64,000 nt of DNA from the NCBI RefSeq assembly GCF_041296385.1, contig NW_027184084.1, positions 992,001 to 1,056,000 of the forward strand. The letters run 5' to 3'. This DNA is from Aphelocoma coerulescens (lineage: Eukaryota; Chordata; Aves; Passeriformes; Corvidae). The number at the start of each line of letters is the position of its first letter. Positions within the stretch are counted from its first letter, which is position 1. Under the pieces are notes generated by a model, which saw nothing but the letters and a program-made list of their open reading frames with translations, was not told the DNA's origin and did not search any database. The translations under genes and the position numbers were made by a program. Positions 1-64,000 of the stretch are shown here, piece by piece.

Positions 1-204
1 AAGACCCATTTTGCTTATTTTTTTTCTCCGGACCTGCTTTCCTGTGGGTAAATCTAGAATTCTGGTATTTCCCTGCTGGTTTAGGGGCTCCTGTCTTAAG
101 CTGGTTCCAGGTTCCGGTGCAAATTTTCTTTTTCTTTTTTTTTTTTTTTTTCTTTTTCCCCTTTTTTGCAATTTGGGGCTGAGGTTTGTGGTGCTGCATT
201 CGTA
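1..204 (+). other. ERV-A 5' leader (partial)
   Basis: Untranslated leader of the class II ERV whose gag begins at 205. It contains a long T-rich tract (about 129-166) just upstream of gag. The 5' LTR and primer binding site lie outside the window. Nothing else recognisable is present. Confidence 0.5.
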
Positions 205-2117
205 ATGGGATCTGAGGTTTCTGCACACCATAGAGAAATATACTACCAAGTTCAAAGCTACCTTTCTTGTACTGGGCATAAATACCCTAAAAATCTAGTT
301 CAATCTTTTGTACGATGGCTTTTACAGTACTTTCCTAATCTGACCTCCCAGGATATGAGATCTTCTGAATTTTGGGATAAGGTGGGGAGAAAACTCTCTG
401 CACTCAGGAGCTCAGGAGACGAAACAGTTTCAAAATTTTTTCCTCTCCTGTTACTAAGTTACACTTTGCCGGAGAAAAAAGCAGTACATGAAAAGCCACC
501 GCAAAAACCCTCTTTTAATTCCCTTACACCTTCTTCCCCTATGCTGGAAAACACAGCTAGAGCAGACTGCTTTTTAGCACAGGAGAGCTATCGTCCTCCT
601 GGCTCACCCGTGTTTCCTCAGCACCCTGCCTTGGACGGGAATCCGGAGCCCATCCAAGGACTTTTCCAACCCCTTTTCTCCACTCCTTTGCCCCCAGTTT
701 CTAGCCCTCATGTTTTAAGCATGCGTAAAAACCCCTTTTCCCCGATCTCTTTGTTCCCAGGGACAGCCATTGCCATGTGCTCGCAGCCCCGGAAAAAACC
801 CCTCCCCCCAACCCCTTTCCTCCGCCTTTGTTTGTCTCCAATAATGGCGGATGCAACGTTCCTTCATCTCCAAACTACACCTCCCACAATCCTTTTCTCC
901 CCCACCCCACAAATCCCTTCTTGTCCCCATCCCCTCCCACTCCCGTGTCAGAACCTCTCCCCGCCCCCAACCCCACCCCCACAGTGTCGTGTTTCACCCC
1001 CCCTCTGTTCCTGCCCATGACTCAAGTACCACCCCTGCCTCCCACAACCCCGCCCCCAAACCCTCCCCTCTTCCCCCTGCGTCTCCTGCCTCCACTCGCC
1101 GCCTCTGCCCCTCCACTCCCCGCCCCTGCTTCCCATTGTCCTGCCCCAGGTTCCCACAGTCATGTGACTACCCCTCTACATCCTGAAACCCATGGTTACC
1201 AGGAAGTAACTCTGACTGCTACTACTACATTGTCTCGTACTAGCACAGGAGCTAACCCTGGCTGGACGCCCTTTCCTTATTCTAATATTAAGGATTTGTG
1301 CAAGGCAATTAAGGAGTTTTGTATGCATAGTAACTATTTTAAGAGCCTTTTAAGTGCTACTTTTGCAACTCACTTACTTGCACCTCATGATTTAATTACA
1401 GTAATGCAAACTCATCTCACACCTGGTGATTTTGTGTTGTGGAAACAACAAAGGAAAATAATTTTATCTGATTTATTGCAAATTTTGTGGCAAACTCCAG
1501 ATAATTACCTGGACTTTGACAACAGTTATATCACATTAGACCTTTTATCTGGTGACAATAATATGGCAAATCCTCAAAAACAAGCAATGCTTATCCCTCA
1601 TCCAGCTCTTACTGAAATCACACGGGCTGTTGAAAAGGCCTTAACGTTACTACCATCTCAGACTCCTACATCTCATTATACCACCATCAAACAATTGCCA
1701 AATGAAAATATTATTCACTTTTATAACCGTTTGCATGAAGCTATCTTTTCCCAGATCCCTAATCCTGACCTCCAACAAGCGTTCCTACTCAAACTGCTCC
1801 AAGTGAATACAAATGATGCTTGCAAACAAGTCATCCTGACTCTTCCTCTGCACCCAGCTCCGACTGTCAAAACCATCCTCGAAGTCTGTACAAAGAAGGT
1901 GCAGATGAACACAGCTGTTCCCTTTTTGAAAAAAGTGAGGATGGTGGGGGAGGTTATGGAGAATGCTATGCATACAGGGGAAACTCAATCGCAAGGTAAC
2001 TTTACATGCTATCTTTGTCAGAAAAAGGGACATGTAGCTCACAACTGCAGAGCAATTATAACTGCTGATAAAAATTCTCCAAAGACTGTTTCCCCAGGTC
2101 AACAGCAGGGAAACTAG
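205..2117 (+). pseudogene. gag: ERV-A gag, frameshifted
   Basis: Structural polyprotein of a class II (betaretrovirus-like) ERV. I take the start at 205 because the codons read Met-Gly, the usual myristoylation context, just after the leader. The matrix-like N-terminus is about 100 residues and is followed by a very proline-rich linker. The frame is lost inside that linker (between about 777 and 1017) and resumes one frame over to 2117. The second frame holds a capsid-like region (about 1260-1900) and one CCHC zinc knuckle of the form CxxCxxxGHxxxxC at about 2008-2048. The break sits in a C-rich run, so a replication-slippage indel is likely. Capsid and nucleocapsid order and spacing are normal for the family. 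Confidence 0.85.
2108..2114 (+). promoter_or_regulatory. gag-pro -1 ribosomal frameshift site
   Basis: The heptamer GGGAAAC lies directly against the gag TAG (2115-2117). It fits the X-XXY-YYZ slippery rule. A -1 shift here enters exactly the open frame that encodes the protease at 2114-2893. This heptamer type is known at betaretroviral gag-pro junctions. Confidence 0.75.
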
Positions 2118-2893
2118 CGACTCAACGTGTCCTAACAGTTCCACGTTCAGAAAAAAATAGAGCTGCAGACAAAGCAACTTGGACTTCTGGACTCAGGTTT
2201 AAGGTAATCTGTGATGAAACACACCATTTCAACAACAACAAACAGACTGTAATACCCATCTCATTCCAGAATGTGGACCACATGCCAGACTTTACATACC
2301 TTTTTGTTATTGGGGACACTTGGGAAACACCTGCTGGGATAGAGGTTACACCCACACTCATGAAAGTGGATCAGAACTGGTGTTCTAACCTAATGGTACA
2401 ATGTATATATCCAGCGTACTTTATGCCAAAGAGTCAAGTCATTGCACAGGCCATTCCATTGCCCAAATACCTGCCCACAGATGGTCATATCCCAGCCATC
2501 TGTTGGACTGAAGTTTTGGGATATGATAAACCTGTAATAGAATGTAAGCTCTGTCACAAATCACATAAAATCAGTATCATGGGAATGATAGACACAGGTG
2601 CTGATGTGTCTGTCATTCCATTTGATAAGTGGCCTGCACAATGGGAATTGCAGTCTCAGGGTATCATACAAGGGATTGGAGGTACCCAAATTGCGAAGCA
2701 ATCCAAAAACACCATCCAAATTGAAGGTCCTGAAGGACGAATAGTGACACTTCGTCCATATGTCCTGGACACCAAATTCACCCTGTGGGGAAGGGATACC
2801 ATGTCTCAGTGGGGAACAAAAATTGATATCACCCCTGGACATCAAAATTTTCCCTTGCGGCCGCTGGAGCAGAGTGCCAACCACAAAAGCTAA
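2114..2893 (+). pseudogene. pro: ERV-A pro (dUTPase-like remnant plus aspartic protease)
   Basis: Read in the -1 frame from the slippery site, with no stop until 2891-2893. The first half (about 2200-2500) ends in a block resembling the C-terminal part of retroviral dUTPase-like domains (PKSQVIAQAIPLP). The aspartic protease follows, with its active site DTGAD at about 2591-2605, a flap-like GIIQGIGGT segment and a G-R-D motif near 2790. The protease looks complete, but its frame stops just before reverse transcriptase, which starts in another frame. In the related provirus at 27855-35133, protease and RT share one frame, so an indel near 2890 is the likely cause here. I call it a pseudogene because of this break. 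Confidence 0.75.
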
Positions 2894-4083
2894 CTTGGAA
2901 AATGGATGAACCAGTGTGGGTTAACCAGTGGTCGCTAAAAGAAGAAAACTTAGAGGCACTCAAAACATTAGTAGCTGAACAATTGGCTAAAGGGAATATC
3001 ATACCAACTAATAGCCCCTGGAATAGTCCCGTGTTTGTAATACAAAACCCGGAAAAGAACAAATATAGGCTCCTCCAAGATCTTAGAGAAAACAATAAGG
3101 TTACTGAAGACATGGGACCCCTTCAACCAGGTATGCCATCACCTTCAGTGCTCCCACAACATTGGCATTTAGCTGTTCTTGATATTAAAGATTGCTTCTT
3201 TCATATTCCACTCCACCCTGCAGATGACGCTCCATTTGTATTTTCTGTGCCCTCTATTAATCGTGAAACTCTCATGGAACATTACCATTGGCTTGTGCTT
3301 CCCCAAGGTATGAAAAATTCCCCAACTCTCTGCCAAGAGTATATTGCCAAAATTCTATCTCTCATCCGTGCCAAAGCAGAGAAAGCCATCATCCTACATT
3401 ACATGGATGATGTGCTGATATGTGCCCCCAGTATTCAATATCTCGAGCAGACACTTAACATGGTGATTGAGGCCCTAGAGGCCAAGGGCTTTGAATTACA
3501 ACCTGAAGAAATGCAGAGAACAAGCCCTTGGAAATACCTCAGACTCAAAATCACAGAAACCTCTATCACCCCAACACCCGTCACCATTAATAATAACCCA
3601 AAAACATTAGAGGAAGTCCAACAGATCTGTGGGACATTGAATTATCTAAAGTCCTGGTTAGCACTCACCACAGAGGATGTAGCTCCTATTGCAAGCCTGT
3701 TAAAAGGGGAAGGCAGTCCAGCATCCCCTAGATCCCTGACAGAAGAGGCAAGGCAGTCTCTCAGAAAGATACAAGAGATCATTTCCACCAGACAAGCACA
3801 CAGGTATCAGCCCTCCCTACCCTTTAAGCTTGTCATTCTAGGGAAGGTACCACACTTTCACGGCTTCATATTTCAGTGGGACAAAGAGCAGAAGGACCAC
3901 CTCATCATAATTGAATGGGTGTTCCTTCCACTCCAACCGCCTAAGACCATCACACAGCCACAAGAACTAATGGCAAAAATTATCATGAAGGGTAGAGCAA
4001 GGCTCCGCACCCTGGCAAGATGTGACTGCATACATCTACTTACCTGTAACAGCAGACTCATTAGATCACCTACTTCAAAATAA
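2894..4083 (+). pseudogene. pol: ERV-A pol, reverse transcriptase part
   Basis: Reverse transcriptase of a class II ERV. Seen in order: the N-terminal block starting near VWVNQWS, fingers with the [10 protein letters not shown] block, LLQDLR, palm with DIKDCFFHIPL, LPQGMKNSPT, and the catalytic YMDD at about 3410-3421. The thumb and connection follow to about 4080. The frame then closes with TAA at 4081-4083, while RNase H resumes in another frame. There is no initiator of its own; it would be made as a Gag-Pro-Pol fusion. The catalytic residues are intact, but frameshifts on both sides make the gene non-functional as it stands. Confidence 0.88.
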
Positions 4084-5652
4084 TATAAATTTACAATTTG
4101 CATTAGACAGTTACTCAGGCCAAATTTCCAATCATTACCCAAAACATCAATTGTTTAATCTGGCATTCTCTTTCATCCCTTGAGAGATTCAAAGTAGAAA
4201 ACCCCTCGATGCGATTACCGTTTTACCGATGCTTCAGGAAAGAGTAAGAAGTCCGTGGTCACATGGAAAAATCCAAAGACGCAAAAGTGGGAATATGACA
4301 TCAAGGTAATCCAGGGATCACCACAAGTAGCTGAACTAGCAGCCGTCGTCAGAGCATTTGAGAGGTTCAAAGAACCCTTTAATTTGGTCACAGACTCAGC
4401 ATATGTAGCTGGGGTAACTGTTAGAGCTGAGCATGCTCTCCTAAAAGAAATCTCAAACAAAAAAATTTATGATTTGCTCTCAAAGCTAATTTATCTGGTT
4501 TCCCACAGAGAGCATCCCTATTTTGTCATGCATGTGAGGTCACATACAAACCTGCCAGGATTTATTGCAGAGGGTAATTGTGGAGCTGATGCTCTGGCTA
4601 TGCCAGTAGACATAGTTTTATCAGCCGACTTACCAAAGCTCCCCCAAGTTTTTGAACAAGCTAAATTGAGCCATGCCATGTACCATCAAAATATTCCTGC
4701 TCTTATCCGCATGTTCCATCTGTCCCGGACGCAGGCAAAAGCAATAGTGGCAACATGTCCCAACTGCCAGAAGCTACAGCTTCCATCACTGGGCATGGGG
4801 GTCAATCCCAGAGGCATTAATAGCGGTGAAGTATGGCTGATGGATGTCACACATTTCCCTGAAATTGGGAGATTAAAATACATTCATGTTTCTATTGATA
4901 CCTTCTCTGGTGCTATGTATGCCTCTGCACATGCAGGTGAAAAAACTAAGGACATTGAAAAACATCTTGTCCAAGCTTTTGCTGTGCTTGGTATACCTGA
5001 GGAGATAAAAACTGATAATGGACCTGCCTACACCTCTCAGGTGTTTAAAAACTTTCATGAGCAGTGGGGATTCCGACATGTTACAGGTATTCCTCACTCC
5101 CCAACTGGACAAGGCATTGTTGAACGTGCCCATCAAACCCTCAAGCGAATGCTGCTACAACAATCAGGGACCACTAAACTCAACTCACCTGTCCTCAGAC
5201 TCAGCAAAGCGTTGTTTACCATAAACTTCGTGAATGGCACCTTTCAGGATCCAAACCCTCCCATCTATCGTCATTTCCAGAACACTGGGAGACAGAAACT
5301 GAAGGAAAATCCAGAAGTCCTGATCCGGGACCCAGAGACTCAAAAAATCCAAGGACCATACAAACTTGTAACTTGGGGACGTGGGTATGCCAGTGTATCT
5401 ACCCCTCAAGGACTGAGGTGGATCCCAGGGAAATGGGTAAAACCTTATGTCACTTCCTCAAAAGTCAAGGAGGTTAAAACTGCCTCTTGGAGGAGACGCC
5501 ATAAAAAAGATCCTGATTTTGCATCCTCATGTAAACCCCCTACTCCAGATTTTGATGTTAATCCTTTAAATTGCACTGTTTTGCACTCACATTTTGCCCT
5601 GTATTTTGTAAATCTTCGTCCTGATACCCCATACCATAGATGTCCTGAATAA
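4084..5652 (+). pseudogene. pol: ERV-A pol, RNase H and integrase part
   Basis: Continuation of pol after a frameshift near 4084. The connection segment is damaged to about 4200. From 4255 to the stop at 5652 one frame is open for 465 codons. RNase H shows the TDSAY block near 4387-4402. Integrase has the HHCC zinc-binding set (HQN...CPNC, about 4686-4770), the catalytic triad as MDVTH (about 4840), TDNGPAYTS (about 5009) and IVERAHQ (about 5115), and a C-terminal SH3-like block (WGRGYASV...RWIPGKWVKPY). About 60 residues of unrelated tail precede the stop. No env follows: only 168 bases separate it from the LTR. Confidence 0.85.
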
Positions 5653-5820
5653 CCCCCTGAGTTTTGACTGGGGAACTAGTTTAAAGACATCCTAGGCACT
5701 GTCGAGTTGTAGGGACGATAGATTCCAGTTATGTTTTGCACTGTTGTTTTGTTACTGTTCTATGCACTTTTAAGTTACTAAGAGTTTTAACCCAGCTTTA
5801 AAGAAAAAAAAATAGGGAAT

Positions 5821-6062
5821 TGTTGCTGCCTGTTCTGAGCTTCCCCTCCCCCTCCCCAAGACAAGCCAGGACTTGCCTCTGCCATGTACTCCTGAACTCC
5901 TTTGTTCCAAGTGCGGGCAAAACCAAATGTAACTCAAACTCTTGAGCAGTGTCTGATTGGCCAGTCACCCTGGGTCCGCCCCCAGTCCTCCCCTTTCCCC
6001 TTCTCTGAATAAAAGAAGGGCCCAAGATGGGCCCCGCTCTCTTTGGCTTTGCAATCCTTCTG
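5821..6062 (+). mobile_element. ERV-A 3' LTR (3' end cut)
   Basis: Starts TGTTGCTGCC directly after a purine-rich tract (A-run then TAGGGAA, about 5800-5820) that would serve as the polypurine tract. AATAAA sits at about 6008-6013. The terminal CA is not seen, because the sequence passes at 6063 into the terminus of the next, opposite-strand provirus. Confidence 0.7.
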
Positions 6063-6314
6063 TGTTGCCTCTCAGAGGCGTAGCGACCTGGTTCAGGAAC
6101 AGCACGACGACCACCTCAGGTCGTTCGGGCCCTCAGCTCACAGACACCAATGTGGTGGATGGCAAAATGGCATTTATTCATGGGTTGCATAGGGTTAAAT
6201 AACTTGGGTTTGCCGTGTCACTTCCTTCTGCTTACGTATTGCCTGTTGAGAGGAGGGGTTCTATCTGCCCGTACAAAGCGAAATCTTCCGAACCCCTATC
6301 CCTAATGACCCACA
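6063..6314 (-). mobile_element. 3' LTR of the gag-env provirus
   Basis: Minus-strand start TGTGGGTCATTAGG, end GAGGCAACA, 252 bp. It differs from the 5' copy by a scatter of single substitutions. AATAAA (minus) is at about 6174-6179. It is preceded on the minus strand by the polypurine tract at 6315-6330. Confidence 0.85.
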
Positions 6315-6330
6315 TTTTAACCCCCCCATG
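6315..6330 (-). other. Polypurine tract
   Basis: Minus-strand CATGGGGGGGTTAAAA immediately upstream of the 3' LTR. A G-run in this position is the usual plus-strand primer for reverse transcription. The bases from 6331 to 6438 are AT-rich 3' untranslated sequence. Confidence 0.6.
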
Positions 6331-6438
6331 ATTAATTAAAAAACATACAAAGTATAAACCGTATAAAATTTCAAGAACTAGTAAAACCTACATAACAAGT
6401 TGTAAAAAGTGATATAACATGTATAAAATAAATGCGCT

Positions 6439-8085
6439 TTAGAGCAATTGTTGGCGGTCAACAAATAAAATGATAACCTTTTCTAAACGGCTTTTAACAA
6501 ACAACACCAATTTGTTTAATATGCAAGGCCCGAGAATCAACGTTAGGAGTATCATAGTTAGGGGGCCTATTAGAGTGGAAACAAGGGTGGTCAGCCATGG
6601 AGACTGGTTAAACCATGACTCGAACCATCCTTGTTGGGCTTCTCTTTCTCTTTTTCTCTGGGCTAGCCTTTCTCTTAGTTTGGTCATTGAGTCCCGTATG
6701 ACTCCGGTGTGGTCTGCATAAAAGCAGCATTCTTCTTTCAAGGCAGCACACAGGCCTCCTTGTTGCATGAGCAAGAGGTCCAGTCCTCGCCTGTTCTGCA
6801 GGACAACTTCTGAGAGCGAGGAGACAGATTTCTCTAGAAAGGAGATGGATTTTTCAATTCTTTGTAAGTCCTCGTCAATAGTTATCTGCAGCTGAGAAAG
6901 TCCCTGGTGTTGGGTCACGAGGGCGGAAACACCTGTGTCCGTGCCAGTGGCTCCAAGGCCGAGCAGCATTGCGATGGTTATGCCTGTTATTGCTTCTCTC
7001 TTGTGGAGCCGGCTAGGTTCTTCAAAAAGGTGGTACACTTCTTCTTCTTGGTGATACAGGACTCTAGGAACAATTAAAACTTGGACACAAAAATCAGCAG
7101 AGTTATCGAATTTATCAAGAAGCAAGCAGGGGCTTACTCCGGATTGCTGGCAGACAAACATTCCTGACGCAGATGGGATCACCCACTTATTGGTCGTTTT
7201 GTCAAGCTTGATAAATTTAGTACAGACATTGCCTATTCGTTTTGCTAAGACTGCATTGCCAAAGCACTTGCCTTGGCCTGTGACCTGACTCAGAGTAACT
7301 CCTCTCTGGGGGGTGATCATGGTTGGGTCCGTGCCCATTAGCCGCTGTAGGCTGGAGCTGTGTAGCTGATGGTCTGCCCCAGTTACTACGGCTAGTTGCT
7401 TTGCGCAATTGTCTTCCCACTCTTGTTTGAAACCGATCATCCCCGTCCCATCAAAAATTAATCTGCAGGTTTGTTTAATGTCAAATGGGAGCATGTCGTC
7501 CCCTCCAAAAAGGCTGTCGATGAGGGTGGAAACCATAGCCGAATTAATCCCTCTGTCTGCAATTGCTTTAACAATTGCTTGTATATCTTTAGGATTTATC
7601 GGTGAGTAAATCCTCTGGTTTCCGCCTTGCCCTCCTACTTGGACCGGGAATGCTAGCGTGGCTGATGGGGCCCAGTCGGCGCATGCTATTTTTATTTTCC
7701 TCCAGTCTGTAAGCAGAGTACGTTCTTTTTCTAACTTCCCCTTGGCCCAAGTAGGAGCGCAGTGGTTATTGCTTTTATCTACTCTCACTTCATCCTTGTC
7801 GGAGTCCGTTATGGACCACTCGTCAAGCCACTCGCTCCAGCTAGAGTCTGACTCGGAGCCGGAAGTCGACTGACTGGATACTTCCGGGCTCCGGAGCTTT
7901 TTTGTCAGGCTCCTACCCCGCCCCTTTCTCTTAGGGTTGGGCCGCTCCTTCCCCCTAGGCTCACCCCGCCTCCTGCTAAGGGAGGCTCTTGCTTTATAAG
8001 GGCATGTTTCAGGGCAAGCGCTCTGATTGGCCTTGATTCCCACTCCGGGATTCCCCCCCCCTTTTCCATTCACGTGCGTCTGCAT
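6439..8085 (-). CDS. Gag capsid-Env fusion reading frame
   Basis: One uninterrupted frame of 548 codons. Residues about 1-120 are basic and Ser-rich Gag linker. About 120-265 match a retroviral capsid N-terminal domain (AFPVQ, a DIQAIVKAIADRG helix block, a GFKQEWEDNCAKQLA block). From about 270 the frame passes into the C-terminal part of a gammaretroviral-type surface subunit, then transmembrane subunit: basic processing-like site RLHKR, fusion peptide region (AITGITIAMLLGLGA), heptad helix, the LQNRRGLDLL block, CX6CC (about 6724-6753), and a membrane anchor near residues 500-525 followed by a short tail. There is no signal peptide, so the encoded protein would not enter the secretory route as normal Env does. 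The fusion is the junction left by loss of pol and most of SU. The Met at 8085 may not be the true start. Confidence 0.75.
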   Translation of the reverse strand: MQTHVNGKGGGNPGVGIKANQSACPETCPYKARASLSRRRGEPRGKERPNPKRKGRGRSLTKKLRSPEVSSQSTSGSESDSSWSEWLDEWSITDSDKDEVRVDKSNNHCAPTWAKGKLEKERTLLTDWRKIKIACADWAPSATLAFPVQVGGQGGNQRIYSPINPKDIQAIVKAIADRGINSAMVSTLIDSLFGGDDMLPFDIKQTCRLIFDGTGMIGFKQEWEDNCAKQLAVVTGADHQLHSSSLQRLMGTDPTMITPQRGVTLSQVTGQGKCFGNAVLAKRIGNVCTKFIKLDKTTNKWVIPSASGMFVCQQSGVSPCLLLDKFDNSADFCVQVLIVPRVLYHQEEEVYHLFEEPSRLHKREAITGITIAMLLGLGATGTDTGVSALVTQHQGLSQLQITIDEDLQRIEKSISFLEKSVSSLSEVVLQNRRGLDLLLMQQGGLCAALKEECCFYADHTGVIRDSMTKLRERLAQRKREREAQQGWFESWFNQSPWLTTLVSTLIGPLTMILLTLILGPCILNKLVLFVKSRLEKVIILFVDRQQLL

Positions 8086-8147
8086 TATCTAGCGGACCTT
8101 CTCTGTTCCCGCTGGCTGCGTCTGCATCCCCCCCATCCCTTTGGGGC

Positions 8148-8690
8148 TCAGCGCCATTCTGTGGCATATAGGGCGGGGGGTCTCGCCCATGCTGTTTCGG
8201 ACTCTGATTTAATGGCAGCACTCCTGGCCTCCTCCATGAGCCCGTCCCAGAATGACTGCACCCGCTCCTTTCCCGCTGTAGGTAGGGTTGGGCAAGGGGG
8301 CTGTGGAGAGGGTCCTTGCTCCTGCGAATCTGCGCGTTCTGCAGGACTGCTCTCAGCTGTAGTCTGCGTGGTTGCCCCAACTCCCAACCGCGGTGTGGCC
8401 AGCAAACAGTTTTGTGCGGCTTTCCAGGTCTCTTGCTCTTGCAGAGCCTTACAGAAAGCCTGTACAACTTTTCCCCATGATTTAAGGTTTTTCCCCGAAG
8501 CCGAGGACATTGTTTCCTCGGCCAGAGCCTTAGTACATTTGTCCCATATTTCTGGTTGGAGTATATCCACCGGTCGGTCAATGACCCCAATTTGCAAAAG
8601 CCTTGCAACAGCGAGAGTAAAATCTTTCAGTTTGCAATCAATACCCCATTGCTTATGAATCTGTGATACAACCTTCGCGAGAGCTTCCAT
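8148..8690 (-). pseudogene. gag: gag matrix-like N-terminal piece
   Basis: A 181-codon frame starting at the ATG at 8690 (MEALAKVVSQ), about 105 bases past the primer site. It resembles alpharetroviral or class II matrix proteins: a compact helical domain of about 100 residues (through KALQEQETWKAAQNC), then a proline- and glutamine-rich linker. It closes with TGA at 8148. The downstream capsid lies in another frame, and two G-runs in between (8051-8058 and near 8138) mark probable slippage indels. A longer frame runs upstream of the chosen ATG into the leader. I preferred the internal Met because it starts the conserved domain. Confidence 0.6.
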
Positions 8691-8794
8691 CCTCCTCACT
8701 GGTCTGGGAGCATCCTCCCCGCCCGGCTGGTCCCGCCACTCCGGCCGCCGTTCACCCGTCCAGGCGAATTCCCGATCCCAATTCCGATTCCGGC

Positions 8795-8812
8795 TCCCAG
8801 GTTTCAGCACCA
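8795..8812 (-). promoter_or_regulatory. Primer binding site, tRNA-Phe type
   Basis: Minus-strand TGGTGCTGAAACCTGGGA, two bases after the LTR end. It differs at two C-to-T positions from the complement of the tRNA-Phe 3' end. Confidence 0.7.
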
Positions 8813-8814
8813 CT

Positions 8815-9066
8815 TGTTGCCTCTCGGAGGCGTAGCGACCTGGTTCAGGAACGGCACGACGACCACCTCAGGTCGTTCGGGCCCTCAGCTCACAGACACC
8901 AATGTGGTGGACGGCAAAATGGCATTTATTCATGGGTTGCATAGGGTTGAATAACTTGGGTTTGCAGTGTCACTTCCTTCTGCTTACGTATTACCTGTTG
9001 AGGGGAGGGGTTCTATCTGCCTGTACAACGTGAAATCTTCCGAACGCCTATCCCTAATCACCCACA
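8815..9066 (-). mobile_element. 5' LTR of the gag-env provirus
   Basis: On the minus strand it starts TGTGGGTGATTAGG and ends GAGGCAACA. It matches 6063-6314 almost base for base. A minus-strand AATAAA lies at about 8926-8931. Confidence 0.85.
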
Positions 9067-9455
9067 GTTTTCCTCTCCACCAACTGTCCAAAAGTATCAC
9101 AACACCACAGGAGCTCATGGCTCAGTTGGTGATGAAAGCTAGTTCCCCCTCCGCATACTTGCAGGCTGTGATTTCATATGCATCTATCTACCACTGACAA
9201 CCAAGTTGCTTGACCACCTAATACAAAATAATGAGCACCTATAATTCACCCTAGACAGCTACCCAGGCCAAATTTCTATACACTATCCAAAACACAAACT
9301 GTTTAATTCGGTCTTCAAACTGATTCCAAAAGAAATTCAAAGCCGAAAACCATTAAATGCCCTGACAATCTTTTCAGATGGCTCTGGATCTTCCTGCAAG
9401 TCTGTCATCACTTGGAGGGATCCTCGCACTCAGAAGTGGGAGTCTGATGTGCAGG
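9067..9455 (+). pseudogene. pol: Class II pol fragment (connection and RNase H start)
   Basis: A short remnant homologous to about 3915-4300 of ERV-A. It carries the TTPQELMAQLVMKAS block of the RT connection, the SYPGQISIHYPKH segment and the first RNase H strand (FSDGSGS). Frames change at least twice. It is bounded on the left by the gag-env provirus and on the right by an LTR that cuts it at the codons for DVQV. The rest of the parent provirus is not in the window. Confidence 0.65.
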
Positions 9456-10674
9456 TGTCATAGGTTAGGAAGCATAGTCCCAGAAGTGATGTCCTTGCAA
9501 AGGAGTGCTTACAGCTTCCTCTGGGACCTAACAGAACCTATCAGCTGGCCAGTTTGAATATGGACAATTCTTTAAGCCACTTAAAGTTGTGACCACCTCT
9601 GTGATACACACTTAAGAATAGTAAACCCCGAGGCAGAGCTCTGTCTCGTTTCCAGTGCTGGGACAGGTGGATGCAGGCCCCGTGCAGGGGCCAGTGGGCC
9701 TGGCCCAGGCCCTGCTCGGACCAGGCCAGGCTGGGCCACGGCCATCCTAGAGCTGATGGGCCCTGTTCCACCGGAGGAACCCCCCCCACAGACTTGCTGT
9801 GGGCAGCCGGAGCATCTCAGCTTCCCCCCCCTCTCCACTGCGATAAGCCACATTCCAGCTGCAAGGCCGAGGTGAGATTAACCCTTTTATTACTGTGAAG
9901 AGCTGAAAACCTGAGGGAAGAGAAAGAGGAGATGCTTAAAGCATCTGTTGTGAAGCTATGATATGTCAGAGTACCCATTGTAATTTCATGAAGATATGGG
10001 GGGTGGAGTGTTCAACTCGTGCTTGTTAGAAAAAGCACCTGCGCTGAGATAGGCAGATGCTGAAGCAGCTGTAATTTCATGAGAAGTTTGGACAGGGACA
10101 GATGGAAGCGATGAGGACTTTTGCTCCAAATGGAAAAGGAGAAAACCTCAGTTCCTAGAGATGCTCCCAGAGATAGTCCTAACGATGAAGATGAGGAAGA
10201 CCCTTTGCTCCCAGGGAAGGAGAAGGGCCTCTGTTCTTAGAGATGAAATGCTCCCAGAGATGGGTGAAGAGAACTTTTGTTTCTGAACAGCTCAACCTTA
10301 AAATTGTACCCCAAAATCTTCAAGAGTGGACCCTCAAAAGCAGTTGTGGGAAAAGCTGCAAGTCGGGGAAAGGGACTCGCATATGAGCAGAGAGACTCCT
10401 CTTCCTAAATGGGCTGAACAAGGTTATTATTTGGAAGTGGTAAACAGACTGAACATCTTGAGGGTTGTCTTTTTACATTGTCAGTGGGAGAAGGGAGGAA
10501 GGTGGGGGGAGGAGAATAGTTCTGAAGGTGTGGTATGATTTTTTTTTTCTTTCTTTTAGGTCTGTTAATAAACTTCTTTATATTCATTCAAGTTTGGTGC
10601 CTGCTTTGCATTTCTCCTAATTCTTATCTCACAGAAGATAAACAGTAATGAGTATTTTAGACCAAGCCACTACA
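9456..10674 (+). mobile_element. Long LTR, family L1.3, copy 1 (3' end missing)
   Basis: A 1.2-kb LTR starting TGTCATAGGTTAGG, seen again inverted at 38926-40299 and 59834-61127. AATAAA lies at about 10568-10573. Compared with the other copies it stops about 50 bases early (after CCACTACAC), directly against minus-strand ERV-L pol, with no target duplication. Orientation is judged from the polyadenylation signal and is not certain, since an AATAAA also occurs on the other strand of the family. Confidence 0.7.
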
Positions 10675-12716
10675 CTACCATCCATGAATCAGTGTAGTGG
10701 TAGAGCTTTGGCCACTTCTCTCTTTCAGCAATGTCCAGGGCCAGTTGAAAGGCTTTGAGTTCAGCCAGTTGGCTCAATCCACCTTTTCCTTCAGTAGCTT
10801 CTGCAACCTGTCATGTGGGACTCCATACAGCTGCTTTCCACTTTCGTTTCATCCCTACGATGCAACAGGAACCGTCAGTGAAAAGAGCATAGTGTGTCTT
10901 CTGATGGCAGTTGGTTGTACGATGGAGTTCTTCAGCACATGTCACTTGTTCTTGTTCCTCTTTGACAGTGAGGCCAAAGTTTTCACCTTCAGGCCAATTT
11001 GTGATTATTTCCAAGATCCCTGGGTGATTCAGTTTTCCAATACAGGCATGCTGTGTGATGAGAGCAATCCATTTGCTCCATGTGGTGTCGGTGGCGTGGT
11101 GAGTAGAGGGAACCTTTGTTTTGAACATCCACCCCAGCACCAGTAGTCGGGGTGCCAGGAGGAGTTGTGCTTCAGAGCAGATGACCTCTGGGGCGACTTG
11201 GACTCCTTTGTAGGCTGCCAAGATTTCCTTCTCTGTTGGAGTGTAGTTGGCTTCAGACCCTCTGTAGCTTCGGCTCCAGAATCCTAGTGGTTGGCCACGA
11301 GTCTCACCAGGCACTTTCTGCCAAAGGCTCCAGGACAGACCATGGCTCCCCGCTGCAGAGTAGAGCACGTTCTTCACTTCTGGTCCTGTCCTGACTGGGC
11401 CAAGGGCTACCGCATGGGCGATCTCCTGCTTGATCTGGACAAAAGCTTGCTGCTGTTCAGGGCCCCAGTGGAAATCGTTCTTTTTGTGGGTAACCAGGTA
11501 GTGAGGGCTCACAATCTGGGTGTACTCAGGAATGTGCATCCTCCAAAAGCCCATGGCACCTAAGAAAGCTTGTGTTTCCTTCTTGTTGGTTGGCAGAGAC
11601 ATTGCTGTGATCTTATTGATGACCTCAGTGGGAATCTGATGTCGTCCATCTTGCCATTTCACTCCCAGGAACTGGATCTCTCGGGCAGGTCCCTTGACTT
11701 TGCTCTTCTTGATGGCAAAACCAGCTTCCAGGAGAATCTGTATGATTTTTTCTCCTTTCTCAAACACCTCTGTTGCGGTGTTCCCCCACACAATGATGTC
11801 ATCAATGTACTGCAAATGTTCTGGACCCTCACCCTTTTCTAGTGCAGGCTGGATCAGTCCATGGCAGATGGTGGGACTGTGCTTCCACCCCTGTGGCAAT
11901 CGATTCCAGGTGTACTGCATGCCCCTCCAGGTGAAGGCAAACTGAGGCCTGCACTCTGCTGCCAGAGGAATGGAGGAAAATGTGTTAGCAATGGCAATAG
12001 TGGCATACCACTTTCCTGCCTTGGACTCCAGCTTGTACTGGAGCTCCAGCATGTCCAGCACAGCAGCGCTCAATGGCGGAGTTACTTCATTCAAGGCATG
12101 ATAGTCCACAATCTCCATTCTCCTTCGGATTTGCGCACAGGCCAGATGGGGCTGTTGAAGCGTGAGTGGATTTTGCTGACCACCCCTTGGCTATCCAGAT
12201 CACAGATCATCCTGTGGATGGGGATCACAGTATCTTGAGTTATCCAGTACTGCCAGTGATGCACTGTCAAGGTGGCAATTGTTATTTATTGTTCTTTCCC
12301 TTTCAGAAGGCCGACTGCAGATGGGTTTTCTGATAGTCCAGGCAAGGTGTTCAATTTCTTAATGCCCTCTGTCTCCACAGCAGCTATTCCAAAAGCCCAC
12401 TTGAGTCCCTTTGGGTCTCTGAAATACCCTCTTCAGAGGAAGTCTATGCCCAAAACGCACGGGGCCTCTGGGCCAGTCACAATGAGATGCTTCTTCCACT
12501 CAGTTCCAGTCAGGCTCACCTCAGGTTCCACCAGGGTCAAATCCTGTGACCCACCTGTCATGCCAGCAATAGAAACAGATTCTACCCCCACATGTTTCAA
12601 TGGCATTAGTGTGCACTGCGCACCAGTGTCAACCAAGTCATCATATTTTTGTGGTTCTGATGTACCAGGCCAACGAATCCACACAGTCCAAAAAGCACGG
12701 TTTTCCCTGGCCTCTA
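10675..12716 (-). pseudogene. pol: ERV-L (minus) pro-pol: protease, RT, RNase H start
   Basis: Minus-strand ERV-L (class III) pol. The protease (about 12684-12433) has the active site DTGAQCTLMP. RT follows with an intact frame at 12118-10811 that carries the NEVTPPLSAAVLDM block, LPQGWKHSPTICH and the catalytic YIDDI at about 11812-11796. RNase H begins at about 10960 (LFTDGSC) and is cut off at 10675 by the L1.3 LTR. A frameshift near 12120 separates protease from RT. The gene order matches the plus-strand ERV-L at 17753-24537. Confidence 0.8.
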
Positions 12717-13838
12717 CCTGGCTAGAGGCAGGGCTCCTCTAGTCCTGGTTATTCTTCTTTCCCTGGGCATACATTTTAGAGGCTCCTTCAAGGGGATCAG
12801 ACACGTCATCATCTCTTCCATCATATCTGGAAGTTTGGCCACTGCTGCCAGAGCAGAAGTGGGTTGTCTATCCCACCTCATCATGTTTTCCCCACTATCA
12901 CACAGGAAGGACCACAATTCACCTCGTGGGGTGTACCTTCTCTCTCTAGCTGGGGAATGTCTGTGTCTGGTAACAGAATCTCTGATCTGTACCACCTAGA
13001 TTTGGAGAAGGCCCTCTTTAATCTCCTTCTTTAGTTCCTGGTGATTCTTCTCCGTCTTACCTTCCACTTTCTGCAGACGTGTTTCCACAGCTGTGATTCT
13101 TGCATGTGTTGGGCCATGCACGGCATCTGCATATGCTCGGAGCTTCTTTGCATGGTCTCATTCTGGTCATCCTACTTCATTATTGCTAAAGCAGAAGTGT
13201 ATTCTTGTGGCCCAAGTCGTATGATTTTTTGCCACATCACTGGGCCAACTGGGACTCTGTTTGGACTCCTCAATCCTGGGTCATGTGTGTAGACAATGTC
13301 TACCACCGCTAGTTCTCTCAAGCATTGGATCCCTTGTTCTATGGTCTTCCACTGGGTTTGCTGCATATAGAAATCGTCTGGGCACAGATAGCTTTCCTTC
13401 ACACTGCTCAAGACCGATGTCCAGAGACTGACAGACTCAGCCCTCCTTAATATTGCTTGATCGATAGCCAGATCATGTGACAAGGATCCTAAATGCCTCT
13501 CTTCAGTACTGTCCAGCATTGTATCATCACCTGCAGCATCCCAAATATGGACCATTCAACTTATCATGGATGCATCAGACTGTTGAATATAGTCCTTTCT
13601 TAGGCTACGAAGGTCCTTTACAGACATGGACTCAGTAATGATTTCTGGGCCTGAGTCAGTTTCTGGCTTTGAGGTTCCTTCCCCCACATCATCATCATCA
13701 TCTTTCACTGGACGATCGGTTTTGGTTCTGTGCTTTTTTCTCATGGTAGGAGCAACTGTCAATGGCTTAGGCTTGCTGTCTGGTTTGGCTGCAGCCTTAG
13801 TGACTAGGGTGTCTGCTGATTTATCTTCCTGCCCCTCT
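12717..13838 (-). pseudogene. gag: ERV-L (minus) gag, C-terminal part
   Basis: Continuation of the gag whose N-terminus is at 50263-51441; the two parts were separated by insertion of ERV-M. In order on the minus strand: a basic/acidic linker with TRSL-like ESMSVKDLRSLRK (13762-13556), a TGA at about 13559 in place of a Trp codon seen in the plus-strand copy, the capsid-like domain (13555-13172, HIWDAAGDD through ECLRELAV-type helices), and a C-terminal block with RRYTPRGELWSFL (12995-12714). It aligns along its length with 19170-20200. Confidence 0.78.
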
Positions 13839-14151
13839 ATGGAGAGGCAGTTGGAAAGTCGAGCAGAAAGTTATGCAGAGTTGGTAAGCGATGTGAACAT
13901 TTTAATCTTAGTGGGCTACAAGCTCTGGGAACAGCAAACAAGAACTTGAAGAAAGTAGAAGGAACGTTATGTATTACATTGTGTCTTGTTTAAAGGTAAT
14001 CATGCCAGACGGTGGTTAATCAATGTTGCTAGGAAACATGAATATTGCGGTTTTTACTAGGGTAGTAGAAAGAGTATATAAGCCATGCTGTAGAAACAAT
14101 AAATTGGCTTTTGCTTGCATCAAGCTGAGTCCCATCTCTCAATTGCCGTCA
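13839..14151 (+). mobile_element. ERV-M 5' LTR
   Basis: A 313-bp LTR nearly identical to 49950-50262. It shows a TATA box (TATATAAG, about 14075-14082) and AATAAA at 14098-14103. That close spacing means a very short R region. The end is GTCA, two bases before the primer site. Confidence 0.85.
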
Positions 14152-14153
14152 AA

Positions 14154-14171
14154 TGGTGATCCCGTGTGAGG
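14154..14171 (+). promoter_or_regulatory. ERV-M primer binding site, tRNA-Met-like
   Basis: TGGTGATCCCGTGTGAGG, two bases after the LTR. It matches the complement of elongator tRNA-Met except near the fifth to seventh positions, where it carries an extra base and a substitution. Confidence 0.55.
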
Positions 14172-14297
14172 AAGCGAAGATCTGCCTAATCTGAGCGGCC
14201 GCCGGTGAGCCCCGCAGAACCTAAGTGCTGCTGACAAGGAAGCAGGAGCCGGTCGGCAAAGAATCGCTCCAGGATAAGGAGGTGAGCTGCGGAGAAT

Positions 14298-15163
14298 ATG
14301 GGTAACGGCATGTCTGCCCAAGAAAGAGACATATTTGAACTCATGACTAAATTATTAGATAAGCATGGCAAACTTTTGTCTTCACATGACCTAAAAGTCA
14401 TGCTGAAATGGACAGAGGCCAAGCTGCCTGGCGTTACCCCATCTACAACTTTTACTAAAGAACTGTGGGATGAAGTGGGAGTCAAGTTATGGAATTGTGC
14501 GACAAAAGGGGATAAGGCAGTTGCAAATATGCTTCTCTCCTGGAGAGGGATTTATGAGACTATGACGGCTCAGGAGGCATCCCATGCAGAGGTTAAAGAG
14601 AATATATCTGGCTCTCCCTCTGCAGAGGATCCAGGAAGCTTGATACAATCCAAGGGCGATGCACCTCCTCCTGTACAGCCCTCGACCCCCCTCTTGTGGG
14701 AAAGCCAAGGGGGGGGGGGGGGTTTCTTGTGATCTGTAAGGGCATTTGCCGCAGGGTACTACCCTGATGATAGCGTGGAGGAGCAAGAAGACCCCTTTGA
14801 TCCTGGACCTATTGACCCTGAGAGGGAACTGGACCTTTATCCCCCTGATCCCCATGACAATTGGGCTTGTTTGAAACAGGAGGCGTTGAAAGAGGGGGAA
14901 CTGGACATTGCGGAGAAAATTGTGGCACCTGTCCTATATCAGGGCAAAAACCAACTGAATCTGCAATGGGAGCCAATGTCTTTTTTGATAATTAAAGAGC
15001 TCCATCGGACCGTAACAGAGCATGGTCTAAGCTTTCCATACTTCGCGAGTTTGCTGTCTTCTGTGTTTAATGCTTATGTTATGACCCCACATGATTTAAA
15101 GTCACTTGCTCAGCTTTTGCTAACTCCCAAGCAATACTCTCTGTGGGAAACTGAGTGGCGGAA
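14298..15163 (+). pseudogene. gag: ERV-M gag, N-terminal part
   Basis: Starts Met-Gly at 14298, the expected myristoylated matrix. The matrix domain runs about 90 residues (AQERDIFELMTKLL through LWNCATKGDKAV), then an acidic, proline-containing linker. A run of 14 G (14709-14722) throws the frame, which recovers from about 14775. The capsid N-terminal half (LQWEPMSFLIIKELH, MTPHDLKSLAQLLLTPKQYSLWE) follows and is cut at 15163 by the cold-shock-domain retroelement. Beyond that insert the frame leads within about 20 codons into the zinc knuckles, so most of the capsid C-terminal domain had been lost. Confidence 0.8.
15158..15163 (+). repeat. Target duplication, left
   Basis: GCGGAA, repeated at 17358-17363 on the far side of the cold-shock-domain element. 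Six bases is the usual size for class II and alpharetroviral integrases. Confidence 0.85.
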
Positions 15164-15436
15164 TGTTGCAGTGGGGATACTGCAACACGCCTATATCAAA
15201 CCAGGAGTCCCGTGGAAAAGAAATATATACGGACGGATTCTTGCTAGATGTTTCAGAGATGTTTATTTCCCCAGCCGCATGGCCGGGCTCTGCTCAGGGA
15301 CTCTTACAGTCGGGGCCCGAGCTGCTTTGCCCGCGCAGGGGAACACAAACCAACCAATGGGGAACGAGGCTGACCAGGGGCAGGGAAACCCCGTGCCTCC
15401 CTCAGGGCTACATGGCGCGGGGGAGGGACCCCAACA
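15164..15436 (-). mobile_element. 3' LTR of the cold-shock-domain element
   Basis: 273 bp, flanked on its outer side by GCGGAA. The minus-strand AATAAA is at about 15265-15271. The preceding internal sequence (15437-15460, minus strand) is A/G-rich and could prime plus-strand synthesis, but it is not a classic long polypurine tract. Confidence 0.88.
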
Positions 15437-15653
15437 TCTCACCCATTTTATTTTAATAAAAGGAGAATGAAGACAATTGGATAAACATAACAAGAACAGT
15501 TTCAAAACAAAACAAGCCACCCTCCTGAGTCTTTAAATGTCCAAACAAATTCTGTGGAATATCTCAGGGCTGACAGAAGGGAGACAGAACTCTCTGGACA
15601 TGCCTGTGGGGAAACTGAGGCAGGAGAGGGTTTAATTTCTTTCCTCCCCCTTT

Positions 15654-16958
15654 TCATCCCCCCATCGGCATCGGAAAGGGATTTTTGGGGGAACAATTGG
15701 CAAAGGCAGGGGTTTGTGAGGGAAACCATGGATGAAAAAACAGATTGGGAATACACTGGGGGTAATAGGACATAGGGTAAAAGGGAAAGGTGGGATTAGG
15801 AAAGGGAGACTGTAGGGGGGGGTTACAATGGAGATATTGTCTAACATGACTATGATTTTTTGCATATATACTGCCTTTTACAGGAACACCATCAGGCCCA
15901 GTGACCTGCGACGCTTGTAACCCTTTTCTATCATGTATGATTTTGAATTCCACCACCTCTCCATCTCCCAAGCTTGGGATGCATTTTTCAGGGTTATTCT
16001 TTTTAATAGCAGTTCTATGCACGAATATGTCTTGCTGGTAATCACATCTTGTTATAAAACCATAATTTTGTTTAACATTATACCATTTCACTGTCCCTAA
16101 GATCTTAGCTACTATGGTCTTTTCCTTTTTCCGAGTGGCTGCTGTTTTCTGTCTCGCTGTGTCTTTGCTCTCTCTTTCGGTCGCTCCCGTGTTGGAACTA
16201 TCGGCGCGCTTTTCCCAGGGTCGCGTTTGGGGCCGCGCGGGCCGGGCCAGGCCGCGCCGCTCCGTTCTCCGTGCGTCGCCTCCTCTGGTCGCAGCTGCGT
16301 TGCCGCTGCCAGGCGCTGCATCTCGGCCAGGCCCCCGAGTGATGGCCCCCCCGTGCCCAGCTCCAGCGCGCGTTTCGGCTGGGCACGGCTCCACTCTGCC
16401 ACCGCCGCCAGCCGCCGCCCGTGCGCCGCCCCTCTCGTTCGGGCGCTCACGGGGCTCGCTCCACCACGCGCTGCGCGGGGCCGGGCGGGCACTGCCGGGT
16501 CCCGCCGCTCCTGCCGCGCCTCGCTCCGCCACCGACACTGCGGCTCGCGTGGCTCCGCCCGCGCACGGGAACTGCCTCGCTGCTGCTCGGAGAGCGCTCG
16601 GTGCACGTGGCCTGGGTCGCACGGTCCCTGAGCCAGGCTTCCCTTCACCAGGACATAGCTGACATTGCTCAACAGTCTCGGTTATTAAATAATATTCACG
16701 AAAATATTCTTCCATCGGCATATATTTTGACTCAAATATTAACTGGGTCCAAACGGTCTTCCAAAAGCTCTTGGTAAGAATTAGATCCCAAGAAACATAG
16801 AAAAAGTTCTTAAACAACCATGCCAGGAAGTGTTTCAGTTCTTTCTGAGCTTGAATCAAGCTAAAATTTACAAATCGTTGTTCAAGAATCATTTTAAGTT
16901 TAAGATAAATGTCCATATGCGACTCTGAAAGCCAAGAGTCTTCCCACGGTTCCTCCAT
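15654..16958 (-). CDS. Gag matrix-cold-shock-domain fusion protein (Y-box type)
   Basis: An intact 434-codon frame and the only gene of the element. Residues 1 to about 98 resemble the matrix N-terminus of class II Gags in this window (aligned block KHFLAWLFKNFF and SFWKTVW). Residues about 99-275 are Ala/Arg/Gly/Pro-rich and encoded by a very GC-rich, CpG-rich stretch (16190-16640). Residues about 280-362 form a full cold-shock domain: KILGTVKWYNV (about 16106), RNP1-like NYGFI (about 16060), RNP2-like DIFVH (about 16025), and the GDGEVVEF and TGPDGVPVKGS blocks (about 15880). The family is that of vertebrate Y-box proteins, which bind mRNA and single-stranded nucleic acid. The host gene's introns are absent, so capture was from RNA. 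A Pro/Phe/Tyr-rich tail replaces the usual basic-aromatic repeats. Which YBX paralogue was the source is unclear. Confidence 0.82.
   Translation of the reverse strand: MEEPWEDSWLSESHMDIYLKLKMILEQRFVNFSLIQAQKELKHFLAWLFKNFFYVSWDLILTKSFWKTVWTQLIFESKYMPMEEYFREYYLITETVEQCQLCPGEGKPGSGTVRPRPRAPSALRAAARQFPCAGGATRAAVSVAERGAAGAAGPGSARPAPRSAWWSEPRERPNERGGARAAAGGGGRVEPCPAETRAGAGHGGAITRGPGRDAAPGSGNAAATRGGDARRTERRGLARPARPQTRPWEKRADSSNTGATERESKDTARQKTAATRKKEKTIVAKILGTVKWYNVKQNYGFITRCDYQQDIFVHRTAIKKNNPEKCIPSLGDGEVVEFKIIHDRKGLQASQVTGPDGVPVKGSIYAKNHSHVRQYLHCNPPLQSPFPNPTFPFYPMSYYPQCIPNLFFHPWFPSQTPAFANCSPKNPFPMPMGG
16190..16640 (-). other. GC-rich, CpG-dense insert within the fusion gene
   Basis: Base composition changes sharply from the AT-rich flanking viral sequence to a CpG-island-like block. 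It looks like 5' untranslated plus first-exon sequence of the captured host transcript, translated here through the viral frame. Long frames on the opposite strand across this block come from the composition and show no domain. Confidence 0.6.
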
Positions 16959-17059
16959 AGTTTAGATATGGAATAGCAAAACAAAACCAAGAAGAGGAAT
17001 CCAAAGTTTCTAGAGTTTACTCACACAAATCAGTTGCTTAGGGATCGGGGATCGTTCTG

Positions 17060-17077
17060 CTCACAATTCTCCCACCA
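17060..17077 (-). promoter_or_regulatory. Candidate primer binding site
   Basis: Minus-strand TGGTGGGAGAATTGTGAG, three bases after the LTR end. It begins TGG as primer sites do, but I cannot assign the tRNA. Confidence 0.45.
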
Positions 17078-17080
17078 TTA

Positions 17081-17357
17081 TGTTGCAGCGGGGATACTGC
17101 AACACGCATATATCAAACCAGGAGTCCCATGGAAAAGAAACAAATATATACGGACGGATTCTTGCTAGATGTTTCAGAGATGTTTATTTCTCCAGCCGCA
17201 TGGCCGGGCTCTGCTCAGGGACTCTTACAGTCGGGGCCCGAGCTGCTTTGCCCGCGCAGGGGAACACAAACCAACCAATGGGGAACGAGGCTGACCAGGG
17301 GCAGGGAAACCCCGTGCCTCCCTCAGGGCTACATGGCGCGGGGGAGGGACTCCAACA
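17081..17357 (-). mobile_element. 5' LTR of the cold-shock-domain element
   Basis: 277 bp, minus-strand TGTTGGAGTCCC to CCGCTGCAACA. A minus-strand AATAAA lies at about 17186-17191. It differs from 15164-15436 at five positions plus a CAAA-like 4-base insertion near 17140. Confidence 0.88.
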
Positions 17358-17363
17358 GCGGAA
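17358..17363 (+). repeat. Target duplication, right
   Basis: GCGGAA, the partner of 15158-15163. Confidence 0.85.
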
Positions 17364-17752
17364 AGGATTTCAAGCCCTCCGCTTTTGCAGACCTTAAAGA
17401 CCCCTCTGGTGCCCCCCAGTTTGCTTTGGCTGTGGCAAACCTGGTAACTTGAAAAAAGGTTGCTTCACCCTGAGAGAGACTAAACCGAAAACCCCTGCCA
17501 CGTGTCCCCATTGTCATAAAGGCCATCACTTTGCTGATCAATGTCGTTCTAAGTACGATTTTGAAGGTCGCCCAATCCAGGGACACTGGACCCGGAGAGC
17601 AGGACTGCACCGTGTGCAGACACAAATGCCTCAGCCACCACAGGTCCCAAGGAGGACCACCTCAAATCTTCGTCCAGCAACTGCAGGCAGCGCCAGATTG
17701 GATCTGGCTACCTCAGTCACAGTAATGTTAGACACTTCTGCTCATTTAATCC
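17364..17752 (+). pseudogene. gag: ERV-M gag nucleocapsid and dUTPase start
   Basis: Resumes the ERV-M gag frame after the inserted element. Two zinc knuckles are visible, CFGCGKPGNLKKGC (about 17425-17465, one in-frame TAA upstream) and CPHCHKGHHFADQC (about 17500-17550). They are followed by a dUTPase N-terminus with the conserved AGSARLDLAT strand (about 17690-17720). The dUTPase is cut at 17752 by the ERV-L provirus and continues at 24538. Confidence 0.75.
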
Positions 17753-18318
17753 TGTCCTGGGTTGCAGTGTATTCTTTTACCATCCTCATGAGCTGTTGAA
17801 ATCAGGTGGGGCAGTGTTTCCTTGCCTCCTCCCCTCAGACTATCTTTCTGTTAATGGCCCATCATTGTCCTGCCTCATGACTCAGAGATAACTCCCTCGG
17901 ACTATCTTCTGTTAATGAGCCTAATCAACACTTGGCCTCATGACTCATTACCCCATTGTGAGATGCTCCACCCAGAGGGAGGAACCAAGCATCCCATTCT
18001 GGATATAGTCTGGGACTCTGAACACCAGAGACAACCCTTTTCCACTGGATTTCCAGAGGACAGGAGCTACACAGCCACCGCTGGACTTTCTGAGGAAGAG
18101 CAGACCCCTTTACTACAGGATCACTGCTTCAGAGGACTGCAGCCACCATTCTACCAGACTGCTACCACCACCCTGCCTAACAGGGACTCAGGTTGTATCT
18201 TGACTCTGTCAGTGTGAACCAGTGTTTTCTTTTACTTTCTTTTTTCCTTTTCTTTAATTTCCATTAAATTGTTATTCTGACTTGGTGCCTCTCACTGGTT
18301 TGTTTCTAAACTAGCACA
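17753..18318 (+). mobile_element. ERV-L (plus) 5' LTR
   Basis: 566 bp, TGTCCTGGGTTGCAG to CTAGCACA, over 95 per cent like 23968-24537 by eye. No canonical AATAAA is evident. ATTAAA near 18263 in a T-rich setting may be the polyadenylation signal. Confidence 0.85.
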
Positions 18319-18323
18319 TAATT

Positions 18324-18341
18324 TGGGGCCCAATGTGGGGC
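18324..18341 (+). promoter_or_regulatory. ERV-L (plus) primer binding site, tRNA-Lys1,2-like
   Basis: TGGGGCCCAATGTGGGGC, five bases after the LTR. It differs at two positions from the tRNA-Lys1,2 complement. Note that mammalian ERV-L elements classically use tRNA-Leu. Confidence 0.6.
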
Positions 18342-18396
18342 TGGCTCTGAGAAAAAGTCAGAATTACAATTTTGTATAAACAGAAACCTATTCACC

Positions 18397-19263
18397 ATGG
18401 TGCTCAGCTTGTCTACATGGGTACTGTATCTTGCTCTCTATATTTTTCCTCACATGGGGAACTACCTGCCTGTTGTGCTACTCCTGTTAAAACCAGGGAA
18501 TGGTATGAGAATTGCTTTATTGGTTTATTATGTCTATAGCATAATAACCTGCAAGGCGATGAATACCATTCGGAATGTATACTCAGTTTTGTTTGGCTGT
18601 CCTATTCTGGGCTCCTATGTCTGGGATCTCTTCAACAATCACACCCAGCCCCTGGTGGGAGGAGTAGAGAGTGGTTTCTTCCAGCCTTTCACGCCAGGCA
18701 CAGCAGTTTTTGAAAATATTGAGTTCCCTCTGGGTGTTAAGGACGGTATAAACTTCTTGTCAGTTCTATTCTCTTTTTTCTCTATGGCCTGCATTGTGTA
18801 CACCATGCTTAGAAACAGAACGCTACTTAGTGTGGTGCAACGTCTGCTTGAGGAGGAGGTAAAAAGGAGCAAAGCAGCAAATACCATGTCTACACAGACT
18901 GACACACAGAAAGGAACCAAAAGCAAAGCAACCCCATCCATCTCTACGCAGACTGTCACAGAGGAGAAAGAAACCAAATGCAAAGCAAGAGTGTCCATGT
19001 CTACACAGACTGTCACAGAGGAGAAAAGAACCAAAAGCACTGTCAGCGTCCCCATGCAAACCATCACTGAACCAGAACAGCCCAAACCGATTGCAGCTGC
19101 CCCCGTGCAGAAGAAGAAATCAAAAAGCAAATCAGTCCGCATAGTGACTGACGAGGATGAAGCAGGACCTTCGCACCCAGCAGAAGAGGCAGAGCCAGAG
19201 ATCATCACTCGGTCACTATCCCTGGGTGAGTTGCATGACCTGCGGAGGGAAATCACGCGCTAG
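18397..19263 (+). CDS. gag: ERV-L gag N-terminal membrane/linker part
   Basis: A 288-codon frame from an ATG 55 bases past the primer site to a TAG at 19261-19263. Residues about 1-65 contain two hydrophobic spans (VLYLALYIF..., VVLLLLKP...IALLVYYVYSII), and about 120-140 a third (FLSVLFSFFSMACIVYTML). Then comes a hydrophilic region with a repeated STQTVTEEK-like unit (four versions, about residues 158-222), a Lys-rich stretch and an acidic segment ending in RSLSLGELHDLRRE. The capsid part continues in the same frame after the TAG, so 18397-20202 is one gag with a single nonsense codon (CAG to TAG is the simplest change). A membrane-spanning Gag N-terminus is unusual. The minus-strand copy has the same design. 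Confidence 0.75.
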   Translation: MVLSLSTWVLYLALYIFPHMGNYLPVVLLLLKPGNGMRIALLVYYVYSIITCKAMNTIRNVYSVLFGCPILGSYVWDLFNNHTQPLVGGVESGFFQPFTPGTAVFENIEFPLGVKDGINFLSVLFSFFSMACIVYTMLRNRTLLSVVQRLLEEEVKRSKAANTMSTQTDTQKGTKSKATPSISTQTVTEEKETKCKARVSMSTQTVTEEKRTKSTVSVPMQTITEPEQPKPIAAAPVQKKKSKSKSVRIVTDEDEAGPSHPAEEAEPEIITRSLSLGELHDLRREITR

Positions 19264-20202
19264 ATGAACGAGTCTATCCTGACCTGGCTGCTCCACATCT
19301 GGGACGCTGCAGCCAATGACACCATTCTGGACGGAAGTGAGGCCAGGCAGCTGGGATCTCTGTCCCGGGATGTGGTCATTGACCAGGGGATCGGGAGAAC
19401 CCAAGAAACTCTCAGCCTCTGGCGGCGACTGCTTACAAGTGTCAGGGACAGGTACCTTTGTAAAGAAGACCTCCAGGTGCACCAAGGGAAATGGAGCACA
19501 ATGGAACAAGGTATCCGGTGCCTGAGGGAATTGGCTGTGCTGGAGATCATTTTCTCAGAAGACGAGAGATTTCCTAAGAGCCCAGATGGTGTCCAGTGCA
19601 CGTCACAGATGTGGTTGAGGTTCGCACACCTTGGACCAGAGATATACTCCCGTTACCTGGCAACGCTGCAATGGAGGGAAGGCAAGGACAGGGTGGGCGT
19701 CTTGGTGAACAAGCTGAGGATTTACGAGGACACCGTCGCAGCCCCGTTTCGCACCCATGTCTCATCCATGGAAACAAGTCTTTCGGCTGAGCAAGTCCAG
19801 AGCTTGATTGAAGAAGGCCATCAGAAACTGAAAAAGGAACTTAAGGAAGAGATTTACCACATCTTGCCAGAACCAACAAGAGTCTCTGCCATTAGGAGTC
19901 GGCGTCCCCCAACCGGGGAGAGGGGATACACCCCACGAGGTAATCTCTGGTTTTTCCTTCAGGAACATGGAGAAGACATGAGTAAGTGGCATGGAAAACC
20001 CACCTCCTCCTTAGCGGCCAGGGTACGTGAACTAAAAAGAGGGACAACTACCACAAGAAGCGCATCTAGAGTCAACGCTGCTCCGGTGTCTTGTGCACAG
20101 AACTCCAAACGGTATAGGAATGATAGTATGACTGATCCTCTTGAAGGGACCTCAGGAATGTATTCACCGGAAGGGAGCAACATGCACCATGACCAGGAAT
20201 AG
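19264..20202 (+). CDS. gag: ERV-L gag capsid and C-terminal part
   Basis: The in-frame continuation of 18397-19263. It is a 312-codon frame with a capsid-like helical domain (LHIWDAAANDTILDG, CLRELAVLEIIF, MWLRFAHLGPEIYSRYLATL, about residues 8-140), a coiled-coil-prone Glu/Lys/Leu segment (LSAEQVQSLIEEGHQKLKK), and a C-terminal block with ERGYTPRGNLWFFL. I see no CCHC zinc knuckle; basic stretches near the C-terminus may bind RNA instead. Reading is intact from the nonsense codon to 20202. Confidence 0.75.
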   Translation: MNESILTWLLHIWDAAANDTILDGSEARQLGSLSRDVVIDQGIGRTQETLSLWRRLLTSVRDRYLCKEDLQVHQGKWSTMEQGIRCLRELAVLEIIFSEDERFPKSPDGVQCTSQMWLRFAHLGPEIYSRYLATLQWREGKDRVGVLVNKLRIYEDTVAAPFRTHVSSMETSLSAEQVQSLIEEGHQKLKKELKEEIYHILPEPTRVSAIRSRRPPTGERGYTPRGNLWFFLQEHGEDMSKWHGKPTSSLAARVRELKRGTTTTRSASRVNAAPVSCAQNSKRYRNDSMTDPLEGTSGMYSPEGSNMHHDQE

Positions 20203-20811
20203 AGGGGCCCTACCTCTAGCCAGGTAGAGGAAAGGGATAATCGGGTCTTTTGGACTGTGTGGGTCCGATGGCCTGGCACATCTGACCCACAAAAATACAC
20301 GGCTTTGGTTGACACTGGAGCTCAATGTACTCTGGTGCCATCAAGGTATGTGGGAACAGAACCCATTTCTATTTCTGGGGTGACAGGAGGATCCCAGCAG
20401 CTGACTGTACTAGAAGCTGAAGTGAGTTTAACTGGGAATGAGTGGCAGAAACACCGCATCGTGACTGGCCTGGAGGCCCCGTGCATTCTCGGCATAGACT
20501 ATCTCAGAAATGGATATTTCAAGGACCCAAAAGGACATCGTTGGGCTTTTGGGATAGCTGCTGTGGAGACAGAAGATATCAGACAACTGAGTACATTGCC
20601 TGGCCTCTCAGATGACCCGTCTGCCGTGGGACTGCTAAGAGTTGAAGAACAACAGGTACCAATCGCCACAGCAACAGTGCACCGTCGGCAATACCGCACC
20701 GACAGAGACTCTGTGGTTCCCATCCATGAGATGATTCGCAAGTTGGAGAGCCAAGGGGTGGTCAGCAAGGCCCATTCACCTTTCAACAGCCCTATATGGC
20801 CAGTGTGTAAG
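20203..20811 (+). pseudogene. pol: ERV-L (plus) protease and RT start
   Basis: Open frame with the aspartic protease active site DTGAQCTLVP (about 20310) and the usual LGIDYL near 20490, then the RT N-terminus (VVPIHEMIRKLESQGVVSKAHSPFNSPIWPV). The frame is cut at 20811 by a solo LTR and resumes at 21244. It lies in another frame than gag and would be reached by translational recoding or a separate start. The junction shows no clear slippery heptamer. Confidence 0.78.
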
Positions 20812-21243
20812 TGTTGGAAGCCGCGCGGGAGACGGAGCCTGGATCCCCGGCAGGGGGAGAAAAACAGAAGCCAAACCAATATGGTTGAAAAATACACTCC
20901 AATTTATTAGCAGTCTAAAGGCACTTATATAGTATACCAGCTTGTTAGCTCCTAAGTGGCTTAACGATTATCAAGACACATTTCTATTTCTACATAATTG
21001 GACTACATTGGCAGTTTTCCACAGTCTTGTTATGATCAAAAGAATTTTGTGCTTGCCTTCCTGTATACTCCTAGATATCACACCTGCAAGTTCGTTACTC
21101 CCTGAAATTTCTCAGGCTGAAACTGTTTAGTTTCACACAGGGACTTTCCCACGGAAAATGTCTCTCATACACAAGCCTAAAAACCTCCAGCTCAATAGCT
21201 TGCACAGTCCTTTTATTGATCCCAATAATTCAATTCTCCAACA
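20812..21243 (-). mobile_element. Solo LTR inside ERV-L RT
   Basis: 432 bp, TGTTGGAAGCC to CTCCAACA on the plus strand, flanked by TGTAAG (20806-20811) and CGTAAG (21244-21249), a 6-bp duplication with one change. AATAAA on the minus strand (about 20901-20906) sets the orientation. No internal viral genes remain, so it formed by LTR-LTR recombination. Confidence 0.82.
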
Positions 21244-22640
21244 CGTAAGTCCAGCAGAGAATGGAGACTGACAGTGGACTACTGTGGCCTGAATGAGGTG
21301 ACTCTACCATTGAGTGCCGCTGTGCTGGACATGTTGGAGCTCCAGAATGAGCTAGAGTCCAAAGCAGCGAAGTGGTACTCCACTATTGACATTGCCAATG
21401 CCTTTTCTCCATTCCTTTAGCAGCAGAATGCAGGCCCCAGTTTGCTTTCACCTGGAAGAGTGTGCAGTACACCTGGATCCGACTGCACCAGGGGTGGAAG
21501 CACAGTACCACCATTTGCCATGGACTGATCCAGACTGCATTGGAAAAGGGTGAGGCTCCAGGACATCTGCAATACATCGATGACATCATCCTGTGAGGAA
21601 ACACAGCAAAGGAAGTATTTGAGGAAAGGAGAGAAAATCACCCAGATTCTCCTGGAAGCTGGCTTTGCCATCAAAAGGAGCAAAGTCAAGGGACCTGCCC
21701 AAGAGATCCAGTTCCTGGGAGTAAAGTGGCAAGAAGGACGACGTCAGATTCTCACCGAGGTCATCAATAAGATAACTGCGATGTCTCCACCGACCAGCAA
21801 GAAGGAAACACAAGCTTTCCTAGGCGCCATAGGTTTTTGGAGAATGCACATTCTCGAGTACCGCCACATCGTGAGCCCTCTCTACCTGGTTACCCGCAAG
21901 AAGAACGATTTCCACGGGGGCCCCAAACAGCAGCAAGCCTTCGCCCAGATCAAGCAGGAAATGGCTCATGCAGTAGCCCTTGGCCCAGTCAGGACAGGAC
22001 CAGAGGTGAAGAACATGCTCTACTCTGCAGCCGGGAACAAGGGTCTGTCCTGGAGCCTCTGGCAGAAGATGCCTGGTGAGACTCGTGGCCGACCACTGGG
22101 ATTCTGGAGCCGAAGCTACAGAGGGTTTGAAGCCAACTACACTCCCACAGAGAAGGAAATCTTGGCAGCCTACGAAGGAGTCCAAGCTGCCTCAGAAGTA
22201 ATCGGCACTGAAGCACAACTCCTCCTGGCACCCCGACTACCGGTGCTGGGTTGGATGTTCAAGGGAAAGGTTCCTTCCACGCATCACGCCACCGACACCA
22301 CATGAAGCACATGGATTGCTCTCATCACACAGCATGCCCGTATTGGAAACCCTAATCGCCTTGGGATTCTAGAAATTATAACAAACTGGCCTGAAGGTGA
22401 GACTTTTGGATTATCTTCTGAAGAAGAGGAAGAGCAAGTGACTCGTGCTGAGGAAGCCCCACCATATAATGAGCTACCGGAGACTGAAAGACGTTATGCC
22501 CTCTTCACTGATGGTTCCTGCCGAATTGTAGGCGCTAACCGGAAGTGGAAAGCTCCAGTATGGAGCCCCCCCAGGATGAGTTGCACAAGCTACTGAGGGA
22601 CAAGGTGGATCGAGTCAGGTTGCAGAGCTTAAAGCCCTCC
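21244..22640 (+). pseudogene. pol: ERV-L (plus) RT and RNase H start
   Basis: RT resumes after the solo LTR with NEVTLPLSAAVLDM, loses a base near 21405 (frame change before the FTWK block), and keeps the catalytic YIDDI at about 21573-21587. A stop (TGA near 21595) is followed by the open stretch 21550-22305 covering thumb and connection (QAFLGAIGFWRMHI, WSRSYRGFEANYTPTEKEILAAYEGVQ). RNase H begins near 22500 (LFTDGSC). Several single-base breaks make it non-functional. Confidence 0.75.
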
Positions 22641-23092
22641 AGCTGGCTTTGGATATTGCTGAACGAGAGAAGGGGCCGAGGCTCTATCTCTACACCGACT
22701 CGTGGATGGTAGCTAATGCTCTGTGGGGACAGCTGATTCGCTGGAGAAAAGCCAACTGGCAGCGCAGAGGGAAACCCATCTGGGCCACTGAAATTTGGCA
22801 GGACATCGCCGCCCGAGTAGAGAAGCTGACCATGAAGGTTCGACACGTGGATTCACACGTACTCAAAAGTCGGGCCAATGAAGAACATCGCAAAAACAAG
22901 CAGGTGGACCGAGCTGCCAAGGTGAAAGTATCACAGGTGGATCTGGACTGGCAGCACAAGGGAGAATTATTCCTAGCTCGTTGGGCCCATGATGCCTCTG
23001 GTCATCAGGGGAGAGATGCAACATACCAATGGGCCCGTGACCGAGGGGTGGACCTTACCATGGACAGCATCTCACAGGTCATCCACAGCTGA
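22641..23092 (+). pseudogene. pol: ERV-L (plus) RNase H end and integrase N-terminus
   Basis: Open frame with the second half of RNase H (LYLYTDSWMVANALWG, VRHVDSHVLKS) and the start of integrase (HDASGHQGRDATYQWARDRGVDL, a histidine-containing zinc-binding N-terminal domain). It ends with TGA at 23090-23092, before the cysteine pair of the zinc site (ETC..C). Confidence 0.72.
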
Positions 23093-23836
23093 GAGACCTG
23101 TGCTGCAATCAAACAGGCCAACAGGTGAAGCCTCTGTGGTACAGTGGATGATGGTCAAAGTACAGCTATGGGGAAGCCTGGCAAGTTGATTACATCACCC
23201 TTCCCCAAACCCGCCAAGGCAAGCGCTACGTGCTGACCATGGTTGAAGCAACCACTGGATGGCTGGAGACCTACCCTGTGCCTCATGCTACAGCCCGGAA
23301 CACCATCTTGGGCCTGGAAAAGCAAGTCCTGTGGAGACATGGCACCCCTGACACGATCGAGTCAGACAACGGGACTCATTTTAAGAACAGCCTCATCAAC
23401 ACCTGGGCCAGAGAACACGGTATCGAATGGATATATCACATTCCTTATCATGCACCAGCTGCCGGAAAAGTTGAACGCTGCAATGGACTACTTAAAACCA
23501 CCCTAAAGGCACTTGGTGGGGGGGACCTTCAAAAATTGGGAAGTGAACTTAGCGAAGGCCACCTGGATGGTCAATACCCGAGGGTCCATCAATCGAGCTG
23601 GTCCCGCCAAGTCTGAACCCTTGCACACAGTGGATGGAGATAGAGTCCCTGTGGTACACCTGAGAGGTATTTTAGGAAAGACTGTTTGGATTAATCCCAC
23701 CTCAGGCAAAGGCAAACCCATCCGTGGGATTGTCTTTGCTCAAGGACCTGGTTGCACTTGGTGGGTAATGCAGAAAGATAGAGAAACTCGTTGTGTACCA
23801 CAAGGAGACCTAATCTTAGGTGAGAATTGTGTGTAG
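23093..23836 (+). pseudogene. pol: ERV-L (plus) integrase core and C-terminus
   Basis: Integrase core in two overlapping frames. At 23230-23616 the TMVEATTGW strand, SDNGTHF (second catalytic Asp, about 23365) and GKVERCNGLLK (catalytic Glu, about 23468) are present. A G-run near 23516-23522 throws the frame, and the C-terminal domain continues in 23513-23836 (PVVHLRG...GCTWWVMQKD). The first catalytic Asp region (about 23180) lies in a third frame. Confidence 0.72.
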
Positions 23837-23848
23837 GGTTTCATTGTA

Positions 23849-23856
23849 TATATATG

Positions 23857-23892
<36 letters not shown>

Positions 23893-23897
23893 TGTAT
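23849..23897. repeat. TA microsatellite
   Basis: Alternating TA interrupted by TG steps, just after the ERV-L integrase stop and upstream of the 3' LTR. It is ordinary slippage-prone simple sequence. Confidence 0.9.
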
Positions 23898-23967
23898 GTG
23901 CATTTAGAGTTTAAGGAAGGTATTGATTTGGGATGATGTAGATGGTGATAGAATAAGGGGTGGATAA

Positions 23968-24537
23968 TGTCCTGGGTTGTAGTGTATTCTATTACCATCC
24001 TCATGAGCCTCATGTTGAAATCAGGTGGGGCAGTGTTTCCTTGCCTCCTCCCCCCAGACTATCTTTCTGTTAATGGCCCATCATTGTCCTGCTGCAGGAC
24101 TCAGAGATAACTCCCTCTGGACTATCTTCTGTTAATGAGCCTAATCAACACTTGGCCTCATGACTCATTACCCCATTGTGAGGTGTTCCACCCAGAGGGA
24201 GGAACCAAGCATCCCATCGTGGATATAATCTGGGACTCTGAACACCAGAGACAACCCTTTTCCACTGGATTTCCAGAGGACAGGAGTTACACAGCCACCA
24301 CTGGACTTTCTGAGGAAGAGCAGACCCCTTTTCTACAGGATCACTGCTTCAGAGGACTGCAGCCACCATTCTACCAGACTTCTACCACCACCCTCCCTAA
24401 CAGGGACTCAGGTTGTATCTTGACTCTGTCAGTTTGAACCAGTGTTTTCTTTTACTTTTTTTTTCCTTTTCTTTAATTTCCATTAAATTGTTATTCTGAC
24501 TTGGTGCCTCCCACTGGTTTGTTTTCAAACTAGTACA
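23968..24537 (+). mobile_element. ERV-L (plus) 3' LTR
   Basis: 570 bp, the partner of 17753-18318. The largest visible differences are a 9-base segment near 24003 and several single changes. No env precedes it. Confidence 0.85.
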
Positions 24538-24832
24538 ACTCCCTACAGGAACTTTTGGGCCCCTTGGGCCCCAGAGAAGTGCCTTGCTGTTAGGGAGATC
24601 CTCAACCACCCTTTCAGGACTTTTTGCTCTCCCCGGGATTATTGACTCAGACTTTGTAGGAAAAATCAAAATCATGGCTTGGACCCCTTTCCCACCTTGT
24701 ACAGTTCCTAAAGGAACCTGCATCGAGCAGCTGATTCTTTTCCTACATGAATCACAACCCGCTGTAGAGGAACACAAAGAAAGAGTAGGAGGATTTGGTT
24801 CCACAGGAACCCCACAAATTTTATGGGTACTG
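24538..24832 (+). pseudogene. pro: ERV-M dUTPase, remainder
   Basis: Continues the dUTPase begun at about 17690, with the GRSSTTLSGLFALPGIID and GKIKIMAWTPFPPCTVPKGTCIEQLILF blocks (about 24590-24745) and the glycine-rich C-terminal GGFGSTGTPQILW (about 24790-24830). In betaretroviruses dUTPase is encoded in the pro frame between nucleocapsid and protease, as here. It is cut at about 24832 by the LTR of the alpharetrovirus-like ERV. Protease should follow, but only its last part survives, at 46937. Confidence 0.75.
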
Positions 24833-25196
24833 TGTGGAATTAACTGCAAGTCAGCAAGCCTGTCTGATTCCAACATCGATCTTGGCACAATCCGTTTGTA
24901 CCCATGAGAAACAGAAGCAAAAAACCTAAACAACAGAGAGAGAGAACAGCAACAAAGCTGCACCTGGTGTTTTTCTGAATGCTTAGAATGCTTAGGTTAT
25001 AGGTAACCAATAATAGTATGTTGTAGTTAAATAATAGCCAATGAACCTATTGTAGTAGTTAAGCAACCAATGGAGAAATAACATGAATGATAAACATACA
25101 AAAGTGTATAAGTGACACTGGCTTCTAAAAATAAATGGCTTTTTGCTTGGAACTGTTGCGGGGCCTGTATGTGTTGTGTCTGTCTCAACAGCAACA
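24833..25196 (+). mobile_element. 5' LTR of alpharetrovirus-like ERV
   Basis: About 364 bp from TGTGGAATTAAC to CAGCAACA, with AATAAA at 25130-25135 and the primer site two bases downstream. The left edge is inferred from where ERV-M dUTPase homology ends. No second copy is present for comparison. Confidence 0.6.
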
Positions 25197-25198
25197 TC

Positions 25199-25216
25199 TG
25201 GTGACCCCAACGTGCT
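25199..25216 (+). promoter_or_regulatory. Primer binding site, tRNA-Trp type
   Basis: TGGTGACCCCAACGTGCT, two mismatches from the complement of tRNA-Trp, the primer typical of alpharetroviruses. Confidence 0.75.
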
Positions 25217-25347
25217 ATTGCAACGAAAAGTGAGGTTACAACGAAAAGTGATCATATCACAGGAATGGCTGGGCGACGTGCAGTGGAGACGGAGCCTGGT
25301 GTAGCAAAAAGAGCAGAGGTGTTCTGCCAACAGTCTGGACCATTGTT

Positions 25348-26201
25348 TTGATACCTTGTCGAGTCTTTGTCAAGGTGAGCCACAGGGAACAAATTAAGAT
25401 AGGAAATAATTTATCGAGTGACGAAAAGACAGTAGTGTCGACTTGGAAGTCACTTTTAAATCAGAAGAGTGTTAAACCACAGACCTTGCCCTTCAAAGTG
25501 TCTTGCTGTGAGCACGATCCCAGAACTTCCCCACGGACGCCAGTGTAGCATTCAGTGTGTCCACATGGAAGGCGGTGGGGGACAAACCCTGGGATGTGAT
25601 CTCCAATGGAGAAAAAAATGCCTCGGTCTTGGCTCCCACCAGGCAGCTGCTGTCTGAAACTTTGAAGGAGTGGAAAAACGAACAGGACCAGAGGGAGTGG
25701 GAATTGGCAGAAGGTGCGCAGCTGGTGGCTGATGCGGAGGCAGAGGTGCCGATGGCTGAAGTGGAGGAGGGGGAGACTCTGGGTGCCTGCTCTAGTGGGT
25801 TGACTAGTACGCACAACATTGTTAAGGCAGAAGTAGAAAAGAATCCCAGTGGGTCCTCCTTGTACCTGTCTCCGAGAGACTATGTTAAACCCACATACCC
25901 CTCCCCAGCTGAGCACCTGGCTGAGCTTTCACTGAAAGATCGCAAGGGTGAGCCTCCAGTTGTGCCCTCTGCTCCGCCACCCCTGTCTCCTCTGGACCTG
26001 GGTGACAATCTTGAGCCCTGTGCTGAAAGTCCTGGAGTGGGGTGCCCTACTCCCCCCCCTCCCATAAATCCGCTTTATCCACCCTTGCCTGTGGATGAGT
26101 GGAGGGATTGGAACAACCCTTGGTACCGTCTTTGGAACCCTCCGGCATTCTCTGTGGAACGGGATGGCTCCAGTGGCAGCTGCAGTAGCTCTGTCTGAGG
26201 C
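25348..26201 (+). pseudogene. gag: Alpharetrovirus-like gag, N-terminal part
   Basis: Two frames. The first, 25348-25548, encodes a basic matrix-like start (VKVSHREQIKIGNNLSSDEK). The second, 25557-26198, encodes 213 residues that are acidic and then strongly proline-rich (PSAPPPLSPLDLG, PTPPPPINPLYPPLP), the composition of a Gag linker upstream of capsid. No capsid or zinc knuckle follows. Position after a tRNA-Trp primer site and the late-domain-like PPPPINPLYPPLP segment support the call; sequence identity to known Gags cannot be judged here. Confidence 0.55.
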
Positions 26202-27854
26202 CCTGGCAGAGCACTCAGGAACAGCAGCAGCTTCTTTCCCCCCCTTCTTCCCCCCACTACTGCGTTTTCCCTGTGTATCACCAAGCCGAAGAGGGCAGCG
26301 AGGGGGGACAGGCGAGCCCTGGCATCCTCCCCACGCTCTGCTTGGAGGACCCAGACAACTGTGGGGGGCCCAGGGGGGCCCATTCAGGGCTGCGCAGTCC
26401 CATTCCTGCATGTTTTTTCAAGGTGCTTTTTTAATTAATGAAACTGAGTTGCAGAGAATTTGTTCGACTTGAAGAAAAGGAAAGACCAGCTTCCAGCTTC
26501 TGCCCTGCTCTTCCTCTCCCTCCCTGTGTTCGTGATATGGAAAGGTTACCACTGGAAGAGCTTCTGAGAAATGCTTGTTTTGTCCCAACCTTAGTGCCCT
26601 TGCAAATGCATATTACTCGTGTTAAAAAAATATGTTTTAGTATGCCTCTCAAGAACATATGTGGCTTCTGTTAAAAGCAGCTTATATTTTCAGTAAGCTG
26701 TAGATTCTGATAGGATTGTTTACTGGAGAGGTTCAAGATTATCTGTACCGGTACCCTCAGATCCCTCCTTGAAAAGAGCAATTAACTTTAAGGTCGGATG
26801 TTGAAACCTTGAATGATTTACAGGGTTGCTGGGAGCAATTAGCTGGCTGAATTCCTTTCTTTACTCCCTTGTTAACGTTATCTGCAGAAACTATTCGAGG
26901 TTTATGTATAATTGGCTCATGATTCTCCACTGCAAAAGCAGAGGGACCTGTGCCAGGTTTACCATTTTGCTTGCTCTTTTATCCCACAGCTTTACTAAGG
27001 TAATTTTACCATTAATGTTTTGCCATGAATGAACATGCAACAGCTTTTCAAATTGGTACAGCTATTTAGTGGTTCAAGTGTAGATTTTTTTTTCCCTTGC
27101 CACTTCAAAATTAAAATTGGACTTGATATCAAAAACGTTTAAGTACAGTGATGGGCCAGTAAAGTGACTAGGAGTGATACTACCTTACAAAACAGACTTG
27201 GTCTCTGAGTATGTGTTATCTGCTCAGTGGCTGAATTTCTAATATTCACTGTTCTTATACAGACAGGAAAACAGTAAACAGTAGTATACTCCTCTGGAAT
27301 CATCTGAAACCATGGTTTTGTAGCTGTTTATATGCACTTGTTAGTTCTATGCACCCACTGACCTACCAGAGTTACATGTGCAAAACTCAGAGCAGTATTA
27401 TATGACTAGGCCCTTGGTATTTATCATTGCCTTTAATAGTCCAAGGTCAAATCTACTGTACTGATAATCACCAAAGGCTGTCTTGCCATGTGCAAACTGA
27501 GCAGGTTTTAAGTGTGATTTGCCAGTATATACGCTGTTGTCACTTTTCTAACTAAAAACATTGATGGTATTCTTTGGCACATCTTGAAGATTGACAGAGA
27601 TTTAATGATTGTAATGTGCCTTGTAAAGCTGTATCTTGAAAGACTCTAGAAAAATTATGCTTCTACTAGGAAAGTACTGAGGGACGTATGATATTGTCAT
27701 TTTTGTGAGTACACCTGCTATGTGGAAAATCATGCGAACTTCTACCAGAAGAGTCCTGACTGTGAACGAATATTTTCAATCATGTTTACAGTTACCATGA
27801 CCTATTCTCACAACTGAATTATGTCACATCAAAACTGAATAGTATGGCCCTCTG
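26202..27854. other. Unassigned sequence between gag and the inserted provirus
   Basis: About 1.65 kb. The first 200 bases are pyrimidine- and GC-rich; the rest is AT-rich with no frame over 80 codons that resembles retroviral protein. Pol would be expected here. It may be a captured or deleted-and-filled segment, or pre-insertion genomic DNA joined by rearrangement. It is continuous with 35134 onward once the class II provirus is removed. Confidence 0.5.
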
Positions 27855-28455
27855 TGTGGGAGTGTGTTAGCTTAGTTCAGTCCGGGTCTCCCCCCTATGT
27901 TCTGTAAGTTTGGTGTACCCCAGTTGGCACCCCCCCTGTTTTATTTAAATCACCCTGTCTGTCATTTTTATCTCCTCCCAGGACCCTGTCTGTCACTCTG
28001 CCACCCCTCCCAGGCTTCTGGAAAGTTCTAGCCAGGGGGCCAGGTGATTAGTCCTGGGAAAGGAGTCCCTCCCTTCCCCTGTTATAGTTGGTTCCCTTAT
28101 GTGTCCCTCGTTCTGCTTGCCGCACCCTTCCCTTCCCTTGTTGGTTGTTCTGTACACCCCCCCCATGCCCCCCCCCGCCATAAAATGCCCTGGCTCGCGA
28201 TCTGCAGGTGCTCTGGGTTGGGCACCCCTGGTGGTTGAGGTCCCCCCGTTCGGAGGACCAATAAACTTTCTGGATTTAACCCAACTCTGAGCCTGCCCCC
28301 TTTCCTCCGCAGTCTGCCTTTATTGCCGCGGTCCCTTGGAAGGACCCACGAGCCAGACCTCCGATCCCTCCGATATCAGAGGCTGGCCCCCGTTGCCTGC
28401 TGTGTCCCGAGCTGACCGGGCTGAGTGGGAACTGTTCCCAGAAGACACAACAGCA
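27855..28455 (+). mobile_element. ERV-Y 5' LTR
   Basis: 601 bp, TGTGGGAGTGTG to AACAGCA. CCATAAAATGCC near 28180 may act as the TATA box, and AATAAA lies at about 28260-28265. Confidence 0.92.
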
Positions 28456-28458
28456 ATT

Positions 28459-28476
28459 TGGCGCCCAATGTGGGGC
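28459..28476 (+). promoter_or_regulatory. ERV-Y primer binding site, tRNA-Lys1,2
   Basis: TGGCGCCCAATGTGGGGC, three bases after the LTR. One mismatch from the tRNA-Lys1,2 complement used by several betaretroviruses. Confidence 0.8.
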
Positions 28477-28995
28477 TGCCGTTCCATCGGACCGCAAAGA
28501 CAGTGTGGCGCCCGAGCATGGGGTTCCTCGTTCTATCGGACCCCCACGGAAGGGGCGTCCTCGGCATAGGCAGCTTGGCGCCCGGGCGTGGGGCCCCGCT
28601 TCCCTCAGACCCCACGGAAGGGACTGATTGTTTCGGCAAGTGCGTCCTCGGGACGTCAAGCTACCCCAGCTGCAGCACGCTCCGTTTTAGTGAGCAGCGT
28701 TACTGGGGGTGAGAACGGTAGCTTCGCCCGCGCTGCGAAGTCGTTCTTGGTGGAGGAATCGAACGCCTGGAGCATGCCTGGACGCCAGTCAGGTAAGTAT
28801 TTTTCCCGGGGGGGGGAAAACTTGCCTCAAAGCCGGTAAAGGCTTTTCTTTCGGACCAGTAAGGTCCCCGGCTCTCGAAGAGCCGAACGGAGGCTGCTCA
28901 GCCCCGGAGCAAGCGCGGTTCGCTTGTCTCCGGTTGGGTTTTGGGAGACCGGCGTTCTAGGCTTTAATCCAGCTCCAGACGCTGTGCTGTTGGCT

Positions 28996-30849
28996 ATGGG
29001 CGTCGGACTGTCCACAGTGCAGAAGGAGGCATTTCTCCAAGTTGCGGGACTCCTTCAGGGTGGGGGGATAAGTTTTTCAAAGGGATGTTTAAAACGGTTT
29101 ATTCGGTGGCTGTTTCTGCACTTCCCTCAGTGCTCTCAGAGTTCGGTTTTGACCGTTCCCTTCTGGAACGCCGTGAGAGAGACACTAGCGCGATCGAATT
29201 CTGCCAAAGAGAAAGATTTCTCTTTTCTGTATTTGCAGATTCGATCGGCGTTAGCTAAAAAAAGGGAGAGGGAAGGACGAACAGCCCCGAATTCCCCAGT
29301 TGTTACCCCTAACCCGTCTCCCGAACCCGTGTCCCCTCAAACGGGCATCCTGAGGAGAGCAACCCGTGATACGCAGGGCTGCTACCGTCTCCCTGGCTCT
29401 CCTCGGGGTTCTCGGAGTCCCCGCTCGGACAGTCCCGGCCAGACTGCCCGAGGCTTATCCCGTTCCCCAGCTTCCCCAGTTATCAGACCCCGAGTTCGGT
29501 TTAGTGATCCAGACAGTTTAGAAAATGCCCTCCCTGCCCGAGAAGGACAAGATGGAGGGCGCCAAGTGGAAGGGACCCCCTCTTGCCTTCCCCCCCGCTT
29601 TTCCACCCGAAATCCCTTTCTCCCGAGTCCCAACCCCTTTTGCCCCGACCCCTCCTACTCCCAAGTTGGATCCACCCCTCTTACCCCTCCTACCTGCCCC
29701 CAGTGCACGCCCCCGTGCTCCGCCCCCAGAAATCGCGGGTCCATGCCCGGCTGCCACCCACTTCCTGCTTCCGGTTCTCACGCCTGTTCTTCCGGTTCCC
29801 ACGGTGTCTGGCCGGAAGGGGGTTGGCCGGAGGACTGGAACCCGGAACTGCATCCCATTCCCTCCGCCTCTCCGGTTTATTATCAGAGGTCCCGGAGAGG
29901 AGGAACAACCCATGTCAGCTGGGAACCCCTCTCACACCAAACAATAAAGGAACTCTGCAAAGCGCAGAAGGAGTTTGGGAGAGAAAACAGATATATCCGT
30001 GGCCTTTTAAAAGCAAATCTCTCCGGAGCAGTAATGACACCTTTCGATCTGCGTCAGCTTTTCTCATGCCTGCTTTCCTCAGCAGAGTTTCTGCTCTGGA
30101 AGGCAGCGTGGGAAAGGGAGCTCCGCAGGCTCCTTCCAGCGCTCTTGCAAGGTTCTGATACGGCCGTTGATGCCGACAATGAGGCACTTACATTGGACCA
30201 TCTGAGCGGCGAAGGGGATTGGGCTCTGGCACCAAAGCAGGCTCAAGGCTTGCCTTTGGAGGTTCTGCAACAGATCAAGGAAGCGGCCAGTAAGGCATTC
30301 CTTGGTCTGAGGCTTGATATGCCCATAGAATCTTACTCGCAAGTCCGGCAGGAACCCACTGAGTCATTCCTGAAGTTTGTGGAAAGACTAACCCGAGCTG
30401 TAGAGTTGCAGGTTAAGCAGCCGGCAGCCAGGGAAGAGGTCATTGCAGAGATGGCCATGGTGAATGCCAACCCTCAGTGCAAGGCAGCCATCCTGAGCCT
30501 CCCCCTGGACCCCCCGCTGACCATACAGACCATGTTAGAAGTTTGTGCTGCGAAGGCACCACACCTGCATCCTGCCAGCTCGGACAGACAGTGGCCCAGA
30601 GGAATGGCCTCAGTGGGAACAGCAATGCATCGCTCTGCAGCGGACCAGAGGAGGACTACGGGCCTGAACACCAAACCACCTCCAACCATGAACAGCCACA
30701 GGCGAACCCCGCAGGCCAGGAGCACCTGCTTCCTATGTGACCAGCCTGGACATTGGACAAGGGACTGCCCGCTCAAGTGGCAGTTCCAGCGATTTAAAAA
30801 AGAACATGAACCTGGGGGACAGGAGGGCCAACTCCAACAAAAAAACTGA
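28996..30849 (+). CDS. gag: ERV-Y gag polyprotein
   Basis: An intact 617-codon frame. The frame is open from 28924, but I choose the Met at 28996 because it gives Met-Gly (MGVGLSTVQ), the myristoylation context. Matrix covers residues 1 to about 95 (CLKRFIRWLFLHFPQ, VPFWNAVRETLA). A long Ser/Pro/Arg-rich linker (about 95-310) holds late-domain-like proline runs. Capsid runs from about 315 to 560 (WEPLSHQTIKELCKAQKEFG, MTPFDLRQLFSCLLSSAEFLLWK, and the major homology region ESYSQVRQEPTESFLKFVERL). One CCHC zinc knuckle, CFLCDQPGHWTRDC, sits at about 30726-30767. Many betaretroviral Gags carry two knuckles. The frame ends at TGA 30847-30849, overlapping the frameshift signal. Confidence 0.9.
   Translation: MGVGLSTVQKEAFLQVAGLLQGGGISFSKGCLKRFIRWLFLHFPQCSQSSVLTVPFWNAVRETLARSNSAKEKDFSFLYLQIRSALAKKREREGRTAPNSPVVTPNPSPEPVSPQTGILRRATRDTQGCYRLPGSPRGSRSPRSDSPGQTARGLSRSPASPVIRPRVRFSDPDSLENALPAREGQDGGRQVEGTPSCLPPRFSTRNPFLPSPNPFCPDPSYSQVGSTPLTPPTCPQCTPPCSAPRNRGSMPGCHPLPASGSHACSSGSHGVWPEGGWPEDWNPELHPIPSASPVYYQRSRRGGTTHVSWEPLSHQTIKELCKAQKEFGRENRYIRGLLKANLSGAVMTPFDLRQLFSCLLSSAEFLLWKAAWERELRRLLPALLQGSDTAVDADNEALTLDHLSGEGDWALAPKQAQGLPLEVLQQIKEAASKAFLGLRLDMPIESYSQVRQEPTESFLKFVERLTRAVELQVKQPAAREEVIAEMAMVNANPQCKAAILSLPLDPPLTIQTMLEVCAAKAPHLHPASSDRQWPRGMASVGTAMHRSAADQRRTTGLNTKPPPTMNSHRRTPQARSTCFLCDQPGHWTRDCPLKWQFQRFKKEHEPGGQEGQLQQKN
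30840..30846 (+). promoter_or_regulatory. gag-pro -1 frameshift signal AAAAAAC
   Basis: A canonical slippery heptamer in the zero frame A-AAA-AAC, immediately before the gag TGA. A -1 shift enters the pro-pol frame at 30846, which stays open to 32996. The GC-rich sequence just downstream (about 30853-30880) could form the stimulatory structure. Confidence 0.85.
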
Positions 30850-32996
30850 ATGGGGAGCGCGCGCCCGCCCCACGTGAAGACAAAAAAGGGACGGGACGCG
30901 AGGGGGAGGGGGAACTCAAAGAGGCAAAACTATCGGACGTGACTTTAAAACTGGATTTGACTTCTTTTTCTGATGGTTCTTTCAGGTTGCAGCTGTTGAC
31001 ACCGCTCCACCTAAGAACCAAAGAGTGGCATACCGCACCGGTAAGCACTGGTGGTGAGCTGTGGGCAGAAGACCAAGGCCCTGACAGGTATGTCATAGTC
31101 GGAAGTGTTACCTGCACACCACAAGAGATAGAAGTCGCTCCAGGACTAATGACATCTAGTCCCGAAGGACCTGTTCTCTGGCTGCGCTGTGTCCACCCAC
31201 CTCTGTTCCTGCCCAGAGGGCAGACAGTCGCCCAGGCTATCCCTGTGGAAAGGCCACACCCAACGGTGTGTGCCACACATGCAACAGGGACAGAGAAGCC
31301 TCGGGTAGGCTGCAAGGTCAACAGAGGGGAGGAAGTCCTGCACCTCAGAGGGCTTCTGGACACAGGGGGAGATGTGACGATCATTCCCACACGAGAATGG
31401 CCGGCACATTGGGAATTGCAAAACGTGGCTGGACACGTGCAAGGTGTTGGAGGCATTCAATTGGCCAAACAGTCAAAGAGCATCGTGCAAATCAAGGGAC
31501 CAAGCGGACAATTGGCAAACATACGTCCGTTCGTATTAGACTACAAGGAACCCCTCTTGGGGAGAGACCTCATGCAGCAGTGGGGAGTCACAATTGACCT
31601 ACCTGACCCCCCGAAAAATTTTTGGGTTGCGGCCACTGAAGAGCGCCCTACTCAAAAACTAAATTGGAAAACTGATCACCCCATTTGGGTGGAGCAGTGG
31701 TCGCTCCATGGTGAGAAGTTGAAGGCGCTCGAGAAGCTCATGGAGGAGCAACTTAAAAAGGGGAATATCGTGGAATCCAACAGCCCCTGGAATTCCCCTG
31801 TCTTTGTTATCAAAAAGCCTAACAAAGACAAATGGCTGCTCCTCCAGGACCTTCGTCAAATTAACAATGCTATTGAGGACATGGGCTCTCTCCAACCAGG
31901 GATGCCATCCCCAACGATGCTCCCTCAAAATTGGAATCTGGCAGTAATTGACATTAAAGACTGCTTTTTCCAAATTCCCCTGCACCCTGACGATGCCCTG
32001 CGTTTTGCCTTCTCAATTCCTGTTATCAATCGAGAAGCCGCAAGGAAAAGATACCATTGGAAGGTGTTGCCACAGGGTATGAAGAACAGCCCGACCATCT
32101 GCCAATGGTATGTCTCTTCCTTGCTTGCCCCAGTTCGCGCAGCAGCAAAAGAGGCCATCATCTTCCATTATATGGATGATGTCCTTGTGTGTGCCCCCGA
32201 CAATGACATGCTTGCCAGTGTGCTCGACCTGACAATCAATGCATTGGTTGCTGCAGGGTTCGAGCTCCAAGAGGGAAAGATTCAACGGATGCCACCTTGG
32301 AAGTACCTGGGCCTGGAAATAACAAAGCGGACCATTGTGCCGCAAAAATTGGCTATTAATACCAACATCAAGACTCTGGCAGATGTCCACCAGCTGTGTG
32401 GGTCTTTAAATTGGGTGAGGCCGTGGCTGGGTCTGTCCAACGAAGACCTAGCCCCCCTTTTTGATTTACTAAAAGGGAGAGAGGAGCTTAGTTCCCCCCG
32501 GACACTCACCCCAGAGGCCCAAACAGCTCTGGAGAGGGTGCAACATCTAATGTCCACCAGGCAGGCAAGCAGGTATAGGCCTGACTTGCCATTCAAATTC
32601 ATCATCCTGGGTAATCTGCCACACTTGCACGGGGTTGTCTTCCAATGGGAAAACAACAAAAAGAAGAGCAAAAAGGACCAGGACCAGAGGGATCCCCTCT
32701 TAATCATAGAGTGGGTATTTCTCAGTCACCATCGGTCCAAGAGGATGACACAGCCACAAGAGCTGATGGCTGAACTGATCCGGAAGGCTAGGATCCAGAT
32801 CAGAGAGTTATCAGGATGTGACTTCGACTGCATCCACGTGCCAATTAGGACAAAAACAGGCCAAATTACTAAGGCAATGTTGGAGAGCCTGCTTCGAGAT
32901 TGTGAAGCATTACAGTTTGCTCTGGAGGGCTACACAGGCCAAATTTCCTTGCATAGGCCAGCCCACAAAATTTTCAATTCGGAAATTCAATTCTAA
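30846..32996 (+). CDS. pol: ERV-Y pro-pol: dUTPase-like region, protease, RT
   Basis: Open from the slippery site to a TAA at 32994-32996. The first part (about 30930-31260) ends with PRGQTVAQAIPV, a dUTPase-like strand without a recognisable full dUTPase. The protease active site is DTGGD (about 31359-31373, where DTGA is commoner), with GHVQGVGG flap and LLGRDL. RT follows in the same frame: [53 protein letters not shown], catalytic YMDD (about 32169-32180), then thumb and connection. The nonsense codon lies in the connection, and the downstream part is in the same frame. Confidence 0.88.
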   Translation: MNGERAPAPREDKKGTGREGEGELKEAKLSDVTLKLDLTSFSDGSFRLQLLTPLHLRTKEWHTAPVSTGGELWAEDQGPDRYVIVGSVTCTPQEIEVAPGLMTSSPEGPVLWLRCVHPPLFLPRGQTVAQAIPVERPHPTVCATHATGTEKPRVGCKVNRGEEVLHLRGLLDTGGDVTIIPTREWPAHWELQNVAGHVQGVGGIQLAKQSKSIVQIKGPSGQLANIRPFVLDYKEPLLGRDLMQQWGVTIDLPDPPKNFWVAATEERPTQKLNWKTDHPIWVEQWSLHGEKLKALEKLMEEQLKKGNIVESNSPWNSPVFVIKKPNKDKWLLLQDLRQINNAIEDMGSLQPGMPSPTMLPQNWNLAVIDIKDCFFQIPLHPDDALRFAFSIPVINREAARKRYHWKVLPQGMKNSPTICQWYVSSLLAPVRAAAKEAIIFHYMDDVLVCAPDNDMLASVLDLTINALVAAGFELQEGKIQRMPPWKYLGLEITKRTIVPQKLAINTNIKTLADVHQLCGSLNWVRPWLGLSNEDLAPLFDLLKGREELSSPRTLTPEAQTALERVQHLMSTRQASRYRPDLPFKFIILGNLPHLHGVVFQWENNKKKSKKDQDQRDPLLIIEWVFLSHHRSKRMTQPQELMAELIRKARIQIRELSGCDFDCIHVPIRTKTGQITKAMLESLLRDCEALQFALEGYTGQISLHRPAHKIFNSEIQF

Positions 32997-34310
32997 TTAA
33001 ATACAAAAAGCGTTCAGAGCAAAGAACCTTTAAAGGCCTTGACAGTTTTTACTGATGTGTCCGAGTCCCATAAGTCCGTGGTGACTTGGAAAAACACCCA
33101 AACTCAGCGGTGGGAGGCTGACATCAAAGAGGTGGAAGGATTGCCTCAGGTTGCTGAGTTGGACGCAGTCGTCAGGGCTTTCGAAAGGTTCCCCGAACCC
33201 CTAAATTTGGTAACAGACTCTGCATATGTTGCAGGGGTAGTCTCCAGAGCCGAGCACGCCATTTTGCGTGAAGTCTCCAACATGGCCTTATATGAGCTGC
33301 TCTCAAAGTTAATAAATCTAGTCTCCCACCGAGAGCAACCATTTTACGTGATGCACGTCAGGTCACACACGGACCTGCCCGGGTTCATCGCAGAAGGCAA
33401 CAGGAGGGCAGATGCCCTCGCTGCGCCAGCTGCGATGGCCCTGACTCCAAACGTGTTTGAGCAGGCCAAAATCAGCCATCAGCTGTTCCATCAGAACACT
33501 CCTGCCCTGGTTTGTCAATTCAATCTAAAGCACGACCAGGCCAGGGCAATTGTGGCTGCATGTCCAGAATGCCACCAGCTAGCTCTTCCTGCCATTAGTA
33601 CTGGCGCGAACCCCCATGGGCTTAACAGCTGTGAAGTCTGGCAGATGGACGTGACACATGTTGCTTCATTCGGCAGAATGAAGTACGTACATGTGTCAAT
33701 TGATACCTTCTCGGGAGCAGTTTTTGCCTCTGCCCACACAGGGGAAAAGACCAGCGATGTCCAAAAGCACCTAGTGCAGGCATTCGCTACCCTGGGCATC
33801 CCCAAAGTCATCAAAACGGACAATGGCCCAGCATATACGTCCAAGGAGTTCAGGAGCTTCCTGCAGCAATGGGGAATAGAACACAAGACTGGCATCCCCT
33901 ATTCCCCGACAGGTCAAGCCATTGTAGAGAGGGCCCACCAAAACATCAAAAGAATGCTTCAGCGCCAGTGCTCCTCAAAAAAGCTAGAGTCACCTGCTGT
34001 CAGGCTCTCAAAGGCATTGCTCACCCTGAATTTCCTCAACTGTGCCTTTGAGAACCTGAACCCACCAATCGTGCGGCACTTTGGGCGGTCTCAGCAGTTG
34101 CAAGTGAAAGAAAGGCCTCCGGTGTGGGTTAAAGACCCGGAGACTAGGGAGATACAAGGGCCTTATGAACTAGTTACCTGGGGGAAAGGGTACGCATGTG
34201 TATCCACCCTCGAGGGCCCTAGGTGGATCCCATCAAAGTGGGTGAAACCGTGTATCTCCCAGACCTTCAGGAAGGGAGATCAAATACCCCCCAAGACCAG
34301 GGTAGGTTAG
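32997..34310 (+). CDS. pol: ERV-Y pol: RNase H and integrase
   Basis: Same frame as the preceding part, separated only by the TAA at 32994. RNase H begins near 33040 (VFTDVSESHKSVV) and has TDSAYVAG. Integrase shows the HHCC domain (HQLFHQNTPALV...CPEC), catalytic MDVTH (about 33650), TDNGPAYTS (about 33820) and IVERAHQNIK (about 33930), and the C-terminal GKGYACVSTLEGPRWIPSKWVKP block. It ends at 34310. If the single nonsense codon were not there, pol would be one continuous frame, as usual for the family. No env frame follows. Confidence 0.88.
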   Translation, partial: LNTKSVQSKEPLKALTVFTDVSESHKSVVTWKNTQTQRWEADIKEVEGLPQVAELDAVVRAFERFPEPLNLVTDSAYVAGVVSRAEHAILREVSNMALYELLSKLINLVSHREQPFYVMHVRSHTDLPGFIAEGNRRADALAAPAAMALTPNVFEQAKISHQLFHQNTPALVCQFNLKHDQARAIVAACPECHQLALPAISTGANPHGLNSCEVWQMDVTHVASFGRMKYVHVSIDTFSGAVFASAHTGEKTSDVQKHLVQAFATLGIPKVIKTDNGPAYTSKEFRSFLQQWGIEHKTGIPYSPTGQAIVERAHQNIKRMLQRQCSSKKLESPAVRLSKALLTLNFLNCAFENLNPPIVRHFGRSQQLQVKERPPVWVKDPETREIQGPYELVTWGKGYACVSTLEGPRWIPSKWVKPCISQTFRKGDQIPPKTRVG

Positions 34311-34532
34311 TCGTGTGCCTCTCTGACCCCTAAGCCCCAAGTTTATCCCAGTTGCTATCCCCAGTTTTAACCTTATTTTTCTAAGTTGTGTTTTAGTTTG
34401 GAGACACCGGAGATGACGTGGTTCGGGGACCTGTACCCAGACTCAGAGTACTGTCCCCAACCCGGATTCATGTCATCTTAAAAAAAAAAAAACAACAACA
34501 ACAAAAAAAAAAAAAAACAAAAAAGGAGGAGA
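34311..34532 (+). other. ERV-Y 3' untranslated region and polypurine tract
   Basis: A short non-coding stretch ending in an A-rich, C-spotted run (about 34481-34520) and the polypurine tract AAAAGGAGGAGA right before the LTR. It leaves no room for env. Confidence 0.75.
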
Positions 34533-35133
34533 TGTGGGAGTGTGTTTGTTTAGTTCAGTCCGGGTCTCCCCTCTATGTTCTGTAAGTTTGGTGTACCCCA
34601 GTTGGCACCCCCCCTGTTTTATTTAAATCACCCTGTCTGTCATTTTTATCTCCTCCCAGGACCCTGTCTGTCACTCTGCCACCCCTCCCAGGCTTCTGGA
34701 AAGTTCTAGCCAGGGGGCCAGGTGATTAGTCCTGGGAAAGGAGTCCCTCCCTTCCCCTGTTATAGTTGGTTCCCTTATGTGTCCCTCGTTCTGCTTGCCG
34801 CACCCTTCCCTTCCCTTGTTGGTTGTTCTGTACACCCCCCCCATGCCCCCCCCCGCCATAAAATGCCCTGGCTCGCGATCTGCAGGTGCTCTGGGTTGGG
34901 CACCCCTGGTGGTTGAGGTCCCCCCGTTCGGAGGACCAATAAACTTTCTGGATTTAACCCAACTCTGAGCCTGCCCCCTTTCCTCCGCAGTCTGCCTTTA
35001 TTGCCGCGGTCCCTTGGAAGGACCCACGAGCCAGACCTCCAATCCCTCCGATATCAGAGGCTGGCCCCCGTTGCCTGCTGTGTCCCGAGCTGACCGGGCT
35101 GAGTGGGAACTGTTCCCAGAAGACACAACAGCA
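34533..35133 (+). mobile_element. ERV-Y 3' LTR
   Basis: 601 bp. It differs from the 5' LTR at roughly 34547, 34549, 34572 and 35041 only. Followed by CCTCTG. Confidence 0.92.
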
Positions 35134-37380
35134 CCTCTGGCCGTTCCCTCTGCAGGCTTTCCTCAGCATTTGTTCCTTCTTCCTGTTTCAGCAGTTTTGC
35201 TATGGCTTGATGCAGCCCCTGCAAAAGTGTAGCTGCAGCCCAGGGACACAGAGTCCTTGTAAATGTCCAAATTTGCCACATTTTTTAAATTTCTCCAGTA
35301 AATCATGTAGCTGCTATTTCATTTATGGATTGGTTGTTTGCTTGTATATTGTTCATTGATGTTTATCTGTTGTTTGACAAATTTTTGCTAGCTTTCTTGT
35401 CACAATGGAGTCAAGATGAGTTAAATTCTGTTCTATCTGACACTTTTAAAGGAACACTCTCACCTCTAACTTTAAGTTTTGTTAAATTAAAGTGATGGTA
35501 ATTTTCAGTTTAAGTATTGTTACATTCAAGTGATGTTAAGTTTAAGTTCTGTTAAACTTAAGCGTTGTTAAATTTATGTGATGTCAGATTTAAATTCTGT
35601 TAATTTGAAGTTTTGTTACATTTAAGTTCTGTTAGGCTTAAGTTCTGCTGAAGTTAATTTCTGACAAGTTCAACTGCTGCTCAATCTTAAATTCTGTTAT
35701 TTTAATTTCTGTTAAGTCTAAGTTATAGTCAGATTGGTTTCTGTTCAGTTTCAATAACGTTAACTTTAAGTTCTGTTCAGTTTATTTTCTGTTAGTTTTG
35801 AGTAACATTTATTTTGAGTGAAGTTTAGCTTCTGCTGAAATATGCTCATTTATATTAAATGATACAGTTCTTCTGCTACAGAGATAAGAATGAACAGATT
35901 GAAACAATTATGATAAAAGATTGGTAAATAACTGTTTATGAATATAAGATAATAAGTTGTAAAAATAAGTGAGGATTCGGCTTGGTAGATCCTTAAATTC
36001 ATTGCAAATTCTATAGGTATGAATGTTCTGCATTGCTCAATTAAGATGATTATTCATGACAATCTTTGCTGTTTTATCTTTCGTAAGTTGCAGATAAGGA
36101 TGAGTAATAATTGCAAGTTATGGATATTATTGACTGTGAACTGTTCAGTGCTTTGCCTTATTATATACATAGATGTGTAGAGAAGTATACTCTTGAATTC
36201 TTAGAATAAGTTACTGTAGATGTCTTATGCTCTTAATATCATAGCATGAATTCACCGACTTTTATAAAGGGCATTATCCATAAGATGTTATTTGATGTTA
36301 TGCATATGCATTTCTTTGACTGTTTGCAGTTTGTCTATGGTACCATTGACTATTTAGCTAAAGATGAATGATAAAGTCGGCTGTTTTACAGACTTTTGCA
36401 TACTGTTATGTAGCTATCTGTAAGAAGTGTCATTTCAAGAAACTTTTCCAAATGTTATTAATACAGGCTTGTTTCTAGGATATGTTAGGGGAACCCTTCC
36501 AGTTAAGGCCTTGGCTCTGGTCAAGCACTGGCCCTACCTGGTCGGGAAGCATACCAACAGACTCAGGTGTTTCTGCACTAAAAATGTAATTGAGTCACTT
36601 TGACTTGCTGATTCGGATGTATAGAAGCTGGACCCCCTTTCGACGTACACTTGGAGGCCTTGTCCAGGAAGGTCCTCCAGGTCCTCATTGTGAAACAGGA
36701 TTCACCAGCTATGGCAGACTCTGGGTGATTGTTGCAACTGCTGGACTCTGTCTAGCAGGCTGCTGCCACCTGAAAGCTCAGCGAGGGTTTCCTAGGGCCA
36801 TGTGATTAATCCCATCCCGGAGTCCATTTCGGGCAGCCCTGCGATCTGGCTTCAGCAGCCAGCAGCATTACAATGCAGTGAATGGTAAAGAAGGTAGAGA
36901 AGGGTCTCTCATGAGGGTTTGAGATGGCTTTAATCACATCTTGTCCCCGTGATGTTCAGAGGTAGAGAAACCACGTGGTCTGAGTGCTGGGTGGTTTTGT
37001 CAGGGGCCCAGGGGTGGTCCCTGGGTGGGGTTGGGGTGCAGGAGCAAATAGGGAGAAACTGAGGGAGTGGCCAGGGCTAGGGAGGGAACAGGGGGAACAC
37101 ACAGAATCAGGGGGGGTTAAGAGGCCATCACAGGTGATGGTCCAGTGTTCAGGTAATTGAAAGTGTATTGTTCTAAAGCACTATCCTTTTGTTGTGTGAT
37201 ACTGATTACACGTCTTACTTTACTTTTTTGCTGGGTGTAGGTTTATTGTTTCATTACATGTATTTCCTTGCTTTTATGTTGCCTTCACGTTCATAGTGAC
37301 AAATGCGCATGTTATCATAAAAACAAGAAGAGAGAATATGACCTCTCAGGAATATCTAGATAATGCAATATTTACACTAA
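35134..37380. other. Unassigned AT-rich sequence
   Basis: Continuation of 26202-27854 beyond the provirus. No retroviral frame is recognisable. It includes a degenerate repeat block (35440-35830) and a short GC-rich, G-rich stretch (about 36950-37120). This could be host DNA, a captured segment, or pol decayed beyond recognition by eye. Confidence 0.5.
35440..35830 (+). repeat. Degenerate tandem repeat, TTAAGTTCTGTTA-like unit
   Basis: About twenty imperfect copies of a 15-25 base unit built on AAGTTCTGTTAAATT, varying in length and composition. It looks like an old minisatellite. It codes for nothing. Confidence 0.7.
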
Positions 37381-38925
37381 AAGTTTTTGCAGGTGAATCA
37401 TCAATTTGATCCCCAGCAGAGCGATACCGGTCTGAAGATTTGTGTGTGTGAAACCAATTTCTAAAAGGTTTTATGTAAGGATCCCCAATTGGGTGTGCAA
37501 TGGCAAGGCCTAGCTGATTTACTAACCTAGGAGACAAGGTACGCATGTGTTTTATTGACAACAGGTCTAAAGTGGTTACCTGCTCAACTGGACAAACATC
37601 GATCACCATCACAATGCCCAGTGAGAGAAAAATGACCCAATCACCATCCAGCCCTCGTGGCAAAGGCAAGAGCAGGGGTAGGACTGCCAGGAACATGGCT
37701 GTGCCTGGAAGCTTATGGAGGCAGCCTGCCAACAGAGGCCTTGTGTCCCACTGTACCTACCATCATGTTATTGTGTTCCTGCTGTTCTTCTTCACCTATT
37801 CCCTGTTCCATGCTTCCAGAAAGACATTCAGTAATGTCAAAGTCAGCACTTCCAGCTAATGGACTTTCTCCTGCCTAAACAGCACAGCCCCTGAGCTCCA
37901 GCCATATGAGCTTTGGAACAGTATACATTTACTGCCAAGTGCAGAAGGAGCAGCAGCTCTCTCTCTAGGGACATTGGACACTATCTTTTGTTTTCCTATG
38001 CTATGGGTCCCTTTGTCAGTAGCATGGTTGTTCTTGATGGGTTTTTATTGATTATGACGTATTCCATGTATCTTATCCTGTGACCAGCAGATGACCAGTA
38101 ACAGTCTTAATAAGATAATGGCTTTACAGGTGCAAGGGTGATTCATTTTGTAGCGCTATACAAACGTGTCACCTGAAAATCCTGTACTTCAGAATGCCTC
38201 AGCATGATACAATTGGACAGTTTTAAATCATGACAATGTTATATATTGTCAAGTCCCTTCAGACAAATGTTCACTCTAATTGCCTTGAGGAGTATTCTTG
38301 ATTTGTGGAAATCATGCATGGCCTGCATTGCCTTCATGTACTATAGGTGGTCCATGCACTATTGGGCACCTTACTATGCTTGGTTCAAATTTAACTATGT
38401 CTTTAAATCACACGCATGCAACTTGTGACAAACGGTCCTTGCATTCTTTTGCAAGAGACTGCGATGGCACTCTTGATTTCTGGAATTTAGAAAAATGTGT
38501 TTTGTCTTTTCTTTTTGTCCCGGGGTGGCGGCAGCAAAGGCATTGGGATTGTTAAATAAGTTAAGTTGCTGGCCTGCTAATGCTACTTCGCTTGCTTTGT
38601 CAGGATTGTTAACTGATGTAGATTCTATTACACACGCCACTCTGCAAAATCGAGCAGCCATTGATTTTCTGCTGTTGGTACATGGACATGGTTGTGAAGA
38701 ATTTGATGGCATGTGCTGCATGAATCTTTCTTACCACCCGAAATTGGTGTTTGCTAATATCAAAGAAGTAGAAATAAGTGTTTCAAAGTTAAGAGAAGAG
38801 AGTGAGTCCGACTGGTTCAATGCTCTGTTTGGTGATTGGCAACTTGCTAAATAGGTAAAAAATCTCCTAAAAATGGGATATTTGATTGTGATTGTCATAT
38901 TTGTAATTTTACCCCTTGTGCCATG
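37381..38925 (+). pseudogene. env: Alpharetrovirus-like integrase end and env, decayed
   Basis: At about 37530-37620 a short frame resembles an integrase C-terminus (ETRYACVLLTTGLKWLPAQ). After that comes heavily stopped sequence that may be the surface subunit (ELWNSIHLLPSAEGAAALSL, about 37910-37970). The best-preserved part is the transmembrane subunit, open at 38495-38854: a small hydrophobic fusion segment (PGVAAAKALG), the LQNRAAIDFLL helix, and CX6CC at about 38693-38718, followed by a membrane span (about 38875-38920) in another frame. The family match is to alpharetroviral-type TM. It is cut at 38925 by a long LTR. Confidence 0.65.
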
Positions 38926-40299
38926 TGTCGCGGGTTCGGTTTGTAACCGGGCGGAAACACCAATTAGGTGTAGTGGCTTGGTCTAAAATACTCATTACTG
39001 TTTATCTTCTGTGAGATAAGAATTAGGAGAAATGCAAAGCAGGCACCAAACTTGAAAGAATATAAAGAAGCTTATTACAGACCTAAAAAAAAAAAAAAAA
39101 TTATACCATACCTTCAGAACTCTCCTCCCCCCACCTTCCTCCCTTCTCCCACTGACAATGTAAAAAAAGACAATCCTTAAGATGTTCAGTCTGTTTACCA
39201 CTTCCATAATAACCTTGTTCAGTCCATTTAGAAAGAGAAGTCTCTTCTTGCTCGTGCTATGAAAACAGTATCACAACGAGACAGCCACCCACTTCCAAAT
39301 ATTGTTCAGTCCATTTAGGAAGAGGTCTCTCTGCTCGCGATGTGAGACCCTTCCCCCCCGACTTGCAGCTTTTCCCGCAACTGCTTTCGAGGGCCCACTC
39401 TTGAAGTTTTTTGGGGTACAATTTTAAGGTTGAGCCGTTCAGAAACAAAGAAACAGAGGCCCTTCTCCTTCCCTGGGAACAAAGGGCCTTTCCTTATCTT
39501 CATCTTTAGGACTATCTCTGGGAGCATCTCTAGGAACTGAGGTTTCTTCCTTTCCCATTTGGAGCAAAAGTCCTCATCTGGTCCATCTCTAGGGACTGAG
39601 GTTTTCTCCTTTCCCATTTGGAGCAAAAGTCCTCATCTGGTCCATCTCTCCCTGTCCAAACTTCTCATGAAATTACAGCTGCGTCAGCATCTGCCTATCT
39701 CAGCACAGGTGCTTTTGCTTACGAGTTGAACACTCCACTCCCCATATCTTCATGAAATTACAACAGGATACTCTGATATATCATAGCTTCACAACAGACT
39801 TTCAGCTTTAAGCATCTCCTCTCTCTCTTCCCTCAGGTTTTCAGCTCTTCACAGCAATAAAAGGGTTAATCTCACCTCGGCCTTGCAGCTGGAATTTTTC
39901 TTATTGTAGTGGAGAGGTGGGAGAGCCGAGCCGCTCCGGCTGCCCACAGCAAGGGGGGGGGGGGGAGGGGGGGGGGGTCCACAGCTGGAACAGGTCCATT
40001 GACTCCAGGATGGCCGTGGCCCAGCCTGGCCTGGCCCAAGCAGGGCCTGGCCGGGCCCGCTGGCCCCTGCACGGGGCCCGCAGCCACCTGTCCCAGCACC
40101 GGAAATGAGAGAGAGAGCTGGGGGGGAGTATGTCTATTCTTAAGTGTGGGTCACAGAGGCGATCACAATTTTAAGTGGTTTAAAGAATTGTCCATATTCA
40201 AACTGGCCAGCTGATAGGCTCTATCAGGTCCCAGAGGAAGCTGTAAGCACCCCTTAGCAAGGACATCCCTTCCGGGACTATGTTTGCTAACCTATGACA
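38926..40299 (-). mobile_element. Long LTR, family L1.3, copy 2 (inverted)
   Basis: 1,374 bp, TGTCGCGGG to CTATGACA on the plus strand, about 90 per cent like 59834-61127. It contains a G-run (39953-39977) and near its plus-strand start an exact 18-base tRNA-Val 3'-end match (38956-38973). The flanks CCATG and GCCTG do not form a duplication, so this copy probably sits at a recombination junction. Confidence 0.75.
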
Positions 40300-41938
40300 G
40301 CCTGCCATATAATATTTCATAGGGACTGATGTCCCTTCGCCTTGGCTGTACACAGACTCTCAGCAAGGCTATAGGCAGTGCTTGAACCCATGTCATGGAT
40401 GTCTCTTGACAAATCTTGCAAATCTGTGTTTTGAGGGTCCCATTCATGCGTTCAACTTTACCACTTGCCTGGGGCCTGTATGGTGTGTGCAGGTCCGAAG
40501 TAAGTCCGAAAATCCTGCTAACTTCCCCAACCACTGTTGCAACAAAATGTGGTCCCCTATCTGATGACATTCCCAAAGGAGCCCCAAATCTTGGTATTAT
40601 ATGATTGAGCAAAGCTTTCACTACTTCTTGTGCTGTGTTGATGCAACAGGGGAAAGCCTCAGGCCATCCACTGAAGGTGTCAACCAGTACCAGCATATAC
40701 CTGCATCCCTCTTTGCGTGGCATCTCAGCAAAATCTATTTGCCAATAATCTCTCGGGAGATCTCCTGTTTTTGTCACTCCTAACACAACTCTCTTGCTTG
40801 TGTCAGGGTTGATTTTACAGCACGTTTCACACTTGCTTGTTACAGATTGTACAATATCAGTCATTCCTCTCCCTATCACTACTTTCCTCAGATGTTTTAA
40901 AAGATTTTCTGTTCCCCACTGGATACTTTCATGCTCTCCTTGGGCTATTTCCCGAAGGATCAGGGGTGGAACTACGACTTGTCTTACCAGGGTAACAGCC
41001 CACCCACCTTCTTTGATTTCAGCCTTAAGGAGCTTAATTAATTTGTGATCCCTCTGATCGTATTTTGGGGTAAATGATGACAAATCTATCTCTTTCTGTG
41101 GTACCACTGCAAAAATGCCTTTTTCTGCAATCCCCCTGGCTGTTTCAGCATCAAAACAATTTCCCAGTTTGGGGGCTGTTTTCCCTTTTTGATGACCCTT
41201 GCAATGCATGATAGCCACTTCCGTAGGCTTCCAAATGCTCTGTAAAAGTGCAAGAATTTGTTTAGCATGCTTAACCTCATTACCTTGAGCAGTCTGCAGG
41301 CCACCTTCCTTCCAAATAGCTCCATGGGCATGCACAACACTGAAGGCATATTTGGAATCAGTCCATATGTTCACCTTCTTCCCCTCGCTCAGTTCTAGAG
41401 CTCTTGTTAGTGCAATGAGTTCAGCTTTCTGTGATGATACATCTGGAGGCATGGCTTTTGCCTCAATAATTTTATCTGAGGTGGTTACGGCGTAACCGGT
41501 CATCCTCCTACTGTTTTTCATGAAGCTGCTCCCATCAGTGTACAATTCCCAGTCTGGATCTTTCAAAGGAACATCTTTCAGGTCTGGTCTGCTGGAATAA
41601 GTTTCCTCTATTGTCTGCAAACAATCATGCTCAGGCACACTGTCAAGTAACGTGGATGATAAAAACATCGCAGGATTTACCACAGAAGTTGTCTTTAGAG
41701 TAACATCATCCTGTTCTAACAACACAGATTGGTATTTGAGCATTCTGCTAGGGGAGAACCAGTGTCCCCCCTTTTGCTCCAGCACATTTATCACTGCATG
41801 GGGTACATACACGACAATGTGCTGCCCAAGGGTGAATTTACAGGCCTCCTGTATCAGGAGGACTGTTGCTGCCACAGCTTTCAAGCATCCTGGCCAACCC
41901 TGGGCTACATTGTCTAGTTGTTTTGAGAAATAGGCCAC
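40300..41938 (-). pseudogene. pol: Gamma-ERV pol: RNase H and integrase
   Basis: A long open frame of about 545 codons. It covers the end of RT (AYFSKQLDNVAQGWP), RNase H (LYTDGSSFM, IWTDSKYAFSVVHAHG, HCKGHQ) and integrase: an HHCC domain (CETCCKINPDT), catalytic QIDFAEMP (about 40730), SSDRGPHF (about 40560) and GKVERMNGTLK (about 40460), then the SPYEILYGR motif typical just before the end of gammaretroviral integrase. It is cut at that point. The plus-strand copy at 52158-53468 ends at the same codon. Catalytic residues are kept. Confidence 0.85.
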
Positions 41939-43059
41939 AGCTCTTCGCTGGTCTCCAAGGTGCTGTGCCAGTACCCCAAGAGAACATTCAGTCGCTCATG
42001 TGTAAAGAGTTCAAAAGGTTTAGTCAAGTCCGGCAGCCCCAGAGCTGGGGCTGACATCAAGGAATGTTTCAGCTGTTTAAATGCAGCCCTGGCATTCTCT
42101 GTCCACATAATTGTCCCCTTTTCAGCTGCTTTAAGGACCTCATATAGAGGTCTCACCAGTATATCATAGTTTAATATCCACAGGCAACACCAACCTACCA
42201 TTCCCAGGAAGGCCTGCATCTCCCTTATGGTATGGGGCTCTGGAAGTCAACAGATGGCTTCCTTCTGCTCTCTGCTGAGTTGTCGATGTCCATGGAAAAT
42301 TTCCAGGCCCAGGTATACTACTGTTTCCCTGGCAACCTGTGCCTTCTCTTTCGAGACCCAATACCCACTTTAGCCTAAAAAGTTCAACAGACTTACAGTG
42401 AGCTTGATGCAGTCATCTTGTGTCTTGGCCGCTATCAAGATATCATCCACATACTGGAGAACCGCTCCTCCTGGTTCTTGTTTCCTCCAGTCCTCAAGCT
42501 CCTTTGCCAGCTGGTTTCCGAATATGGTCGGGCTGTTTTTGAATCCTTGTGGTAAAACTGTCCAGGTGAGCTGGGTCTTTCTCCCTGTTTCTGGATTCTT
42601 CCACTCAAAAGCAAAGAGTTCTTGGCTATTTTTATGCACAGGAATGCAGAAAAAGGCATCCTTGAGATCTAAAACAGTGAACCACCCTAATTCATTTGTT
42701 AGTGTTGTCAAAAGTGTGTAAGGATTTGCTACCACTGGGTGTATGTCCTCTGTTATCTTGTTGATTTCCCTCAAATCCTGTACCAGCCTGTAGCTTTTAC
42801 CATCAGCTTTCTTTACTGGCAAGATTGGTGTGTTTTACCTGGATTCACATTCCACTAACACCCCAAATTTGAGAAACTTTTCAATCACAGGTACTAATCC
42901 CTTGCAAGCTTCTAATTTCAGAGGATATTGTCTTTGTCTTACTGGTGTAGCCCCTGCTTTGAGTGTGAAACTCACAGGTTCAGCTTTTCTGGATCTCCCA
43001 GGAGAATCATTGGCCCACACTATTTGAATGACAGCTTCTTCAACTTCTTTGGGAATTTT
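41939..43059 (-). pseudogene. pol: Gamma-ERV pol: reverse transcriptase
   Basis: RT in several frames on the minus strand: 43020-42835 (AGATPVRQRQYPL, N-terminal palm), 42822-42370 (VQDLREINKITEDIHP, DLKDAFFCIPVH, LPQGFKNSPTIFGNQL, catalytic YVDD at about 42452-42438), 42219-41914 (LGMVGWCCLWILNYDILVRPLYE, thumb and connection). Stops and frameshifts near 42825, 42365 and 42230 break it. The YVDD variant is standard for gammaretroviruses, unlike the YMDD of the class II elements here. Confidence 0.8.
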
Positions 43060-43400
43060 TCCATGGCATTCCTGTACAAGTATAGCAGCTGCTTAGATAA
43101 TTTTAGATTCTGGGATTATAACTTTCACTCCCCCTTCCTTTGCAAACTTAATTTCTGCTTCCAATTTTTCCAATAAATCTCTGCCCAATAATGGCATTGG
43201 GGAATTTGGCATATACAGGAACTGGTGAGTGACCCAGTGTTTTCCCAATTTAAATTTTAAAGGTTGGAGAAAATGCCTCGTTTCACTTACCCCAGTAGCT
43301 CCAATCACATCCACAGTATCTTGACTCAGTTTACCTTTTAAAGTATGTAACACAGAATACGTTGCCCCTGTATCAACCAGAAATTCAACATCATCATTCC
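43060..43400 (-). pseudogene. pro: Gamma-ERV protease
   Basis: Minus-strand frame with the active site LVDTGATYSV (about 43385-43355), TGVSETRHFLQPLKFKLG and PLLGRDLLEKL (about 43185-43150). The order and spacing are those of a gammaretroviral protease encoded in the pol frame. The gag-pol boundary lies at about 43450. Confidence 0.75.
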
Positions 43401-43558
43401 CCAGCTTAGCTACAACCGAAGGCTCTGCTGGGGTAGTTACCTTCGGTCCCCATCAGTCCGTATTTACAGTTAGTTCCAAAACTGGGGGCTTCTTTTCTGC
43501 TCGTGATGGATACTCATTTTTCCAGTGCCCCTGTTTTTTGCAAATTGCGCATTGGTCC
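43401..43558 (-). pseudogene. gag: Gamma-ERV nucleocapsid
   Basis: A single zinc knuckle, CAICKKQGHWKNE (about 43553-43515), in another frame than capsid. One knuckle is normal for gammaretroviruses. The last His-to-Cys position is not well preserved by eye. Confidence 0.6.
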
Positions 43559-44398
43559 TCAGATAGGGGAAAAGGGGGACCCCTTTGTCTCAGATGACTT
43601 TTCCTTATCATACTTCTTCTTGTAGTTGGGTTTATGATGTTTATCTTTGTCTGCTAATTCTCTGTTCTGGTATACCTTCCAGGCTACATTCAACAATTTA
43701 CTTATGTCCAGTGGCCCATCTATCTTTTGCAGCTTTTTCTTTATGTCATTAGCAGATTGACCTATAAACAGGTAGGCCAGGTGGATCTGCTGCTCAGGTG
43801 AGTCAGGGTCTAAGGTAGTGTATTTTTGTGCAGCCTCTTTAAGCCTACTTAGAAACTCTGTGGGGGTCTCATTTGGATTTTGTTTGATCTCATATAACCT
43901 AGCCCAATTCACTGCTTTAGTAACGGCACATTTTAACCCAACAACCACCCATTTTTGGTATCGCTTCAGCTTTTCCATCTGTTCTGGGACATTGGGATCC
44001 CAGCCAGGGTTTGCTAGGGGATAGATGTCATTAACTGACCCTTGGAGACTCCCAGTTGCAATTTGAGTTTCTATAGCAGATATAGCAGCTTTGTTGACCA
44101 TTTCTCTCTCTGTTTTATCCAATAATTCATCTAGCATAAAATTTAGATCACCCCAATCTGGGTTTTGGGATTTTATGGCCATTTCTACATGCATAGCTAC
44201 TGTCTCTGGGTTGTCCCTGTACTTCCCAATTGAGTTTTTCCACTGCTGTAATTCTCCGAGGGAAAATGGTGTCTTTATATAAATTACTCCTTGATTTCCC
44301 ACAACCTGTCTCAGAGGTGCTTCTAATGCAAGTTCTTCCTCCCCCTCTTTATCTGTTTTGGACCTTGTGTGTTTAGCGACGGGACTGACTGCTTTCAT
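43559..44398 (-). pseudogene. gag: Gamma-ERV gag capsid
   Basis: Open 279-codon frame with a gammaretroviral p30-type capsid: the PFSLGELQQWK N-terminus, the WDLN/NPDWGDLNFML region, the major-homology-like NPNETPTEFLSRLKEAAQKYT (about 43870-43810), and a Lys/Glu-rich charged tail (NREL...YKKKYDKEKSSETK) as in p30. The frame is lost on both sides relative to matrix and nucleocapsid. Confidence 0.85.
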
Positions 44399-44819
44399 AG
44401 CTTCTCGGGCTATCCTGCCCCTTCTTCTACCACCCTCCCTTCAGGAACCATCTGCATCAAAATCATCCCATTCGCTTTTAATTGAAATTGGTTCATTGGT
44501 TTTAAAGATTGTTCCAGCTGAATGTTGATCAGGAACTGTCTCGCTCTTTGCGGCAGTGGAGGGGTCGGGAGGCAGGGGCTGCAAGCAGCTTCTCCCGTCC
44601 CTAGCTCTGCAAGAGCTGCCTGGCTCGGGGCCATCCTGTCTGCCCTCAGCTTTAACATTGGCCGTGCCGCAGGGTGGGGAGAGCGACTGGCTCCTCCTGT
44701 CTCTGGCTCGGGAACTTGCGGTTCTCTGTATTGAGGAATGCCGTCGCAATTGCCCGTGTCCATTTCTGCCTTCACTTCCGAATTCAGAGTATTCGGGGAA
44801 AGGTGGCCAGCCTGCCCTT

Positions 44820-44905
44820 TCCCCTTCCCCGTCTCTGCCTCTGGAAAGGTCAGGGGGCGGTGGCAAATCTGCCCCTTCTCTGCCTCTGGAAAAGTCAGGG
44901 GCGGT
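44820..44905 (-). repeat. Tandem duplication coding LTFPEAE
   Basis: Two direct copies of about 45 bases inside the gag linker (plus-strand CTCTGCCTCTGGAAA repeated), with a partial third upstream. Confidence 0.75.
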
Positions 44906-44984
44906 GGCATACCTGCATCTCTCCCACCTCTGGGCCCGCCCTCCGCCCCTGACGAGGCTGGGGGCTGGGAGGCCCCGCGCCGCT

Positions 44985-45300
44985 CGTCTGGCTTGGAGCC
45001 GGCCGCTCGTCCCCTGCCCCTGCCCCCTGCTTGGACAGCGGCGGGGACAGCGGAGGCGGCGGCGGAGGCGGTGGCAGCGACGGCGGCTGCAGCGGAGGCG
45101 GAGGCGGAGGCGGCGGAGGCGGAGGCAGCGGAGGCGGCAGAGCCACCTCCACCCTTACTTGTGTGGGCTGCCTCGGCGGCAGAGGTGGCGGTGGCGGTTG
45201 CGGAGCCGCCGCTCCCCCATCCCCCACCCCCCCCCCATGCGGGCTGCCCCGGCGGTTGAATGGGGGGGGAAACCGCCCCCCCCCCCCCCCCCCCCCCCTT
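44985..45300 (-). repeat. GC-rich triplet-repeat tract in gag
   Basis: Imperfect GGC/GGA-type trinucleotide repeats (plus strand GGCGGAGGCGGA...) ending in a long C homopolymer. On the minus strand they read as Ala/Ser/Gly codons within gag. Confidence 0.85.
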
Positions 45301-45639
45301 GCGCAAAGCTGGTGCTACTATATCTGTATCTGTCATATCGATTTCTCTGTCCGTATTAGTATGTGAGTCAGCTTGCTGCGGCTTTTTCTTTCCCATTCTC
45401 CTCCTCAAAGTCATCTCCTTATTACTTTTGTCTACTACATATGCTTCTTCCCTGTTCAGATACATAGTAAAAAGTTCTGCATATCTTAGTTCATCAAACC
45501 TACGTAATGATCTCACTTCTACCATCAGGTCAGTAATGATGTTACTTTCCAAACTCCCATAGCGAGGCCAATTTCCTTGACTTAATTTTAAAGTCGGCCA
45601 AACCCGTGTGGACAGTCTGATCAATTCTCGGGTGTCCAA

Positions 45640-46349
45640 AGTAGTTTTTCACCCTGTCAGCCATCTCCAGTGTTTTATTATCAACTCTAATGGGCTGTTA
45701 TGAGGGATTTTTTCATTCACACCACCCATGTTTGCTCACAGACAGAAAAGCTCTGCCAGAGGGAAGGTTTTAACTCCGGGATTCAGCCTGCAATCTGGCC
45801 TTGGAATTCCGATTTCCCAGGCAGGTTATCTAGGTTACTACACAAACACTTCAAAACAGCACTTTAAAATACTAAAAAGCAACTAGTTTTAGCAAACAGT
45901 AAATGCGAGCGCGCAAAAATCTGGTCTCAAAAGGATTCGAACCCACAACTTCCTGACGTCCCAACCAACCAACCAAGCAACCAACCTCTGAGCCACTCCT
46001 GCAGCTGCATAGGGTGCAGCCTCTGTCCTCCTGTGGACTCCACGGAGGGCGTCCCCTCCTTTCCACAGTTTGCAGGGGAAAAGTTTAAGCTTTCCCCTTT
46101 CGTGGGCTTCTCTGCTCCCAACCTTTCCAACCCCCTCGGAGATCTCCTTCCCTAGTGCTAGCACAGTCTTGGTAGTATCGGTCCTCTTTTCACTCACCTC
46201 TTTCCTTGCTTCTGCCTTTCCATGCTGGATCCTAAAGTCCTGGTCACAGTCTTAGATTGTTGCTTCGGCCCCTCTGTAATTTGCCAGCAAAGAGAGGGGC
46301 AAAGCAAGATGTGTTCCAACCCAAGACTGCAAGTTTCAAGGTCTTTAGG
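45640..46349 (-). other. Gamma-ERV leader
   Basis: Leader between primer site and gag. The first gag codons probably start at an ATG near 45664 in another frame. It contains a tRNA-like stretch (45905-46010). The rest (46010-46340) is unremarkable on the minus strand; a packaging signal would be expected here but I cannot point to one. Confidence 0.5.
45915..46002 (-). other. tRNA-like sequence in the leader (pseudogene or SINE-type head)
   Basis: On the minus strand an A-box-like AGTGGCTCAGAGGTTGG and a perfect B-box-like GGTTCGAATCC lie about 50 bases apart, followed by TTTTGAGACCA. Between them is a repeated GGTT stretch. The acceptor ends do not pair well, so it is not a working tRNA gene. 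It could be a tRNA fragment copied into the viral leader. Confidence 0.45.
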
Positions 46350-46367
46350 GTCCCTTCGTGGTTGCCA
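46350..46367 (-). promoter_or_regulatory. Gamma-ERV primer binding site
   Basis: Minus-strand TGGCAACCACGAAGGGAC next to the LTR end. It looks like the complement of a tRNA ending GTCCCTTCGTGGT(T/C)GCCA, probably tRNA-Arg. The assignment is tentative. Confidence 0.5.
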
Positions 46368-46371
46368 GCAA

Positions 46372-46936
46372 CTGATGCCTTTTCCTGGTCTTAAAATCAA
46401 GAGTCGTACACGGTTAGAAGGGGAAAAGGGATCTTACCTGGGTATTTATTTTAAGGATCCTTAGGTGCACATGTCCAGGTCATATGCATCGAGATGCACC
46501 CCGCCGAGTGTGCCCCCAAAGATAGGGTATAACATTATAGGTTTTACTAATTAGCATATCTATCAAAGATTCCCCAATGAGAGGCTCAAGTGAGACCCCC
46601 TTCCCAAGGAACCTTCCCCTGGATGGTTCTATCTTGGTTTACAGAATGTGTTCTGGAGAGGACCTTGGGGTCTGGGGCACACTGATCCCTAGCTACGAAG
46701 CTTCTAAAATGTTTAGTCTCTTAGCTTGACAAACAAGTCCAAGAATGTAGGCAAAAAGCACTAGGAATACAGAAGTTGTAAGAAGGTATAACAGGGGTAT
46801 AAAAGAAAAGGCAAAAAATCTTCATGGCATCAATGTGACTGTAATTTCTCAAGCCAAGTGACCTCCTGCTTGGGCCCTTACAGAAGTACCCCAAACCCTC
46901 ACTGGAATTGGGGGAAGCAGTCGCACTTTTCAAAGC
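46372..46936 (-). mobile_element. Gamma-ERV 5' LTR
   Basis: About 565 bp on the minus strand from TGGTGGCTTTGAAAAG to around the CATCA near 46373, with a minus-strand AATAAA at about 46448. No second copy exists, so both edges are estimates: the right one from the start of ERV-M protease homology, the left one from the primer site. Confidence 0.55.
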
Positions 46937-48177
46937 CACCATCTAATTGAAGTGATGGGACCAGAGCACCACACAGCTTCTATTAAACCATTTGTTCTAC
47001 CTGTACCCATGGTGTTATGGGGACGCGATTTACTTTCCCAATGGGGTCTTAAAATTCAGTCTGATTTTTGACAGGGGCCATTGTGGTGTGCGACACCCTG
47101 AAATTAACGTGGAAAACTGAGAATCCTATTTGGGTGGATCAGTGGCCCCTGTCGCTAATTAGATTACATGTACTCACTGAACTTATCCAGGAACAGCTTC
47201 AAAAAGGGCACATAGTCCCATCCACCAGTCCTTGGAACTCACCTGTGTTTGTTATTCAGAAACAAACTGACAAGTGGCGCTTGCTCCATGACCTTCTCAA
47301 AATTAATGCTGTTATAGAGGACATGGGAGCCTTTCAACCTGGTCTCCCATCTCCTACCATGATCCCTTGAGACTGGCATTTGACAGTCATTGATTTGAAG
47401 GATTGCTTTTTTACCATTCCTTTGCATCCTGATGATGCTTCTAAATTTGCTTTTTCTGTCCCAAGCACTAACATGCAAGCACCCTTGCAAAGATATCATT
47501 GGGTTGTCCTACCACAGGGAATGAAGAATAGCCCTACTATTTGTCAGTGGTTTATTGCAAGGGTCCTCAGTCCCATCCACCAGAAAATGCCTGATGTTCT
47601 CCTGTATCATTGCATGGATGACATTCTTGTAGCAGCAGAGAAACAAGAGGTTATGGAGGAAGCCCTAGCCCTTGTCATTGCTGCTGTAACCCAAGCGAGA
47701 CTTTGTGTTACTCCCGAAAAAATCCAGCACCAGCCCCCTTGGAAATACCTCGGCTGGAGTATCAGGACCCAGACTATTTCCCCTCAACCTTTACAAATTC
47801 AATCAGAAATTCACACCTTACATGATGCCCAAAAACTTTTGGGAACCATTAATTGGATTAGTCCTTTGTTAGGAATTTCCAATGCAGATTTGAGCCCTTT
47901 GTTTGCTTTGCTAAAAGGGGAGCCAAATCTTTTGTCGCCTTGGCAGCTTACACCTGAAGCTTTCCAAGCACTGCAACAAGTAGCTGATGCTATTTCAGAC
48001 CACCAAGCGGCCCAATGGGCCCCTGAGTTACCTTTTTGTTTAATAATTCTTAACCCAGCTAAGCAAGCCCATGCTTTGATCTATCAGTGGGATCCTAATG
48101 CACCAGACCCTTTGCTGATTATAGAATGGATTTTTTTGTCACACCACATATCTAAGACCATAAGCACTCAACATTAA
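46937..48177 (+). pseudogene. pol: ERV-M pol: protease end and RT
   Basis: The first 110 bases give the end of protease (VLWGRDLLSQWG). RT follows in one frame from about 47068: [26 protein letters not shown], then TGA at 47368-47370, then DLKDCFFTIPL, LPQGMKNSPTICQWF, and a catalytic motif read as CMDD (about 47611-47622) in place of YMDD. The Tyr-to-Cys change would impair polymerisation. The frame closes at TAA 48175-48177 and continues in phase. So the gene shows in-frame nonsense codons but no frameshift after 47068. Confidence 0.82.
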
Positions 48178-49704
48178 ATGATTGCTTTGCTCATTGTAAA
48201 AGCCCAACAAAGATTAACCACACTTGCAGGTGTGGATTTTTGTTTGATCTGTTTACCTATTACTTCTGTTTATTTGCAGTGGTTGTTGCAACAGTCCAAA
48301 ACGTTTCAAATGGCCCTGGCTGATTTTTCTGGACAACTTTCTTCACATCCCCCAAAGCACAAGCTGGTGGCAGCCAGTTTTAATTTCTTAACGCAACCCA
48401 AAAGAAGCGAAATTCCTTTGCATGCTTTAACTGTCTTCACAGACGGATCTGGCTGCACACAGAAGTCAGTGCTACTTTGGTGGGACACAGAATCCGACCG
48501 GAGGGATTCAGATGTTGCTACTGGTTCAGGTTCTCCTCAAATTGTTGAATTGGCAGCTGTTGTACGAGCCTTTCAGCAATGGCCTATCCCTTTTAACTTA
48601 ATTACAGATTCTGCTTGTGTTGCAGGGATCATTGAGAGAGCTGAAGCTGCCATACTGAAGGAAGTGTCTAATGCGGAATTGTTTCAATGGTTACAACAAC
48701 TTGTTTTCCTTTTAGATGCTAGGCAACAGACTTACTTTGCAATGCATGTTCATTCTCACACTAATTTGCCCGGTTTTATTGCAGAAGGAAATTGCCAGGC
48801 AGACTTACTTACTTTACTTGTTCAAGTATTGCCTGACCAATTTGCCCAAGCAAAACTTAGCCATTCTTTTTTTCACCAGAATGCTGCTGCCCTGGCACGC
48901 GCTTTTGATTTGACTAATCACCAGGCCTCCATCATTGTTGCTGTATGCCCTGACTGCCAGAGGCACTCCTTTCCCTCCATTGTGGGAGGTGTTAACCCTA
49001 GAAGACTCCAAAGCCTTCAATTATGGCAAAAGGATGTCACTCATTTTTCAGAATTTGGTCAGCTCAAATACATCCACTCCATATACACCTTTTCAGGCAC
49101 TTCATCTGCATCCTGTTATACAGGAGAAGCAGCAAAAGACGTTCACCGCCATTTTGAGAGTGCTTTTGCAGTACTAGGCATTCCCTCGCAAGTCAAAACT
49201 GACAATAGCCCAGCATATACTTCCCAGAGTGTTGCAAATTTTCTTGCCCTATGGGGAGTAATGCATGTCACGGGGATTCCCCATTCTCTGACAGGCCAAT
49301 CTATAATTGAAAGAGCCCATGCTTCATTTAAGCGTCTTTTGTTACAACAGAAAGGGGGAATGGGGAATGTTACCCCAGCCGAGCGATTACAGAAGGCATT
49401 GTATGTTTTTAATTTTTTAAATTACTCATTAATGGATCCTAAACCTCCAATTGTAAGGCACTTGAGCAATAATTCTCAACTAGAAGTCAAACAAAATGCC
49501 CCGGTGCTCATTAGAGATCCAGAATCAGGTAAGGTTCTGGGACCATACCCCCTTGTCACATGGGGAAGAGGTTATGCTTGTGTCTCCACAGAGAATGGTC
49601 TGAGGTGGAACATGAAACCATTTCAAGAATCTTTGAACATCTCTCCTACATCGGATCCTGACCAGCCTTGCTCTGGCGCTTCATCCCCGGCTTCGCTTTC
49701 TTAG
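48178..49704 (+). pseudogene. pol: ERV-M pol: RNase H and integrase
   Basis: Same frame as the preceding RT, open for 508 codons. RNase H (VFTDGSGC, TDSACVAG) and integrase: HHCC (HQNAAALA...CPDC), catalytic KDVTH (about 49035), TDNSPAYTS (about 49200) and IIERAHASFK (about 49310), and C-terminal WGRGYACVSTENGLRW. The strand after the first catalytic Asp reads IYTFSG where relatives have IDTFSG. The tail stops at 49704. No env: 245 bases of 3' untranslated sequence follow. Confidence 0.82.
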
Positions 49705-49949
49705 ACCATCAAGCCTTCCAAAGCAGTGGCACTAAATTGAAAGTTGTTAGCGATGGAAACTAGTTTGAACAACTGTTTGGAGGGTAGGGGCTTGCTGGCT
49801 AGCTTAAAAGCTTGTTGAAAACAGGAATTTATGGTTTTGGTATGTTGTTGCTTTTAATGATTTGCTTGCTGTGTATTTTGCAATGGATTCAAAAATTGTT
49901 AGACAAGTCTATGAAAAGGATTTTAATAGTGGAACAGAAAGGGGGAGAT
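49705..49949 (+). other. ERV-M 3' untranslated region with polypurine tract
   Basis: Short AT-rich region ending in GAAAGGGGGAGAT, the polypurine tract, directly before the 3' LTR. Confidence 0.75.
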
Positions 49950-50262
49950 ATGGTGAGGTAGTTGGGAAGTCGAGCAGAAAGTTATGCAGAGTTGGTAAGC
50001 GATGTGGACATTTTAACCTTAGTGGGCCACAAGCCCTGGGGACAGCAAACAAGAACTTGAAGATAGTAGAAGGAACGTTATGTATTACATTGTGTCTTGT
50101 TTAAAGGTAATCATGCCAGACGGTGGTTAATCAATGTTGCCAGGAAACATGAATATTGCGGTTTTTACTAGGGTAGTAGAAAGAGTATATAAGCCATGCT
50201 GTAGAAACAATAAATCGGCTTTTGCTTGCATCAAGCTGAGTCCCATCTCTCAATCACTGTCA
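49950..50262 (+). mobile_element. ERV-M 3' LTR
   Basis: 313 bp, the partner of 13839-14151, with the same TATATAAG and AATAAA. It ends TGTCA and is followed by CCCCTCT, the target duplication shared with 13832-13838. Confidence 0.87.
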
Positions 50263-51441
50263 CCCCTCTGCCTTTATCTGCTTCCCTACAGTATCTAGCA
50301 GTGTGCGATATGCATATGCCAAGGCCCAGCATATTGCAATGAGCTTTTTCTCATTAGAATTGTCATTGCACTTCTCTTTCAGGTATTTCCCCACCTCAGC
50401 TGGGTTCTGAATTTGTTCAGGGGGGAAATTCCAAGCTATTGGGTCAGAGAATTCCTTCAGGGTTTGGCCCATATCCTCCCATTCCCCACACCACTCAAGA
50501 TTTTCCACCTCTGGGTCAGGTGTCTCATCAGTCACCCTGAGAATCTGAGCTCTCATTCTAGACAAGCTGCAGACCATATAGAGGAAGCTTACCAGATAAA
50601 ATACCAGGAAGGTGGTCTCTAACATCCAGGGGAAACTGAACAATCTTAAAAGATAATGTATCAAATTTAAAGGGGAAGGAGATGAAAGGCTGGCAAACCC
50701 CATCTCCTGCTCCTCTAACAATCTGGGTACAATTACTAATAAACCCCCAAAACAGGCTACTGAAACTAGGACTGGGGTTAGGATGCAGAAACTGTCATAC
50801 ATGTGGTGGCCGATTGACCTGTGGTACAAGAGACAGAGAGAGTTCTTAGTAAGACAGTCTCTGGATCCAAAGACTTATCGGTTATGGTGAGGGAAAGAAG
50901 CCTCTCCCAGGATGCCTTGTTCAGTTATGGTAATGTACCCCAGTTATGCTTCCCGGGTTGGCTCCTGGTGTTAGCCACACCCCTGTACTTAAGGTTGAGC
51001 TGTCATGTGCTCGGGGTCATTTGCCTCTGGAAACCTTCACAAGTTGTAGCAATAAACTGCTTTCTGTGGAACTCTAAGCAAGGACCCTTCTCAACTCCTT
51101 GCAGTTGGCTTAATATTACTGGAGCCATCCCTGCATCTGTGTGCTCATGCACGTGAGCCACAGAGCTGGCAGGGAACCCAGTAATACATACACATTTTTA
51201 ACAACTGCCAGTACCTCTGTTGACTTTTTATAAATCATTATCACAAGCATAGCAAAATAGAAATCTGTATTGGTGCCCCTGCTCTGTAAAAGTTACATAT
51301 CAGGGACAAAATCGGGGCTATTTGTGGATAGGCAAACAGGCCTAGGGACCAGAAAGACATTAGTACCTCAAGCCAGAGAGACAGTATGAACTCAACCAAC
51401 ATGGTGACTACTTTACCCCAATACAAGGTAATTAAAACCAA
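50263..51441 (-). pseudogene. gag: ERV-L (minus) gag, N-terminal membrane part
   Basis: N-terminus of the ERV-L gag whose remainder is at 12717-13838. The first codons (51441, MVLITLYWGKV) and hydrophobic spans (VEFILSLWLEVLMSFW; ILSLICNFY) correspond to 18397 onward. An LTR (50820-51162) interrupts it near the KNVYVLLGSLPALW segment. The second part (50819-50263) has two more strongly hydrophobic spans (ILTPVLVSVACFGGLLVIV; LFSFPWMLETTFLVFYLVSFLYMV) and an acidic cytosolic-type region, ending in phase with 13838. This copy has a different sequence from the plus-strand ERV-L but the same layout. Confidence 0.7.
50820..51162 (+). mobile_element. Solo LTR inside ERV-L (minus) gag
   Basis: About 343 bp, TGTGGTACAAG to GAGCCACA, with AATAAA at about 51049-51054 and a TATA-like TACTTAAGG near 50985. 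The flanks GACC and GAGC would fit a 4-bp duplication with one change. The edges are set from where the gag homology breaks. Confidence 0.6.
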
Positions 51442-51512
51442 ACCAAAATGTAATTAATACAGGGGTTTTTTTCACTTTCCTTTGAGACACCTGCTGGGCA
51501 CCACTAATTATT

Positions 51513-52157
51513 TGTGCTGGTTTGAGACAAATTCAGAGGAACTTCCAAATTTGAACATCCTCTGATAGAAGGCAGGTTACAGCCATCCCTCCCCCATCAG
51601 GTTCGGGAAAATAAATTTTTCCTTGGAGGAAAGTGAAAGGGAAAAAAGCTATTTATTTAACAGACACTATGCACAATGGGAAAAGAATAATGCTAAATAA
51701 TAAAACTTCTCACTGTGGAGAGAAATCTGGGAAGATTTCAGTCCTTTCTGTGGGTGTGGTCTCTCTCTCTCTCTTCTCTGGAGCTGGATTCAACACAGGC
51801 CCCTCCAGGCCTCAGTGGAAAGCTCTCCCAGTGAGTTCTGGTGTTGTCAACAGTTCCAGAAGAGAAGAAGAAGCAGCCGAAGTCCCAGGAAAAAAAGTTT
51901 AACTCTGTCTCTCTCTGGACAAACAGAGCCGAAAGCTGGCTGAAAAGCAGCAAAAGGGTGCTTCCTCTGCTCTTACCATCGCAGAAGCTATCTCTGTGTC
52001 CTTGAACACAAAACTGCTTTGAAAAGTTCATCTGGCTTTTTTTTTTCTTTTCTCTTGCACCCAATTTTAAAGACACAGAAAGGCACAGGAATCATGTCTG
52101 GGCATAGAGCGGCAATAGGGGATACACATCATAAAGTCACCCCAAGACAAGGCCTAT
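51513..52157 (-). mobile_element. LTR, probably the 5' LTR of ERV-L (minus)
   Basis: The plus-strand TGTGCTGGTTTGAG at 51513 is the inverted end of the LTR (minus-strand end CCAGCACA). A minus-strand AATAAA lies at about 51648. A degenerate primer-site-like TGGTGCCCAGCAGG (minus) is nine bases beyond. It stands directly upstream of the ERV-L gag start, as expected. The right edge is uncertain and set at the start of gammaretroviral pol homology. Confidence 0.5.
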
Positions 52158-53468
52158 TCCAGCAGACCAGATCTGAAGGACGTGCATCTAGAGAATCCAG
52201 ATTGGGAACTGTATACAGATGGAAGCAGCTTCATGAGAAATGGTAAGCGAATGACAGGCTACACAGTGACAACCACGGATAAGGTAATTGAGCCAAAGGC
52301 CTTGCCATCAAATGTATCATCACAGAAAACTGAACTGATTGCACTGACGAGCTCTAGAACTGAGTGACGGAAAGAAGGTGAACATATGGACTGTAAATAT
52401 GCCTTTGGTGTTGTCTATGCCCATGGAGCCTTCTGGAAGGAGAGAGGGCTGCTAACTGCTCAAGGTAATGAAATCAAACATACTGAAGAGATCCTCACAC
52501 TCCTGCAGAGTATTTGGAAGCCTTCAGAGGTATCTATTATGGTATCTATCTGCCAGTATGGATTGCAGAGGCCATTGAAAAGGGAAAACAACTCCCCAAC
52601 TGGGAAATTGCTTTGCTGACAAAACAGCAAAAGGGGTTGCAGGAAAAGGCATTCTTGCAGTGGTACCACAGAAAGAAATAGATTTGTCAGAGTTCACACC
52701 AAAATATGATCAGAGAGACCACAAGTTAATTGAGTCCCTTAAAGATGAAATTAAAGAAAGCAGGTGGACTGTCACCCCAGGGGGGCAGGTTGTAGTTCTA
52801 CCCCTGCTCCTTAGAGAACTAGCACAGCAAGAGTATGAAAGTATCCACTGGGGAACAGAAAATCTTTTGACACATCTGAGGAAGGTAGTAATAGGGAGAG
52901 GAATAACTCATATTGTACAGTCTATAACAAGCAAGTGTGAAATCTCCTGTAGAAACAACCCTGACATGACCAAAAGAGTTGTGTTAGGAATAACAAAAGA
53001 AGGGGATCTCCCTGGAGATTATTGGCAAATAGATTTTGCTGAGTTACCACGCTAAGAAGGATACAGGTACATACTGGTATTGGTTGACACCTTCAGTGGA
53101 TGGCCTGAAGCTTACCCCTGTTGCACCAACACAGCAAAGGACGTGGTGAAAGTTTTGCTCAATCATATGATTACAAGGTTTGGGGTTCCTTTGGGGTTGT
53201 CATCAGATAGGGGACAACATTTTGTTGCAACAGTGGCCAGAGAAGTTAGCCGAATTCTAAGAATTGCCTGGGAGCTGCACACACCCTATAGACCCCAAGC
53301 AAGTGGCAAAGTTGAGCATATGAATGGAACCCTTAAAACCCAGATTAGTAAGATCTGTCAAGAAACATCCATGACATGGGTTCAGGCCTTGCCTATAGCC
53401 TTACTAAGAATCCGCATACAACCAAGGTGGAGGGACCACATAAGTCCCTATGAAATATTATATGGCAG
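52158..53468 (+). pseudogene. pol: Gammaretroviral pol fragment (RNase H and integrase)
   Basis: Plus-strand relative of 40300-41640. RNase H (LYTDGSSFM, MDCKYAFGVVYAHG) lies in shifted frames to about 52620. Integrase is 52660-53055 (zinc-binding region with CEISCRNNPD, QIDFAELP) and, after one TAA at 53053-53055, 53080-53468 (VDTFSGWPEAYP, SSDRGQHF, GKVEHMNGTLK, SPYEILYGR). It ends at the same ILYGR codons as the minus copy, directly against the LTR of ERV-K2. The left part of this provirus is not in the window. Confidence 0.8.
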
Positions 53469-54333
53469 GTGTCATGGTTTGACACTGGTTAAAATGCCAG
53501 GCACCCACAAAAACTGTTCATTCACTCTCCTCTGCCATAGCTGAGCAGAGGAGGGGGAAAAAACAAAGGGCTCATAAGTTGAGATAAGGACTGGGAGAAA
53601 ACACTCTAAGGGCAAAACCGGCTCAAATTTAAAGCTATAAAGCAAATTTATTATTAACAGAGTCAGAGGAGGATAATGAGGAGTAAAATAAGCCCTTAAA
53701 ACCCCTTTTTTCCCCCCAGCCCCTCCCTCCTTCTCACTGACAGTGCAGGGAGACAGGGCGTGTGGGGGGGTTTGGTCAGTTTATCACTCGAGGTCTTCTG
53801 TTCACTTAGGGAAAGGAGTCTTTCCTCTGCTTTGCCATGGGGTCCTTCCCACTGGACACAGTTCTCTGTGAACCTCTCCAGTGTGGTTCTAATTTCATGA
53901 GTAGCAGTCCTGCTAAAACTGCTGTAACATGAGTCCCTCCCACAGGCAAAAAGTCTTCCCAAAACTGCTATGGTGTGGGTCACTAGTCTACGGGGTGTAG
54001 AGGGATTCCTTGTGGAACAGGGGCATATGATACCCCAGGAAAGTCTGGCCAACCCAGGGTTGCTGAGGAAGAACCCCTGAACTGGCCTCAGGCTGCAGGC
54101 AAGCCTGGAAGACACCTGGCAGCAGGCAGCCTTGAAAATCCTTGGCAAAGTTACACACTGGTCGACTCCACCGCTGCTTAGAGGCTGTCTCATGGGAATA
54201 GGGCATGAATCTTTGCAAAGTAGATATAAGTTAGTGAAAGTAAACAATAAAGCAGAGAACGATGCTCAAATCGTATCGGTGTTCACATCGTTACTCTGGC
54301 CGGGTCCCCTGCACTCAGAACACCCCCCCTGCA
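53469..54333 (+). mobile_element. ERV-K2 5' LTR
   Basis: About 865 bp, TGTCATGGTTTGACACTGG to CCCCCCTGCA, with a TATA-like ATATAAG near 54220, AATAAA at 54246-54251, and the primer site five bases after the end. There is no second full copy to confirm the start. An AATAAA on the minus strand near 53650 leaves open that the first part is a separate inverted LTR. Confidence 0.6.
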
Positions 54334-54338
54334 AAACC

Positions 54339-54356
54339 TGGTGCCTGAACAGGGAC
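54339..54356 (+). promoter_or_regulatory. ERV-K2 primer binding site, tRNA-Lys3-like
   Basis: TGGTGCCTGAACAGGGAC, two C-to-T changes from the tRNA-Lys3 complement. Confidence 0.75.
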
Positions 54357-54541
54357 CCAAGTGATTTTTTCGTTTAAATGCAGTGTGTTTTTTGCTTAAA
54401 TGCAGTTTCACTTGAATGCGGCAAGACTCCGAATCATCGCATCGGTGTTGGAGCCTGGGGAGCCGGAGCGGGAAGGGTCTAAAAGCAGAAGCCGGAGACT
54501 GGAGCTCAAGCGGCCGAGCAAGACCCTGCAGGTAAGAAGCT

Positions 54542-56519
54542 ATGGAGTATGAGGCAGGAACTCGCCTCCTAGCCAGTATCCTCTCTAAGAGAGGCGAGAA
54601 TGTGAAAGATCAAGATCTTTATGCCCTTATTATGTGGGCCCGGGAACAAGGATGTTTGAAATGCACTTTGCTTTTGTTTTCGACCAAACTGTGGTGGGAA
54701 GTTGGGAACAAACTGTGGCTGTCCACGATTGAGAGTGGAAAGGAAGGTAAAGAAGCTAAAGTTCTCGGATTAACTTGGATAGCCGTGACTAACACCCTCT
54801 CAGAAATGAAAGAAAAGAGGAAGGTGGCCGCGGAGGCCATGGAAGCCCTGGGGGGTGGCGGCCCCGAACAGGAAAGAGATAGGGGTCATACGGAGTGGTG
54901 GCCGGAGACCAGGGTGGAGTCCAGGGTTGCACGATTCTTCGGGCTGACCGCGGGTAGATTGATGAGGGGAACAGCAGCACCGGTCCACTCGCTGCAGGAG
55001 TTGCTGGACCCAGCAGGGAAGGAAGTTACCCCTCCAATGTCTGAGGGAGAAATGGTTGCAAAGGCGGAAGAACAGGCTCCCAACCCTGGGGGCGGGACGC
55101 AGGTGAGCAGAGGAGAAACGAGCGGTCCTAGCTCCCGGCCGAAAACGGCAGTGCGTCACCTCCCTCTGCTGGACAGAGGATCATAGTCCGATGGCGAAGC
55201 AGCCTCTATGGCTTTGTCGCCCGCAGAGACAGAGCCAGCCAGAGCAGCCGGGGGTCAGCCCCAAGAGGAGGAGAACCACCAAGAGATGATGCATGAAGTA
55301 ATCAAGAAGCTTGCTGAATTGTCTACGCGTCAGGACACGCTGGAGTCTAAGGCTTGCGAAACCACACCATCAGCACCATGGCGTCCCATGGACCCACCGG
55401 TCAAGATAGCCACCAGAACTCCTACGTTCCCGTCAGGAGAATTGGGCACAGTGCCTATGGCCCCTCCCTTCCCGCGAGGGGAGGTGCAGCCATTGCCTCC
55501 ATCAGCCCTGACGGTGAGGACTGACCCATTGTGAAGGAGATGGAATGGAGTTATCCGCGACACAGTTATTGAAGGTGACTGGCACGCTGAAGATGCCCTG
55601 GCCTGCCCTGTACTGATACAAGGGGACACTGCAAAGTGGGAACCCCATGACTGGAAGCTCTTGCAGCAAGCAAAGCAAACGGTCACCACGCACGGCCTAC
55701 AGTCCGAAGCTGCATGGAGCATCCTGCAGTTTATCATTACAGCAGATGTCCTGTGTTCTAATGATTGCATCAGCATCGCACAAGCTAGCAAACACCAAGG
55801 TGATACACAAGACTCACTGTATGCACTCCAAGCCGACATGCTAACTGGGAGTGGGGCTTATGGAGCGACAGTGACACAGCTGACCATGCCCACAATCATT
55901 CATCAGTTGTCACAGATTCTTGCCCACAAAGCCTTGTTATCAGTACCCGAAAAGAAGAAGTCACCTCCGTATGCAGCAGTCCGACAGGGGCTGTCGGAGC
56001 AATATGGTCAGTTCATAGACCGTCTGTCAGCAGCCTTGAAGGACGCAACTGAGCTCTCTGAAGAGCTCCAAGAGCAAATGTTCCAGACCCTTGCCTTTGA
56101 AAATGCTAATAGGTAAACTAAGACAATTCTTGCCACACTGCCCCAGGGAGCAGGAGTAGATGAGATGCTTGTGCATGCTACCCGTGCGGAGCAGTCATCT
56201 CAAACAGCTGCATTTACCACAACGCTGCAGAATGTCCTGCAAAAACAGGGACAAGTCATGGCCGCAGCACTGACCAGAGGAGTGCAAAGAAAAAAGGGGG
56301 CGAAGGCCGCTGGCCCACCTCCTGGTCCCCAGACGGGCAGAGTAGCCTGTTTCCGATGAGGTGAAGAGGGGCACCTGAGGCACACTTGCCGGAAAACAGT
56401 GTGGTGCCACAACTGCAATTCCGGCAACCATGCCATCATAGCATGCCGCTATGCGGGAAATGGCCAGTGCAGCGCGGTGGGGTCTTGCGCCAGGACACAA
56501 ATGAGCACCCCAAAGAGCC
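54542..56519 (+). pseudogene. gag: ERV-K2 gag, nonsense-riddled but in frame
   Basis: Starts at the ATG at 54542 about 185 bases past the primer site. The whole gene can be followed in one frame, interrupted only by stops at 55184-55186, 55532-55534, 56114-56116 and 56357-56359. Matrix spans residues 1 to about 100 (LLASILSKRGENV, LWWEVGNKLWLS), then a charged, Gly/Pro-rich linker. Capsid covers about 55535-56115 (WNGVIRDTVIEG, AAWSILQFIITADVLCSNDC, YGQFIDRLSAAL of the major homology region). Two zinc knuckles follow, the first broken by the last stop (CFR-stop-GEEGHLRHTC) and the second intact (CHNCNSGNHAIIAC, about 56406-56445). Confidence 0.8.
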
Positions 56520-56981
56520 ATGAGTCGAGTGAACCCTCGTGGTTTCCTTCACCAGAACCAGCCAGCCACCCGGGGAAGCCTCGGAGTAGACATGGCAACC
56601 TCAATAGGAGTCACGCTGATGGTCCGCAAGGTCACCCTGATCCCGACCACAGCCAAGGGCCCCCTGTCATCAGGCTGCCCTCATCTGGGTGGCCTACTCG
56701 TGGGGCGGTCATCAACCAGCCGGCAGGGAGTAGTGGTGCTCCCTGGAGTCATTGACGCCAACTACACCGGTGAAATTAAGATCATGGCCTATGCGCTGCA
56801 ACCACCCATGACTATCCCGCAGGGCAGTCACATTGCCCAAATCATCCCCCTTCCCCTGATGACCAATGGGGGAACCAGCAACAACAATGTCCGCGGAGAT
56901 CGGGCTTTTGGGTCCTCTGGGTTCGACGTGTTTTGGACATTGAACCTGGTCCAGAGACCTCAGCGGCAAGTGATCCTGTGA
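56520..56981 (+). pseudogene. pro: ERV-K2 dUTPase
   Basis: 153-codon frame in the pro phase. dUTPase motifs are visible: a degenerate start near MATSIGVTLMV, the PGVIDANYTGEIKIMAY block (about 56740-56795), IPQGSHIAQIIPLPL (about 56815-56860) and the glycine-rich GDRAFGSSGFDVFW end (about 56896-56940). A TGA at 56979-56981 separates it from the protease in the same frame. The enzyme in betaretroviruses removes dUTP to limit uracil incorporation. Confidence 0.75.
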
Positions 56982-57286
56982 AGGGGGGAAGAAGCCATCA
57001 AAATACAGCTGCTTTTCGACACAGGGGCTGACGTTACCATAATTAACCAGGCGGTATGGCCACCTGGTTGGGGACTGGAAAAACCAGCAGCCACGCTGGT
57101 AGGGGTAGGAGGAACGCAAATCCCCCAAGTAAGTGCAACCCCAATTACCCCAGAGTTTGAGGACAATCAAACCATTGTGTGTCGCCCCTATGTTAGGAGG
57201 CTTCCTCAGACCCTGCAAGGCCTGATCGGAAGTGACATCCTCATACAGCTAGGCCTCGTGCTCACCACAGACCAGCATTTATGCTG
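56982..57286 (+). pseudogene. pro: ERV-K2 protease
   Basis: In-frame continuation of the dUTPase after a single TGA. Active site LLFDTGADVTII (about 57009-57044), flap-like TLVGVGGTQIPQV, and LIGSDILIQLGL (about 57225-57258) in place of the usual G-R-D. It ends at TGA 57284-57286, overlapping the RT frame. Confidence 0.78.
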
Positions 57287-58424
57287 ACGGTCGCTGCTGA
57301 TCAGCCACCCATACGGGCTCTCAGCTGGTTAACAGATGACCCTGTCTGGGTCGAGCAGTGGCCGGTAAGAGATGAAAGGCTGAAGATAGTAGAACAGATT
57401 GTTGCAGAACAGCTAGCATCAGGACACATCAAGCCTTCAGTCAGCCCATGGAACACCTCCATCTTTGTGATCCCAAAGAAGTCAGGAAAATGGTGCCTTC
57501 TTCATGACCTTTGACAAGTGAATGCGCACATGCAAACTATGGGGGCACTGCAACCTGGGCTACCGGCTCCTACAATGATTCCAGAAGGATGGAAAATCAC
57601 TGTTATTGAGTTAAAAGACTGCTTTTTCCCAATCCCACTGCATCCAAAGGACACAGAATGCTTTGCCTTTACAGTGCCCACAAAGAATAGCAGTGAGCAT
57701 ACTAAGCGCTACGAGTGGGTTGTCCTACCCCAGGGGATGAAAAATTCCCCCACGCTGTGTCAGCTATATGTTGACTGGGTGTTCCGTCCGATTCAACAAT
57801 GCTACGCAGAAGCACTCATCTACCATTACATGGATGACATCCTGATAGCTACGGCTACAGAGTTCCCAGATAAAGAGATTCAATGGGTCAGAGAACACTT
57901 CCATAAGACTGGATTAGAGATTGCCTCCCAGAAGATCCAGCAGACTGCACCATGGAAGTACCTGGGCTGGCTCATATCAGACTCGCAAATTAGGCCCCAG
58001 AAGATCGAGCTACACACAGAAATCTCCACGCTCCATGATGCACAACGGCTGCTAGGAGATCTGCAATGGGTCCGTGGGGTCGTGGGAATCACGAACGCCG
58101 ACCTCGCCCCCTTCCTGCCATGGCTGCACAGGACGAACGCTGCAGAACCTCGAGAATGCTCCCTCGACCAAGCAGCAGCTCTCGCCAAGGTCGCAGATAA
58201 GCTGCTGCACGCATAGGTATTGCGCAGAGAAGAAGGAGTCCCACTCGCCATCCTCATCACCCTGATCGGCGCAGCAGGTTCACATGCCATCATCCACCAA
58301 TGGCAAAAGAAAAAGGGGGAAGCTATCCAGATTCTCGAATGGATCTTCCCGCCAACTCAGCCACACTTCAAACTGCAGTCCAGGGTAGAGATGGTGGTTC
58401 TTTTAATCCAAAAGAGTGGTGTAG
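57281..58424 (+). pseudogene. pol: ERV-K2 pol: reverse transcriptase
   Basis: RT in one frame with two nonsense codons: TGA at 57512-57514, where relatives have Arg in LLHDLR (CGA to TGA), and TAG at 58214-58216. Motifs: DDPVWVEQWP, SPWNTSIFVI, ELKDCFFPIPL, LPQGMKNSPTLCQLYV, catalytic YMDD (about 57827-57838), HDAQRLLGDLQWVRG. The connection continues to about 58420 (LILITLIGAAG, ILEWIFPP), after which RNase H changes frame. Confidence 0.83.
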
Positions 58425-59051
58425 TTGGACAGCAGAGAGGCAGAGGACATCAGTATACCAGTCCAAACAGGGGACTTGGAGTGGATGCTTCAGCATGCGG
58501 AGGCACTGCAGGAAGCACTTCTCGGATTCACCAGCGTGGTCCATAACAAGCTCCCACAGGGAAGGCTGGCGCAGTTGCTGGGGCGCTATGAGTGGCTGGA
58601 CCGCCTGCTGAATGTAGAACGGCCATTACTAGGGCGCACAATGTTCACGGATGCAGGGAGCAAGACGAAGCGGACCGCCTGTGCATGGAAAGAGAATGAC
58701 CACTGGAAGACTCATATCATAGCGGGAGAACTGGCCGACAGCCTGCAAACACTCGAACTGGGTGCCGTGATATGGGCCTTGCAACAGTGGTCGAAGGAAC
58801 CGGTGAATGGAGTCAGCGATTCCCTATATGTCGTTGGAGTAGCCCAATGGATCCATGATGCAGAAATCCGGCGTACCAACAACAAACATCTGGGCAGACT
58901 GCTCATTACATTGTGGCACACCCTGCAACAACGGACAAACCCCTACTGTATCCTGCACATTCGGAGCCACCAGTGGAACATCAGGCTGGGAGAGGGCAAC
59001 GCCCGTGACCTGTGCCCCCATAGTGCATCTCCCGCCTGCCAGCACTTCTGA
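58425..59051 (+). pseudogene. pol: ERV-K2 pol: RNase H
   Basis: 208-codon frame: connection end (LLGFTSVVHNKLPQG), then RNase H with MFTDAGSKTKRTACAWK, ELGAVIWALQQW, GVSDSLYVVGVAQ and HIRSHQWNIRLGEGNA. One catalytic-position Asp reads as VSDSLY where relatives have VTDSAY, which keeps the Asp. The frame shifts again at about 59000 before integrase. Confidence 0.75.
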
Positions 59052-59451
59052 GCAAGCCAGATGTAGCCATGATTTGTTCCACCAAAATGCAAAATCCCTG
59101 CAGAGAATGTTTAAGATCCCGCTGATAGAAGCGAAAGGCATAATGCAGGCTTGTCCCAGCTGTAGCCATCACGGCCCGGGGTTGGGTGTGGGAGTTAACC
59201 CCAAGGGTTTGAAAGCCCTCGAGCTCTGGCAAATGGACGTCACTCACATCCCTGAGTTCGGCCGACAGCGCTATGTCCATGTAACAATTGACACTTTTTC
59301 ACACTTCCTGTGGGCTACCACTCAGACAGGAGAGAAGGCATTGCATGTGGAGCGGCATCTGCTCTCTTACTTCGCAGAAATGGGGGTACCGAAAAATTCA
59401 AAACAGAAAATGGGCCAGCATACACCAGTGGTCACCTATTACAGCTGGTGA
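59052..59451 (+). pseudogene. pol: ERV-K2 pol: integrase, truncated
   Basis: Integrase N-terminal zinc domain (HDLFHQNAKSL...CPSC, about 59070-59165), catalytic MDVTH (about 59234) and IDTFSHFLW. A one-base change near 59395 throws the frame before the TENGPAYTS-like segment. The gene then ends at about 59451, before the catalytic Glu and C-terminal domain. The following 123 bases are unassigned, then LTR of the next, opposite-strand ERV. Confidence 0.75.
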
Positions 59452-59574
59452 TGGGGTCAGTGGCTCTGACCCAGGAAGAGGTGACCAGTCCGGAGAGATG
59501 GTCCCGAAAACAATCGCCTTCCCGAGGCCTGGTGTCTTCCCTCAGCTGCTGGCCAGGAGGGCCCTTGCAGAGGC

Positions 59575-61274
59575 TGTCAGCTCTTTAGTGATCATCAGCT
59601 TGTGATTCCATCTCAGCTCTGCAGGGCAGCCTCCAGGCCAAGCCAGACCAGAGAGAGAGACAAGAGGTTCGTATGGCTGGTTCCGCATGGAAGGTAGCTT
59701 TATTGTTGGTCCGTACTCTGGCGAAGGGGAAAGCCAGGGACGAGAGCTCTCTCCCACGGGGGCAGAGGCCTTAGCTTTTATAGGGATACAGAGGATGGGT
59801 GAAGGCCAATGGGTTACAAAGGATCTGCATAGGTGTAGCGGGTTCGGTTTGTAACCGGGCAGAAACACGAATTAGGTATAGTGGCTTGGTCCAAAATACT
59901 CATTACTGTTTATCTTCTGTGAGATAAGAATTAGGAGAAATGCAAAGCGGGCACCAAACTTGAAAGAATATAAAGAAGTTTATTAACAGACCTAAAATAA
60001 GAAAAAATTATACCATACCTTCAGAACTCCCCTCCTCCCCCCACCTTCCTCCCTTCTCCCACTGACAATGTAAAAAAAGACAATCCTTAAGATGTTCAGT
60101 CTGTTTACCACTTCCATAATAACCTTATTCAGTCCATTTAGAAAGAGAAGTCTCTTCTTGCTCGTGCTATGAAAACAGTATCACAACGAGACAGCCACCC
60201 ACTTCCAAATATTGTTCAGTCAATTTAGGAAGAGGAGTCTCTCTGCTCGCGATGTGAGTCCCTTCCCTCGATTTGCAGCTTTTCCCGCAACTGCTTTCGA
60301 GGGTCCACTCTTGAAGTTTTTTGGGGTACAATTTTAAGGTTGAGCCATTCAGAAACAAAGAAACAGAGGCCCTTCTCCTTCCCTGGGAGCAAAGGGTCTT
60401 TCCTCATCTTCATCGTTACGACTATCTCTGGGAGCATCTCTAGGAACCGAGGTTTTCTCTTTTCTCCTTTCCCATTTGGAGCAAAAGTCCTCATCTGGTC
60501 CATCTCTCCCTGTCCAAACTTCTCATGACATTACAGCTGCGTCAGCATCTGCCTATCTCAGTGCAGGTGCTTTTGCTTACGAGTTGAACACTCCACCCCC
60601 CATATCTTCATGAAATTACAACGGGATACTCTGATATATCATAGCTTCACAACAGAATTTCAGCTTTAAGCATCTCCTTTCTCTCTTCCCTCAGGTTTTC
60701 AGCTCTTCACAGCAATAAAAGGGTTAATCCCACCTCAGTCTTGCAGCTTTGCAGCTGGAATGTTGAATGTTTCTTATCGCAGTGGAGGGGGGGGGGAGAG
60801 CCAAGCCGCTCCGGCTGCCCACGGCAAAGCAGTGGGGCGGGTTCCATGGATGAAACAGGTCCATTGACTCCAGGATGGCCCTGGCCTGCTGGCCCCCGCA
60901 CGGGGCTCGCAGCCACCTGTCCCAGCACCGGAAACAAGAGAGAGCTTGGGGGGGAGTTTGTCTATTCTTAAATGTGGGTCACAGAGGCGATCACAATTTT
61001 AAGTGGCTTAGAGAATTGTCCATATTCAAACTGGCCAGCTGATAGGTTCTATCAGGTCCCAGAGGAAGCTGTAAGCATCCCTTAGCAAGGACATCCCTTC
61101 CGGGACTATGCTTGCTAACCTATGGCAATAGGGTCTCCTAAAGGATTGTGGGTCTGTCTTTTCTCGCAGTGACCAAAGAAATGGTTGCCTTTCCAGGGAG
61201 TCCTGCTGGGCAATTGCGAAATCTCTTATCTCAGCAGAGATCCCTCCAGGGAAGAGGCTGGGCATACCCCACAA
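59575..61274 (-). mobile_element. 3' LTR of minus class II ERV (ERV-N), split by a solo LTR
   Basis: The LTR begins on the minus strand at 61274 with TGTGGGGTATGCC, right after a polypurine tract (AGAAGGGGGAGT, 61275-61286). It is interrupted at 61127-59834 and resumes at 59833. A minus-strand AATAAA is at 59699-59704. The end is placed at about 59575 (GCTGACA) but is uncertain. Without the insert it is about 400 bp. Confidence 0.6.
59834..61127 (-). mobile_element. Long LTR, family L1.3, copy 3 (solo, with target duplication)
   Basis: 1,294 bp, TGTAGCGGG to TATGGCA on the plus strand, flanked by ATAGG at 59829-59833 and 61128-61132. This 5-bp duplication fixes the family's true ends and shows that the tRNA-Val-like stretch lies inside the LTR. 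The orientation is inferred from AATAAA (minus, about 59976-59981). Confidence 0.82.
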
Positions 61275-61497
61275 CTCCCCCTTCTGTATTTATTAAAAAG
61301 GCATTCCCAGCAGCCTTTCTGCAGCAATGTAGGAGGCAAGAGAACATAAGTAACACAGTAATAATTACAATGAATACCCACAAAGCTCCCTTAATCAAAG
61401 ATGCAATCCATCCCCCTATTCCCCATCGTCCAAAAAGGTCATTGACCCAGTCTAAGCTCTTATCTACTTTTTGGTCATCGAGGCAGCGGTGAGGACA
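61275..61497 (-). pseudogene. env: ERV-N env, transmembrane C-terminus
   Basis: Minus-strand frame of about 74 codons with the membrane-proximal LDWVNDLFGRWGIGGWI, a hydrophobic anchor (GALWVFIVIIITVLLMF) followed by CLLHCC, and a short tail running into the polypurine tract. The layout is that of a class II or alpharetroviral TM subunit. The rest of env is missing between here and integrase. Confidence 0.7.
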
Positions 61498-61699
61498 GCA
61501 TCAACGTAGATACATTTCATCTTTGGGCAGGGATGGGGCTTCTGAGAGGGAATATAAGCAAGATTTGTTAGCTTTGTGGTGAGAGGGGAAGTTTTGGGGT
61601 TTAGGGAGGTTTGACAAGGGTTGAGGGAAGGGGATATTTTGGGGCAACAAGGGGTGATAACATATAAACTAAGGACCAGTTTTTCAGGCTGTGTCTGGC
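61498..61699 (-). other. ERV-N region between integrase and env remnant
   Basis: About 200 bases with no recognisable frame, G-rich on the plus strand. It marks a large deletion of env. Confidence 0.5.
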
Positions 61700-62858
61700 C
61701 TACGGCTTGACTTTGTCTGTAGCTTCTTGTTCAGCTTTCTGTTTTGTCTGCTGCCGTGTGGTGGGATGGTCTTTTCTCCGGTTGGGGTGCATTCGGCGAT
61801 GTTTTCGTCTCCATGCAGAGCTGGTCTGGTTTTGGGGAGGTCCTGTATTTGACTCAAGAGAGTTCTTGTTGGTGTTCATAGAAGCAGTGTTTGTAGGGCC
61901 TAGGTATGGTTTTATACTTTTTCCTGGGAACCACTTTGGGCCAGATGGTAGCTGGACACAAGCGTAGCCTCTCCCCCAGGTAATCAATTGGAAAGGCCCA
62001 GAGACCTGGTGTGATTCTGGGTCCTTCACCAGGACTGGTGGTTTCTCCGTGAGCTTAGCTTGGGTTAAATTTGAGAAGTGGTGGAGTACTGGGGGGTCAG
62101 GCTCTGATGAGGTACCATTTAGGAAGTTAATGACGTAGAGAGCCTTACAGAGTCTTTCAACAGGAGACAAGATTTCTGTTTCGCTCCGTTGCTGATTGAG
62201 GACTCTTTTGAGGGTTTGGTGGGTCCTTTCTACGATGGATTGTCCTGTGGGATTGCTAGGTATGCCTGTCTTGTGTTTTATCCCCATTGGTTGAAGAAAT
62301 CTTTTAACTTACGAGAGGTGTAGGCAGGCCCATTATCTGTTTTGATTTCTTCAGGGACTCCCAGGGTGGCGAAGGCAAGGAGAAAATGCTTGATGATGTG
62401 GACGGCGTCTTCCCCTGCATGGGCTGACGCAAACACTGCCCCAGAAAATGTGTCAACTGATGTGCACATATTTGGATCTCCCAAAGGATGGGAAGTGGGT
62501 TACATCGGTTTGCCACAATTGGCAGCTCTTCAGACCACGGGGGTTGACTCCAGTACCCATAGATGGTATTTGGTAGTTCTGGCAGTTCAGGCACGTTGCA
62601 AAGGTAGCTTTTGCTTGATCTTTTGAAAACTTGAACATTCTGACGAGGGCAGGAATGTTTTGGTGAAAAAATGCATGTGACAACTTTGCCTGGGCAAAGA
62701 TGTCGGGGATGTTTGCAGTCTCTGCTGGCATGGCCAGTGCATCTGCTCTCCTGTTCCCTTCACCAATGGGACCAGGGAGGTCAGTGTGTGACCTCACATG
62801 CATAATGTAGTAAGGCTGTTTTCTGTGGGAGATTAAATGAATTAATGTAGAAACCAAT
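61700..62858 (-). pseudogene. pol: ERV-N pol: RNase H end and integrase
   Basis: Three minus-strand frames: 62857-62453 (RNase H end with HVRSHTDLPG; integrase HHCC with HQNIPALV...CLNC; TDVTHFPSFG), 62484-62278 (SVDTFSGAVFASAHAGE, TDNGPAYTS at about 62340), and 62287-61700 (IVERTHQTLK at about 62230; WGRGYACVQLPSGPKWFPG; a basic, Thr/Gln/Lys-rich tail of about 75 residues). Single-base frameshifts near 62465 and 62285 break it. The upstream part of pol is cut at 62858 by the next provirus. Confidence 0.8.
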
Positions 62859-63242
62859 TGCTATAATATTACCGCAGGCGTGGTTCCTACGGTATAGCAC
62901 CGTGTCCCGCAGCCATAGGGAGGAGGAAGAGGAGAAGATCCAGCAGGCTGGAATTGTGCAGCAAGATTGATTTATTTAATTATTTTACAAACTCTTTTAT
63001 AGACTTTTTTCTTCAGAGTCTATTTGGACAAAGGACCAGCCACCCCTTGGGGGTGATTGGCTAAAATCCTAAAACACCCATTGTCAAAATATCTTTCCAC
63101 TATACCATAAACAAGACTTTTCAAGGTTGCAGGTGGCTTGGTTGTTTACATTCCCTGCCACCTCTTCTGTGAGAGAGAAAAGTCTCTCACGGACTTAGAA
63201 AATAACAAGAAAATCCTCGCTAGCAGCATTTTTGTATCTACA
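62859..63242 (-). mobile_element. 3' LTR of the right-edge minus provirus (ERV-R)
   Basis: 384 bp. Minus-strand start TGTAGATACAAAAATG, right after the polypurine tract AAAAAGGGGGAAT (63243-63257). The end is TAATATTATAGCA. A minus-strand AATAAA occurs near 62970. It interrupts ERV-N RNase H. Confidence 0.75.
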
Positions 63243-63371
63243 ATTCCCCCTTTTTGTTTCATAAGATAACAACTCTACTATTAATCCTAAAAAGAAATCT
63301 ACATCAGTTATTAATTCTAAATATGTCCTTAAGGCTTTAACGATCTGACTCCATAACAAGAAATTTAAAGT

Positions 63372-64000
63372 TCACTCTCTGCTTGTGGAAGGACCATCCC
63401 AGTCTCTGCTTGTAGAACGATCATCTGCCTGATGGTTGACATCCTGGTCATCATCAGAAGAGTCATTAGGCTGATGATCTGCATTCTGGTCGCCATTTGG
63501 ATGATTGGCATTCTGGCCATCATTTGGAGGTTGCCTGTTCTGCCTCTGGTGCTGTAGGTCAGGGTGAACGCATTTTGAAGGTAGCCACCGTATCCCAGTA
63601 TCTGTAGAAACGCAAGCATACCCACGACCCCAAACGATAAGCTCATGAGGGGCCTCCCCACTGGTTAGTGAGTAAATTCCGTACCCAGACTTTCGCCTGG
63701 GGCAGTTGTCTCGCCTGCAGACTGCAATGAGAGAAAATGATTCAGAATAACAGGATTATTTGAATTTTGTGGTACTGTAAGGTGATTAATTGTATACAAA
63801 GCTTTTGCTAGTTGGCTCTGTGGGGTTTCTCCATGCATTCCCCTTTTTGGTTTTTCCAAAACACGCTTCAAAGTACCATGAGCGCGTTCGACAATGGCTT
63901 GGCCAGTAGGAGAATGTGGGATACCAAAGGTATGGTCTACATCCCATAGGTGCAAGAATGCCCGCATCTTCTCCGAGGCGTAGGCAGGACCATTATCGGT
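63372..64000 (-). pseudogene. pol: ERV-R integrase, C-terminal part with Asn/Asp-rich tail
   Basis: Enters the window in the integrase core (DNGPAYASE at the very edge) and is open at 63967-63665 with the catalytic Glu in IVERAHGTLK (about 63885). After a frameshift near 63680 the SH3-like C-terminus (HELIVWGRGYACVST, RWLPSKCVHP) continues, then a hydrophilic tail of about 55 residues made of loose decapeptide repeats (NDGQNANHP, NGDQNADHQP, DDDQDVNHQAD) and two STSR motifs, to TGA at 63372-63374. No env follows; 63258-63371 is untranslated. Confidence 0.75.

What the first reader, a model, noticed from the sequence alone, without database searches (positions are those of the whole stretch)
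15164..17357. A retroelement that has captured a Y-box-type cold-shock-domain gene
Seen: matched LTRs (five substitutions and a 4-base length difference), perfect 6-bp target duplication GCGGAA, and a single intact 434-codon minus-strand frame joining a Gag matrix-like N-terminus, a CpG-island-like segment and a full intronless cold-shock domain with both RNP motifs. Known: vertebrate Y-box genes carry this domain across several exons, and retroviruses can transduce host cDNAs, usually as Gag fusions with loss of pol and env. Inference: this is a transduced host mRNA-binding protein on a defective, helper-dependent provirus. A nucleic-acid-binding domain fused to matrix could substitute for nucleocapsid in RNA packaging or affect host mRNA. 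I know of no described avian example.
Basis: partly seen in the sequence, partly recalled or inferred. Interest (0 to 1): 0.92.

Follow-up and report, generated by a model that had tools for sequence, protein, structure and literature searches.

The report
Crow-family retroelement carrying captured Y-box gene
This is one copy of a very abundant, recently active jumping element of crows and jays whose only gene joins a retroviral matrix domain to an RNA-binding domain of host Y-box type, and the element famous for hooded-crow plumage appears to belong to the same family.

The parts
15158..15163 (.). target-site duplication GCGGAA, left copy
15164..15436 (-). 3' LTR of the minus-strand element (273 bp, TG...CA)
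15437..15653 (-). 3' untranslated stretch; its 30-mer GGACATTTAAAGACTCAGGAGGGTGGCTTG occurs 1,445 times in the assembly with up to 3 mismatches; purine-rich tract next to the LTR at 15437-15449 (polypurine-tract-like, by eye)
15654..16958 (-). intact 434-aa ORF (matrix, linker, CSD, tail)
15657..15851 (-). proline/phenylalanine-rich C-terminal tail, no Arg-rich Y-box islands; holds the site of crow primer P_L_R_2 (15715-15734, 1 mismatch)
15852..16130 (-). Y-box-type cold-shock domain
16131..16646 (-). GC-rich (0.74), CpG-rich Ala/Gly/Arg-rich linker; origin unresolved
16647..16958 (-). retroviral matrix-like domain (starts MEE, not MG)
16959..17080 (-). 5' leader; holds the site of crow primer P_R_F_1 (17042-17061, exact)
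17060..17077 (-). primer-binding-site-like stretch TGGTGGGAGAATTGTGAG; some other copies read closer to a tRNA-Ala 3' end (tRNA sequence recalled)
   Evidence: tRNA match recalled, not tested
17081..17357 (-). 5' LTR (277 bp) with AATAAA at LTR position 170 and an inverted CCAAT box at position 79
17358..17363 (.). target-site duplication, right copy

Best explanation
A class II (ERVK/betaretrovirus-like) non-autonomous LTR element whose only protein is Gag matrix - GC-rich linker - captured Y-box CSD - short tail. SHOWN: element structure; matrix-type N-terminus; Y-box CSD; about 1,400 CSD copies in this assembly; recent insertions; two coding types that can share one LTR/UTR chassis; constraint on the CSD between types; close relatives with both CSD types in New Caledonian crow. 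INFERRED: a Y-box mRNA was joined to a gag leader/matrix by template switching in a co-packaged particle, once, before the crow and scrub-jay lineages split; the element lost pol and is mobilised by a helper retrovirus not found here; its protein binds the element's own RNA through the CSD and favours its stability, translation or packaging, in place of the lost nucleocapsid. The 2.25-kb insertion upstream of NDP in hooded crows very probably belongs to this family.
Confidence: 0.78

Rival explanations
1. The frame is a passenger: the element spreads through its LTRs and RNA signals alone, and the CSD is cargo of no use to it.
For: No helper, expression or binding data; 30 of 81 selected copies lack the full frame; non-coding elements of this kind are common (general knowledge).
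Against: CSD dN/dS about 0.26 over dS about 1 between A and B; recalled RNA-contact residues kept in 81 of 81 selected copies; CSD 30-mer counts (821+578) nearly equal the 3' UTR count (1,445), which suggests that CSD-less internal regions are few, though the counts were not paired place by place.
Confidence: 0.15
2. Types A and B are separate captures of different Y-box genes, so the low dN/dS mirrors selection on host genes before capture.
For: CSDs are only about 70% identical in DNA; B agrees with YBX2 at four of six paralog-variable sites, two of them YBX2 only, while A agrees with it at one (YBX2 from PDB 7f3i).
Against: 10 shared derived residues absent from YBX1, YBX2 and YBX3; element CSDs form one side of a branch from the six Y-box rows, support 86/89, in 100% of 200 bootstrap trees by label, with three ungrouped rows not counted; same domain order, related matrix (35-39 of 90-92 residues) and similar tails.
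Confidence: 0.08
3. The protein mainly serves transcription: the Y-box CSD acts on the inverted CCAAT box in the LTR core.
For: The LTR stretch with CATTGGTTGG is one of the two best conserved 30-mers across A and B (0-1 mismatch in 8 copies; the stretch at the AATAAA signal does as well); Y-box proteins were first named for this motif (recalled).
Against: One such motif is expected by chance (1 found, shuffle mean 0.9); CCAAT boxes are mostly bound by NF-Y (recalled); Y-box CSDs bind RNA (recalled).
Confidence: 0.08
4. The frame has become a host gene at some loci (domestication) and copy number is incidental.
For: Public crow protein sets list several of these frames as uncharacterized proteins.
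Against: Many young, similar, LTR-flanked copies look like mobility rather than one conserved locus; the window copy sits inside another ERV's gag region (by eye).
Confidence: 0.06

Closest known systems
corCorLTRK1b (ERVK) insertion upstream of NDP in hooded crow (PMC7341801; abstract, passages and section 24 seen)
   Same: Internal primer P_R_F_1 matches 20/20 and P_L_R_2 19/20 at leader and tail; 2.25 kb and 296-bp LTRs against 2.19 kb and 273-277 bp here; age estimate under 0.534 My against about 0.58 My here by the same rate.
   Different: The passages seen do not mention a coding content; 'open reading frame' occurs 0 times in the main text. Supplements and the crow insertion itself were not read.
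Crocodilian ERVs with captured KIT-ligand and nectin3 mRNA (PMC4299795; passages seen)
   Same: Host mRNA captured by an ERV, frame reported under purifying selection.
   Different: Those are cell-surface or signalling proteins on elements that keep other retroviral genes (nectin3 replaces env, KIT-ligand without loss of a domain); here an RNA-binding domain fused to matrix is the only recognisable gene, in about 1,400 copies.
Acute transducing retroviruses (v-onc as Gag fusions; recalled)
   Same: Intronless host sequence fused behind a Gag piece, pol/env lost, helper needed.
   Different: Not an oncogene; a germline family with about 1,400 copies and deep divergence, not a one-off recombinant.
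Vertebrate Y-box proteins YBX1/2/3
   Same: CSD with the recalled RNA-contact residues.
   Different: CSD about 57-69% identical to YBX3; no Arg-rich C-terminal islands; matrix domain at the N-terminus.

Membership tests
Non-autonomous LTR retroelement | Paired LTRs ending TG...CA with target duplication | tested here: met
   26 of 29 A and 32 of 42 B places with exact 6-bp duplication
Non-autonomous LTR retroelement | No pol or env between the LTRs | tested here: met
   no pol or env among the frames of at least 60 aa by eye; Pfam scan of the ORF in three pieces gave CSD (plus a sub-threshold CSD-like hit) and nothing else
Non-autonomous LTR retroelement | Primer-binding site matching a tRNA | tested here: inconclusive
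   TGGTGGAGAATGCGGGC in L006 and L090 resembles tRNA-Ala (recalled); no tRNA was fetched
Class II / ERVK | RT phylogeny | not testable with these tools
   the element has no RT; no helper found
Class II / ERVK | Alpha/betaretroviral matrix fold and 6-bp duplication | tested here: met
corCorLTRK1b of crows | Sequence identity to the named family | tested here: inconclusive
Host-gene-capturing retrovirus | Intronless host-derived frame | tested here: met
   CSD uninterrupted, while in the YBX1-like locus of the same assembly the second half of the CSD lies in two separate pieces (L091)
Host-gene-capturing retrovirus | Parent gene identified | tested here: inconclusive
   Y-box family certain; YBX1, 2 or 3 not resolved
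Y-box protein family | CSD with RNA-contact residues | tested here: met
   W, F, F, H, K, Y, N kept in 81 of 81 selected copies (residue roles recalled)
Y-box protein family | Arg-rich C-terminal domain | tested here: not met
   YBX3 C-terminal query matched 3 places among 30 candidates, two on C2 and one on C22, no element; tail is Pro/Phe-rich

The most novel reading that the evidence does not exclude
The matrix-CSD protein is a self-serving substitute for nucleocapsid: a satellite-like retroelement has replaced the viral RNA-packaging domain by a host mRNA-coating domain and uses it to get its own RNA into a helper's particles; its two ancient protein types are exchanged between chassis as modules, perhaps to follow changing helpers or host defences.
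Probability: 0.35. Interest if true: 0.94.

Novelty: new variant of a known kind. Interest (0 to 1): 0.87.

Why it matters
Host-gene capture by retroviruses is usually rare and short-lived (general knowledge). Here a captured RNA-binding domain has become the sole protein of an abundant young mobile element in a bird lineage and has been kept under constraint over deep divergence. It makes the question of what a non-autonomous retroelement gains from its own protein testable by comparison across corvids. It also gives a gene to the element family that very probably includes the plumage insertion of hooded crows, so a coding or trans effect of such insertions, not only a cis effect, becomes a question.

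Tried and rejected
Helper: element LTR and inner pieces against the rest of the window gave nothing, nor did LTR and leader against the ERV at 27855 (chance-level matches only). I ran no LTR-DNA search of the genome for a helper, because genome searches score only the best 40 to 150 places and the family itself would fill them. A protein search with the matrix part of P0002 found only matrix-CSD fusions, 4 of 16 candidates. Unbiased sampling by 3' UTR failed for lack of letters; a positional cross-match by typed coordinates shows that at least 28 of the 70 exact 3' UTR places listed on contig C1 lie next to a stop-free CSD hit, a lower bound. Chance or bacterial cold-shock origin rejected: Y-box chains score 100 to 121 bits, the others under 48. 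Parent paralog not resolved. RNA-motif enrichment negative. Pfam has no hit for the window's matrix piece (one of seven element matrices has a weak DUF hit, E 0.013) and the PDB sequence search no credible one (best E 0.41), so matrix rests. The Foldseek listing itself was not obtained. Whether the GC-rich linker came with the Y-box mRNA or is a Gag linker stays open.

Full report
What is there. The window lies at C38:992001-1056000 of an assembly of 1,330,612,911 bases in 660 contigs. The Florida scrub-jay assembly is described as 1.33 Gb, 659 scaffolds, NG50 68.05 Mb (PMC11631490, passages and section 18 seen), and contig C7 is 68,044,931 bases; I infer that species, the handle carries no name. 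At 15164-17357 sits a complete LTR element on the minus strand: 5' LTR 17081-17357, leader, one ORF 15654-16958, 217-base 3' stretch, 3' LTR 15164-15436, flanked by GCGGAA on both sides. It was inserted in the gag region of another ERV (frames 14298-14732 and 14775 onwards on the left, a zinc-knuckle-like stretch on the right; by eye). LTR differences (5 of 273) give about 0.58 My at the crow rate of 0.0158 per site and My used in PMC7341801.

A family. A 93-residue CSD query gave 1,677 first-look candidates, of which 150 were scored, all 94-100% identical and 149 of 150 free of stops. A query with the crow P0133 CSD found a second type, B, again 150 scored of 1,665, 146 of 150 free of stops. 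Pattern counts over the whole assembly with up to 3 mismatches, each with zero in the reversed control: 3' UTR 1,445, A CSD 821, B CSD 578, LTR core 3,720. Ninety loci were fetched; nine that repeat or look like duplicates of another were dropped, leaving 81 (29 A, 52 B by their CSD). The frame runs open from MEE through the CSD in 22 of 29 A and 29 of 52 B; 3 of 81 have a stop or cut within the CSD. LTR pairs have no substitution in 6 of 28 A and 7 of 42 B, median ages 0.56 and 0.34 My (one B pair, of 471 bases, is overlong). These loci were the best protein matches, so intactness is overstated. Ten A copies stand head to tail on C4 at 1,907-1,910-base steps.

Modules. Against the window copy, B copies such as L051 and L057 have LTRs 96-97% and 3' UTR 99% identical but matrix 55%, linker 47-48% and CSD 69-70%; other B copies (L042, L090, L033) have more different LTRs, 85-87%. 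L051 joins a B-type CSD to an A-type tail end, L035 an A-type leader and matrix (94%) to a B-type CSD, and crow P0133 an A-like matrix (87% to P0002) to a B CSD. Recombination between co-packaged RNAs is the natural reading (inference).

Age and constraint. A tree of 22 rows puts all 13 element CSDs, jay and crow, on one side of a branch from six vertebrate Y-box CSDs (86/89, below the usual 95), with A (100/99) and B (99/98) each holding jay and crow rows, so both types predate the split of those lineages (inference). Of 77 columns invariant in YBX1, 2 and 3, A differs at 27, B at 22, both at 17 (7.7 expected), with the same new residue at 10. CSD dN/dS in four A-B pairs is 0.24-0.28 with bootstrap limits 0.09-0.50, dS 0.95-1.12; over all 1,421 A-B pairs it is 0.255. 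Seven residues recalled as RNA contacts are kept in 81 of 81 selected copies. Matrix A-B ratios are 0.17-0.22 but dS is over 2 and the limits run from 0.00 to 0.53.

Link to crows. Ten of 13 hits of the protein search are uncharacterized New Caledonian crow proteins, one cluster holding 24 sequences. PMC7341801 reports a 2.25-kb ERVK insertion, subfamily corCorLTRK1b, LTR 296 bp, upstream of NDP, tied to hooded-crow plumage. Its internal primers match the window at 17042-17061 (20/20) and 15715-15734 (19/20), with none in 100 shuffles. At most 3 and 2 mismatches respectively are found in 29 of 29 and 27 of 29 A places; both primers match that well in 12 of 52 B places. Length and primer positions fit an element with the full coding region. 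The insertion itself was not read.

Literature. Nine searches of the open-access library showed, by titles and abstract starts, no paper describing a cold-shock or Y-box gene in an LTR element; most listed papers were not opened. corCorLTRK1b occurs in one paper. Subscription papers, supplements and repeat libraries were not searched. The nearest precedent seen is host-gene capture in crocodilian ERVs (PMC4299795, passages).

How it may work. Without pol the element must be mobilised in trans. A constrained RNA-binding domain fused to matrix suggests that the protein acts on the element's RNA or RNP. I put own-RNA packaging or protection first (inference); CATC/CACC motifs recalled for YB-1 are not enriched, and binding to the inverted CCAAT box in the LTR core is a weaker alternative.

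Noticed in passing
window 6439-8085 (-): One 548-aa frame joins Gag p24 (PF00607, E 2e-22) to Env (PF00429, E 3.5e-95) with no pol between.
   Followed up: partly
window 17794-24418: ERV-like unit with a 96-97% LTR-like repeat pair 6.2 kb apart whose first two frames (18397-19263, membrane-protein-like by eye; 19264-20202) have no Pfam match.
   Followed up: partly
window 27855-35040: ERV with terminal repeats, a 641-aa gag frame and two long pol frames.
   Followed up: no
window 44410-45639 (-): Ala/Gly-rich frame beside the gag of another ERV, by eye; suggests that such linkers can occur in Gag here without host capture (no Pfam match).
   Followed up: partly
G000 C4:114686476-114703938: Ten head-to-tail copies of the element at 1,907-1,910-base steps; shorter runs at about 1.93-kb steps on C35 and C384.
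   Followed up: partly
P0008, P0099: Unnamed proteins with two CSDs in tandem that share some residues (GFITR, GLQA or GLEA) with the elements; organism unknown; placed outside the element group in the tree.
   Followed up: partly
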